Shown here: piece after piece, positions 1 through 44,757 of the stretch
Layout: every line of letters begins with the position of its first letter
How positions within the stretch are numbered: position 1 is the first letter of the stretch
Source of the DNA: Gammaproteobacteria bacterium
GTDB lineage: Bacteria > Pseudomonadota > Gammaproteobacteria > Xanthomonadales > Rhodanobacteraceae
Reading direction: 5' to 3'
NCBI GenBank assembly: GCA_004295005.1
Contig: SHNG01000122.1
Coordinates: 1 to 44,757, forward strand
Length of the DNA stretch: 44,757 nt
The notes under the pieces: model-generated
Seen by the model: the letters and a program-made list of their open reading frames with translations, nothing else
Databases searched by the model: none
What the model was told of the DNA's origin: nothing
Made by a program: the position numbers and the translations under genes

Positions 1-86
1 CATTCGCCCGCAGACCGCTGCTCCACCCTGCCATTCTCGTCATGTTCGGCTTCCGGAATTCATGGCACTCGGCTGAAGCGAAAGGC

Positions 87-297
87 ACTGGATCCCGGAT
101 AGCGCTGCGCGCTTCCGGGATGACGGATTTGGTGGATGCGCTGCACTTACCCCCCTACGGTTGCGCGCTTCCGGGATGACGAGCTTGGGGCAACACAAAT
201 CAAGCTGTCTTCCCGGCGCACGCCGGGACCCATATTGATTTCAATGGCATGTTTCCAAAAAGGAGGAATGGATTCCGGCTTGCGCCGGAATGACGGC
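87..297. repeat. Cluster of dispersed palindromic repeats
   Basis: Bases 1-309 hold no gene I can support. They contain several short palindromes of one family. One at 87-125 has arms ATCCCGGA and TCCGGGAT around a GC-rich inner stem, flanked by CACTGG and GACGG. A half copy ending CCGGGATGACGA lies at about 150-181. A short variant with CCCGGC/GCCGGG arms lies at about 209-231. A copy at 272-291 has ATTCCGGC/GCCGGAAT arms and a TTGC loop. Related copies recur near 12251, 19428 and 36702. The last copy sits just beyond the stop of the minus-strand gene ending at 310 and could act as a 3' hairpin. Function is inferred only. Confidence 0.75.
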
Positions 298-309
298 ATG
301 AACAGCCCG

Positions 310-2529
310 CTAGGGAATGACAAAGTCATACAGGATTTCCGCGTCTGCGCCACTGCGGTGAGTGAAATGCCACCACTCCATCGGGTAGTTGTTGAAACCT
401 TCAGCCTGCATGGCATCCCGCAACAAGCGGCGATTGGCACGCTGTTCGGGCGTAATCTGCGGGGAATCGGTGTTTGCACGCGGATCGAATAGATCGAAAG
501 GGGTTCCCATGTCGAGCATGCGGCAAGCGCTCTTGCCGGGCGCACATTGCTCAAGGCTGAGATCCACCGTGTAACCCTTGCTGTGCCCGGAAACCGGAGC
601 GATGTAGTCGCCGAGCAGCGCCGACTTGTCGAGGTTTGGATAGTGGCGTGCGCGGGTTGCCTGGTCTGCCGGATCTTTTGCCCAGTGCACGAACTCGTGC
701 ACGGCACGGGCCGGCCGATAGCAATCGAAAACGTGCAGGCGCATGGAATTCTTCTCCAGCGCCCTCTGTACGCGCGCCAGCGCCGCCGCAGCATCCGCCT
801 TGAGCAGGCAACGGGGTTTGGCGTAGCCATCGATCGGACGACCGACAAAGTTGTCCGCGCCTGCGTAGCGCATGTCGATGCCAATTCCGCGCGAGAGCCT
901 GGCCACGTCGAGCATGCCGGCGGCCGATGCACTGCGTGCATTGGACACTGTGGGATTCCCTGCGAAATTTGCAGAAGCCAGTGAAGCGCCATTCGGACAC
1001 TCTGCTGTCCGCGTGAAGGCCAGATCCTCGTAATCGAAACTGAAGTCGCCTTCGGGATCGACCTTGGCCATGCGCATCTGCTGCGGGCCCTCGCCCGCCG
1101 GAAAATCCAGCCAGGCCTCCAGATCGACCGCATCGTCATCCCAGTCGACGAGCCAGCGCTTGCCTACGTGCACCACCCGGCCGCTCAGCATTGGCGACTT
1201 GAGCGAACCAAAGCGCACTTCGCCATCCTTCGCGCAAATCTGCACCTCGCCAAACCAGGGATCACGCCAGACCCCGAGCCGGTTGGTTGCCTCTGCGGGC
1301 GCAACCGCGATACGGCCCGCCGTGTCGACAACATCCGTTTCGGTTGTCGAAGTGCGCGGCTGTTCCAACTCATCGGCCAGCGCCGTCACGCTCTGCGCCT
1401 GGCCTGGGCGGGTGAAGTATCGGGTCAGCACGTCGGTGAGCACCGTACGCGCCGCATCGCCTTCGCCATTGGTCATCATCACGAAACCGCTCTTGCGATC
1501 CGGCAACAACATCATCACCGAGTACATGCCCGACAGGGTGCCGGTGTGCGAAACCGTCCACTGCCCATCGACATCGGCAAGCCGGAAGCCATAGGCATAA
1601 GCGTAGAAATGGGTATTGCCATGCGCCTTGCGCCAGTCGGAAATCGGCATGGGCGTGCGTGCCGTCCACATGAGCTTGCGCTGTTCGACAGACAACCATT
1701 CAAGATGCTTGGCATCCGGGTCCAGCCAGTTGCCCGCCCATTTCAGCATGGCATCGAGACTGCAACGGATGCCGCCTGCCGCCGCCGAGGTGATGACCGG
1801 CACGCGGCCTTCATCGACGCTACTGGGCACATTGCGGCCATCACGCCAGACATGCGGCTGCGCGATATTGTCCGTTGGTGTGACTTGCCACTCGCCCACG
1901 CGGCAATCGAGACCGAGCGGATCGAAAACCTCGCGCTTGACCAGCGCCTCGTAGGGCAACCCAGCCACTGCCGCTGCCACTTCACCGGCCACCACATACA
2001 GCAAATTATCGTAGGCGTAGCCCGAGCGAAAACTGTAAGCCGGCTTGATATGGCCAAGTCCGGCAATGATGTCGGACCGCGTGAAGTGGTTGGGTTCCGG
2101 CCACAGCATCAGGTCACCGCCGCCTTCCGGCAAGCCGCTGTTGTGCACCAGCAGATCACCAATCTGCAAGTTGCGCGTGACCCAGGGATCGAACATGCGG
2201 AATGACGGCAAGCGCGTGACCACCGCATCGTCCCACTTGAGCTTTCCGGCATCGACCAAGCGTGCCAAGGTACTCGCCGTCATCGCCTTGCTGTTGGAGG
2301 CAATCTTGAACAGGGTGTTCGAGTCGATCTTGCGGCCGCTGCCGACGATCAATTCGCCTTGCGTGCGTTTGTACACGACGCGACCGTTCTCGATCACGCC
2401 CACGGCAAGGCCGGGCAGGTGGAAGCGTTGCATGGCCGCTTCGAAGGCGGCATCCAAGCCCTGGTTTGCCGCCGCAGGAGCCGCGAGCAACATGCCAAGC
2501 AGCAATGAAGGAACACGCCATCGATTCAT
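310..2529 (-). CDS. Fused serine beta-lactamase-like hydrolase / D-Ala-D-Ala dipeptidase (VanX/DdpX-like)
   Basis: This is a 739-residue exported two-enzyme protein. A signal peptide (MNRWRVPSLLLGMLLAAPAAA) precedes a class C beta-lactamase/D,D-carboxypeptidase-type domain with the SxxK pair S78/K81, a YDN motif at about 173-175 and HTG at about 328-330. A linker region follows. The C-terminal 190 residues are an M15D dipeptidase with the zinc and catalytic pattern SGHSKGYTVD (H649, D656) and EWWH (E718, H721). Known families suggest removal of terminal D-Ala from peptides and hydrolysis of D-Ala-D-Ala in the periplasm. ATG 2529 is chosen because it overlaps the lysA stop as ATGA; a GTG at 2541 is the alternative. 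It is the last gene of the operon. The first domain could instead be an esterase; motif calls for both domains are firm. Confidence 0.9.
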   Translation of the reverse strand: MNRWRVPSLLLGMLLAAPAAANQGLDAAFEAAMQRFHLPGLAVGVIENGRVVYKRTQGELIVGSGRKIDSNTLFKIASNSKAMTASTLARLVDAGKLKWDDAVVTRLPSFRMFDPWVTRNLQIGDLLVHNSGLPEGGGDLMLWPEPNHFTRSDIIAGLGHIKPAYSFRSGYAYDNLLYVVAGEVAAAVAGLPYEALVKREVFDPLGLDCRVGEWQVTPTDNIAQPHVWRDGRNVPSSVDEGRVPVITSAAAGGIRCSLDAMLKWAGNWLDPDAKHLEWLSVEQRKLMWTARTPMPISDWRKAHGNTHFYAYAYGFRLADVDGQWTVSHTGTLSGMYSVMMLLPDRKSGFVMMTNGEGDAARTVLTDVLTRYFTRPGQAQSVTALADELEQPRTSTTETDVVDTAGRIAVAPAEATNRLGVWRDPWFGEVQICAKDGEVRFGSLKSPMLSGRVVHVGKRWLVDWDDDAVDLEAWLDFPAGEGPQQMRMAKVDPEGDFSFDYEDLAFTRTAECPNGASLASANFAGNPTVSNARSASAAGMLDVARLSRGIGIDMRYAGADNFVGRPIDGYAKPRCLLKADAAAALARVQRALEKNSMRLHVFDCYRPARAVHEFVHWAKDPADQATRARHYPNLDKSALLGDYIAPVSGHSKGYTVDLSLEQCAPGKSACRMLDMGTPFDLFDPRANTDSPQITPEQRANRRLLRDAMQAEGFNNYPMEWWHFTHRSGADAEILYDFVIP

Positions 2530-3851
2530 GCGCTGATCCACTGTGGTGAAGTCACCTCACCGGCAATCATCGCATCCAGGCTCTGGCGTTGCCGTATCAG
2601 CGCACTGCGACCGTCATCGATCATCACTTCGGCAAGCAGGGGTCGCGAGTTGTAGCTCGATGCCATCGATGTGCCATAGGCACCGGTGGTCTTGATGGCC
2701 AGCAGATCACCGGCCTGACACTCGGGCAGCTCGCGGGCCAGCGCGAAAGTATCACCGGTTTCGCAGACCGGCCCGACGATGTCGTAGGCAATCATTGGCC
2801 CACTCGCCTGCCTTACAGCCACGATGTCATGCCAGGCCTCGTACAGGCTCGGGCGCAGCAGATCATTCATGGCCGCATCAATGATGAGAAAGCGCCGCTG
2901 CTCGCCCTGCTTGACGCGGATCACGCGGGTCAGCAGGACGCCCGCTTCGGCGACCAGCCAACGCCCGGGCTCCAGCACGATGCGCCCGCGGAATTCACGC
3001 AGTGCGTGACGCACCACCTCGACATAGGCGGCGACATCCGGCGGATGGTCGTGACCTTCGCGATAGCACACGCCAAGTCCACCACCCACATCGATGCTGG
3101 TGATGGCATGGCCCGCCGCCACCAGTTCACGATGGAATTCGGCAACACGATCCAGCGCCTGGCGGAATGGCCCGAGATCAAGGATCTGCGAGCCGATATG
3201 CACATGCAGCCCATCCAGGCGCACGTTGGGGCGTTGTCGCGCCTGCTCAAACCAGGTGCGGGCTTCGCTCATGCCGACGCCAAACTTGTTTTCCGCCTTG
3301 CCCGTGGAAATCTTGGCGTGGGTCAAAGCGTCCACATCGGGATTCACGCGCACTGCCGCACAGGCAATGAGTCCGCGTTGTGCAGCAACCCGTTGCAGGC
3401 CATCGAGTTCATCCACCGATTCGACATTGAAGCGACCCACGCCACATTCCAGGGCCCGGGACATTTCCGCTTCGGTCTTGCCGACCCCGGAAAACACCAT
3501 TCGACTCCCTGAAATACCCGCGCGCAGGCAGCGCTCGAGTTCACCGACGGACACGATGTCCGCGCCTACGCCGTTTTCCGCCATCAAATTGAGGATGGCA
3601 TGGCAACTGTTGGCCTTGGCCGCAAAGCAAACCAACGCGTCCAGACCCTGCAGGGCGGCGTGCAGGCTGCGGATGCGATTGCGGATTGCGTTGGCCGAAT
3701 ACACCTGAAGTGGCGTGCCGTGACGGGCGGCGAGCGAATCGGCATTGACGCCTTCGAGCACACCTTCGGGACGGTCCACGGAGCCGGACGGGGAATCCAT
3801 CCGGCCCTCGCCAAGCGACCCGCCGAAACGGGTCGCTTCAACAGACATCAT
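2526..3851 (-). CDS. lysA: Diaminopimelate decarboxylase
   Basis: This is a PLP-dependent fold-III decarboxylase that converts meso-diaminopimelate to L-lysine in the cytoplasm. Visible features are the PLP lysine in CFAAKANS (K79), HIGSQ (218-222), the phosphate-binding GGGLG (256-260), EPGR (294-297), CETGD with the catalytic Cys363, and the substrate tyrosine in AYG (Y392). Residues 323-342 (IIDAAMNDLL onward) match the family well. The first ATG overlaps the TonB receptor stop as TGATG, which suggests coupled translation; an internal ATG at 3800 has a better Shine-Dalgarno (GAGGG) and may be the real start. The stop overlaps the next gene as ATGA. Its place among murein-peptide genes, away from other lysine-synthesis genes, suggests a role in using scavenged DAP (inference). 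Confidence 0.93.
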   Translation of the reverse strand: MMSVEATRFGGSLGEGRMDSPSGSVDRPEGVLEGVNADSLAARHGTPLQVYSANAIRNRIRSLHAALQGLDALVCFAAKANSCHAILNLMAENGVGADIVSVGELERCLRAGISGSRMVFSGVGKTEAEMSRALECGVGRFNVESVDELDGLQRVAAQRGLIACAAVRVNPDVDALTHAKISTGKAENKFGVGMSEARTWFEQARQRPNVRLDGLHVHIGSQILDLGPFRQALDRVAEFHRELVAAGHAITSIDVGGGLGVCYREGHDHPPDVAAYVEVVRHALREFRGRIVLEPGRWLVAEAGVLLTRVIRVKQGEQRRFLIIDAAMNDLLRPSLYEAWHDIVAVRQASGPMIAYDIVGPVCETGDTFALARELPECQAGDLLAIKTTGAYGTSMASSYNSRPLLAEVMIDDGRSALIRQRQSLDAMIAGEVTSPQWISA

Positions 3852-6814
3852 CAGAAATTGACCGTGACGGTCAACTGGCCGTAGCGCGGCGTCTGGTAAC
3901 CGGTCGGCTGACGATAGGTCGGATTGATGAAGCCAATATCCGATTCGAGCTGGTCATCCACTTCGATCACCTTTTCCGAGTTGAACAGGTTGTACACCGC
4001 CAGCTTCACGCGCAGGTCGCCCCTGCCCAGGGGCTGGTAGTAGCTGACGTTGGCACCGAGTGTGTAGGTCCACGGCAGGCGACCGGCAACCCCGCGCGGG
4101 CTGGCCTCGTACACGCGCTGCGACGGGTTTTCCGATTCGCAATTGGCCACGCAAATGAAGTTGCTGTGGTAATTGGTGCCATCGAACGGGTTGCCTACGC
4201 CGAACGCATTGACCGGGCGTCCCGATTCCGCAATCAGGTTGGCACCCACCTGCCAGTGATCATTGAAGCCATAGGCGCCACGGAACTTGAACTGGTGGCG
4301 ACGATCGTTGGGCAGGAATCCGTTGCCACCGTAATTGACCCAGGGATCGTCGAAGTTTTCGGTGCGACCGGTATCGGCAAAGTCGGTATCGGAATTGACC
4401 GGACCCTCGGCATTGCCCTCGCTGTAAGAAAGCGTGTAGGACGCATTGAAAGACCAGTGATTGTCCCAGGCGCGATCGATCTGCAACTCCAGCGCCTTGT
4501 AGGTACGCTTGGGCTTTTCGAAACCGGCCTCGCCCATGTAATTGCCATCGTCGTCGTACAAGGCCCAGCCGGCTTCCGAGGTGTCGATGGTGACATAGGC
4601 ATCATTTTCGCCATCACAATCGGTGTCGGTATAGACGGTGGCATCCCCACCCGGATTGCCCATGATGTAGCCGATATAGCCCGGCGATCCATCACAGAGT
4701 ATGCCGTTCGAGGTCAGTTCCATGTCATCGATGGCATTGGTCAGATCACGGAAAATGGCGCGTGCGCCAACCGACCACTTCTCACCCATCATCGACTGGA
4801 AGCCGAGGATCAATTCATCCTGGTAGACCGGGTCCATGTTCTTGTCGACTTCGCCGCGCAGGTCGCCCACCGTGCCATCACCTTGCGAGTCATCGACCGG
4901 ACCGATCTGCGGCCCGAGAATCGGACGCTGGTAGATGCTGCCGTTGTACTCGAAATCCTCCAGCCCATTGAACACGTAGAAGGTGCGCACATCGGCAAAG
5001 CCGCCGGCCTGCTTGATGTTGATCACGTTGGCTACCGGCAGGAAGTAACGGCCCAAGGTGCCGAAGATCTTGGTGCGGCCATCACCCACGGTGTCCCAAG
5101 TGAAGCCGAAGCGCGGGGCCAGCATGTCGTCGATCTTGATATAGCTGTCGCCATCCGAGTTCTTGTTGTCGAAGGCCTCCATGCGCAAGCCGGCATTGAA
5201 AATGAAGTTTGGGGTGATTGACCAGTTGTCTTCCAGGTAATACGCCGAGTTGATGCTTTCAAAGGTGCCATCCACCTCGTTGGTGCGCGTGCGCACGTAG
5301 GCGGTCACGCCATCCGGAACCACGCCGCCATTGGCCAGGGTTGTACCGGGTTCCGTGTCATAGATTTCATACAACAGGCGATCCGGACCGGGATAGAACT
5401 GACTGTGGTCCGAGGTATTGGTTTCGTGGTCCAGGCCAAACCTGAGCAGGTGATCACCCAGTGCCCATTCGAAATCCAGGCGTGCTGCCTCTCGCGTGTC
5501 GAGTCGTTCGGCCACTGTGGAGGTGCTCGTGCAGCCAATGTCGCCGTTGCCGACATCACGGCGATCACGGATGCGATTGCAGTTGATGTCATTCAGACTC
5601 GACTGCGCAAACTCGCGTTCGTTCTCGCCATACATGGCCTTCATCGAGAAACTGTCGGTGAGATAGCCGGTGTAGGTGGCCGACCAGTTGGTACCGCCGT
5701 TGTCGATGAAGCGCGTATTCGAGTACTCGCCGCGATTTCCGGAAGCCAGGTCGAACTGGTAGATGTCGGTGGCCGTGCTGTTGGAATCACCAAAGCCCAG
5801 GAATTCCAGCAAGTGGTTGTCGTTGATCTGCCAATCGAGCTTGGCGCCCCAGAATCCGTCATCGGCATCGCCTTCGTTGAGCAGATTGCCGGTGCTGGTC
5901 GTGTTGCTGGGTTGGTAGTCGCGTGCTTCGTACAAGGCGTAGAAGAACAACTTGTCCTTGACGATGGGACCGGATGCGTAGACGTTCAAATTGCGTCGCT
6001 CGTACTCGTCGTAACTGGAGATGTAGTACGGGTTGCCCTCTGCATCGTAATGATCGCTGCCTTCGGTTTGCAGGAAGCTGGGCTCCCATACTGCCTCCGC
6101 ACCGAACTTGAACTCGTTGGTGCCCGACTGGGTGACCGCATTGATCACGCCGCCGGTGGTGCGACCAAACTCCACCGAATAGCCGCCGGTCTTGATCTGG
6201 AATTCCTTGTAGAAGGAATAAGGCACCGAGGAGAAACCCACCCGGTTGTAGAAGTCGGTGACATTGAGGCCGTTGATGTAGACGGTGTTCTCGGCAACCG
6301 AGGATCCACCAAAGGAAATGCCGCCGAACTCACCCTCGATCACGCCCGGAGCGAGCAAGGCAACGGCAAGAGGATCACGCTCAACCGGTATCCTCTCCAA
6401 CTCCATCTTGTTGACGTTGGTGGCGCTCTCCATCGAGGTGACATCAACGGCCTGGACTGCCCCGGCAGTAACCACGATGGTGCCCAGGGTGCCCTCGGCT
6501 GCCCCGATGTTGACGGTGGTGGCCACACCCAGGTTCACGGTGACAGGTACGGGCTTGTCCGCAGAACTGGAGCTCAAGGAATAGTTGCCAACCGGCAGGA
6601 ACGGAAAACGATAGTTGCCGTTCGCATCGGCGGTCACCGAACGGGTGAAGCCGGTTTCCGGATTGGTCACCGTGACCGTGGCCCCGGAACCGGTTCGACC
6701 GAGCACGGAACCATCGGAATTGCCGGCATGGGCGGCAGGCAAGGCAAACGCGAAGCACAAGCCCAGTGCCATGTTCAGGGCAGACTTTCTCAACACTCGA
6801 TTGCTGCGGTTCAT
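3851..6814 (-). CDS. TonB-dependent outer-membrane receptor, Oar-like with N-terminal carboxypeptidase-regulatory-like domain
   Basis: The 987-residue protein has a signal peptide ending in AHA at residue 30 and a carboxypeptidase-regulatory-like beta-sandwich at about 33-107. A TonB-box-like stretch, GTIVVTA (111-117), is followed by a plug with GGYSVEFGRTTGGVINAVTQ and a long beta-barrel ending in the terminal Phe typical of outer-membrane proteins. The start at 6814 is chosen for its purine-rich Shine-Dalgarno (GAGGGGAAAAGAGA region) and the signal peptide; a longer reading frame to 6928 would overlap the upstream gene. It lies 37 nt after the transglutaminase-like gene and overlaps lysA by one base. 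The family imports or binds large substrates with TonB energy; the murein-peptide substrate suggested by the neighbours is inference. Confidence 0.92.
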   Translation of the reverse strand: MNRSNRVLRKSALNMALGLCFAFALPAAHAGNSDGSVLGRTGSGATVTVTNPETGFTRSVTADANGNYRFPFLPVGNYSLSSSSADKPVPVTVNLGVATTVNIGAAEGTLGTIVVTAGAVQAVDVTSMESATNVNKMELERIPVERDPLAVALLAPGVIEGEFGGISFGGSSVAENTVYINGLNVTDFYNRVGFSSVPYSFYKEFQIKTGGYSVEFGRTTGGVINAVTQSGTNEFKFGAEAVWEPSFLQTEGSDHYDAEGNPYYISSYDEYERRNLNVYASGPIVKDKLFFYALYEARDYQPSNTTSTGNLLNEGDADDGFWGAKLDWQINDNHLLEFLGFGDSNSTATDIYQFDLASGNRGEYSNTRFIDNGGTNWSATYTGYLTDSFSMKAMYGENEREFAQSSLNDINCNRIRDRRDVGNGDIGCTSTSTVAERLDTREAARLDFEWALGDHLLRFGLDHETNTSDHSQFYPGPDRLLYEIYDTEPGTTLANGGVVPDGVTAYVRTRTNEVDGTFESINSAYYLEDNWSITPNFIFNAGLRMEAFDNKNSDGDSYIKIDDMLAPRFGFTWDTVGDGRTKIFGTLGRYFLPVANVINIKQAGGFADVRTFYVFNGLEDFEYNGSIYQRPILGPQIGPVDDSQGDGTVGDLRGEVDKNMDPVYQDELILGFQSMMGEKWSVGARAIFRDLTNAIDDMELTSNGILCDGSPGYIGYIMGNPGGDATVYTDTDCDGENDAYVTIDTSEAGWALYDDDGNYMGEAGFEKPKRTYKALELQIDRAWDNHWSFNASYTLSYSEGNAEGPVNSDTDFADTGRTENFDDPWVNYGGNGFLPNDRRHQFKFRGAYGFNDHWQVGANLIAESGRPVNAFGVGNPFDGTNYHSNFICVANCESENPSQRVYEASPRGVAGRLPWTYTLGANVSYYQPLGRGDLRVKLAVYNLFNSEKVIEVDDQLESDIGFINPTYRQPTGYQTPRYGQLTVTVNF

Positions 6815-6851
6815 TTCTCTTTTCCCCTCGGGTTGCCGCATGTGCCTGCGG

Positions 6852-8294
6852 TTATGGTTTCTCGGGCGCGGCAGGTTTGACCTGCCAGGTAAAGTCGTAA
6901 TCCCACTGGTCGAAATACAGATTGCCACCGCTCCACTCCGCCTCCCCGCGCTGCAGGTCGACCGTCTCGGAACGGAAATGCCGCTTGGCCGGAATCAACG
7001 GCTGGCCGTAATCGTCATTGAAGGCAACGCGGTAGGCGTCCTGCCCGCCCAGGTAGAAATTCGCAATTGCCGGATCGGAGCTGTCCAGGCGTCCGCTGGT
7101 AACATCCATGGGAATCCAGCCGTATGGCGCGATGTAGACCTGGCCCCAGTCGTGCAGGTTGCTGTAGTCGCCGTCCGAATAGACCATGCCGGATTGCCAG
7201 CGCGCGGGAATGCCGTTGTATCGGAGCAGGGTGATCAAGAGCAGGGTCTGCTGGCCGCAGTCGGCATGACCGGCGTGCAGGGCGTAGTCGCTGATGTTGC
7301 TGATGGTCGAATACTCGCGTGCCCCTGCCCACGGAACCTGGTCAACCGCCGCATAGAGTTTCTGCGTGATTCGCCAGGGGTTTTTCTCGTCGCCGACGAT
7401 CTGGCGTGACAACAGGCGGATCGATTCGGTGAACAGCACGTGCGGCGCGCGCTCGGCGACAAAGGGCGCCAGCTCGTCGGTAATGGTGGCTGCAACCACC
7501 TTGTCGGCATCGACAGCGACGTAGCGCGCAAACACATCCAGTGCGTAGCTCACCGAAAACACCGTGGGCTTGCCGGCCACGGCAGGCTTCTCCAGGTACA
7601 CGGTGCGCTGCATCGCGGACTCGGGCGCAAGCTGGTGGCGGGATGGTTCGCTGCCGATCAAGCGGATGTTTTCCTGCTGACCCGGCAAGGCACGTGGATA
7701 CGGAATCCATGCGCTCACCGTTTCCCCGGCTGGCACCGCATCGGCATTCACGCTGATGGATTGGGTTATCTCGAGGTGACGCGGAACCACGCTGCTTGCA
7801 TGACCAGCCAATGCGGCATCAATGACTTCGCGATGATGGGCGTTGGCCCGCTCCATCGGCCCGTCGTTGAAAACCACGGCCGGCTTGGCCCGGGCCCGCG
7901 CTTCGGCACTCAAGCGAAACAGGTTTGAAGGCGAGCGATTGAAATAGAGCAGTTTCCCATCGATGAGCTGGTGCTCGAAAAGCCCCATCGCGTCCCAACG
8001 CGCAAACTCGGCATCGTTGAGATCGGCAATGCGCTCACGTACACGCGTCTTGACGGCATCGGCATCCAGGGTGAAATCAAGCAGGATGCGGCGCATGCGT
8101 TCGCGCTGAAACTCGAGGGATGTGCGCGTTTCTGCCGCAAGTGGGGTTTGCGCGAGAGCCGAGGCGATCATCGTCTCCGCCTGCTTGAACTGGCCCTGGT
8201 CAATACTGGCAATGACGAGGTCCAGCGATGCCGGAGGTGAGGCTATCGCGGCCTGCGCAAGCAACATGAGCAGCAATGCATGGCAACGCGGCAT
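6852..8294 (-). CDS. Exported transglutaminase-like protein
   Basis: The protein has about 480 residues and starts with a signal-like sequence (MPRCHALLLMLLAQAAIA). The C-terminal half carries the transglutaminase-like triad: Cys346 in GHADCGQQ, His381 in NLHDWGQVY and Asp397 in WIPMDV, counted from ATG 8294. The N-terminal half (about 25-240) has no motif I recognise. Bacterial members of this superfamily are often cysteine peptidases or amidases rather than crosslinkers, so peptide hydrolysis in the periplasm fits the cluster (inference). In-frame ATGs at 8345 and 8399 are alternatives; the candidate promoter at 8382-8410 makes 8399 unlikely. It is the first gene of the minus-strand operon, opposite the DUF819 operon. 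Confidence 0.85.
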   Translation of the reverse strand: MPRCHALLLMLLAQAAIASPPASLDLVIASIDQGQFKQAETMIASALAQTPLAAETRTSLEFQRERMRRILLDFTLDADAVKTRVRERIADLNDAEFARWDAMGLFEHQLIDGKLLYFNRSPSNLFRLSAEARARAKPAVVFNDGPMERANAHHREVIDAALAGHASSVVPRHLEITQSISVNADAVPAGETVSAWIPYPRALPGQQENIRLIGSEPSRHQLAPESAMQRTVYLEKPAVAGKPTVFSVSYALDVFARYVAVDADKVVAATITDELAPFVAERAPHVLFTESIRLLSRQIVGDEKNPWRITQKLYAAVDQVPWAGAREYSTISNISDYALHAGHADCGQQTLLLITLLRYNGIPARWQSGMVYSDGDYSNLHDWGQVYIAPYGWIPMDVTSGRLDSSDPAIANFYLGGQDAYRVAFNDDYGQPLIPAKRHFRSETVDLQRGEAEWSGGNLYFDQWDYDFTWQVKPAAPEKP

Positions 8295-8381
8295 TTGCCG
8301 CTTGCGCTGCACACACGTCAAGATCGATACCGCTGCCTGCCGCATCGCGTGGGAATTCCAACTGGAAGGATCCGTGGCGGC

Positions 8382-8410
8382 TGTGTAACACGGTTGCAAT
8401 CGACGGTCAA
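8382..8410 (-). promoter_or_regulatory. Candidate promoter of the transglutaminase-TonB-lysA operon
   Basis: On the minus strand TTGACC (8405-8410) stands 17 nt from TACACA (8382-8387). The -35 box is good and the -10 box is weak. It overlaps the opposing candidate promoter at 8394-8421, so the two operons could be regulated together. Confidence 0.35.
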
Positions 8411-8421
8411 TAATTTATGCT
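8394..8421 (+). promoter_or_regulatory. Candidate promoter of the DUF819-NlpC/P60-epimerase operon
   Basis: TTGCAA (8394-8399) is followed after 16 nt by TATGCT (8416-8421), both partial matches to sigma-70 boxes. This would give a leader of about 60 nt before the ATG at 8491. It is based on sequence similarity only. Confidence 0.3.
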
Positions 8422-8490
8422 TCGCATTATTCGCTCAGGAATCATCTATTCCGCGGCGCACCATTCGGCGCAGGAAGCACAGGGATTCAC

Positions 8491-9642
8491 ATGATCCAGA
8501 CGGTATCGCCCTACCTGGCCCTGATGCTGCTTTGCGCGGGAATTTTCCCGGCACTGGAACGGCGCTTTGGCTGGCCGTTCTTCAAGGTCGTGCCGCCCAT
8601 CGTGTTGACCTATCTGCTGGTCACCACGCTGGCAGTGACCGGGCTCTGGCAGGTCAACGACGAAATCAAGTCTGCACAATCCAGCCTGATTGGGCGCCTG
8701 GTACCGGCGCTGCTGTTCCTGCTCATGATCAACTGCGACCTGCGCGCGATCTACCGGCTCGGCCCCCGTGTGCTGGCCGTGTTCTTCTGCACCTCGCTGT
8801 GTCTGTTCATTGCCTTCATCGCCAGCTTTCTGATGTATCGCGGCTGGCTCACCGGCGATGCCTGGCAGCCGCTGGCGGCACTGAGCGGCAGTTGGGTCGG
8901 TGGTTCGGCCAACATGGTTGCGGTCAAGCAGGCGATCGGCATGTCGGACTCGCTGATGGCGATGTCCTTGCTGACCGATGCCCTGGGCTACTCGCTGTGG
9001 GTGGCCGTGCTGTTTTCGGCAGCACCCCTGGCCACCGCCTTCAATCGCTGGACCGGCGCGACATCCAGTGCCGACCTCAGCGTGGGCGAGTTGCGTGAAC
9101 AGGCACCTGCGACCGGTGACAGCGTGTTGGTCTGGCTTGGACTGGCCCTGCTCGTCGCAGCCGGCAGCGCTTCCCTGGCAAGCCTGCTGCCAACCAGCAG
9201 CATGATCTCGGCAACCACTTGGACCATCCTGTTGGCCACCGGGTTTGGTCTGGTCGCAGCGCACACTCCGCTTTCGCGCTATCCGGGTGCCGGCTCCATC
9301 TCCAGCGCGCTGCTGATTGCCGTGGTTGCGGTACTCGCCTCGCAAAGCAATTTCGAAGGCATCGGTAATGCGCCGCTTTATCTGCTCTGCGGCCTCACCA
9401 TCATTGCCCTGCATGCCGTACTGCTGATCCTCGCGGCACGCCTGTTCCATTTCGATCTTTATCTGTGCGGCATCGCATCGCTGGCGCACATTGGTGGCGT
9501 CGCGGCAACACCCTTGCTGGCAGCCAGCTACGCGCGTTCGCTGGTGCCGGTCGGCATCCTGCTGGCCTTGCTCGGCTACATTCTTGGCACCGGGTTCGGT
9601 CTACTGGTGGCATCCATCCTTTCCAGGCTCGCACTCCCATGA
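8491..9642 (+). CDS. DUF819 family membrane protein
   Basis: This 383-residue polytopic inner-membrane protein has about ten hydrophobic segments. It carries the DUF819 hallmark region GSWVGGSANMVAVKQAIG (about 131-148) and a later glycine-rich repeat of the same fold type (LAHIGGVAATPLLAASYA). The family, which includes Bacillus YjcL, has no firmly assigned function; its fold resembles secondary transporters. Its stop overlaps the next start as ATGA, so it is translated together with an NlpC/P60 murein-peptide endopeptidase and, beyond that, a dipeptide epimerase. That context makes it a candidate importer of murein peptides, L-Ala-D-Glu or diaminopimelate (inference). Confidence 0.92.
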   Translation: MIQTVSPYLALMLLCAGIFPALERRFGWPFFKVVPPIVLTYLLVTTLAVTGLWQVNDEIKSAQSSLIGRLVPALLFLLMINCDLRAIYRLGPRVLAVFFCTSLCLFIAFIASFLMYRGWLTGDAWQPLAALSGSWVGGSANMVAVKQAIGMSDSLMAMSLLTDALGYSLWVAVLFSAAPLATAFNRWTGATSSADLSVGELREQAPATGDSVLVWLGLALLVAAGSASLASLLPTSSMISATTWTILLATGFGLVAAHTPLSRYPGAGSISSALLIAVVAVLASQSNFEGIGNAPLYLLCGLTIIALHAVLLILAARLFHFDLYLCGIASLAHIGGVAATPLLAASYARSLVPVGILLALLGYILGTGFGLLVASILSRLALP

Positions 9643-11069
9643 AGCACCGCCAATCTTTGCTTGCATTGCGTCTGCTGATGACGCTTGCACTGGCCTTGCC
9701 GCTGGCGCCGCTGGCCGCGCGCGAGTCGCCTGCGCTTGGCGTCGCCGCTGTCACGGAAAGTCAATTGACTGCCGAATTCTGGATCGCCCGCCTGACCCAA
9801 GCCGATCAGCTCATCATGGATCGACAGGCCATCAGCGATCAGAACGCCCGCCTGATGCGCGAAGACGACTCCATGCATGACCTCGCCGCCACGCCGGAGG
9901 AGCTGGTCGGAAACCAGGTGCGCGACTGGATCGAGAATTTCGCCCAGGTTCCGCAGTCCACTGTGTATGACGAGGAAGGCAAGGCCGTGGACCATGCTCG
10001 CCTGCAAGCCGTTGCCGACAACCGCTGGCTCGATGGCATTGCCGGTTTGCAAAGGACTCGCTTCGGCATGGTGGTCAGGCGTGCCGACCTGCGCGCCTTC
10101 CCGACCATGCTGCGGGTTTTTCGTTCGAACGATGACACCGACATCGATCGATTCCAGGAAAGCGCGGTGTTTCCCGGCACGCCACTGGTCATTGCACACG
10201 AAAGCGGTGATCACCAGTGGTGGTTCGTGATCACGCCACGCTATGCGGCCTGGATCCGGAAAGCCCTCGTAGCCATCGGCGAACGGGATGAAGTGCTCGG
10301 CTACGCGAACAAGGCACCATATCGCATCATCACCGGCGCCGACGTGCATACCGTATTCACCCGCGAGCAGCCGGCGCTCTCGCAACTGAAACTGGACATG
10401 GGCGTGCGCGTACCCGTACTGGCCGACTGGCCGGTAGACAAGCCGGTCAATGGCCAGCACCCCTATGTTTCGCATGTGATCGAACTGCCCATACGCAAGG
10501 GCGATGGCAGTCTGGCATTTGCCCCTGCGCTGTTGCAGAAGAATGCAGATTCCAGCGCCGACTACCTGCCATTGACGAAACACAACATCATTCGCCAGGC
10601 TTTCAAGTTCCTTGGTGAACGTTATGGCTGGGGCCACACCTACGAAGGCCGCGATTGCAGCGGCTTCGTAGCCGAGGTGTATCGCAGCATGGGCGTGCAG
10701 ATGCCACGCAACACCAGCGACCAGGGCGTGAGCCCCGCATTCGCCAAGCGGGTATTCCAGGAATCCGACGACAGTGCCGAGCGCAGCCGCATCGCGCGTG
10801 CAAGCGGGGTCGGGGATCTCGTCTACATCCCCGGCCACGTGATGCTGGTCATTGGCTCGATCAATGGGGATCCCTGGGTGATCCACGACACCACCGGCAT
10901 CAGTTACCGCCGTGCGGATGGCAGCATGGCACGGATTCCGCTCAACGCGGTTTCGGTGACGCCGCTGATGCCCTTGCAGTTCGACGAAACGCATACCTAC
11001 ACCGAGCGCATGCGCAGCATCGTGCACATGCGCCCTGCCCCCGCCACGCAAACAGCAGGCAAACCATGA
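9639..11069 (+). CDS. SH3b-NlpC/P60 (C40) cell-wall endopeptidase, YkfC-like
   Basis: The protein has 476 residues. A signal peptide (about 1-27) leads into a helical region. SH3b-type domains follow, with the typical RFGMVVRRADLRAFPT at about 141-156. The C-terminal NlpC/P60 domain has Cys340 in GRDCSGFV, His400 in IPGHVMLV and a third polar residue, His416, in WVIHDTTG. Relatives such as Bacillus YkfC cut the gamma-D-Glu-diaminopimelate bond of murein peptides that have a free N-terminal L-Ala. Its ATGA overlap with the L-Ala-D/L-Glu epimerase gene downstream repeats the YkfB-YkfC partnership. The signal peptide places the reaction in the periplasm, unlike a purely cytoplasmic recycling enzyme. 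Start 9639 is set by the overlap with the previous stop. Confidence 0.93.
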   Translation: MKHRQSLLALRLLMTLALALPLAPLAARESPALGVAAVTESQLTAEFWIARLTQADQLIMDRQAISDQNARLMREDDSMHDLAATPEELVGNQVRDWIENFAQVPQSTVYDEEGKAVDHARLQAVADNRWLDGIAGLQRTRFGMVVRRADLRAFPTMLRVFRSNDDTDIDRFQESAVFPGTPLVIAHESGDHQWWFVITPRYAAWIRKALVAIGERDEVLGYANKAPYRIITGADVHTVFTREQPALSQLKLDMGVRVPVLADWPVDKPVNGQHPYVSHVIELPIRKGDGSLAFAPALLQKNADSSADYLPLTKHNIIRQAFKFLGERYGWGHTYEGRDCSGFVAEVYRSMGVQMPRNTSDQGVSPAFAKRVFQESDDSAERSRIARASGVGDLVYIPGHVMLVIGSINGDPWVIHDTTGISYRRADGSMARIPLNAVSVTPLMPLQFDETHTYTERMRSIVHMRPAPATQTAGKP

Positions 11070-12160
11070 AGATCACCGACATCCGTTTCGGCATGTTGCG
11101 CGTTCCGCTGAAAACACCGTTCAAGACCGCCCTGCGCAGCGTTGACCAGGTCGAAGACATCGTGGTCATGGTCAACACCGACAGCGGCCATGTCGGTTAC
11201 GGCGAGGCACCGGCGACCGCCGTCATCACCGGCGACACCCACGGCTCGATCATCGAGGCGATCCGCCACTACATTTCACCACGCCTGATCGGACACGAGG
11301 TCGCCGACCTCAATCACCTGACCCATCTGGTCCAGGGGGCGATGGAAAAGAACTCCAGCGCCAAGGCTGCCGTCGAGATCGCCATCTACGACCTCTGGGG
11401 ACAGTTGTACAACGCACCGTTGTACCGCCTGCTCGGCGGGGGTGACCCGGTCATCACCACCGACATCACCATCAGCGTGGACTACATCGACAAGATGGTG
11501 GCCGACTCCATGGCCGCAGTGGAACGCGGCTTCGAGTCACTCAAGATCAAGGTCGGCAAGGACATTGGCGTCGACATCGAGCGGGTCAAGGCCATCTACG
11601 CCGCCGTCGAGGGTCGCGCCCTGCTGCGCCTGGATGCCAACCAGGGCTGGACCGCGAAGCAGGCCGTGTATGCGCTGCAAACCCTTGAAGATGCCGGCGT
11701 GCGTCTGGAACTTGTTGAACAACCGGTCAAGGCGCACGATCTGGACGGCATGAAGTACATCACCGAACGCGTGCACACTCCGGTGATGGCTGATGAAAGC
11801 GTGTTCGGTCCGATGGAAGTAATCGAGCTGATCCGCATGCGCGCGGCGGACATCGTCAATATCAAGCTGATGAAAACCGGCGGCCTGTCCAATGCCATAC
11901 GCATTGCCGACATCGCCGCCATCTACGGTGTGGATTGCATGATCGGCTGCATGCTGGAAGGCAGCATCAGCGTGGCGGCGGCGGTGCACCTGGCCGTGGC
12001 AAAATCCCACGCCATCACCAAGATCGACCTCGACGGACCTTCGTTGTGCGCGTTCAATCCGGTCGATGGCGGAGTACTCTTCAACGACTCGGAAATCAGC
12101 GTGACCGATGCCCCCGGACTTGGCATTCGCGAGATTCGCGGACTGGAATTGGTCGGCTAG
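11066..12160 (+). CDS. L-Ala-D/L-Glu (dipeptide) epimerase, enolase superfamily
   Basis: This 364-residue cytoplasmic enzyme belongs to the muconate-lactonising subgroup. The N-terminal capping domain is followed by a barrel with the KIKVGKD catalytic lysine region (about 159-165). Metal ligands lie in RLDANQGW, VEQPV and MADES, and the second catalytic lysine is in NIKLMKTGG. An Asp-x-Asp in KIDLDGP near the end is the feature linked to dipeptide epimerases (compare E. coli YcjG and B. subtilis YkfB). It converts L-Ala-D-Glu from murein to L-Ala-L-Glu, which ordinary peptidases can cut. The start at 11066 overlaps the endopeptidase stop (ATGA). It has no signal peptide, so its substrate must be imported first. 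Confidence 0.94.
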   Translation: MKITDIRFGMLRVPLKTPFKTALRSVDQVEDIVVMVNTDSGHVGYGEAPATAVITGDTHGSIIEAIRHYISPRLIGHEVADLNHLTHLVQGAMEKNSSAKAAVEIAIYDLWGQLYNAPLYRLLGGGDPVITTDITISVDYIDKMVADSMAAVERGFESLKIKVGKDIGVDIERVKAIYAAVEGRALLRLDANQGWTAKQAVYALQTLEDAGVRLELVEQPVKAHDLDGMKYITERVHTPVMADESVFGPMEVIELIRMRAADIVNIKLMKTGGLSNAIRIADIAAIYGVDCMIGCMLEGSISVAAAVHLAVAKSHAITKIDLDGPSLCAFNPVDGGVLFNDSEISVTDAPGLGIREIRGLELVG

Positions 12161-12192
12161 TGTCATGTCCTGCGGAAATCTTCAACAATCGT

Positions 12193-12371
12193 CGTCCCTG
12201 CGCAGGCAGGGACCCAGTGACTTGATCGAAAAAGCCATGAACGAAAAAGACACTGGATCCCGGATCTCGCTTCGCGATTCCGGGATGACGAGCAGGATCA
12301 GGCTTTCCCTGGTGCAATGTCCTGCCGGAAGCTTGAATAGTGGTCGTCCCTGCGCAGGCAGGGACCCAGTG
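12193..12371. repeat. Three palindromic repeats downstream of the epimerase gene
   Basis: The 389-nt stretch 12161-12549 holds no gene that I can support. Two near-identical copies (12193-12219 and 12345-12371) start CGTCCCTGCGCAGG and end GGGACCCAGTG, and their preceding 20-25 nt are also similar. Between them (12251-12292) lies a copy of the CCGGGATGACG family in opposite orientation, with ATCCCGGA/TCCGGGAT arms. All share CGTC-like and CAGTG-like ends, which suggests they are variants of one mobile or processed repeat. They may also end transcription of the epimerase operon (inference). Confidence 0.8.
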
Positions 12372-12549
12372 CCTTTCCAGGCGATTTTCGAAGTCGCTGG
12401 ATTCCCGCCCTCGCAGGAGCGACGAGCAGCAGTTCCTCAAGACGTGAAGCATGCGAACCGATGAACCCTCGCCCCACTTCTCCATGGCCGAACGCAAGGA
12501 GCTTGATCTGGACAGCCCATCGCAAGGCCCACGTGAGCGCGGAGTCGCC

Positions 12550-13398
12550 ATGTCGCCACTTTTGAAGATCCGCGCCGAGCGCGACCAGATGTCGGCCATC
12601 GAGCGACGCATTGCCGACTTCATCCTGGAAGAAGCCCATTTCCTGCGTGACTACTCCTCGCAGCAACTAGCCAATGCGCTCAAGATCAGCCAGTCCAGCG
12701 TGGTCAAGTTCAGCCAGAAACTGGGCTTCAAGGGCTACCCGGATCTCAAGTATTCAATCGGTGAATCCATCGCACGCGGCGATGGCAGCGAGCCTTCCGC
12801 CAGTGCCGAGCCTGCGCGCAAGGACGCGCATGCGGCCCTTGCGGAAAGCCTCTGGCACAGCAAGTCGCTGGCCGAGCAGGAGACGCGGGTGATCAACCCG
12901 TCCTCGAAGGTGAACCAGATCGCCAATGCAATCCACAAGGCCGGCAAGGTGTTCGTGTTTGGACTGGGTGAGGATGGCATCCCCGCGCGCGCCTTCGCCA
13001 TGCGCCTGTCCCTGCTCGACTTCCTCACCGTGCATCATTTTGATGCCGTGCTGATGACCACCGCCATATCCTGCGCCGATGCCGGCGACGTGCTGCTGAT
13101 GTTCTCGGAGCACGGACAGCAACCGGCACTGGCCAAGATCGGCCGCCAATTTCGCGAGCGCCGCGGCAAGCTCATCTCGGTCACCCGGCATACCGCCAAT
13201 CCCTTGCGCAACCTGGCCGATCACTCCCTGCTCGTTTCCGCGCACGATGAGCGCGCCCACATCGAACCCCTGCTCTACCAGACCGCGCTGCGCCACTTGC
13301 TGGACATGCTGTTCATCCTGCTTTGCGAGAATGGTGGCGATCGTCTCAGTCACCTGGAGGCAAACCTGGAGCGCGTGCGCAATCTGCATGAACCCTGA
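12550..13398 (+). CDS. MurR/RpiR family transcriptional regulator
   Basis: The protein has about 282 residues. An N-terminal RpiR-type helix-turn-helix (about 36-70, with LANALKISQSSVVKFSQKLG) is joined to a C-terminal SIS sugar-isomerase-like sensor domain (about 130-250, starting AGKVFVFGLGEDG). Members sense phosphosugars or related metabolites; E. coli MurR senses N-acetylmuramic acid 6-phosphate. ATG 12550 is chosen for its GGAG Shine-Dalgarno and for the normal family N-terminus; the frame is open from an ATG at 12451, which would add 33 unconserved residues. It lies between the murein-peptide operon and transporter genes in the same direction, so control of this cluster by a murein-derived ligand is a reasonable inference. 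Confidence 0.9.
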   Translation: MSPLLKIRAERDQMSAIERRIADFILEEAHFLRDYSSQQLANALKISQSSVVKFSQKLGFKGYPDLKYSIGESIARGDGSEPSASAEPARKDAHAALAESLWHSKSLAEQETRVINPSSKVNQIANAIHKAGKVFVFGLGEDGIPARAFAMRLSLLDFLTVHHFDAVLMTTAISCADAGDVLLMFSEHGQQPALAKIGRQFRERRGKLISVTRHTANPLRNLADHSLLVSAHDERAHIEPLLYQTALRHLLDMLFILLCENGGDRLSHLEANLERVRNLHEP

Positions 13399-13453
13399 TG
13401 CACGAGCGCAGGCGAATTCCCGAACCCATCCCGTCAATTTCTGAGCAATCCAC

Positions 13454-14755
13454 ATGAGCAACACCGCCCGCATCCTGCTTGGGTTGATCCTCGGCGCACT
13501 CGTCGGGCTGCTTCTGGCCTGGCTGGATCCTGCACTGGCCATGCATGCCGCCGACATTGCCCAGCCCATTGGCCGCCTGTGGCTGAACGCATTACAGATG
13601 ACCGTGGTGCCGCTGGTGTTGGCATTGGTCGTGGTCGGAGTCAGCACCGCCAATGACGCGGCTGCCTCGGGCCGCATTGCACGACGCGCCATCGGCGTGT
13701 TCATCGTGTTGCTGGCTTGCGGCGCGACTTTCGCCGCACTGGTGGCGCCCGCGGCATTTTCGCTGTTGCCTCACGATGCCGACCTGATCGAACACATGCG
13801 CGCATCGGTTCCTGCGAGCAGCACGCTCAGCGCCCCTGCCAACCTGGGCGAATGGTTCGCCACCATTATTCCAAGCAATGCCATCGCCGCTGCCGCACAG
13901 AGCGCCATGTTGCCGTTGGTGGTGTTTGCCCTGTTCTTTGGATTTGCGCTGACCCGCATCGAGAGTGGGCGACGCCAGCGCATGACCGACTTTTTTCAGA
14001 GCCTGGCCGATGTGATGATCGTGATCGTGCACTGGGTGCTTTGGGCGGCACCGCTCGGCGTGTTCGCCCTGGTGCTTGCGGTGTGTGCCAAGGCCGGCAG
14101 CAGCGTGCTCAGCGCGCTGGGCTGGTATGTGGTCATCCTCAGTTCGATCTATGTGGCAGTGACCTTGCTGCTGTACCCGATTGCGGTTCTGGTTGGTGGC
14201 GAGCGCCTGCGTCGCTGGATTCCGGCCATCCTGCCCGCCCAGGTCGTTGCCGCCAGCACCCAGTCCTCGCTGGCAACCCTGCCGGCCATGCTGGAGAGCG
14301 CACGCGAGCGCCTGGATCACCCGCGCGCTGCTTCCGCACTGGTACTGCCGATGGCGGTTTCGCTGTTTCGCATCACCAGCCCAATCCAGTACATCGTGGT
14401 TTCCGCATTCATCGCCTGGATGTATGGCGTCGATGTCGGCGTGATGCAAATGGCCATTGCGGTCGTGCTGGCCGTGGTCATCAGTTTGGGATCGGTCGGC
14501 TTGCCGGGACAGGTGAGTTTCATGGCCACCAACATGCCGGTCGCCGCTGCCTTGGGGCTGCCGCTGGAACCACTCGCCTTGCTGCTAGCCGTGGATACCA
14601 TCCCCGATGTGTTTGCCACGGTCGGCAATGTGAGTGCGGACCTTACCGCCAACAGCATCGTGGCCAATGGCGAGCGTGAATCCGCTCGCAATGAAATTGA
14701 ATCCGTTCGTGGTGAGCCCTTCGACCGTGCTCAGGACAGGCCTGTCGAACCATGA
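13454..14755 (+). CDS. Dicarboxylate/amino acid:cation symporter (DAACS, GltP-like) with repeat-derived tail
   Basis: This 433-residue inner-membrane protein belongs to the glutamate transporter family. It shows the N-terminal transmembrane bundle, a serine-rich re-entrant loop (VVAASTQSSLATLPAM, about 261-276), the helix with PLVLALVVVGV, and the second re-entrant and substrate-binding region around SVGLPGQVSF and DTIPDVFATVGNV. It would import glutamate, aspartate or similar acids with protons or sodium. It begins 55 nt after the MurR-like gene. The last 20 or so residues, from about ESVRGEPFDRAQDRPVEP, are encoded by an intergenic repeat copy (14704-14758), so the ancestral protein probably ended a little earlier, near IVANGE. 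The tail is cytosolic and unlikely to disturb the core. Confidence 0.92.
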   Translation: MSNTARILLGLILGALVGLLLAWLDPALAMHAADIAQPIGRLWLNALQMTVVPLVLALVVVGVSTANDAAASGRIARRAIGVFIVLLACGATFAALVAPAAFSLLPHDADLIEHMRASVPASSTLSAPANLGEWFATIIPSNAIAAAAQSAMLPLVVFALFFGFALTRIESGRRQRMTDFFQSLADVMIVIVHWVLWAAPLGVFALVLAVCAKAGSSVLSALGWYVVILSSIYVAVTLLLYPIAVLVGGERLRRWIPAILPAQVVAASTQSSLATLPAMLESARERLDHPRAASALVLPMAVSLFRITSPIQYIVVSAFIAWMYGVDVGVMQMAIAVVLAVVISLGSVGLPGQVSFMATNMPVAAALGLPLEPLALLLAVDTIPDVFATVGNVSADLTANSIVANGERESARNEIESVRGEPFDRAQDRPVEP

Positions 14756-14828
14756 GCGGATTCCCCGTTCTTCCGCTCGTGGTGAACCCTTCGGCCGTGC
14801 CCTGGACAGGTCTGTCGAACCATGAGCA
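14704..14828. repeat. Tandem pair of 55-bp palindromic repeats, 70-bp period
   Basis: Copy 1 (14704-14758) and copy 2 (14774-14828) both start CG[TC]TCGTGGTGA and end TGTCGAACCATGAGC, and their starts are exactly 70 nt apart. Each can fold on itself, with GGTTCGACAG pairing back to an upstream CTTCGACC-like arm. Copy 1 overlaps the end of the symporter gene and supplies its stop codon (14753-14755). Copy 2 lies in the gap before the APC permease. This type of GTTCGTGG...TGTCGAACC element is common in proteobacterial intergenic DNA. Confidence 0.85.
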
Positions 14829-14877
14829 GAAACAGCTTGAGGCTTCATCAGATCGATAGCGAACTTCCACAAACGTC

Positions 14878-16194
14878 ATGACTGAATCCAAACACGCCTC
14901 GCAGGTGAAGGCTGATACCGGACTGCGTCGCGATGTCGGACGCTGGCAGATTGTTGCGCTGTCGATCAACGACGTGATCGGCAGCGGCATCTATCTTCTG
15001 CCGGCCGCCGCTGCGGCATTGTTGGCCGGGGCCAGCATCTGGGCCATCCTGCTGGCTGGATTCGCCGTTGCGCTGATCGTGCTGTGTTACGCCGCGGCCG
15101 CCAGCCACTTCGACAAACCCGGCGGTGCTTATCTGTATGCCCGCACCGCGTTTGGTCCATTCATCGGCTTTCAGGCCGGCTGGATGTCCTCGCTGACCCG
15201 CATTTCCTCGATCGCCGCGCTGAGCAATGGTCTTGCCCTGGCCATCTCCCACTTCTGGCCAGCCGCTGCTTCCGGCCTCGCGCACACCACGATTATTGCG
15301 GCGTCACTGCTCGTGTTGGCCTGGATCAACCTGATCGGCGTACGCGCCGCCGCGCGCACGGGCACCGCGCTGACCATCGCGAAAGTGTTGCCGCTGCTGT
15401 TCTTCATCGGCTACGGCATCTGGTTTGTGGACTGGTCGCTGGCCAAGCCCACGGCCTTGCCGGAAATCGACACGACCAATCTGGCCAAGGCCGCGTTGCT
15501 GCTGCTGTTTGCCTATGCCGGCTTCGAGAACACGCCAGCGGCGGCTGGTGAATACCGCAATCCCCGCCGCGACGTTCCGTTTGCGCTGTTGACCATGATC
15601 GCCCTGGTTACCGCCATCTATGTACTGGTTCAGTTTGTGGCCCAGGGCACCTTGCCAAACCTTGCTGCCACGAATACACCGCTGGCTGAAGCGGCTGCGC
15701 TGTTCGGCGGCCAAGCTGCGGCCATGCTGCTCACAGTCGGCGCCTCGGTTTCCATACTCGGCACCATCTTCAACTCCACCCTGTTCGGCCCACGTTACCT
15801 CTACGCGATGGCCGTGGATGGATTCCTGCCTGCCGTATTTGCGCGCCTGCATCCGCGCTGGCGCACACCGGCATTCGCGATCCTCGTGCAGACCGCCGTG
15901 GCACTGGCCATGGCATTGAGCGGTTCGTTCGTGCAACTGGCCCTGCTCTCGGTGATCGCGCGACTGTTTGCCTATCTCGTTACCGCCGCCAGCGTCATTG
16001 TTCTTTCGCGGCGCGAGACCCGGCGCGAAGGCACACTGCGCTTGCCGGGTGGTGCGCTGGTTCCGGTGGCTGCCATCCTGCTTTCGCTGGGACTTCTGGC
16101 CAGCGCAAGTTTGGCCAACCTGGCTGCAGGCGCAGTGGCGCTGCTGGTGGGCAGCCTGATCTACGCATTTCGCCGCAAGCCAGACGCGCCGTAA
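14878..16194 (+). CDS. APC family amino acid permease
   Basis: This 438-residue protein with about twelve transmembrane segments has the APC signature in its first helix, NDVIGSGIYLLPAA (about 31-44), where the GSGI turn binds the substrate backbone. AGFENTPAAAGEYRNPRRDVPFA (about residues 216-238; only the AGFE and NPRRD motifs are diagnostic) is the conserved helix-6 and loop region. It would import an amino acid with protons; the substrate cannot be told from sequence. It follows the symporter gene after 122 nt that hold the second repeat copy. Neighbouring lysine- and glutamate-use genes suggest a cationic or acidic amino acid (weak inference). Confidence 0.9.
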   Translation: MTESKHASQVKADTGLRRDVGRWQIVALSINDVIGSGIYLLPAAAAALLAGASIWAILLAGFAVALIVLCYAAAASHFDKPGGAYLYARTAFGPFIGFQAGWMSSLTRISSIAALSNGLALAISHFWPAAASGLAHTTIIAASLLVLAWINLIGVRAAARTGTALTIAKVLPLLFFIGYGIWFVDWSLAKPTALPEIDTTNLAKAALLLLFAYAGFENTPAAAGEYRNPRRDVPFALLTMIALVTAIYVLVQFVAQGTLPNLAATNTPLAEAAALFGGQAAAMLLTVGASVSILGTIFNSTLFGPRYLYAMAVDGFLPAVFARLHPRWRTPAFAILVQTAVALAMALSGSFVQLALLSVIARLFAYLVTAASVIVLSRRETRREGTLRLPGGALVPVAAILLSLGLLASASLANLAAGAVALLVGSLIYAFRRKPDAP

Positions 16195-16284
16195 CTCACC
16201 GGTTCGGCCTTGAAGGCTGGAAGCGACCTGCGCAGCCCGGATGAAGCGCAGCGGAATCCGGTTCCGGAATGCGGCGTTATGGCC

Positions 16285-16290
16285 TAAAAT
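16285..16290 (+). promoter_or_regulatory. Candidate -10 box upstream of the ALDH7 gene
   Basis: TAAAAT at 16285-16290 matches the -10 consensus at five of six bases, in an AT-rich patch within GC-rich DNA. The base stretch 17 nt upstream (TTCCGG) is a poor -35 box. If used, it gives a leader of about 150 nt. The same gap holds a short CCCGGAT...ATCCGG repeat at about 16235-16263. Confidence 0.25.
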
Positions 16291-16446
16291 ATGCGGCTGC
16301 CCGAAGTCTTGAGCGCGTCGCGTGCCATTTGGGCGCTCGACCACCGGGCGAACCTGCGGCGACAAACGACGCTGAATCAAGGCATCCAATTTTCATTTCC
16401 TGCGCGCAACCGGCGCCGCACTCTTTTCGTCTATTCCGGAGTTTCC

Positions 16447-17979
16447 ATGTCCAACCCAATTCTCAAGGCCCTTGGCCTCAGCGCAATCAATTCCGGCACT
16501 TATCTCGGCCATGGCGAATGGTCGAAAACCGCCGACGCCGGGTTGTTGCAGTCGATCAACCCGAGCACCAATGAAGTCATCGCCGAGGTGCATGCCTCCA
16601 GCGAAAGCGACTACGAAACCATCGTCAAGCGCGCACAGGAAGCCTTTGCGATCTGGCGCACCACGCCGGCGCCACGTCGTGGTGAGGCGGTGCGCCTGTG
16701 CGGTGAGGCACTGCGCAAACACAAGGATGCGTTGGGTTCCCTGGTCGCCCTGGAAATGGGCAAGATCAAGCCGGAAGGCGATGGCGAAGTGCAGGAAATG
16801 ATCGACATCGCCGATTTCGCGGTCGGCCAGTCACGCATGTTGTACGGCTACACCATGCACTCCGAGCGCCCCGGCCACCGCATGTACGAACAGTGGCACC
16901 CGATCGGTCTGGTTGGCGTGATCAGCGCGTTCAATTTCCCGGTGGCGGTGTGGGCGTGGAATTCCTTCCTCGCCGCGATCTGTGGCGATATCACGATCTG
17001 GAAACCGTCGCCCAAGACTCCGCTCTCGGCCATTGCCAGCATGAAGATCTGCAACGAGGCGCTGAACGCGGCCGGCTTCCCGGACATCTTCTTCCTGTTC
17101 AATGATGCCGGCAACGAGCTGGCGCAGAACTTTGTCGATGACAAACGCATTCCGCTGATCAGCTTTACCGGCTCGACCAGGGTCGGCCGCCTGGTCGGCG
17201 AGCGCATCGCCCAGCGCATGGGCCGCTCGCTGCTGGAACTCGGCGGCAACAATGCCATCATCGTCGATGAAAGCGCGGACCTGAAACTCGCCATTCCGGC
17301 CATCGTATTCGGCGCGGTTGGTACCTGTGGACAGCGCTGCACCTCCACACGTCGCGTGTTTGTGCACGAATCCATCCACGACGATGTGGTCGCCAGCCTG
17401 GTCAAGGCCTACAAGCAGGTCGAAAAGAAGATCGGCGACCCAACCCTCGCCACCACCCTGATGGGTCCGCTCAACAGCCAGGATGCGGTGAAGGCCTACC
17501 TTGCCGCCATCGGCAAGGCCAAGGCCAGCGGCGGCACCATCGCCACCGGCGGCGCGGCCATCGAGGGCAAGGGCAATTTCGTGTTGCCGACCATCGTCAC
17601 CGGCCTCAAGAATTCCGACGAGGTGGTGCAGACGGAAACCTTTGCGCCCATCCTTTACGTGATGCCGTTCAAGACCCTGGACCAGGCCATCGAATTGCAG
17701 AACGCGGTGCCGCAGGGCTTGTCGTCTGCCATCTTCACGCAGAACCTGAAAGCCGGTGAGCAGTACCTGTCGGCGGCCGGTTCGGATTGCGGCATCGCCA
17801 ACGTCAACATCGGCACCTCGGGTGCGGAAATCGGCGGTGCCTTTGGTGGCGAGAAAGAAACCGGCGGCGGCCGTGAATCCGGTTCGGATGCCTGGAAGGT
17901 GTACATGCGTCGCCAGACCAACACCATCAACTACTCGAATGCGCTGCCACTGGCCCAGGGCATCAAGTTCGAGTTCTGA
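16447..17979 (+). CDS. amaB: ALDH7-type aldehyde dehydrogenase (alpha-aminoadipate semialdehyde / piperideine-6-carboxylate dehydrogenase-like)
   Basis: This 510-residue cytosolic NAD(P)-dependent dehydrogenase has the general base Glu264 in LLELGGNNA, the catalytic Cys298 in [10 protein letters not shown], and the cofactor region FTGSTRVGR (240-248). Its C-terminus ([19 protein letters not shown], then the [10 protein letters not shown] stretch) is typical of the antiquitin or ALDH7 class, which oxidises alpha-aminoadipate semialdehyde in lysine breakdown. The ATG at 16447 is preceded by GGAG at the right distance; the frame is open upstream to 16291. Nearby LysA could supply lysine from DAP, and glutaryl-CoA dehydrogenase lies 11 kb away. 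The amaB name rests on class similarity; other aldehydes are possible. Confidence 0.9.
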
Positions 17980-17988
17980 TCAGCGTCC

Positions 17989-18018
17989 GCCGGGCTGTGA
18001 TTTCCCTTTCAGCCCGGC
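17989..18018 (+). terminator. Hairpin after the ALDH7 gene
   Basis: A perfect 9-bp stem, GCCGGGCTG (17989-17997) with CAGCCCGGC (18010-18018), encloses a 12-nt loop ten bases after the ALDH7 stop. There is no long T run, so it may be a weak intrinsic terminator or an RNA-stabilising hairpin. Confidence 0.6.
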
Positions 18019-18100
18019 ACGCTCTCGTCATTGCTTGCAGGCGCCAGGCTCACTACGCTCGCGCCCAGCGGCGTGAGCCTTGCAATTGGAGTCGGCATCC

Positions 18101-18388
18101 ATGAACACCGCACCGGCCAATACCAGCACCCTTGCGGTTTTCAGCCTCGTGTTCGGCATTCTCTGCTGGATTGCCCTGCCCTTCGTCGGTGCCGTCGTCG
18201 CCGTTGTGTGCGGGCATGCCGGTCGCAAGGAAATCCGTCGAGCGCCGCCTGGCTCCGTTCAGGGCGATGGACTGTGCCTGGCCGGCTTGATCCTCGGCTG
18301 GGCGCAGATTGTGTTCCTGATCTTGCTGGTGCTGGCCATCGTGCTTTTCCTCGGCGGCTTGGCCTGGCTTGCCTCGGGCTGGAACTGA
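18101..18388 (+). CDS. Small DUF4190-like membrane protein
   Basis: This 95-residue protein has two hydrophobic segments, at about 9-40 and 62-90. Between them lies a short polar loop, GHAGRKEIRRAPPGSVQGDG, followed by GLCLAGLILGWAQ. The GHxARxxIR... and GxGLAxAGLxLG pattern is the DUF4190 signature. Function is not known for the family. A GGAG motif upstream supports the ATG at 18101; an in-frame start at 18080 would add seven residues. It lies just before pyrD with a 3-nt gap, so the two are probably cotranscribed. Confidence 0.82.
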   Translation: MNTAPANTSTLAVFSLVFGILCWIALPFVGAVVAVVCGHAGRKEIRRAPPGSVQGDGLCLAGLILGWAQIVFLILLVLAIVLFLGGLAWLASGWN

Positions 18389-18391
18389 GGC

Positions 18392-19417
18392 TTGTACGGA
18401 ATCGCCCGCCAATTGCTGTTTTGCCTGGATGCCGAGCGCGCGCATGATCTTTCGTTGAAGGCGATGGAGGCGGCATACCGCAGCGGGCTCAATCCGTTGC
18501 TGGCATCGAAGCCGCCAAATCTCGAGACCGAAGCCTTCGGCATCCGTTTTCCGAATCCGGTCGGTCTGGCTGCGGGCTTGGACAAGAACGCCGCACACGT
18601 CGATGCGCTGGCTGCGCTCGGTTTCGGTTTCATCGAGGTCGGCACCACCACGCCGCGCCCACAAGCGGGCAACCCCAAGCCACGCATGTTCCGTCTGCCC
18701 GAGCACGAGGCCGTGATCAATCGCCTGGGCTTCAACAACCAAGGTGTGGATGCGCTGGTGCGCAATGCCGAGCGCGCACTCTTCAAGGGCGTGCTTGGCA
18801 TCAATATCGGCAAGAACAAGGACACGCCAAACGAGCGGGCTACCGACGATTATCTTGTGTGCCTGGAACGGGTGTACGCGCGCGCAAGCTACATCACTGT
18901 CAACATTTCATCGCCCAATACACAGGGGCTGCGCGACCTTCAGGAAGAAGAAACCCTCAAACGCTTCATTGGCACGCTGCGCGAAGCGCAGGAACGCCTG
19001 GGCGCGCAACATGGGCAACGCAAGCCCATGCTGCTGAAGATCGCGCCGGACCTTTCCGATGCAGAACTCGATTCGATGGCCGAGGTGTTGCGCGCGGCAC
19101 GCATCGACGGCGTGATCGCAACCAACACCACCATTGCGCGAGACACGGTGAGCGGTCATCGATATGCCGCCGAAGCCGGTGGTTTGTCCGGCAAACCGGT
19201 GTTTGCGAAATCCACGGCGGTACTGCGCGGCATGGCGCAGCGACTTGGTGGTGTCATTCCCCTGGTTGGCGTCGGCGGCATCTCCTGCGGTGCGGACGCG
19301 GTGGCGAAAATCGATGCGGGCGCCAGCCTGGTGCAGTTCTACACCGGCATGGTCTATCGCGGACCGGCCCTGATCGGCGAATGCGTGGAGGCGATGCGTG
19401 AGCGCGCCGCGTCCTGA
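18392..19417 (+). CDS. pyrD: Dihydroorotate dehydrogenase (quinone), class 2
   Basis: The 341-residue enzyme oxidises dihydroorotate to orotate with quinone at the inner membrane, the fourth step of pyrimidine synthesis. It has the N-terminal membrane-associating helices ([20 protein letters not shown]), GLDKNA (62-67), NRLGFNNQG (110-118), and the class 2 catalytic serine in NISSPNTQG (about S174). FMN-binding segments follow, including NTTIARD and GVGGIS. The start is a TTG at 18392, supported because the reading [14 protein letters not shown] lines up with the E. coli PyrD N-terminus and no other start fits. It follows the small membrane protein gene directly. Confidence 0.95.
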
Positions 19418-19427
19418 TCCCACTGTC

Positions 19428-19556
19428 ATCCCGGAATCGCGAAGCGATCTTCGCTACCTAGCGCGTTGCAACGATAGAATGGACGATTCTGTATTTGCCC
19501 CACCCTCACCCCAGCCCTCTCCTTTATGCCCTTCTGGGTACGCCAGCGGGAGAGGG
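19428..19556. repeat. Two repeat copies between pyrD and murB
   Basis: A partial CCGGGA-family copy (about 19428-19455, GTCATCCCGGAATCGCGAAG) is followed by a copy of the CCACCCTCACCC family (about 19499-19556). The second has CCCTCTCC and GGGAGAGGG arms around TTTATGCCCTTCTGGGTACG. The same central insert occurs at 30631-30766. A small inverted repeat, AGAAT/ATTCT with a 5-nt spacer, lies between them near 19477-19491. The following 80 nt lead into the murB Shine-Dalgarno. Confidence 0.75.
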
Positions 19557-19642
19557 GGATTTGATATCGATCCTCCGCCTGCACACGGTGCGAAGCGGGA
19601 GGAAGCGAGCCTCCCCAACCCCAGGCGCGGAAGGCGTACCCA

Positions 19643-20701
19643 GTGAACAGGTACCCCGTCAGTTCCGCCATCGCCCAGGGCAATGGCTACACCATCGTCG
19701 AGAATGCTTCGCTCGAGGGACGCAACACGTTTCGCGTGCCGGCGCGCGCGCATCTCCTGATCGACGTGAAGAAGCCCGAGGCTCTGGGCGAAGTGCTTGG
19801 TTTCCCGTATCTGAAAAACTCACCTGTATTGGTGCTGGGCGAAGGCAGCAATGTGCTGTTCACCCGCGATTGGCCACACGTGGTGCTTTCAATGAGCTCG
19901 CAGGGCATTGCGGTGGAATCGGATGAAGGCGATGCGTGTCGCGTGCGCGTGGCCGCCGGGGAAAACTGGAATGCCTTCGTGCACTGGTCGCTGGCGCGCG
20001 GTTTTGCAGGGCTGGAGAACCTGGTGCTGATCCCGGGGAGCGTGGGCGCCGCCCCGATCCAGAACATTGGCGCCTATGGCGTTGAGGTGTGCGAGTTCAT
20101 CGAATCCGTCTCCGCCTGGGATCGGCATGGCGGCCAGCCCGTGGAGCTGGACCTTGCGGATTGCCGGTTTACCTACCGTGATTCCGTGTTCAAGCAAGAG
20201 GCCGACCGCTATATCGTCACTTCGGTGGAGTTCCGACTGCCGCGGGCACGCGATCCCAGGATCGGCTATGCCGGAATAGCGGAGGAACTGAAAGCGCTGG
20301 GCTTCTGTGAGCCCACGCATGCCCAAGTTGCCGAGGCCATCGCCCGGGTGCGTACGCGCAAGCTGCCCAATCCGGCACTGATCGGCAATGCCGGCAGCTT
20401 TTTCAAGAACCCGCTGGTCGGCTCGGCAAAGGGAGCAGACCTGCGTCAGCGTCATCCAGATCTACCCTGTTGGCCAACTTCGGATGGCCAGCTCAAACTG
20501 TCCGCAGCCTGGCTGATCGAATCCTGTGGATTCAAAGGCTTGCGACGAAGACATGCAGGAGTTTCGGAGCATCACGCGCTGGTTCTGGTCAACCTCGGCG
20601 GGGCCAGCGGCGCGGAGATCTGGAACCTTGCCGAGGAAATCCGTGACACGGTCCATGCGCGCTACCAGGTCATGCTGGAACCGGAACCCAGGATCCTGTA
20701 A
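19643..20701 (+). CDS. murB: UDP-N-acetylenolpyruvoylglucosamine reductase
   Basis: The 352-residue cytoplasmic FAD enzyme reduces UDP-GlcNAc-enolpyruvate to UDP-MurNAc with NADPH. It is of the longer type I (E. coli-like) form. Visible features are NTFRV (28-32), the FAD-binding VLGEGSNVLF (64-73), IPGSVGAAPIQNIGAYG (130-146), the catalytic serine in GNAGSFFKNP (S252) and the terminal LEPEPR with a catalytic glutamate. The start is a GTG at 19643, with GGAAGG eight bases upstream; no other start lies upstream in frame and the next in-frame ATG would remove the FAD site. It stands alone, away from the division-cell wall cluster, behind a block of repeats. Confidence 0.94.
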   Translation: MNRYPVSSAIAQGNGYTIVENASLEGRNTFRVPARAHLLIDVKKPEALGEVLGFPYLKNSPVLVLGEGSNVLFTRDWPHVVLSMSSQGIAVESDEGDACRVRVAAGENWNAFVHWSLARGFAGLENLVLIPGSVGAAPIQNIGAYGVEVCEFIESVSAWDRHGGQPVELDLADCRFTYRDSVFKQEADRYIVTSVEFRLPRARDPRIGYAGIAEELKALGFCEPTHAQVAEAIARVRTRKLPNPALIGNAGSFFKNPLVGSAKGADLRQRHPDLPCWPTSDGQLKLSAAWLIESCGFKGLRRRHAGVSEHHALVLVNLGGASGAEIWNLAEEIRDTVHARYQVMLEPEPRIL

Positions 20702-20872
20702 CCCGCAACAATTCACGGCCCACGTAGTCCCCCACGCATCCATCAACGGCGACCCCGATCACGGACCCCGTTGCACAGGCCTGCTTCAATCCCCGACTGG
20801 CTTGCGCGGCTTGCAGGTGGCAGCATCCGCACGATTGGTCGCGTTTGAACGAAGCAACCCGGGAGATTTTCC

Positions 20873-22690
20873 ATGGCCGCAGCACCCGCCAGCGCCGCCT
20901 TCCTCACTTCACGTCGACGCCTGTTGAGCTCGCTGTTCAGCAGCGCGGGTTTCGAGCAGGTCGCTTCGGAACTCGCCATGCGCAGGCCGGGACGTTCCGG
21001 CTTGCGCGACAAGGATATTCCGCAAGCACCTGCCGCGCTCAGTTTTCCGCCGGCGCCCATGCGCTGGCTGACTCGCGCCACGATGGGCTACACCACCCAG
21101 GCCTACCTGGATTTCGTCGCATTGGGCGCCAACGATGACGCGCGCTGGACCGCCTGGGTCAACCAGCAGCTAAACCCGGCCGGCATCAATGACAGTGCCT
21201 GCAACACGCGCCTGGCCAGCGCCGGCTTCACCACACTGAACAAGACGGCCAACCAGTTGTGGACCCAGCACCATGCGGTGACCAATGACTACTACGTTCG
21301 CATGCTGCCGATCTCCGAGTGCGAATGCGCGACCCTGATTCGCCAGATCTACAGCCAGCGCCAACTGTACGAAGTGATGGTGGATTTTTGGCACGACCAC
21401 TTCAGTGTGTTCGGCTGGGACTACGACGGCGGCCCGATGTTTCCGGCCTTCGACCGCGACGCCATCCGCCCGCATGTGTTCGGCAACTTCCGCAGCATGC
21501 TGCAGGCGGTCGGCGAGTCCGCCTCGATGATGTACATGCTGGATCTGTACTCCAGCGAAGCCGCGCATCCCAACGAAAACTACGCACGCGAACTGTTCGA
21601 GCTGCACACCATGGGCGCCGAGCACTACGGCGGCATCGTGCAGAACCCCGACAGCTTCGCCAACATGACCTTGCTCGGGCACTACACCGCCCCCGATGGC
21701 GAGGAAGAACGCCTCAAGTACGTCGATGACGACGTCTACGAAACTGCACGCGCGCTGACCGGCTGGACCATTTCCGGTGCCAACTGGCCCTATGACCCGA
21801 TCAATGGCGTACCCCTCGGGCAATTTGTCTACGACTCGAGCCGGCACGACCAGGGCATCAAGCGCATCCTTGCCCGCTACTTCCAGGCATCGCAGGGACA
21901 GACCGACGGCATCGTGCTGTTCGACATGCTGGCGCGCCACCCGAGCACGGCCAAACACATGGCTGGCAAGTTGTGTCGCCGGTTCGTCGGCGCCAATCCA
22001 TCCAATGCCTTGCTCGACAACGTGGCCAGCGTGTTCCAGCAAAGCTGGCAGGCGAGCGACCAGATCAAGCAGGTGATGCAGGTGATCCTGCAATCGACCG
22101 AATTCAAGACCGGCTGGGGCACGGCCATGAAGCGTCCGGCCCTCAGCGCAGTCAGCGCCCTGCGTGCCACCGGCGCTGATTTCACCCTGAAACCGGACAA
22201 CAACGGCAGCATCTACACGCCGACCGAGGAATTTCGCGGACGCCTGCAAGGTGCCGGACACCGCCTGTTTTACTGGCCTGCCCCGAATGGTTATCCGGAC
22301 GACCAGGTGGCGTGGTCCAGCACCGGCACCCTGGGCATGACCCTGCGCATGCTGCCGCGCTTGCTCGAGATGCACCAGACCGAAAGCTACAACGACGGCT
22401 ATCCGTTTCTGGTTGACGTGCAAGGCCAGACCCTTGCCGCATTCCCGGCCAACCAGCGCACGGCTGCCAATGTCATGGGCTACTGGTGTGACCGCATTCT
22501 CGGCTATCGACCGGAACCCGCTTACACGGTTGCCGTCGACATGCTGCGTCAGAACGCCAACGCGGGTGATGTGCTCGATCTGACCACCAACAACTGGAAT
22601 GCCAACAATCTTTCCACGCACTACACACAGGCACGCCTGCGCACGGCGATCAGCCTGATCCTGTGCAGTCCCGAATTCCTGCGCCGCTGA
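20873..22690 (+). CDS. DUF1800 family protein
   Basis: The 605-residue protein contains the DUF1800 signature: a HWLTRATxG-like start (MRWLTRATMGYTTQAYLDF), the VDFWHDHFSV motif (about 163-172), the HPNENYARELFELHTMG motif (about 226-242), and ARALTGWTI. The family has no known biochemical function and is often encoded next to DUF1501 proteins, as here, with 11 nt between the genes. The N-terminus has SRRRLLSSLFSSAG, a twin-arginine-like stretch but without a clear hydrophobic core, so export is uncertain. The ATG at 20873 has GGGAGA upstream. The 171-nt gap after murB holds no clear promoter. Confidence 0.9.
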   Translation: MAAAPASAAFLTSRRRLLSSLFSSAGFEQVASELAMRRPGRSGLRDKDIPQAPAALSFPPAPMRWLTRATMGYTTQAYLDFVALGANDDARWTAWVNQQLNPAGINDSACNTRLASAGFTTLNKTANQLWTQHHAVTNDYYVRMLPISECECATLIRQIYSQRQLYEVMVDFWHDHFSVFGWDYDGGPMFPAFDRDAIRPHVFGNFRSMLQAVGESASMMYMLDLYSSEAAHPNENYARELFELHTMGAEHYGGIVQNPDSFANMTLLGHYTAPDGEEERLKYVDDDVYETARALTGWTISGANWPYDPINGVPLGQFVYDSSRHDQGIKRILARYFQASQGQTDGIVLFDMLARHPSTAKHMAGKLCRRFVGANPSNALLDNVASVFQQSWQASDQIKQVMQVILQSTEFKTGWGTAMKRPALSAVSALRATGADFTLKPDNNGSIYTPTEEFRGRLQGAGHRLFYWPAPNGYPDDQVAWSSTGTLGMTLRMLPRLLEMHQTESYNDGYPFLVDVQGQTLAAFPANQRTAANVMGYWCDRILGYRPEPAYTVAVDMLRQNANAGDVLDLTTNNWNANNLSTHYTQARLRTAISLILCSPEFLRR

Positions 22691-22701
22691 GGACCACCGA
22701 C

Positions 22702-24120
22702 ATGAGCAAGATCGATCGACGTGATTTCCTCAAGGGCTGCGGCGTTGCCGCCATTGCCGCCGGCTCCAGCAGTCGCGCATTCGCCTACATGACTCCGCCG
22801 GATATCGGCCCGGCTGCTGCCACCAATGACACCCTGGTCATCGTGTTCCTGCGCGGAGCCATGGATGGGCTGAGCCTGTTGCCGCCGGGTGCCAGCAGTC
22901 CGTACCGCACCGACTACGTGGCGGCGCGCAGCAACACCATCATTCCGGTTTCAGGCGCGGGCGCTGCCCTTCCCCTGAATGGCACCACCTGGGCCCTGCA
23001 TCCGCGCGCCAGCAAACTGCGCGATCTCTACAACCAGAATCGCCTCGCTTTCATCGTGGGTGCGGGTCAGGCTCAACCCATTCCTGTCATCCGCAGCCAT
23101 TTCGACGCCCAGGCCAATCTCGAGTTCGGCTTCGGTGGCGGCACCGGCAACAACGTGGGCTGGCTGACCCGGCATCTGATCAGTGGTGGATTGCCCGCTG
23201 TGGTTCCGCTACCGGCCACCTCGTTCGGGAACATCACCGCCAGCAGCCTGCTCGGCAGTTCCGATGCCATCACCATGGCCAGCGCATCGGACTACCGCCT
23301 CGACGGTTTCCACTGGTCGTGGGACGACGTCGATCAGGACGTGCCGGGCCTTGTGGGTGCCGTCAGTCGCATGCATTCCCTGTGGAACGGCAATGCCACC
23401 TTGCTTGAAAGTGCGGGCGTGGAAACACTGGCTTCGCTCGACCTGCTGCGCCCGATCAACTTCGGCCTTTACCACGCCACCAACAATCCGGGCGGTTACC
23501 AGCCCACCGGTGGCGCCAATTACAGCAATCAGTACAACCAGGGATTTTGCGATCAACTGCGCAACATTGCGCAGATCATCAAGCTCAACCTTGGCATGCG
23601 CATTGCCACCATCGATCTGGGCGGTTGGGACACACACGTGGGACAGGGCAACCCAACCAACAGCTACGACTATTTCGGCAATCAGGTTTCCAGTCTGTCC
23701 GATGGCTTGAGCGCGTTCTACACCGACCTCGCCAGCAGCGGGGCGGGCAACCTGATGAACAAGACCAGCGTGATCGTGGTCAGCGAGTTCGGTCGCCGCG
23801 TGCAGGAAAACGCCGACAGCGGCACCGACCACGGCTACGGCAACGTGATGCTGGCACTCGGTGGTTCAGTCAACGGAGGCCAGGTCTATGGCTCGATTCC
23901 CGGCCTGGGCACTGCCCAGTTGTATCAGGGAACCGATGTCGCGGTGACCACAGACTATCGACGCATCATCTCCGAAGCACTGATCCGGCGCATGGCCAAT
24001 CCCAACATCTACTACGTGTTCCCCGGCTATTCCGGCTACACGCCGATGGGTATCTTCCAGGGCCCGGACCTGCCACCGGTTGGCTACGACCAGATCTTCA
24101 AGCACGGATTCGAGAATTGA
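22702..24120 (+). CDS. DUF1501 family protein with Tat signal and C-terminal IF..GFE motif
   Basis: The 472-residue protein opens with a twin-arginine signal (DRRDFLKGCGVAAIAAGSS, about 4-22), so it is probably exported folded. The body has DUF1501 features: LVIVFLRGAMDGLSLL near the start, the NLGMRIATIDLGGWDTH region and VVSEFGRRVQENADSGTDHG, which resembles metal-binding motifs of the alkaline phosphatase/sulfatase fold. Its activity is unknown. The C-terminus reads YDQIFKHGFEN; a similar ending occurs on the subtilase at 34151-35653. The ATG at 22702 is chosen for GAGGA upstream and the signal sequence. It is cotranscribed with the DUF1800 gene. Confidence 0.92.
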   Translation: MSKIDRRDFLKGCGVAAIAAGSSSRAFAYMTPPDIGPAAATNDTLVIVFLRGAMDGLSLLPPGASSPYRTDYVAARSNTIIPVSGAGAALPLNGTTWALHPRASKLRDLYNQNRLAFIVGAGQAQPIPVIRSHFDAQANLEFGFGGGTGNNVGWLTRHLISGGLPAVVPLPATSFGNITASSLLGSSDAITMASASDYRLDGFHWSWDDVDQDVPGLVGAVSRMHSLWNGNATLLESAGVETLASLDLLRPINFGLYHATNNPGGYQPTGGANYSNQYNQGFCDQLRNIAQIIKLNLGMRIATIDLGGWDTHVGQGNPTNSYDYFGNQVSSLSDGLSAFYTDLASSGAGNLMNKTSVIVVSEFGRRVQENADSGTDHGYGNVMLALGGSVNGGQVYGSIPGLGTAQLYQGTDVAVTTDYRRIISEALIRRMANPNIYYVFPGYSGYTPMGIFQGPDLPPVGYDQIFKHGFEN

Positions 24121-24181
24121 TTGCGTGTCGGATCCGGCTCCGCGAGACTTGATCCGACCTGCAACCTCGCTTCCGCAGGTT

Positions 24182-24207
24182 GGCTCAAGCGCCGCAGGCG
24201 TGGAGCC
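24182..24207. terminator. Hairpins between convergent genes
   Basis: The gap 24121-24279 lies between convergent genes. It holds GGCTC/GAGCC arms around an inner CGCC/GGCG stem (24182-24207). Two further hairpins lie upstream: TCGGATC/GATCCGA (24128-24157) and CAACCT/AGGTTG (24162-24182). No T runs follow, so intrinsic termination is plausible but unproven. Confidence 0.4.
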
Positions 24208-24279
24208 GACTATCCAAGTCAGTGTCGGTCGCGGCAGCTCACCCCAAGTGCCAAAGGCCTGCAGCCGACAAACCGGAAT

Positions 24280-25173
24280 TCAGGCGCTGCCGCACTCGAA
24301 GTGCAGCAATGCCACGTCTCCGGCGGCATGCGCCTGGCCCAGGCTGATCGTGCCCGAGCGGCGCAGATGGAATGCATCGCGGTGGACCAGCAATTCCTCG
24401 CTGCCGATCTTGACCCAGGTACCGTTGGTGGAACGGTCGGAAAGCACGAAGTGACCACGCTTCCACTCGATCATCGCGTGATCGCGTGAAACCCAGTCGG
24501 AGTCGATGGTCAGGCTGTGGCCTTCCTCGCGCCCCAGCGTGAATGGCTCGGAGAGCTCGTCAAGTCGAAACTCCCGGCCCAGATAACGCAGGCTGAGCAT
24601 GACCCGCTCGGTCTTGGCGAACTGGACCACACGCTGCACCGTGGTCACGTGGGAGACATCCTCCTGCCACATCACATCGACAATCTCGATGGGCAGCAGC
24701 TTGCCGGCCACGCGCGCGGTACCGACGGAACGTACCCGTACCCCTGCGGCACTGGTGATGTTCATTGCGGTGGTGGCAGTGGCGACGATCTGGTCGCGCT
24801 TGGCCAGCGCGGCCATGCGCGCCGCCACGTTGACGGCGTCACCGAAAACGTCGTTTTCCTCGACCAGTGCCTCGCCGTGATGCAGGCCGATGCGGATGCC
24901 GATGTTGTCTTCGACGAACGCGGGATCGGATTTGATGCGGCGCTGCATGTCGGTGGAAGCCAGCAGGCCCTGCACGGCACCGGGGAAGGTGCACATGATT
25001 TCATCACCGATGGTCTTGACCAGGGTGCCGCCGTGCCGCTGTGCGACTTCGTGCAGGGCATTGAGCACGGCCGCGATGATCGCGCGCGCCTGCACGTTGC
25101 CGCGCACCTCGAACAGTTTGGTACTGCCCGAGACGTCGGCAAACAGGATGGTCAGCGGAGGGCTTGCACTCAT
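24280..25173 (-). CDS. Class III nucleotidyl cyclase with C-terminal FHA domain
   Basis: This 297-residue soluble protein has a catalytic cyclase homology domain at about 5-170. Metal-binding Asp13 lies in FADVSGST and Asp57 in KTIGDE. The transition-state pair Asn115/Arg119 lies in VNVAARM. A forkhead-associated domain follows at about 195-290, with GREEGHS, SRDH (229-232) and STNGTWV. The cyclase should make cAMP (cGMP cannot be excluded), and the FHA domain should bind a phosphothreonine partner. Catalytic residues appear complete. No membrane segment is seen. It starts 20 nt after the E1 fusion gene and ends a six-gene minus-strand run. Coupling of cyclase activity to Ser/Thr kinase signalling is inference. 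Confidence 0.92.
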   Translation of the reverse strand: MSASPPLTILFADVSGSTKLFEVRGNVQARAIIAAVLNALHEVAQRHGGTLVKTIGDEIMCTFPGAVQGLLASTDMQRRIKSDPAFVEDNIGIRIGLHHGEALVEENDVFGDAVNVAARMAALAKRDQIVATATTAMNITSAAGVRVRSVGTARVAGKLLPIEIVDVMWQEDVSHVTTVQRVVQFAKTERVMLSLRYLGREFRLDELSEPFTLGREEGHSLTIDSDWVSRDHAMIEWKRGHFVLSDRSTNGTWVKIGSEELLVHRDAFHLRRSGTISLGQAHAAGDVALLHFECGSA

Positions 25174-25193
25174 TGCGCGCGATGATAGGGCAT

Positions 25194-27470
25194 TCAGGCT
25201 GAAGGCTCCAGATTGGCCGCCGCTGCCACGACATCCGCGTCGGCAGGGAGCACCGCAAATGCCGCACCGGCCAGCGGCGTATAGGTATCCGCACCCGCCA
25301 CGCGCTGCAAGGGCTTGCTGCCTGAGCCGGACTCGACGATGGCGGTGATGATGCCCTCGCCGACTCCAGCGGAGTGCCGGCCCTCATCCACCACCAGGAT
25401 GCGCTTGGCGCTGCGCGCCTGCTCGGCGATGAAAGCCTCATTCAACGGCACCAGCCAGCGCAGGTCGACCACGCGCACCTTCCAGCCGTGCCTGGCCTCG
25501 ATGCCGCGCGCCGCGCGCAGGCTCATCGGCACGCCATTGCCGTAGGTGAAGATCACCAGATCGTCGGCCTGCGGTTCATAGACCCGCCCTTCGCCCAGCG
25601 GCATGGCCTGGTCGGGTGCCGGGTATGGGAACAGCCACTGGTTGTCGCCGGATTCGTGCAAGTCCTTGGTCATGTACAGGGCAATGGGTTCCAGGAACAC
25701 GCTGACCCGGCCATCCACCCGCGCCAGCGCAGCGAGGGTGCGCAGCATCATGGCGGCATCATCGCCACGGCTCGGGCAGCCCACCACCAGGCCAGGAATG
25801 TCGCGCAGTGCCGTCATCGAGTTGTCGTTGTGGAAATGGCCGCCAAAGCCCTTCTGGTAACCCAGTCCGGCAATGCGTACCACCATGGGGTTGGCATACT
25901 GGTTGTTGGAGAAAAACTGCAAGGAGGCGGCCTCGCCACGAATCTGGTCGCAGGCGTTGTGGAAATAGGCCAGATACTGGATTTCCGGAATCGGCAGCAT
26001 GCCCATGTTGGCGTAGCCCTGGGCCAGGCCAAGGATGATGGTTTCATCGAGCAGGGTGTTGAATACGCGCCTGTTGCGGAACGCCTTGTGCAGGCCCTTG
26101 GTGACCGTGTACACGCCGCCCTTCTGCGCCACATCCTCGCCAAACAGCAGGGTTTCCGGATATTTGCAGAACAGGTCGTGCAGGGCCTGGTTGATCTGGA
26201 TCGCCAGGTGCCTGGGTGGCTGGTTCTCCGGTAGTTTCGCCTCGCCTCCGAAGATTTCGAGGCGGCGCTCCGCATGGTTGGAGCGGGTGGCTTCCCGCGC
26301 CACCGCTTCCGGCGAATACGGTGCCAGCGGCGCGACGATTTCGTCCAGTTTCTCCAGCTTCGGCCGGCGGTCCGCCGCTTCCGCGGCTGCAAAGCATCGC
26401 TCACGCACTTTTTCGTACCTGGCCAGCAGGGCTTCCTTGCTGAACAGGCCCGATTCCAGCGCGATACTGGCCGAACGCAGCAGGGGATCACCGGCTTCCA
26501 CCTGCACCAGCTCCTCGATGCTGCGCCATTCGATCTCGAAATCGGTTCCCGCGTGTCCCATGATGCGTGTGGTACGCAGATGCAGGAAGGTGGGGCGGCG
26601 CGTGTTGCGACAGTGTTCGACCGCACGTTCCACATCGGCGTAGCCGCCGGCCAGATCCAGACCGTCGGCGTAAAAATAATCCAGGTCACGGCGTTCGCTG
26701 AAGTTGCGCTCGATCCAGCCGCCCGGGGTTTTCACCGAAATGCCGATGCCGTTGTCCTCGCAGACGAAAAGAACCGGTGCCGGGAGCTTCTGGTAAGCGG
26801 TCCAGGCCGCCGCGTTGAACGCAGTCTGTGCGGTGGCATGGTTTGACGAAGCATCACCAAACGAACAGATGGCGATGGAATCGGCAGGAACCGGCAATTC
26901 GTGGCCAATGCGCGGCGCCTGCTCGATAGCCAGCGCCGTGCCCAGGGCCTTGGGCAGGTGCGAGGCGATGGTCGAGGTCTGCGGCAATACCCACAAGGGT
27001 TTGGAACCCCACACCTTGTGACGTCCGCCGGAGGCCGGATCTTCCTTGCTGGCGGCAAACGACAACGCCGAATCCATCACCGGGTCCATTCCCGGCAGCT
27101 TGCGGAAGCGCTCGGCCATGAAGGCACCGGAACGGTAGTGCAGGAAAGCCGGATCGGTATGACGGGTCAGGCGCGCCACCAGTGCATTGCCTTCGTGGCC
27201 ACTCGAACCGATCGTGTAGAACACCTTGTTCTTCACGCGCAGCACGCGCGCCATCAGATCCAGATGCCGGGAGATCAACTGCGACTCGAACAACTCGACA
27301 AAGGCCGCAGCCGAGCAGCGACTGCCCGGCACCACGGGTTGATCCGGAAGCGGTGCAGCGCGGACGTTTCCGCTCCAGTCGCGCACGTGTTCAATGAAGT
27401 TCTGGTCGCAGATCTCTGCTCGGTTGAGGCCGCGATGGCGAGCAGGAATGGGATTGGGAATGGCGTTCAT
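25194..27470 (-). CDS. Single-chain E1 alpha-beta component of a 2-oxoacid dehydrogenase, branched-chain-like
   Basis: The 758-residue protein joins both E1 subunits. The alpha part (about 1-400) has the thiamine diphosphate motif GDASSNHATAQ ... CEDNGIGIS (about 204-255). The beta part (from about 420) has LLFGEDVAQKGGVYTVTKGL and ends with VVDEGRHSAGVGEG and the terminal swivel region. E1 enzymes decarboxylate branched-chain 2-oxoacids or pyruvate and pass the acyl group to the lipoyl E2. No E2 or E3 gene is near. The start at 27470 (MNAIPNPIP) is chosen by conservation; the frame is open to 27548 and no strong Shine-Dalgarno is visible. Substrate is uncertain. Confidence 0.88.
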   Translation of the reverse strand: MNAIPNPIPARHRGLNRAEICDQNFIEHVRDWSGNVRAAPLPDQPVVPGSRCSAAAFVELFESQLISRHLDLMARVLRVKNKVFYTIGSSGHEGNALVARLTRHTDPAFLHYRSGAFMAERFRKLPGMDPVMDSALSFAASKEDPASGGRHKVWGSKPLWVLPQTSTIASHLPKALGTALAIEQAPRIGHELPVPADSIAICSFGDASSNHATAQTAFNAAAWTAYQKLPAPVLFVCEDNGIGISVKTPGGWIERNFSERRDLDYFYADGLDLAGGYADVERAVEHCRNTRRPTFLHLRTTRIMGHAGTDFEIEWRSIEELVQVEAGDPLLRSASIALESGLFSKEALLARYEKVRERCFAAAEAADRRPKLEKLDEIVAPLAPYSPEAVAREATRSNHAERRLEIFGGEAKLPENQPPRHLAIQINQALHDLFCKYPETLLFGEDVAQKGGVYTVTKGLHKAFRNRRVFNTLLDETIILGLAQGYANMGMLPIPEIQYLAYFHNACDQIRGEAASLQFFSNNQYANPMVVRIAGLGYQKGFGGHFHNDNSMTALRDIPGLVVGCPSRGDDAAMMLRTLAALARVDGRVSVFLEPIALYMTKDLHESGDNQWLFPYPAPDQAMPLGEGRVYEPQADDLVIFTYGNGVPMSLRAARGIEARHGWKVRVVDLRWLVPLNEAFIAEQARSAKRILVVDEGRHSAGVGEGIITAIVESGSGSKPLQRVAGADTYTPLAGAAFAVLPADADVVAAAANLEPSA

Positions 27471-27531
27471 GGTTGGAGAAATGCGGAGACTGAAATTTGG
27501 ATTCGTGGTGGCGAGCGGTTCAGCTGGCCGA

Positions 27532-28173
27532 TCAGCAAGACTGCGCAATCAGGTTCCTGTTGTCATCGGAGATGGGCGGCATGGCAACAAATCCCGGTTC
27601 GTCGCGCACGCGATCAAGCCAATCCCGGACTGCCGGGTATCTGGAGAGATCAAAACCACCATCCGCGGCGCAATGGGTATAGCCGAACAGCGCAATGTCG
27701 GCGATCCCGTAGCTGTCGCCGCTGAACCACGTTTGCGTTTCGAGATGCCGCTGCATGACCGCAAGCGCCTGGTTGCCGCGTTCACGCAGACGCGGGAGAT
27801 CCTTGCGACGCTCGCTGTCCATCGGCGTCCAACCGCAAACGAAACGCGCTACCGCGATGTATGGCTCGTGGCTGTACTGTTCAAAGAACATCCAGCTCAG
27901 GGTCTGCGCACGTTGCCAGGCGTCCCCACCGAAATACCGGGTGCCTTCGGCCAGCCAGACCAGAATGGCGTTCGACTCGACCAGGATTCGGCCATCCTCG
28001 GTTTCCAGCATCGGCACCTTGCCGTTGGGATTCTTGGCCAGGTACCCGGGCGTTCGTGTCGCGCCGCGCGCGCTGTCGGTTTCGATCCATCGATGCTCGC
28101 GACCAAGATGACCCAGCAGCATGCGCAACTTGTGACAATTGCCCGAAGGCGAATAGCCATGGATCGTGATCAT
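27532..28173 (-). CDS. Glutathione S-transferase family protein
   Basis: The 213-residue protein has the thioredoxin-like N-terminal domain (MITIHGYSPSGNCHKLRMLL, with the cis-proline region NPNGKVPMLE and the glutathione gamma-Glu site LVESNAIL). An all-helical C-terminal domain follows, with the N-capping ADIALFGYTH segment. It probably conjugates or reduces small molecules with glutathione; the substrate is not predictable. The ATG at 28173 overlaps the acetyltransferase stop as ATGA, which fixes the start; an open frame to 28377 would lie inside that gene. It lies 61 nt before the E1 gene. Confidence 0.92.
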   Translation of the reverse strand: MITIHGYSPSGNCHKLRMLLGHLGREHRWIETDSARGATRTPGYLAKNPNGKVPMLETEDGRILVESNAILVWLAEGTRYFGGDAWQRAQTLSWMFFEQYSHEPYIAVARFVCGWTPMDSERRKDLPRLRERGNQALAVMQRHLETQTWFSGDSYGIADIALFGYTHCAADGGFDLSRYPAVRDWLDRVRDEPGFVAMPPISDDNRNLIAQSC

Positions 28174-28727
28174 GCCTGCCTGTCCCCGGCACGTCGGCGC
28201 ATCCATTCCTCGCGTGACTGGCCCCAGACGTCGATCGGCGCATCCTGGTGCGGCGGCGGCAGTTTGCCCGGCCCCTGGTTGCGCGAACCCATGCGCTGCG
28301 CCAAACGCTGCGACGGCGTGTTCTGTGGCGCAATGCAATGGATTACCGAATCCCAACCCAGGTTTTCGAATGCCCAATCGATGGCCGCTGTGGCCGCTTC
28401 ACTGGCGAATCCCCTGCCCCACGCGTCGCGGTGCAGGATCCAGCCAACCTCGTTGCCCGGCCAGCCTTCCGGTTGCCAGGGACCGACCTCGCCCAACCAG
28501 CGTCCGCTGGCACGTTCGATCAGGGAGAACATGCCAAAGCCTTGCACGGCCCACGCACCTGGCTGCTGCAGGAACTTGCGCCAGGCTTCGGCACGCAGCA
28601 GTTGGCCACCGATGTAGCGGGCGGCTTCCTCATCGGCAAACAGTTCGGCAAAACGATCAAAGTCCTGAATCTGCGGAATGCGCAGGACGAGTCGCTCGGT
28701 TTCAATGCGGATGGTGTCGAGCGGCAT
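28170..28727 (-). CDS. GNAT family N-acetyltransferase (RimJ/RimL-like)
   Basis: The 185-residue protein starts with the usual ETERLVLRIPQIQDFDRF strand-helix. It has GWILHRDAWGRGFASEAATA (about 95-114), which is the acetyl-CoA pyrophosphate loop of the GNAT fold, and the VIHCIAPQNTPSQRLAQRMG segment that follows. Such enzymes acetylate protein N-termini, amines or small molecules; the target is unknown. GAGGA upstream supports the ATG at 28727. The stop overlaps the GST-like gene. Confidence 0.92.
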   Translation of the reverse strand: MPLDTIRIETERLVLRIPQIQDFDRFAELFADEEAARYIGGQLLRAEAWRKFLQQPGAWAVQGFGMFSLIERASGRWLGEVGPWQPEGWPGNEVGWILHRDAWGRGFASEAATAAIDWAFENLGWDSVIHCIAPQNTPSQRLAQRMGSRNQGPGKLPPPHQDAPIDVWGQSREEWMRRRAGDRQA

Positions 28728-28736
28728 GTTGAATCC

Positions 28737-29285
28737 TCAGCGTGCAACCTGCACCGGCGCGGCATGTTCCGGCTCGAACGCGCATCCGTGCAATATTGTG
28801 GAAATCTGCGGGTAGTCGTGGCTCAGGCATTCCCACTGGAGTCCCATGGACTCGATACCGGCAAGATCCGGGTGCCATTCGACCGTACCACCGTCCACAC
28901 CCGAGAGCGCATCAAATACGAGTTTGACCTGGCCCTGATCAGTGACGGTCAGGCTGATCAGGCTCTGGCCGCGAAAGCTGTCGGCCTCCGCCAGTCCCGC
29001 CTCTGCATTGTTGGCCGGCATGCGGCCGTTGCTCATGTAGAACTCGCTGACGCTGACCCTGGCCATGGACGCGGCCACGATATCGTTGCGCATGGCCTGT
29101 GTCGCGAACTGTTGCGCCAGAGTCTGCTCCGCCAGCTTGCGCCCCTGTTCGATGCGCGCCTGCAATTCTGCGTCCTTGGCTGCCTCGACCCTGGCCGCGT
29201 CGTACTTGCGGTACTGGTGATAAACCAGCAACGCGGCAAGCATGCCAAGGAAGCATGCGAAGAAGGTGATCAGGGCAGAACGCAT
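28737..29285 (-). CDS. Membrane-anchored protein with a pilin-like C-terminal domain
   Basis: This 182-residue protein has one N-terminal transmembrane helix (about 3-22) and an amphipathic, charged helix (about 25-75). A globular part follows from about 76 that resembles the type IV pilin soluble domain. ARVSVSEFYMSNGRMPANNA is the helix and alpha-beta loop with the usual Gly-x-hydrophobic-Pro. Two late cysteines (about 152 and 167) in LQWECLSHDYPQI and LHGCAFE would form the C-terminal disulfide loop. There is no prepilin leader (no G-F-T-L-x-E), so it is probably not a processed pilin. It starts 22 nt after the gcdH stop and ends nine bases before the acetyltransferase start. Function is unknown. 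Confidence 0.72.
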   Translation of the reverse strand: MRSALITFFACFLGMLAALLVYHQYRKYDAARVEAAKDAELQARIEQGRKLAEQTLAQQFATQAMRNDIVAASMARVSVSEFYMSNGRMPANNAEAGLAEADSFRGQSLISLTVTDQGQVKLVFDALSGVDGGTVEWHPDLAGIESMGLQWECLSHDYPQISTILHGCAFEPEHAAPVQVAR

Positions 29286-29307
29286 GGCGGATCTGAACCC
29301 GTGCCGA

Positions 29308-30480
29308 TCAGAACGCGTTGATGCCGGTGACTTCGCGCCCGACCACCAACTGATGCACGGTTTCCGTGCCTTCGTAGGTGATCACCGACTCCAGGTTCAG
29401 CGCATGGCGGATCGGGCAATGCTCGGTGGTGATGCCCGCGCCGCCGAGGATGTCGCGCGCCTCGCGCGCGATGTCGATGGCCATGCGGCAGTTGTTCCAC
29501 TTGGCCAGCGAGACCTGGGTGGGCTGCATGGTGCCGGCATCCTTGAGCCGACCCAATTGCAGTGACAGCAACTGCGCCATGGTGATGCGCCTTGCCATGT
29601 CCGCCAGCTTGAGCTGCACGGCCTGGCGCGAGGCGATCGGTTGCTTGAACAGGATGCGGCTCTTGGAATACTCCAGCACTTCGCCAAAGCAGGCGATGGC
29701 CGCGCCTATCGGGCCCCAGGTGATGCCGTAGCGTGCCTGGGTCAGGCAGCCCAGCGGCCCCTTCAGGCCTTTCACGTTAGGCAGGCGATTGGCATCGGGC
29801 ACGCGCACGTTGTCGAAGAACAAGGCCGAGGTGACCGAGGCGCGCAGGCTCATCTTCTTGTGGATTTCCTGCGCGGTGTAACCAGCGAAATCCTTTTCGA
29901 TGACGAAGCCCTGGATGCCCTCATCGGTCTGCGCCCAGACGATGGCGATGTCAGCCAGGTTGCCATTGGTGATCCACATCTTGGAGCCATTGATGATCCA
30001 GTCGGCACCGTCCTTCTTCGCATGGGTCTTCATGCTGGCCGGATCCGAACCACCCTGCGGCTCGGTCAGGCCGAAACATCCGATGACCTTGCCCGCCGCC
30101 ATGTCCGGCAGCCAGCGCTTGCGCTGTTCTTCATTGCCGTAGGCGTAGATCGGATACATGCACAGCGAGGACTGCACCGAGGCGAAGCTGCGGATGCCCG
30201 AATCGCCGCGTTCCAGTTCCTGGCAGATCAGGCCGTAGCTGACGCCATTCAGACCGGCGCAACCGTATTCGGTCGGCAAGGTCGCACCCAGCAGGCCGAG
30301 ATCGGCCATTTCGGAGACCAATTCCTTCGGGAAAACGCCCTTGTCGAAGCAATCGCCGATGATCGGCAATACGCGTTCATCGGTGAAGCGCGCCACCGTG
30401 TCCTGAACAGCTCTTTCTTCCTCACTCAACAGCGAACGGACATCGTAGAGATCAAAGGGATTGAGCGGTGCGGCGGCCAT
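29308..30480 (-). CDS. gcdH: Glutaryl-CoA dehydrogenase
   Basis: This 390-residue FAD enzyme is of the acyl-CoA dehydrogenase fold. FAD-binding segments are GCFGLTEPQGGSDPASM and WITNGNLADI, and the catalytic glutamate is in ITYEGTETV (about 367). The ending VVGREVTGINAF and the LNPFDLYDV start match glutaryl-CoA dehydrogenases, which form crotonyl-CoA and CO2 in lysine and tryptophan breakdown. It is the first gene of the minus-strand run that continues to 24280. With the ALDH7 gene at 16447 it suggests lysine catabolism, though intermediate steps are not in the window. A short-chain acyl-CoA dehydrogenase of other specificity is a less likely alternative. Confidence 0.9.
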   Translation of the reverse strand: MAAAPLNPFDLYDVRSLLSEEERAVQDTVARFTDERVLPIIGDCFDKGVFPKELVSEMADLGLLGATLPTEYGCAGLNGVSYGLICQELERGDSGIRSFASVQSSLCMYPIYAYGNEEQRKRWLPDMAAGKVIGCFGLTEPQGGSDPASMKTHAKKDGADWIINGSKMWITNGNLADIAIVWAQTDEGIQGFVIEKDFAGYTAQEIHKKMSLRASVTSALFFDNVRVPDANRLPNVKGLKGPLGCLTQARYGITWGPIGAAIACFGEVLEYSKSRILFKQPIASRQAVQLKLADMARRITMAQLLSLQLGRLKDAGTMQPTQVSLAKWNNCRMAIDIAREARDILGGAGITTEHCPIRHALNLESVITYEGTETVHQLVVGREVTGINAF

Positions 30481-30630
30481 GGCGGAATTCCGGAAAGGTC
30501 AAAGCGGTCCATTGTAATTGCTGCGGCGCAAAACCGACACCGCCAGGGCGAACCCCGACCCACATTAGCCAGGCCCTGGATTCCCTGCGCTGGCGTGCCC
30601 GGCATTCAATGGAAAACAGACGCTTGCGCG

Positions 30631-30766
30631 CCTCTCCCGCCGGCGTACCCGGAGGGCATAAAGGAGAGGCCGACGCGCAGCGGCGGGTGAGGGTGGTGCT
30701 TCGTTGTGCCGACCACCCTCACCCTGCCCTCTCCTTTATGCCCTCCGGGTACGCCAGCGGGAGAGG
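30631..30766. repeat. 136-nt inverted repeat built from two repeat copies
   Basis: Two copies of the CCACCCTCACCC family face each other. The outer arms (30631-30669 and 30728-30766) pair over 39 positions with a single mismatch. An inner 13-bp stem (30685-30697 with 30712-30724) encloses a 14-nt loop. The rest of the divergent gap (30481-30630 and 30767-30883) shows no gene. The element lies between gcdH and the deacetylase gene. Confidence 0.9.
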
Positions 30767-30883
30767 GTTAGCGCAGCTTGGGCCGAAGGCAAAGAGTTGA
30801 TGCAGATCAGACCAGCGGGAGCGTGCAAGCGTGATCGCAGCTCGTTGCAGGTTATCCTGTCCCTCTTTCCATCGATTTCCGCC

Positions 30884-31702
30884 ATGCGCGTCCCCGTTCT
30901 CGCCTATCACGCCGTCAATATCGCCGGAAACGACTACGCGACCAACGACCACGTCGCGTTCGCCGCCGACCTGCGCCTGATTGATGACCTTGGCCTGCGC
31001 ATCGTGCCCCTGCGTTGGGTGGTTGATCAGTTGCTGGGCCTGGCCGACCGCAATCTGGATCGCTGCGTGGCCCTGACCTGCGACGACGGCTCCGCATTCG
31101 ATTTCCACGATTTGGAGCACCCCGAACACGGCGCACAGCGCAGCCTGTTCAATGCCATGCGCGATTTCATTGCCGAGCGCGGCGCACAGGCACAACCGGA
31201 TCTGCACCTCACCTCATTCGTGATCGCCTCACCCGAGGCGCGCGAACGCATGGATCGGGTTTGTCTGGCCGGCAAGGGTTGGATGGGCGAGGACTGGTGG
31301 CGCGAAGCCAGTGAGTCAGGCTTGATGGCGATTGAGAACCACAGTTGGGACCACAACCATCCTTGCATGGAGTCACCCGGCGTCGATGGCTTGCCACGCG
31401 GTTCGTTTCTGGACGTGAACAACCATACGCGCGCCGAAGCCGAAATCGCTGCCGCCACGCGCTACATCAACCAGCACATTGCGCCACGTCGCACGCAGAT
31501 TTTCTGCTACCCGTTCAGCCACGTTTCCGAGTATCTGCGCAGCGAGTACCTGCCGCGCTTCGGCGACGAACACGGCATGCAGGCTGCGATGGGCGATGGC
31601 GCAATGCCGGTGACCCTGCAAGCGGATCGCTGGAACCTGCCCCGCTATATCTGTGGCTGGCACTGGAAATCGCCCGAAGCGTTGCGCGCAATCCTACGGT
31701 AG
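30884..31702 (+). CDS. Polysaccharide deacetylase family protein
   Basis: The 272-residue protein has a NodB-type fold. It shows the MRVPVLAYHAVN start, the general-base aspartate pair in LTCDDGS (D67/D68) and the metal-binding histidines in NHSWDH (H153, H157). A later YPF-type segment, QIFCYPFSH, is typical of family 4 carbohydrate esterases. It would remove acetyl groups from a surface or wall polysaccharide, or act on another amide; it has no signal peptide, so its substrate may be cytoplasmic. The ATG at 30884 is chosen by homology of the N-terminus; an open frame to 30704 runs through repeat sequence and is not supported. Confidence 0.88.
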   Translation: MRVPVLAYHAVNIAGNDYATNDHVAFAADLRLIDDLGLRIVPLRWVVDQLLGLADRNLDRCVALTCDDGSAFDFHDLEHPEHGAQRSLFNAMRDFIAERGAQAQPDLHLTSFVIASPEARERMDRVCLAGKGWMGEDWWREASESGLMAIENHSWDHNHPCMESPGVDGLPRGSFLDVNNHTRAEAEIAAATRYINQHIAPRRTQIFCYPFSHVSEYLRSEYLPRFGDEHGMQAAMGDGAMPVTLQADRWNLPRYICGWHWKSPEALRAILR

Positions 31703-31766
31703 GCGTTCCTTCCGGGCCGACAACCACCGCGCACGTTTCTGCAAACGGCGCCGCGCCTGAAGTCGG

Positions 31767-32261
31767 CTAAAACGGGCCGACGGCGTGCGCTTCGGCGACC
31801 AGGCGATCGCGTTCGGCTTGCTCGAGATCCTTGGTGAAATACACCAGCAGTTTGTCGTGTCCGGTTCGCTGGAAACCCACGGCCAGGTCGGCACGCTCAG
31901 CCAGCGCATCGCCGCAGAACCCGAAGATGGCTTTGGTCCTGGCGCCCAGATTTCGGACTGACCAACCCAGAGCGTGCTGATAGAGCCCTCCAGCGGAGCG
32001 AATGGCATCACGCGCCTCAAGCGGCATGCGGCGCAGGACACGATCATCCACGCAAGCTCCGCCACCGAGCAGCAGATCGCCCTGCTCAGTGAAATGGATG
32101 TAGCACACCGGGATCTCGTCACCTTTCGGCGAGCGATAGAACGCCAGCACATGGATCGGGAAATCCGGAGCCTCGGCGCGATAACGCCTCTGGAAGATCG
32201 GATCAGCCAGCGCCTTGCCGGCGTCGACCAATCGCACCGAAATGAAATCCTCGATGCCCAT
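31767..32261 (-). CDS. Conserved-looking protein of unknown function
   Basis: I do not recognise this 164-residue soluble protein. It has no signal peptide or membrane segment. It contains IHVLAFYRSPKGDEIPVCYIHFTE, then GGACVDDRVLRRM and a C-terminal RTGHDKLLVYFTKDL. Its ATG overlaps the nucleotidase stop as TGATG at 32261-32263, so the two are cotranslated and probably act together. Base composition is like the neighbours. The TGATG junction makes the start firm; a TTG one codon upstream is also in frame. Confidence 0.75.
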   Translation of the reverse strand: MGIEDFISVRLVDAGKALADPIFQRRYRAEAPDFPIHVLAFYRSPKGDEIPVCYIHFTEQGDLLLGGGACVDDRVLRRMPLEARDAIRSAGGLYQHALGWSVRNLGARTKAIFGFCGDALAERADLAVGFQRTGHDKLLVYFTKDLEQAERDRLVAEAHAVGPF

Positions 32262-33202
32262 CAATTGCGCGGGGCCGGATTGTGCACGCCGTGGGGTACA
32301 TGGCCGCTGGCCACATGCTGGCGCGCCGATTCGATATTGAGCATGGAGTCGTCGAAGAAGATGTCGGCGCCAAACGCTTCGAGGAATGGGCCTTTCGAGC
32401 GTCCACCGAGAAACAGGGCTTCGTCCAGTCGCACGCCCCAGTTGCGCAGGGTCAGGATCACCCGCTTGTGCGCGGGCGCCGAGCGCGCCGTCACCAGCGC
32501 GGTGCGGATCGGGGAATTCTCGATCGGAAAGGCAACCTGGATGCGATGCAGGGCTTCGAGGAAATTGCGGAACGGGCCCACCGCCAAGGGTTCATTGACA
32601 CGCTCGATCTCGTTCTTGTGGAAGGCTTCGATGCCGTCATGGTGCGAGACGCGTTCGGAGTCGTCACCAAAAATCACCGCATCACCGTCGAAGGCGATGC
32701 GCAATTGCTCGGAAGGCAATTCCGGCGCCTTGGAGGGCAGGATCGTCGCGGCGGCGACGCCTGCGGTCAGCGCGCGGCGCACGTCATCCACATTGGCCGA
32801 CAGGAACAGATTGGCCCCGAACGGATGCGCGTAGGATGCGGTTGGTGCGCCATTGGTGAAGGCGGCGCGTACGATGTCGAGGCCATAGTGCTCGATGGAA
32901 TTGAAGATGCGCAAGCCGGTATCGGCGGAGTTGCGCGAAAGCAGGATCACCTCCACGCGCGGCGCTTCGGGCATCAGGGTGTTTAGTCGCAGCAGCTTTT
33001 GCACCAGCGGAAACGCAATGCCTGGCGCAAGCAATTCGTCCTCGTGCGCCATCTGATAGCGTGCATAGGAATCGAGCCCTTCGCGCTCGAACAGTTCATG
33101 ACTGTCGCCGAGGTCGAACAGGGCGCGTGAGGAAATCGCCACGACCAGTTTGTCGGTACACGTGGCATTGGAAGCTTCGGTCGGTGCGGCAGGGACGTCC
33201 AT
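32261..33202 (-). CDS. Cytosolic 5'-nucleotidase (NT5C1-like, PF06189 type)
   Basis: The 313-residue protein belongs to the cytosolic 5'-nucleotidase I family. It shows KLVVAISSRALFDLGDSHEL near the start, where the nucleophile Asp of other phosphatases is replaced by the family's S-x-x-ALFD pattern, then IRIAFDGDAVIFGDDSE (about 167-182), a second acidic motif, and the late FFDDS metal-binding aspartates. The family dephosphorylates nucleoside monophosphates such as AMP. It is translated together with an unknown 164-residue partner. No clear Shine-Dalgarno precedes the ATG at 33202. The gap 33203-33366 after VapC shows no gene. Confidence 0.87.
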   Translation of the reverse strand: MDVPAAPTEASNATCTDKLVVAISSRALFDLGDSHELFEREGLDSYARYQMAHEDELLAPGIAFPLVQKLLRLNTLMPEAPRVEVILLSRNSADTGLRIFNSIEHYGLDIVRAAFTNGAPTASYAHPFGANLFLSANVDDVRRALTAGVAAATILPSKAPELPSEQLRIAFDGDAVIFGDDSERVSHHDGIEAFHKNEIERVNEPLAVGPFRNFLEALHRIQVAFPIENSPIRTALVTARSAPAHKRVILTLRNWGVRLDEALFLGGRSKGPFLEAFGADIFFDDSMLNIESARQHVASGHVPHGVHNPAPRN

Positions 33203-33366
33203 GGAGGAATCTTACAGGTGCCGCGCGGATCGGGCGTCGAATTCGTCGACAAGGAACTGCTCGGCAGGCAAAAACGCCGCGTCGGCGTCAATCTGTCCCT
33301 TTCCTTGAATGGGTTGGATACGTCGTCGCAGGAATATCGCCACAATCCCGGGTACAGAGGTTTCGA

Positions 33367-33843
33367 TCAAGGAGCGATGATCGTCAATGTCGGAAAGTAT
33401 CGCCGATAACGAGCGGGATCGCGTGTCAACAGGCGCATCCCAGCCACCAGTGCATGCGCGCCAATGTAGAAATCCGGCAGCGGCGAACGTGAGCGGCCCT
33501 CGGGTGCACGGCCCGCCCTTCGATACGCCTTGAACGCCTGGCCTGCCAGAAATGCGGCGTCCCATGGCAATGGCTCGCGTTTCAAAGGCAGGGCTTGCAA
33601 TACACGCTCCAGGTCAACCGCACGTTCGAAACGCGGGCTCAGTTCAGCCAGGATCAGCGGATTGATCGCAAGCGCGGCCTCGCGACCCAGTTGATCCAGG
33701 TGGTCGAGCGACCATTCCGCCCATTGCGGGTCATCAGCCAGCACGTCGATCAGCACATTGCTGTCGACCAATGTCGGCGAGACCGCGCCGTAGACGAGCT
33801 TGGTTTCACGGACCATGCGCTTGTCGGCACTCCGTTCAGCCAC
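33367..33843 (-). CDS. vapC: VapC-type PIN-domain toxin
   Basis: The 158-residue protein has a PIN-domain ribonuclease pattern: VDSNVLIDVL (first Asp about 27), a glutamate in LAELSPRF (about 67), LPDFYIGAHAL (Asp about 124) and a final Asp in LLTRDPARYRRYFP. These acidic residues bind the metal for RNA cleavage. The start is taken as GTG 33843, with GGAG seven bases upstream, overlapping the antitoxin stop by eight bases; an ATG at 33816 is an alternative. It forms a type II toxin-antitoxin pair with the upstream AbrB-like gene. Confidence 0.9.
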   Translation of the reverse strand: MAERSADKRMVRETKLVYGAVSPTLVDSNVLIDVLADDPQWAEWSLDHLDQLGREAALAINPLILAELSPRFERAVDLERVLQALPLKREPLPWDAAFLAGQAFKAYRRAGRAPEGRSRSPLPDFYIGAHALVAGMRLLTRDPARYRRYFPTLTIIAP

Positions 33844-34075
33844 GCAGAAACTCCATGAACTCGTCGGTGCTCATGCCCTTGAACTCGCGGGCGTTGGCGC
33901 TGCCTCGCGCCTTCTGGAATGCAGCGCGGATCGGCGGATCGGCGCCCTTGAGCGGTCGAATGATCACTTCGCCGCGCGCGTTGACGACAAACTCCACCTC
34001 GCTGTGCGGCAACAGCCCCGCCTGCTCGCGTACCGCCTGCGGGATAGTGACCTGGCCTTTGCTGGTGATTTTCAT
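33836..34075 (-). CDS. vapB: VapB-type antitoxin, AbrB/SpoVT family
   Basis: The 79-residue protein starts with MKITSKGQVTIPQAVREQ, the swapped-hairpin AbrB DNA-binding domain, followed by an acidic-basic C-terminal tail (REFKGMSTDEFMEFLRG) that would bind and block the toxin. AAGGA eight bases upstream of ATG 34075 fixes the start. The gene overlaps vapC. The pair probably represses its own promoter through the palindromes at 34086-34112. Confidence 0.9.
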   Translation of the reverse strand: MKITSKGQVTIPQAVREQAGLLPHSEVEFVVNARGEVIIRPLKGADPPIRAAFQKARGSANAREFKGMSTDEFMEFLRG

Positions 34076-34085
34076 GGTGCAATCC

Positions 34086-34112
34086 TTACTTCGGAGCAGT
34101 AAGAATCTTACC
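34086..34112. promoter_or_regulatory. Candidate vapBC operator
   Basis: Three CTTAC/GTAAG half-sites lie just upstream of vapB: CTTAC 34086-34090, GTAAG 34100-34104 and CTTAC 34108-34112. The last two make a perfect palindrome, GTAAGA-A-TCTTAC (34100-34112). A -10-like TAAGAT overlaps it on the minus strand. This fits autoregulation by an AbrB-type antitoxin complex. Confidence 0.5.
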
Positions 34113-34150
34113 ACGCAAAGACGACGGTGCTGCGCTCAGGCCATAACCTG

Positions 34151-35653
34151 TCAATTGTCGAAGCTGTCGACAAAGATGACGTCCGAAGCGCGCAGGTAGG
34201 CATTCCAGGCATCCACCCGTCCCATGCCCTGCACCGGATTCGGGAACGTGGTCGCCGGGATGCCGCCACAGATCTGTGAATCGCTGATCGGGACGGAGGT
34301 TTCGCGAAGGATCTGCTCGACCCGCGCGGGATCACCCTTGAGCGATGGGTCGACGGACATCATCAACGCAACCACGCCGGCCACATGTGGGCCTGCCATG
34401 CTGGTACCACTCATCGAACCGTATGCCGCGTCACTCGAATTGGTGATCGAACGCACCGAGGAACCCGGGGCAATCACGTCGGGCTTGACCTCGGCCAAGC
34501 CTGGCACGGGCCCGCGCGAGGAGAATCCCGACATGCTGTCGCTGGAGGTCATCGAGCCAACGACAAAAGCGGCATCAAGGGTTCCCGGTTGACTGAAGAT
34601 CGTCTGGCAACCTGAACCGTCATTGCCGGCTGATGCGACAAACACGATGCCGCCGGCCACCAGATTCTGGATGGCTTCGCTCACCTCGTTGCCCGCGGTG
34701 CATCCCTCGGACGTCGTGCAACCCCAGGAGTTGTTGATCACATCCGGCGCGCGATCCGGATCGGGGTTCTGGCCATTGAGATCGGTGGGCGCTAGAAACC
34801 ACTCGGCGCACTCGTTGTAGGTGGCTGGGGTGCCGTTTCCCGAGTTCATGTTGCGGCAACCGATCCATTTTGCTCCGGGCGCTACACCCACCTGGTTGCT
34901 GCCACCATCATCGCCCACGATGGTACCCACGGTATGGCTGCCGTGGCTGTGGTCATCGCATGGCACCAGTGAATTGGCACCGCAGCTGCTGCCGGTGTCG
35001 TGGATGGCGTCATGCCAGTTGTAATTGTGATCGGCACTGATACCGTTCCAGCCTCGGTACTTGCCCTTGATCGCGTTGTGGGTCCAACGGATGCCGGTGT
35101 CCTGCCCCGCCACCACCACGCCCTGGCCATTGAATCCTTCCGCCCAGACCATGGGCGCGCGCACCTTGTTGACCCCCCACTCGGTGGCCTGCGGCGCATG
35201 TGCAGACGTGCCCTCCGCGCTGGCATCCGGCAGCGGACCAGCCCATGGGCGCTGCAAGCCCACGGCGCGATTGGATTCGATCTTGGCGATGTCACCTCTC
35301 GCGGTCAGCGCATCGATCTGGGTCGGCGTGAGTTCGGCCTCGATCATGTTGACGATCCAGAACGGACGATAGGCGATGCCCTGCGCGTCGAGCCACATGC
35401 GCAAATCCGCCTGGGTGACTTCTGCCGTTGCGCGCAGCATGTTCACCAACTCGCGACGACGCTCCAGGTAGTTCCCCTGCGGGCTCAGAAGTTGCTTTGG
35501 CGCCTTGGCCTCGAGCACGATCAGCGTGCTGACCGTACCCGCGCGCTCGGCTTCCGCACGCAAACCTGGCTCTACCTCAGACGCCTGCAACGGCGACATC
35601 GCAGCGGCACACGCCAGCGCCAGGGGCGCAACCCGCGGAAGCATGGATCTCAT
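34151..35653 (-). CDS. Secreted S8 family subtilisin-like protease with C-terminal IF..SFD motif
   Basis: The 500-residue protein has a signal peptide (about 1-24) and an I9-like propeptide region (about 30-130; SLIVLEAKAP-type start, WIVNMIEAELTP). The catalytic domain has Asp185 in VAGQDTG, His237 in HSHGSHTVGT, the oxyanion Asn343 in ASAGNDG and Ser417 in GTSMAGPHVAG. The last residues read DVIFVDSFDN, like the ending of the DUF1501 protein. AGGAG eight bases upstream supports ATG 35653. It probably acts outside the cell as a general protease. It lies alone between vapB and nadK. Confidence 0.95.
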   Translation of the reverse strand: MRSMLPRVAPLALACAAAMSPLQASEVEPGLRAEAERAGTVSTLIVLEAKAPKQLLSPQGNYLERRRELVNMLRATAEVTQADLRMWLDAQGIAYRPFWIVNMIEAELTPTQIDALTARGDIAKIESNRAVGLQRPWAGPLPDASAEGTSAHAPQATEWGVNKVRAPMVWAEGFNGQGVVVAGQDTGIRWTHNAIKGKYRGWNGISADHNYNWHDAIHDTGSSCGANSLVPCDDHSHGSHTVGTIVGDDGGSNQVGVAPGAKWIGCRNMNSGNGTPATYNECAEWFLAPTDLNGQNPDPDRAPDVINNSWGCTTSEGCTAGNEVSEAIQNLVAGGIVFVASAGNDGSGCQTIFSQPGTLDAAFVVGSMTSSDSMSGFSSRGPVPGLAEVKPDVIAPGSSVRSITNSSDAAYGSMSGTSMAGPHVAGVVALMMSVDPSLKGDPARVEQILRETSVPISDSQICGGIPATTFPNPVQGMGRVDAWNAYLRASDVIFVDSFDN

Positions 35654-35739
35654 TGACAGGCTCCTGGAAGATCGGCGGCAACCGCCACACCTGACGGCCG
35701 GACCCGACAGCGCACTCTATGCGAAGTACCGCCGTTTTC

Positions 35740-36504
35740 CTAGACGGTGAACTGCTCGTTGAGAATGCGTTCTTCGAGGTTGTGCTCGGGGTCGAACAGC
35801 AGGGTCATGGTGTGCTCGGTGGATTCGCGGACCAGCACTTCGATCACGTCGCGCACTTCGTTGGAATCGGCGGTGGCGCTGACCGGGCGCTTGTAGGGAT
35901 CCAGGATCTCGAACTTGATTTCGGTGGTGGCCGGCAGCACCGCGCCGCGCCAGCGACGCGGTCGGAACGGGCTGATTGGAGTCATCGCCAGCAATTGCGA
36001 GCCAATCGGCAGGATCGGGCCATGCGCCGACAGGTTGTAAGCAGTGGAGCCGGCAGGCGTTGCAACCAGAACCCCATCGCACATCAACTCCTCGATGCGC
36101 ACCACGCCATTGAGCGATACCCGGACATGGGCAGCCTGCTTGGTCTGGCGCAACAGGGAAACCTCGTTGAAGGCCAGCGCCTCGACCGTGGCCCCGGATT
36201 CGGAATGGGCCTGCATGCGCAACGGACGCAGTACCGTGGCCTGGGCGCGGGCAATGCGCCCCTCAAGATCATCGAAGTGGTACTGATTGAGCAGGAAGCC
36301 GACCGTACCGAGCTTCATGCCGTAGACCGGCTTGCCGAGGTTCTGGTGCCGGTGCAGGGTGCGCAACATGAATCCATCGCCACCGAGGGCCACAATCACG
36401 TCGGCCTGGTCTGGCGCATGGTCGCCATAGCGCTGCTTGAGGCGATCAAGCTCGGCCTGTGCCTCGGGCCCATGACTGGCAACCAGGGCGATACGCTGAT
36501 TCAC
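35740..36504 (-). CDS. nadK: NAD kinase
   Basis: The 254-residue cytosolic enzyme phosphorylates NAD to NADP with ATP. It has the GGDG motif (41-44, with catalytic Asp43), the NE pair N113/E114 in FNEVSLLR, and the glycine-rich [20 protein letters not shown] segment that binds NAD. It is short but complete for the bacterial family. A Shine-Dalgarno AGGTGA precedes ATG 36504. The 452-nt gap up to the glutamate dehydrogenase gene holds only repeats. Confidence 0.95.
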
Positions 36505-36628
36505 GCTTCACCTCGCAGCGGATGCGCCGTGTGCGGCGGGAGGGACTGACTGTAGCAGACAGCGCACTGCCTGTTGCTGCAGCTGGCATTCATCGATCCT
36601 GCGCAGGAGCGAGGTCGGTTTCGTGAGC

Positions 36629-36672
36629 CCCACCCTCACCCCAGCCCTCACCCGCCAGCGGGAGAGGGTGAA
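36629..36672. repeat. CCACCCTCACCC-family repeat
   Basis: The copy starts CCACCCTCACCCCAGCC and ends in a GGGAGAGGGTGA arm that pairs with an upstream CCCTCACCC arm. Unlike the 19499 and 30631 copies it lacks the TTTATGCCC..GGGTACG insert, so the insert is a variable core. The gap 36505-36956 holds no gene; it also has the copies listed next. Confidence 0.8.
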
Positions 36673-36701
36673 AAGAATCGTTGCACACCTCAGCTCTTTC
36701 C

Positions 36702-36749
36702 CGTCGTCCCGGAATCGCGCAGCGATATCCGGGACCCAGCGACTTGAGG
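36702..36749. repeat. CCGGGA-family repeat, with a related GGGACGACG copy at 36828-36853
   Basis: 36702-36749 has CGTCGTCCCGGA, an inner stem CGC/GCG and TCCGGGACCCAGC. The GGGACGACG copy at 36828-36853 is the reverse orientation of the CGTCCCTGCGCAGG repeat seen at 12193 and 12345. Confidence 0.75.
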
Positions 36750-36867
36750 ACTGAAGCGTTGCAATACAGGAGCCGGATGCGAAGGCCATGGATGACCGGC
36801 ATGCGGGAATTGCAGGAGTGAAATTCCGCCTGCCTGCCTGCGCAGGGACGACGCGGTGTCTTGTGTT

Positions 36868-36953
36868 CCACCCTCACCCTGCCCTCTCCCGCCAGCGGGA
36901 GAGGGTGAAAAACTTCGCGGATCGCACCCCGATCCCCGATCCCCGATCCCCGA
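36868..36953. repeat. CCACCCTCACCC-family repeat and CCCCGAT tandem
   Basis: A repeat copy at 36868-36908 has CCCTCTCCCGC and GCGGGAGAGGG arms. After it, 36927-36953 is a tandem of the heptamer CCCCGAT (about four units), just before the stop of the glutamate dehydrogenase gene at 36957. Confidence 0.8.
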
Positions 36954-36956
36954 AAA

Positions 36957-39900
36957 TCAGACCAACTGCGCCACGCGCCGCACGGCCACGGATACGATCG
37001 GATAGTCGATGACAACCTGGCTGCGCATGTCGTTGAGCGTGGCCAGGGTGGTCTTCAACGCCGCATCGTCGCGGCTCATCCAGGCCGCAACGCGATCCGC
37101 ACCCTCGGCCTTTGATTTCCACGCAAGCACCTGCAGGGTGAGCGAGCGTTGCTGGGCATTCAGTTCGTCACGCAGGGATCCGCGTGCATGGGCGTGCCAG
37201 CGCGTCTCCACCGGCAACTCCTCGACCTTCTCCATCAGCCATTTCAAATTGAGCGCTTCACCGATTGCATAGTAGGTCGTTGCAACCTGCGCAACCGAGG
37301 CGCCGCTTTCCGTGGCGACCAGGGCAATGTCGAGCGCTGCGCCCAATGCCGGCAGGTAGGCCAGTTGATCGGCCAGCCCGGCCGGGAATTCCTGCTCGAT
37401 CCAGCGCACGCGCCCGCGCTCGAACACCGCGTGTTCGCTGGCGCTGCTGACCGAATCGATCTTTGCGCGCAGCTCGGCCATGGCCGGTGCGTAACGGGCA
37501 ACGGCTGCGGCGATATCCTGCACGTCGGCAGGATGGTTGAGCAGCCAGCGCGTCATGCTGCGCAGCAAGGACCAGATGGTGAGATTGGCGTCGATCTGGG
37601 CATTGCCATCGACCTTGCCATCCAGTGCTTCGATGGCTGCCCACAACGAGCGCGCATCCAGCACTTCGCGTGCAATGGTGAATGCCTTGGCCACTGCAGC
37701 GGGCGATTGCCCGGTGTCTTCCTGCATGCGCAGCACAAAGGTTGCACCCATGCGATTGATCATGGAGTTGGTCACTGCCGTGGCAATGATCTCGCGCTTC
37801 AGGCGATGCCGCTCCATGTGCTCGGCAAAACGCTCGCGCAGGGGCTCGGGGAAGTAGCGGCGCAGTTCCTTGGACAGATAGGGGTCTTCGGGCACGTCCG
37901 ACTCGAGCAGTTGCTGGAACAGCACGATCTTCGAGTACGACAGCAGGATGGCCAGTTCGGGACGGGTCAAGCCAAGGCCACGCGCCTTGCGCTCGGAGAA
38001 CTCGGCATCGCTCGGCAGGAACTCGATCTGACGGTCGAGAAGGCCCTGCGATTCGAGGGTTCGAATGAAGTGCTGCTTGGAACCGAGGCGGGCCACCGAC
38101 ATGCGTTCCATGATGCTGATCGCCTCGTTCTGGCGATAGTTGTCGATCAGCACCAGGCGCTCGACCTCGTCGGTCATCTCGCGCAACAGTTCGTTGCGCT
38201 GCTGCACCGTCATTTCCCCACGCTGCACGGCATCGTTGAGCAGGATCTTGATGTTGACCTCGTGGTCGGAGGTATCAACACCGGCCGAGTTGTCGATGAA
38301 GTCGGTATTGAGCAGGACGCCGTTGAGTGCCGCCTCGATTCGACCACGCTGGGTCATGCCGAGGTTGCCGCCTTCACCAATGATGCGCGCACGCACGTCG
38401 GCGCCATTGATGCGAATGGCATTGTTCGCACGATCACCGGCATCCGCGTGGGTTTCCACGCTGGCCTTGATGTAGGTTCCGATGCCGCCGTTCCAGATCA
38501 GGTCGACAGGCGCCTTGAGGATTGCAGTGAGCAATTCGCTTGGCGACATCTTGCGCGCACCACCGTCTATGCCCAGCGCGATGGCGGCCTGCTCGGAAAC
38601 GTCGATGGTCTTTGCGCTGCGCGGGAATACGCCACCGCCTGCCGAAATCAGGCTGGCGTTGTAGTCGGCCCAGGACGAGCGCGGCACCTTGAACATGCGC
38701 TCACGCTCGACAAAGCTGCTGGCAGCATCCGGATTGGGGTCGAGGAAGATGTGGCGGTGGTCGAATGCGGCGACCAGGCGGATGTGTTTGGACAACAACA
38801 TGCCATTGCCGAACACGTCACCGGACATGTCGCCGATGCCGACACAAGTGAAGTCCTGGTTCTGGCTGTCCTGTCCGAGTGCGCGGAAGTGGCGCTTGAC
38901 AGACTCCCAGCCACCCTTGGCGGTGATGCCCATGCCCTTGTGGTCGTAGCCGACCGATCCACCCGAGGCGAAGGCATCGCCCAGCCAGAAATCGTGCTCG
39001 GCACTGACCGCATTGGCGATGTCGGAGAACGTCGCCGTGCCCTTGTCGGCGGCAACCACGAGGTACGGATCGGCATCGTCATGGCGCACCACGTCCTGCG
39101 GATGCACCAGCTTTCCATCCACCAGGTTGTCGGTGACATCGAGCAGGCCGTTGATGAAGCTGCGGTAACAGGCCACGCCTTCGGCCAGCACTGCATCGCG
39201 CTCGCCGCTGGCAGGCGGACGCTTGACGATGAATCCGCCCTTTGAACCAACCGGCACGATGACCGTGTTCTTCACCATCTGCGCCTTGACCAGGCCCAGC
39301 ACTTCGGTGCGGAAGTCCTCGCGCCGATCCGACCAGCGCAGTCCACCGCGAGCCACCGGTCCGAAGCGCAGGTGCACGCCCTCGACGCGTGGCGAGTAGA
39401 CGAAAATCTCGCGATACGGGCGCGGCTTCGGCAATTCGTTCAATTGCATCGGGTCGAACTTGAAACTGGTGTAATCGTGCGGCTTGCCATCCACGCGCTG
39501 GTAGAAGTTGGTGCGCAAGGTGGCGCGGATCACCGCGCTGAATCCGCGCAGGATGCGGTCTTCGTCAATGCTGGCCACGCGCTCGAGCAGCACCTGGAGG
39601 GTACGCAGGATGCACTGGATCTGGCTGGCGCGATCCTGGTCACGGCAGGCCACGAGGTCCGCGATCAGTTGCGGGTTTTCGTCCTGTACCTGTTGTGGAA
39701 CCAGAATCTGCAATTCCTCACGCAGGCGCGTACGCGCGATGCCGATTCCGTCGGCACCGGCATCCAGGCGCCGCGGGTCGAACTTGGCTTCGAACAGCTC
39801 GACCAGCAAACCGGCAATGTCCGGATAACTTGCCAGGGTCTGCTCCATGTAGGCCTGCGAGAACGGAACGCCGGTCTGCAACAGGTACTTGCAATAGCCT

Positions 39901-41894
39901 CGCAGGATGCTGACCTGGCGCCAGTCCAGTTGCGCGCTCAACACCAGCTTGTTGAAGCCATCGTTTTCGGCATCGCCGCGCCAGACGCGCTCGAATGCCT
40001 GCTCGAAGGCTTCACGCAGGTTGTCCAGATCGAACACCAATCGGCTCGGGCGGACCAGGATGTCCTGGATGGTGATCACACTGCCGCCGCCCTGGATCTC
40101 GTACAGGTTTTCCGTGAGCACGCTGACACCGAGGTTTTCCAGCAGCGGGATCACCTCGGAAAGGGTGATGTCGCCACCCAGACGGAACACCTTGAAGTGC
40201 AGCACATCGGGGTGCTTCTGCGAGCGATACAGGTTGAGGCGGATGTCGTCGGCGTCTTCGAGTGCGGCGGCCAGCTCGACATCCTCCGCCGCGTTCTGCG
40301 GACTGACCTTTTCGATGTAGCCGGCGGGCAGCGCCTTGCCGTAGCGGGCTGCAAGCTTGTTGCCACGCTCCTCGCCATGGCGCGCAACCAGTTCCTCGCG
40401 CAGGTCGTCGGTCCAGTTGCGCACGATCTGGGCAATGCGCACATCAAGCTGGCCGGCATCCCATTCCGCGCTCGCGCCGCGTTTCGGCCGCACGATCGAA
40501 TGCACGCGCGCCAGCGGCGATTCATCCAGCAACACCGTTGAATCGATGCGCTCGGCCTTGAAATGATCGGTCAGCATCGCCTCGATGCGATCGCGCACCT
40601 CGGTGTTGAAACGATCGCGCGGCACATAGGCCAGCACGGAAAAGAAGCGTCCGTAGCGATCCTGACGCACGAACAGACGCGTGCGAGCGCGTTCGCGCAG
40701 GTCGAGCACGGCCATTGCAATGTCGAACAGCTCGTCGGTCGAGCACTGGAACACCTCGTCGCGCGGCAGGGTGTCGAGGATGTGGCGCAGTGCCTTGCCC
40801 GAGTGCGAATCGCGCTTGAGGCCGGAACGCTGCAGGATGGTCTCGTAGTTGTTGCGCAGCAGCGGCACTTCACGCGGCGGCGTCATGTAGGCCGAGGACG
40901 TCAACATGCCGAGGAAGCGCTGCTCGACCACCGGCTTGCCCTTGGCGTCGAAGCCGAGCACGGAGAGGTAATCCATGTGGCCTGGACGATGCACTCGCGA
41001 GCGCGCATTGGTCTTGGTCAGGATCAATGCGCCAACCGAGCCGGATTTGTCGAGATCGGTGGCCGCCAGGGTCTTGAGCGAACGCACCGCCATGCCGGTG
41101 CCACTGCCGCGCATGATGCCAAGGCCGGAGTCGCCTACCGGCTTGAGCACTTCATCACCCGCTTCTTCGGTAACGCGATACTCGCGATAACCGAAGAAGG
41201 TGAAATGGTCATCGGCAATCCATTTGAGGAAGTTCTGCGCCTCCAGCAGGGTTGCCTTGTCGAATGGCATGTTCTGGGTCGGCAATGCCTCGGCAATGGC
41301 CTGCATTTTTGCCTTCATCTGCGGCCAGTCGGCCACGGCGGCACGCACATCCTCAAGCGCCAGGGCGATGTTCTTGCGCAGATCCTCGATCTGGTTGGCA
41401 TCGCTGACATGCTCGATATCGAACAACATCACCGATTCGGCGACACCCTTGCCGTCCAATTCACCGTCACAAGCGAGGATATGCCCGCCCGGATCACGCT
41501 TCACCGAAAAGATCGGGTGGATCACCGCATGCGTGGCGAGACCCGCCTGGTTGATGGCCATGGAAACCGAATCCACCAGAAACGGCATGTCGTCGGTGAC
41601 GATGGCGATCAGGGTGTGGCTGCTTTCGAAGCCGTCCGCTTCCAGATGCGGATTGAACACGCGGATCTTTGCGGCCTGCGGCTTGCGCTGTCGCGCGAAT
41701 TCCAGCATGAACTGCGCGATGCGGGCCCATTCGGCGGGATCGCAGGTGGCGATGTCATCCGACGGAACATGGCGGAAAAAGTGGGTCGCGAAAGCTTGCG
41801 CCTCACGCTGTCGACTGGCACCCCCCTGGGCGGAAATCTGGTTGAGAATGGGTTCCAGACGCTTGGATTCCGAGACAGCACTTTGAGCGTTCAT
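36957..41894 (-). CDS. NAD-specific glutamate dehydrogenase, large (about 180 kDa) type
   Basis: The 1645-residue protein is full length for the large NAD-GDH class that deaminates glutamate to 2-oxoglutarate in catabolism. The N-terminal half carries ACT-like regulatory modules (such as the TDDMPFLVDSVSMAIN segment near residue 100). The dehydrogenase core runs from about residue 800, with FGPVARGGLRWSDRREDFRT, the catalytic lysine region VPVGSKGGF (about 880) and the Rossmann DMSGDVFGNGM segment. The C-terminal helical part ends at IVSVAVRRVAQLV. ATG 41894 has AGGA five bases upstream. No frameshift or internal stop was seen. It could burn glutamate released by the murein-peptide pathway (inference). 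Confidence 0.95.
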   Translation of the reverse strand: MNAQSAVSESKRLEPILNQISAQGGASRQREAQAFATHFFRHVPSDDIATCDPAEWARIAQFMLEFARQRKPQAAKIRVFNPHLEADGFESSHTLIAIVTDDMPFLVDSVSMAINQAGLATHAVIHPIFSVKRDPGGHILACDGELDGKGVAESVMLFDIEHVSDANQIEDLRKNIALALEDVRAAVADWPQMKAKMQAIAEALPTQNMPFDKATLLEAQNFLKWIADDHFTFFGYREYRVTEEAGDEVLKPVGDSGLGIMRGSGTGMAVRSLKTLAATDLDKSGSVGALILTKTNARSRVHRPGHMDYLSVLGFDAKGKPVVEQRFLGMLTSSAYMTPPREVPLLRNNYETILQRSGLKRDSHSGKALRHILDTLPRDEVFQCSTDELFDIAMAVLDLRERARTRLFVRQDRYGRFFSVLAYVPRDRFNTEVRDRIEAMLTDHFKAERIDSTVLLDESPLARVHSIVRPKRGASAEWDAGQLDVRIAQIVRNWTDDLREELVARHGEERGNKLAARYGKALPAGYIEKVSPQNAAEDVELAAALEDADDIRLNLYRSQKHPDVLHFKVFRLGGDITLSEVIPLLENLGVSVLTENLYEIQGGGSVITIQDILVRPSRLVFDLDNLREAFEQAFERVWRGDAENDGFNKLVLSAQLDWRQVSILRGYCKYLLQTGVPFSQAYMEQTLASYPDIAGLLVELFEAKFDPRRLDAGADGIGIARTRLREELQILVPQQVQDENPQLIADLVACRDQDRASQIQCILRTLQVLLERVASIDEDRILRGFSAVIRATLRTNFYQRVDGKPHDYTSFKFDPMQLNELPKPRPYREIFVYSPRVEGVHLRFGPVARGGLRWSDRREDFRTEVLGLVKAQMVKNTVIVPVGSKGGFIVKRPPASGERDAVLAEGVACYRSFINGLLDVTDNLVDGKLVHPQDVVRHDDADPYLVVAADKGTATFSDIANAVSAEHDFWLGDAFASGGSVGYDHKGMGITAKGGWESVKRHFRALGQDSQNQDFTCVGIGDMSGDVFGNGMLLSKHIRLVAAFDHRHIFLDPNPDAASSFVERERMFKVPRSSWADYNASLISAGGGVFPRSAKTIDVSEQAAIALGIDGGARKMSPSELLTAILKAPVDLIWNGGIGTYIKASVETHADAGDRANNAIRINGADVRARIIGEGGNLGMTQRGRIEAALNGVLLNTDFIDNSAGVDTSDHEVNIKILLNDAVQRGEMTVQQRNELLREMTDEVERLVLIDNYRQNEAISIMERMSVARLGSKQHFIRTLESQGLLDRQIEFLPSDAEFSERKARGLGLTRPELAILLSYSKIVLFQQLLESDVPEDPYLSKELRRYFPEPLRERFAEHMERHRLKREIIATAVTNSMINRMGATFVLRMQEDTGQSPAAVAKAFTIAREVLDARSLWAAIEALDGKVDGNAQIDANLTIWSLLRSMTRWLLNHPADVQDIAAAVARYAPAMAELRAKIDSVSSASEHAVFERGRVRWIEQEFPAGLADQLAYLPALGAALDIALVATESGASVAQVATTYYAIGEALNLKWLMEKVEELPVETRWHAHARGSLRDELNAQQRSLTLQVLAWKSKAEGADRVAAWMSRDDAALKTTLATLNDMRSQVVIDYPIVSVAVRRVAQLV

Positions 41895-42049
41895 TGCATC
41901 CTGATCGACGGTCGCCGTAGTGGGCGCGCAGGATACGCCCCGCTCTCCACTTAATCCACCGCAAACGGCTTTTGCGATGCCAATCGACGACCCTTGTTTG
42001 CATCGGGTTCAGACACGCATGCAAAGCCCGTGCGAATCCGTTCCCGACC

Positions 42050-43210
42050 TCAACGCAATCCGGTCTCGTTGCGCGCGATCACCAGTCGCTGGATTTCGCT
42101 GGTGCCCTCATAGATCTCGGTGATCTTGGCATCGCGGAAGTAGCGCTCCAGCGGCATTTCCCTCGAATAGCCCATGCCGCCGTGGATCTGCACGGCCTGG
42201 TGGGTGATGAACATGGCCGCTTCCGAGGCATACAACTTGGCCACGGCAGCCTCGGTGCTGAAGCGGCCACCGGTTCTCTCTGCCTCACCCTTGGCGAATG
42301 CGGCACGCAGGGTGAGCAAGGTGGCGGCATCGAGGCGGCATTTCATGTCGGCAATCTTGGCCTGGATCATCTGGAACGAACCGATGGCCTGGCCGAAGGC
42401 CTTGCGTTCCTGCACGTAGGCGACGCTCGCCTCATAGGCCGCCCGACACAGACCGACCGCTTGCGAGGCGATGCCGATGCGTCCGGCATCCAGCACGCCC
42501 ATGGCAATGCCAAAGCCCTTGCCCTGCGCCCCCAGCATGTCGGCCGCCGGGCATACATAGTCGCGAAACTCGATCTCGCAGGTGGCCGAGGCGCGAATGC
42601 CGAGCTTGGGCTCGGTCTTGCCGGCATGGAAACCGGGGCGCGAGGTGTCGATGATGAAAGCGGAAATGCCCTTGGCACCAATGCCAGGCGTGGTGATGGC
42701 AAACAGGATGATGTAGCGCGCCACCGGGCCGGAAGTGATCCAGCTCTTCTTGCCATTGATCACCCAGTCGCCAGCGGCATTCTTCGAGGCCTGGGTATGC
42801 ATGGCCGAGGCATCCGAACCGGACTGCGGCTCGGTCAGCGCATAGGCGCCGATGTGCTCGCCACTGGCAATGGCGCGCACGTACTTCTGTTTCTGTTCTT
42901 CGCTGCCGTGTTGAAGAATGCCGTTGCAGTACAGCGAATTGTTGACCGACATGATGGTCGAGTGCGCGGTATCGGCGGCACCGATCTCGATCATGGCCAG
43001 CGCATAGGACACCGGGTCCATACCCGCGCCGCCGTATTCAGACGGTACCTCGATGCCCATGAGTCCGAGCTGGCCCATCTCGCGGATGGTCTCCAGCGGG
43101 AACGTGCCCTTGGCGTCCAGTTCCGCCGCAATGGGCGCAATGCGCTTCTGCGCGAAATCGCGGGCAATGGACTGGATCGACAACTGTTCTTCGCTGAGGC
43201 GGAAATCCAT
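42050..43210 (-). CDS. Short-chain or branched-chain acyl-CoA dehydrogenase
   Basis: The 386-residue FAD enzyme starts MDFRLSEEQLSIQSIARDF. It has YALTEPQSGSDASAMHTQA and WITSGPVARYIILF for FAD and substrate binding, CRDAKITEIYEGTSEIQR with the catalytic glutamate (about 367), and the ending LVIARNETGLR. It belongs to the butyryl/isobutyryl-CoA class rather than the glutaryl class. AGGA six bases upstream supports ATG 43210. It faces the ArsR-methyltransferase gene across a 145-nt gap. The exact acyl-CoA substrate is not clear. Confidence 0.92.
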   Translation of the reverse strand: MDFRLSEEQLSIQSIARDFAQKRIAPIAAELDAKGTFPLETIREMGQLGLMGIEVPSEYGGAGMDPVSYALAMIEIGAADTAHSTIMSVNNSLYCNGILQHGSEEQKQKYVRAIASGEHIGAYALTEPQSGSDASAMHTQASKNAAGDWVINGKKSWITSGPVARYIILFAITTPGIGAKGISAFIIDTSRPGFHAGKTEPKLGIRASATCEIEFRDYVCPAADMLGAQGKGFGIAMGVLDAGRIGIASQAVGLCRAAYEASVAYVQERKAFGQAIGSFQMIQAKIADMKCRLDAATLLTLRAAFAKGEAERTGGRFSTEAAVAKLYASEAAMFITHQAVQIHGGMGYSREMPLERYFRDAKITEIYEGTSEIQRLVIARNETGLR

Positions 43211-43289
43211 GGGTAATCCTGGAAGCGGGATGCGGCCGTCGATTTTATCGCCAGCCATGCCCGCATGGGCAGTTTGAAGCTGCATCGCA

Positions 43290-43318
43290 TTGACGGAATT
43301 CCCGGCGCTGGGTACGCT
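43290..43318 (+). promoter_or_regulatory. Candidate promoter of the regulator-metH operon
   Basis: TTGACG (43290-43295) stands 17 nt from TACGCT (43313-43318), giving a leader of about 30 nt before ATG 43356. The -35 box is good and the -10 box weak. Confidence 0.4.
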
Positions 43319-43355
43319 GCGCGTCCATCTTTCAATCCGGATGGAAGGATATTGC

Positions 43356-44282
43356 ATGGACCTGTCCGCCACCTCCGCACTGCTCAGGCTGCTTTCGGAC
43401 CCGACCCGGGTACGCCTGCTGGCCCTGCTCGAGCGCGAGGAGCTGACCGTGGCGGAGCTGGCCGCAATCCTGCGCCTGGCGCAGCCGCGCGTCTCCACCC
43501 ACCTGGCCAAGCTCAAGGAAGCGGACCTGGTGCGTGACCGCCGTGCCGGAGTTTCCTCGTATTACCGATACAACGGCGAATTGCCGGAACGCGAAGGCGC
43601 CTTGCTGCACGCATTGAAGGAAGCGGTGAGCGACGCGCTGCTCGCCGACGACGAAAAACGCTTGCCCGGCATCCTGGCCCGCCGCGCACGCGCCGAAGGC
43701 TGGGCCGACACCGTGGCCGGCGACATGGAGCGCCACTACTCACCCGGCCGCACCTGGGAAACCCTGGCACGGGCGATGACGCAACTGGTGGATGCCGGCG
43801 ATGTGCTCGACATCGCCTCGGGTGATGGCGTACTGGCCGAACTGTTGGCGCCGCGCGCGCGCGCCATCGTCTGTCTGGATGCCAGCGAGCGCGTGGTCAG
43901 CGCTGCCCGCGAACGCCTCCGGACCCACCGCAATGTAGAGGTGGTCCGCGGCGACATGCACGCGCTGGATCTCGGCCGCCGGCGCTTCGACCTGGTCTTG
44001 CTCATGCATGCACTGACCTACAGCGAGCAGCCGGCACGGGTCGTGGCCGAAGCCGCGCGTGTGCTGACCAAGGGCGGTCTCCTGCTGGTTGCCACGCTGG
44101 GAAAACACGCCCATCGCTCGGCGGTCGAACCCTTCGATCATCGCAATCTCGGCTTCAAGCCGGCCGAATTGAGAGCCTTTGCCGAAGATGCCGGGCTGGA
44201 GGTGCTTTCCTGCGAGCGCATCTCGCGTGAGGTCAAGGCCCCGCACTTCGAAGTGCTCAGCCTGCTGGCGAGGAAACCATGA
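43356..44282 (+). CDS. ArsR-type regulator fused to a SAM-dependent methyltransferase
   Basis: The 308-residue protein has an ArsR winged helix at about 4-80 ([50 protein letters not shown]). A class I methyltransferase domain follows at about 130-290, with motif [16 protein letters not shown] and the acidic VCLDAS. There is no metal-binding CxC of arsenic sensors. AAGGA eight bases upstream fixes ATG 43356. It overlaps metH as ATGA, so it probably controls or tunes methionine metabolism, perhaps sensing S-adenosylmethionine or S-adenosylhomocysteine through its second domain (inference). Confidence 0.93.
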
Positions 44283-44757
44283 GCGCACCCCTGCCCTGGT
44301 CCCATCCGGCTCGCGTGCAGAAGCTGACCGATGCGCTGGCACGGCGCATTCTGGTCATCGACGGCGCAATGGGAACGATGGTGCAAGGGTACAAGCTGGA
44401 TGAGGCCGACTACCGTGGCGAGCGCTTCGCCACCCACGAGCATGACCTCAAGGGCAACAACGACCTGCTCACGCTGACCCGTCCTGACGTCATCGCTGCC
44501 ATCCACACCGCCTATCTCGATGCCGGTGCCGACTTGCTGGAAACCAACACCTTCAATTCGACCTCGATCAGCCAGGCCGACTACCGCCTGGAACGCATGG
44601 TCGGTGAATTGAACCGGGAAGGCGCACGCCTGGCCCGCGCCTGCTGCGATGCCGCCGAGGCAGCCAACCCGGACAAGCCGCGCTTCGTCATCGGCGTGCT
44701 TGGCCCGACCAGTCGCACCGCATCGATCAGCCCCAATGTGAACGACCCGGGTTTCCG
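44279..44757 (+). CDS. metH: Methionine synthase, homocysteine-binding domain (partial)
   Basis: The frame is open from ATG 44279 to the window end, about 159 codons, and lacks its C-terminus. It shows [37 protein letters not shown] and [16 protein letters not shown] of the MetH homocysteine S-methyltransferase domain, and [13 protein letters not shown]. The full protein would use cobalamin and methyltetrahydrofolate. In some Xanthomonadales metH is split into two genes, so whether this one is full length is unknown. The gene is coupled to the regulator by ATGA. Confidence 0.93.

Follow-up and report, generated by a model that had tools for sequence, protein, structure and literature searches.

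The window, by which we mean the whole 44,757-nucleotide stretch of DNA analysed here, contains two divergent operons that would work under common regulation to scavenge and catabolise external murein stem peptides, additional to AmpG/Mpl-type recycling; judging from sequence, we put the probability of this reading at about three in four. Among the polymers of dead bacterial matter murein is a common one; the import of its peptides through the outer membrane of Gram-negatives is little studied in the literature that we searched. Most of the single steps are already known; our literature search, with most subscription papers outside it, returned no study of the package, of its shared DNA element, or of two of its proteins. 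The compact locus, with its putative single-site switch, TonB receptor, transglutaminase-like enzyme and DUF819 protein, lends itself to direct testing, and DUF819, whose Pfam family has no known function, gains a concrete candidate substrate from it.

Gene content and conservation

An open reading frame check of the window recovered all nine genes of the initial annotation at the positions, gap and overlaps given there, including the 37-nt gap from 6814 to 6852 and the 4-nt overlaps at 9639 and 11066; the hydrolase and dipeptidase are both present, with the correction that they form a single fused gene in the window. Starts at 6814, 8294 and 12550 are chosen ones (ATG, with a signal-like segment or orthologue starts); the regulator's open frame runs from 12451, and its aligned orthologues begin near 12550. 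The features are as follows:

310..2541, minus strand: serine hydrolase (PF00144) and D-Ala-D-Ala dipeptidase (PF01427) in one fused gene (Pfam)
2526..3851, minus strand: stand-alone LysA, diaminopimelate decarboxylase (TIGR01048)
3851..6814, minus strand: TonB-dependent receptor with N-terminal carboxypeptidase-regulatory domain (PF13620, PF07715, PF25183)
6852..8294, minus strand: transglutaminase-like cysteine hydrolase, predicted exported (PF01841)
8380..8452, no strand: putative divergent promoter/operator region (conservation scan; hexamers by inspection)
8491..9642, plus strand: DUF819 membrane protein (PF05684, 262 bits)
9639..11069, plus strand: SH3b-NlpC/P60 protein (SH3_6 and NLPC_P60), predicted exported (PF12913, PF00877)
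11066..12160, plus strand: MR_MLE epimerase, YkfB-like L-Ala-D/L-Glu type, cytoplasmic (1JPM match)
12550..13398, plus strand: RpiR-family regulator with SIS domain (PF01418, PF01380)
13454..14755, plus strand: SDF (glutamate/dicarboxylate-type) symporter (PF00375, 268 bits)
14878..16194, plus strand: APC amino-acid permease, possibly in the unit (PF13520)
16291..17979, plus strand: L-piperidine-6-carboxylate dehydrogenase of lysine catabolism (NF050084, 757.4 bits, cut-off 730)

This neighbourhood is conserved in 80 loci, which were selected through the transglutaminase-like gene, share common ancestry, and lie almost entirely within one bacterial order. Counts throughout are strict, requiring the expected strand and at least 40% identity: the NlpC/P60 protein is present in 75/80 loci, the epimerase in 73, the same-strand TonB receptor in 72, the RpiR regulator in 71, the serine hydrolase in 70 and the D-Ala-D-Ala dipeptidase in 65, followed by the SDF symporter (53), DUF819 (35) and the APC permease (11, mostly loci without SDF). 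Any-match counts are 75 for TonB, 66 for the dipeptidase, 65 for YkuD, 55 for SDF, 36 for DUF819, 12 for APC and 39 for a second hydrolase, from which the strict criteria dropped 3, 1, 2, 2, 1, 1 and 3 loci, respectively. Neighbouring pairs are likewise kept, with NlpC and epimerase adjacent in 73/80, TonB and transglutaminase in 72/80, and epimerase and RpiR in 71/80. Seven shared-frame fusions join locus members in the 80 loci; the hydrolase-dipeptidase fusion occurs in the window and 3/80 loci, with separate genes elsewhere where both occur. Gene order is retained in a sister family at 43-80% protein identity. The neighbourhood is real, and the lack of conservation that the initial annotation had named as counting against its proposal is not what is seen. 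PyrD (7/80) and MurB (5/80) were uninformative as a neighbour-loss control, and we dropped them because at window spacing both fall beyond the 10-kb flanks.

In relatives the locus is extended by genes for YkuD and an M19 dipeptidase and, in some, by one for a murein amidase. The original description of a “complete” system does not hold: YkuD and M19, both kept at the locus in many relatives, are absent from the window locus, and DUF819 and LysA are each missing from 35 of the 67 long loci. Neither of the latter is thus essential, and both are accessory members. We rejected the amidase as a core member, as its family (“amidase-like”, one member verified by Pfam) lies near the locus in only 14 of 72 scanned and is usually elsewhere in the genome.

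Shared divergent element and regulator

The divergent region contains GTCAATAATTTATGC at 8406-8420 and a second element, GGAATCATCTATTCC, at 8438-8452; by inspection, minus-strand promoter hexamers are TTGACC (8405-8410) followed by TGTTACACA (8382-8390). A degenerate 15-bp element sits between the divergent operons in 76/76 cases, the 15-mer having been defined from, and after viewing, these same sequences. Across 60 related genomes it occurs in one copy per genome in 18, always at the locus, and in none of the other 42; a reversed 15-mer control occurred once in the 60. An RpiR orthologue with at least 56% identity is found in exactly the 18 genomes bearing the 15-mer. This coincidence points to the RpiR protein as the factor that would act at the shared divergent element. 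Where the initial annotation had “MurR-like”, we assign the protein to the RpiR family only; identity with MurR itself we rejected (NF012026, 86 bits against a cut-off of 408), and a scan of ten window proteins surrounding the regulator found no member of the murQ or murP families. A GGAA-N6-TTCC operator has reportedly been described for an RpiR-type regulator; we left it unused because a literature search on the operator found nothing.

The same distribution bears on whether the locus instead serves self-recycling or wall remodelling, handling the cell's own murein shed during growth or beta-lactam stress, with a receptor that merely recaptures leakage. Several of the enzyme families do also serve recycling, according to parts of PMC2954226 and PMC8649774, and a SIS-domain regulator belongs to the locus. 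Against this, the same genomes already possess recycling genes: Mpl is over cut-off in 18/19 genomes, and TIGR00901, which we take to be the AmpG type, matched in 19/19 and is over cut-off in 18, the window genome's copy ending at a contig edge. The locus is also patchy: 15-mer and regulator occur in 18/60 relatives and are missing from six of the ten genomes in the genus, the window's own counted among the ten; completeness is 85-90% in two of those six. In 72/80 loci the transglutaminase-like gene has a TonB receptor gene as its neighbour. We consider self-recycling unlikely.

Predicted enzymes and transporters

The fused hydrolase-dipeptidase has a signal peptide by inspection and scores 181 bits with PF00144 and 138 bits with PF01427; its dipeptidase domain matches VanX (1R44) at E 1e-33 over about 190 residues. 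It contains SNSK, YAYDN and SHTG, presumably the hydrolase motifs, and SGHSKGYTVD and EWWH, presumably the M15 zinc/catalytic motifs. The first domain is predicted to be a hydrolase of beta-lactamase/DD-peptidase fold, and the second a VanX-like dipeptidase, although it misses the NCBIfam VanX equivalog cut-off (NF033115, 166 of 320 bits). Of 70 hydrolases, strict patterns recovered the motifs in 57, 47 and 26; the corresponding figures are 52, 47 and 65 for 66 dipeptidases, and 44, 53 and 58 for 65 YkuD proteins. Where these counts are low, we take the patterns to have been drawn too narrowly and see no proof of motif loss. The dipeptidase shares the M15 fold and active-site motifs of VanX/DdpX and differs in its fusion to an exported serine hydrolase, its catabolic-looking locus and its score below the VanX cut-off. 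Glycopeptide or beta-lactam resistance was rejected as the main reading, given scores far below curated resistance-family cut-offs and the catabolic gene company.

The NlpC/P60 protein has the SH3b plus NlpC/P60 architecture with its catalytic Cys (DCSG motif in 74/75), a best PDB match to 3M1U, and a profile match to YkfC (3H41) at E 3e-8. The strict second-histidine pattern was found in 3/75, yet H400 and H416 are invariant in 28 profile-aligned sequences. The protein is predicted to be a YkfC-like gamma-D-Glu-diamino-acid endopeptidase. In Bacillus cereus YkfC an Asp contacts the free L-Ala amine, as described in part of PMC2954226. The PRD of 3H41 aligns to PRN here, placing N358, invariant in 28 aligned sequences and also Asn in 3M1U, at the position of BcYkfC Asp256, so that specificity for a free N-terminal L-Ala is uncertain.

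Its partner matches Bacillus subtilis YkfB (1JPM) with 339 bits and E 3e-100 and retains the catalytic and metal residues of the MR/MLE fold together with R24 and a DxD motif (R24, D321/D323, K160, K162, D190, E218, D243 and K267). The DxD, which we take to be a motif of L-Ala-D/L-Glu epimerases, is found in 73/73 loci. A lytic transglycosylase-epimerase fusion has reportedly been found in Xanthomonadaceae. The R24 motif, kept in 72/73 loci, is a feature of L-Ala-D/L-Glu epimerases in an excerpt of PMC3965090. We therefore predict a YkfB-like L-Ala-D/L-Glu epimerase, with scores under the NCBIfam equivalog cut-offs (NF041118, 253 of 500 bits; NF011708, 115 of 343).

In the transglutaminase-like enzyme the Cys-His-Asp triad of such hydrolases is present: C346, H381 and D397 do not vary in alignments of 17 and of 40 sequences, and strict patterns over the 80 loci recovered the Cys motif in 77, HDW in 80 and PxDV in 78. 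The structural model (pLDDT 90) is nearest in fold to 3isr and TgpA. The gene also occurs without nearby NlpC, epimerase or RpiR genes, in L128, L145 (same genome as G016), L152 and G032 and, at 44-46% identity, in G046 and G058, so its role may be wider. A weaker fold match is the pseudomurein endoisopeptidase PeiP.

The DUF819 model (pLDDT 85) has CitS as its best PDB fold (E 6e-5), with TMq of 0.54-0.65 over ten PDB matches at E <= 0.001. This resemblance suggests a CitS-like (2HCT elevator) fold and makes DUF819 a candidate accessory inner-membrane importer. Our literature search gave one hit for DUF819 together with peptidoglycan.

LysA acts on meso-DAP, which is typical of murein. The window LysA scores 473.9 bits with TIGR01048 (cut-off 297.9), and the genome's other LysA (G000:C85) lies within an 869-aa ORF. 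Stand-alone LysA is present in 11/18 genomes, and all 18 encode a further LysA within a frame 870-1007 aa long; the locus LysA is an extra copy. A piperidine-carboxylate dehydrogenase copy, 79-93% identical, lies within 10 kb in 8/80 loci, all eight with LysA, and possibly indicates the fate of the LysA product.

These activities could instead have been recruited to degrade another D-amino-acid or gamma-glutamyl peptide, such as a natural product or peptide antibiotic, in keeping with a transglutaminase-like enzyme and DUF819 that lack an assigned substrate and with an NlpC active site that differs from YkfC at one residue. The meso-DAP specificity of the LysA family and the conserved epimerase residues argue otherwise, as does a parallel murein locus with NamZ, NagA and MpaA, and we judge this improbable. 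That envelope genes came together by chance or short descent, with no common function, is scarcely credible: nearly all loci do belong to one order and the dehydrogenase gene is also in place in 8/80, but order is kept in the sister family at 43-80% protein identity, the 15-mer is confined to the locus, and the dehydrogenase, within reach of the 10-kb flank, is lost in 72/80.

Proposed pathway and known systems

We infer the substrates, step order, locations and regulator-site binding in murein scavenging as follows. The TonB receptor would carry peptides, possibly cross-linked or with D-Ala, through the outer membrane. Periplasmic trimming by the serine hydrolase and the dipeptidase would take off D-Ala residues and split them; the YkuD enzyme of most relatives may take off the last D-Ala, for which the window would use another enzyme or skip the step. 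An amide or isopeptide bond is the probable target of the transglutaminase-like enzyme, and the exported NlpC/P60 protein would cleave gamma-D-Glu from DAP. The epimerase would then yield L-Ala-L-Glu, a substrate for ordinary dipeptidases, and LysA would convert DAP to lysine, a lysine-catabolic dehydrogenase adjoining in some genomes. The RpiR regulator would work at the shared divergent promoter. TonB uptake, trimming, import, epimerisation and DAP decarboxylation had all been proposed initially; the conserved neighbourhood, shared element, extra LysA and parallel locus favor this scheme, with all of its biochemistry inferred. The further proposal of an outer-membrane route dedicated to murein peptides, with the transglutaminase-like enzyme as a new kind of endo-isopeptidase acting on murein cross-links, DUF819 as the missing inner-membrane importer of L-Ala-D-Glu or DAP, and RpiR as a sensor of murein peptides and not of MurNAc-6P, is doubtful.

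The parallel murein locus occurs in two genomes (L214 and L215) of one genus in another family of the order. It has a 69% identical epimerase, NlpC/P60 (34-36%), RpiR (34-35%) and serine hydrolase (35-38%). By tblastn only, it also has a stretch resembling a TonB receptor, at 27-28% across roughly one third of the query. It differs in adding MpaA, an S66 carboxypeptidase, Alr, an amidase (AmiD) and an SSF symporter, and in L215 only also NagA and NamZ; no transglutaminase-like gene is in the L214/L215 stretch.

Like Bacillus YkfABC(D) and E. coli MpaA-YcjG-PepD, the window locus has an NlpC/P60 gamma-D-Glu-DAP endopeptidase adjoining an L-Ala-D/L-Glu epimerase; section 3.1 of PMC2954226 notes the ykfB-ykfC association in Bacteroides, Gramella, Solibacter and others. 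Unlike the Bacillus system, the window locus is TonB-linked, has no recognised ABC dipeptide transporter, and adds a D-Ala-D-Ala dipeptidase, serine hydrolase, transglutaminase-like enzyme, LysA, DUF819 and RpiR. Its endopeptidase is predicted to be exported, as is that of B. cereus in part of PMC2954226, and YkuD in the window's relatives contrasts with the L,D-carboxypeptidase YkfA of Bacillus.

The TonB link of this system, which as a whole was initially called possibly new, has a precedent, although we did not find the package itself described: part of PMC3400609 predicts a TonB “peptidoglycan transporter” in Pedobacter heparinus, likewise a TonB-dependent receptor assigned by genome context, in another phylum. 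The available parts of PMC11980594 and PMC13204101 added nothing on TonB uptake. Tannerella forsythia also takes up environmental muropeptides (PMC6448482, in part), but scavenges sugar-peptides through an inner-membrane AmpG-like carrier and uses them for wall synthesis.

Gene content and layout

All nine genes of the initial annotation lie where it had placed them, each with a family supported by Pfam and NCBIfam, and its 37-nt gap and two 4-nt overlaps were borne out in the window.

Leftward from 8294, minus strand: operon of transglutaminase-like protein, TonB-dependent receptor, LysA and serine hydrolase/dipeptidase fusion, in order of transcription
Last gene of that operon, minus strand: a single gene for an exported serine hydrolase fused to a VanX-like D-Ala-D-Ala dipeptidase
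From 8491, plus strand: operon of DUF819, SH3b-NlpC/P60 endopeptidase, L-Ala-D/L-Glu epimerase, RpiR-family regulator and SDF symporter
16291-17979: L-piperidine-6-carboxylate dehydrogenase (757.4 bits, cut-off 730), 3' of symporter and permease genes

By inspection, the hydrolase fusion, receptor, transglutaminase-like protein and NlpC/P60 enzyme have signal-like N-termini, and LysA, the epimerase and the regulator have no such segment. Relatives have a shorter epimerase-regulator gap than the window (12158-12450), where a GTCGTCCCTGCGCAGGCAGGGACCCAGTG-like sequence appears twice, perhaps as a dispersed repeat. The source genome is 87% complete in 197 contigs, the window being contig 20.

Conservation of the neighbourhood

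We found a conserved neighbourhood in related genomes, in a sister family, and in the best 80 of at least 476 loci. DUF819 occurs at ≥72% identity in 15 of 60 related genomes, the window's own counted, and in 13 of the 14 others the two divergent operons surround it, with single members absent here and there (stretches of at most 20 kb); the exception, genome G029, retains only DUF819, NlpC, epimerase and YkuD. The locus is spread over two contigs in G004 and present without TonB receptor and DUF819 in G030; three sister-family genomes have the same gene order without DUF819 and LysA, one of these loci being interrupted by a contig end. DUF819 and LysA are dispensable to the locus.

A scan of named genomes by alignment with the transglutaminase-like protein yielded at least 476 relatives, and the 80 best were retained; these include Dokdonella, Lysobacter, Dyella, Luteibacter, Rhodanobacter, Frateuria, Luteimonas, Pseudoxanthomonas, Stenotrophomonas, one Xanthomonas sp., Steroidobacter and Povalibacter. 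Counted on the expected strand at ≥40% identity, with loci on truncated contigs kept in, and conditional on the anchor gene among loci related by common ancestry, the plus-strand members in these best 80 were NlpC (75), epimerase (73), RpiR (71), SDF (53) and DUF819 (35); the minus-strand members TonB receptor (72), serine hydrolase (70), dipeptidase (65) and LysA (35); and further neighbours YkuD (63), a second serine hydrolase (36), M19 (28), DAO oxidoreductase (22), APC (11) and piperidine-carboxylate dehydrogenase (8).

A shared site in the divergent gap

GTCAATAAWTTATKC, a pattern composed after these sequences had been seen, occurs in the divergent gap of all 75 loci where a DUF819 or NlpC gene is divergently placed, as well as in that of the window (76/76); the other 5 of the 80 (best of at least 476) have neither gene in that position. 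The window 15-mer at 8406, used as a probe, matched at ≥13 of 15 positions in 75/75 loci, and probes starting outside 8376-8412 and 8436-8439 did so in 0-3 of 75. Another element, TATTC, is less constant and keeps a near-fixed distance; the full GGAAT-N4-ATTCC dyad there is not general, because 9-10 of its 10 letters are present in only 22/76. By inspection, minus-strand TTGACC and TGTTACACA look like a promoter.

Across the 60 related genomes the pattern has one copy in each of 18 and none in 42, and its reversed control occurs once in total; by coordinates every one of the 18, that of G030 included, falls within this locus. An RpiR orthologue (56-100% identity; next matches 31-35%) is present in exactly these 18, and both site and orthologue are missing from G016 and G032, which have the transglutaminase-like gene, and from G029, which has DUF819-NlpC-epimerase. 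The site thus tracks the regulator, yet locus and regulator are nearly inseparable. We infer that RpiR binds GTCAATAAWTTATKC.

Scavenging or recycling

The locus could serve housekeeping, in recycling of the cell's own murein. Genes for this are present alongside: Mpl is above cut-off in 18/19 genomes, and TIGR00901, which we take to be the AmpG type, matched in 19/19 and above cut-off in 18, the window genome's copy being broken by a contig end. Hence the locus comes on top of recycling, and inside the window's own genus (to which G003 belongs) its distribution is patchy; this favours scavenging over housekeeping.

All 18 genomes examined hold another DAP decarboxylase match, which scores 304-323 bits and lies in a long frame (870-1007 aa; a protein of 869 aa in the window's genome), two of these frames carrying one in-frame stop, and 11 of the 18 have the stand-alone LysA of this locus (450-485 bits) besides. 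The only long frame read, the window genome's 869-aa protein, begins with what we take to be an aspartokinase-like motif. The locus LysA is supernumerary, which accords with DAP utilisation rather than with lysine biosynthesis. The L-piperidine-6-carboxylate dehydrogenase (79-93% identical) is within reach in 8 of the best 80 of at least 476 loci, all 8 with LysA, a hint of lysine catabolism that is limited to a small number of related genera. The window's genome also has a third LysA-like PLP decarboxylase (L189, contig G000:C18, 1486-2838; 231 bits to TIGR01048, below cut-off), perhaps, at a guess, of exosortase-associated type.

Parallel loci elsewhere support murein as the substrate, one of them carrying murein glycan genes. 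G042 and G052, of one genus in another family of the order, hold a 69%-identical epimerase together with NlpC/P60 (34-36%); in their neighbourhood are an RpiR protein (34-35%), an amidase, a serine hydrolase and, by tblastn only, a stretch resembling a TonB receptor. In G038 dipeptidase, NlpC, epimerase, YkuD and SDF lie side by side. A family scan of one such locus, L215, found MpaA and alanine racemase above cut-off, an SSF symporter, an S66 L,D-carboxypeptidase that Pfam recognises but that stays under the NCBIfam threshold set for the enzyme of E. coli, and, in L215 only, NagA (TIGR00221 above cut-off) and the exo-muramidase NamZ. L215 also holds an Asp/Glu racemase, a D-serine-dehydratase-like protein and a Gate-domain protein; the whole 20-kb stretch has the look of a complete locus for murein use, with sugar and peptide parts together, and a second locus, L214, is similar in part.

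Proposed route and candidate functions

In a route drawn from family knowledge, the NlpC/P60 enzyme would perform YkfC/MpaA-type peptide cleavage, the epimerase YkfB/YcjG-type epimerisation, and LysA its usual decarboxylation of DAP. The first two are known chemistry, described in PMC2954226, which also records ykfB-ykfC pairs in several phyla; a TonB peptidoglycan transporter was predicted from context in Pedobacter (PMC3400609). The chemistry is known already; what is new, so far as the literature searched goes, is the gene package with its divergent switch at a single site, the second LysA, and the candidate roles for the transglutaminase-like protein and DUF819.

Asp256 of Bacillus cereus YkfC (3H41) contacts the free L-Ala amine (PMC2954226), whereas the window enzyme has Asn there, as does its best PDB match, 3M1U; PRD of 3H41 aligns with a PRN that is invariant in 28 sequences. 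Given this replacement, the enzyme may accept N-termini other than free L-Ala. It counts against the proposed route, as do the dispensability of DUF819 and LysA and the lack of YkuD and M19 at the window's locus.

The model of the transglutaminase-like protein (pLDDT 90) is nearest in fold to 3isr (E 1e-13), then TgpA, with the pseudomurein endoisopeptidase PeiP at rank 18 (E 0.03, probability 0.97). Among 369 sampled genomes of the class, only the window and three genomes of the sister family yielded strong homologues (≥600 bits), and no other match exceeded 36.3 bits. The 60 relatives add homologues at 44-46% from two more families of the order, in neither of which any of the locus lies nearby. 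The DUF819 model (pLDDT 85) is nearest the sodium/citrate symporter CitS (E 6e-5), so DUF819 could plausibly import an organic anion as an elevator-type carrier.

Additions and variants in relatives

Many relatives have an M19 dipeptidase between LysA and hydrolase, a YkuD protein between RpiR and SDF, or a DAO-family oxidoreductase 3' of SDF (one example of each family-scanned; a second YkuD example did not reach the Pfam cut-off); YkuD and M19 are absent from the window's locus. YkuD proteins can be L,D-carboxypeptidases, as is ElsL of Acinetobacter (PMC8649774), although ElsL is cytoplasmic. Common function is supported by shared-frame fusions among members: in the best 80 of at least 476 loci, hydrolase-dipeptidase in 3 (and the window), M19-hydrolase in 2, and dipeptidase-second hydrolase in 2. 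An amidase-like family lies close to 14/72 loci scanned and has a strong homologue somewhere in 17/19 genomes.

In 8/72 loci scanned (e.g., L177, 14727-17708; PF00593, PF07715) the cluster contains or adjoins an additional, different TonB-dependent receptor. NlpC, epimerase and RpiR are missing from a variant locus (L216, 9055-12683; L145, from the same genome; and L128), in which YkuD and SDF come after the transglutaminase-like gene and the divergently placed TonB receptor is a different one (27-28%); the transglutaminase-like enzyme may work there with YkuD alone. In locus L038 (11752-14213) the cluster's TonB receptor matches as three pieces, the middle unmatched, and may be decayed, diverged or misassembled.
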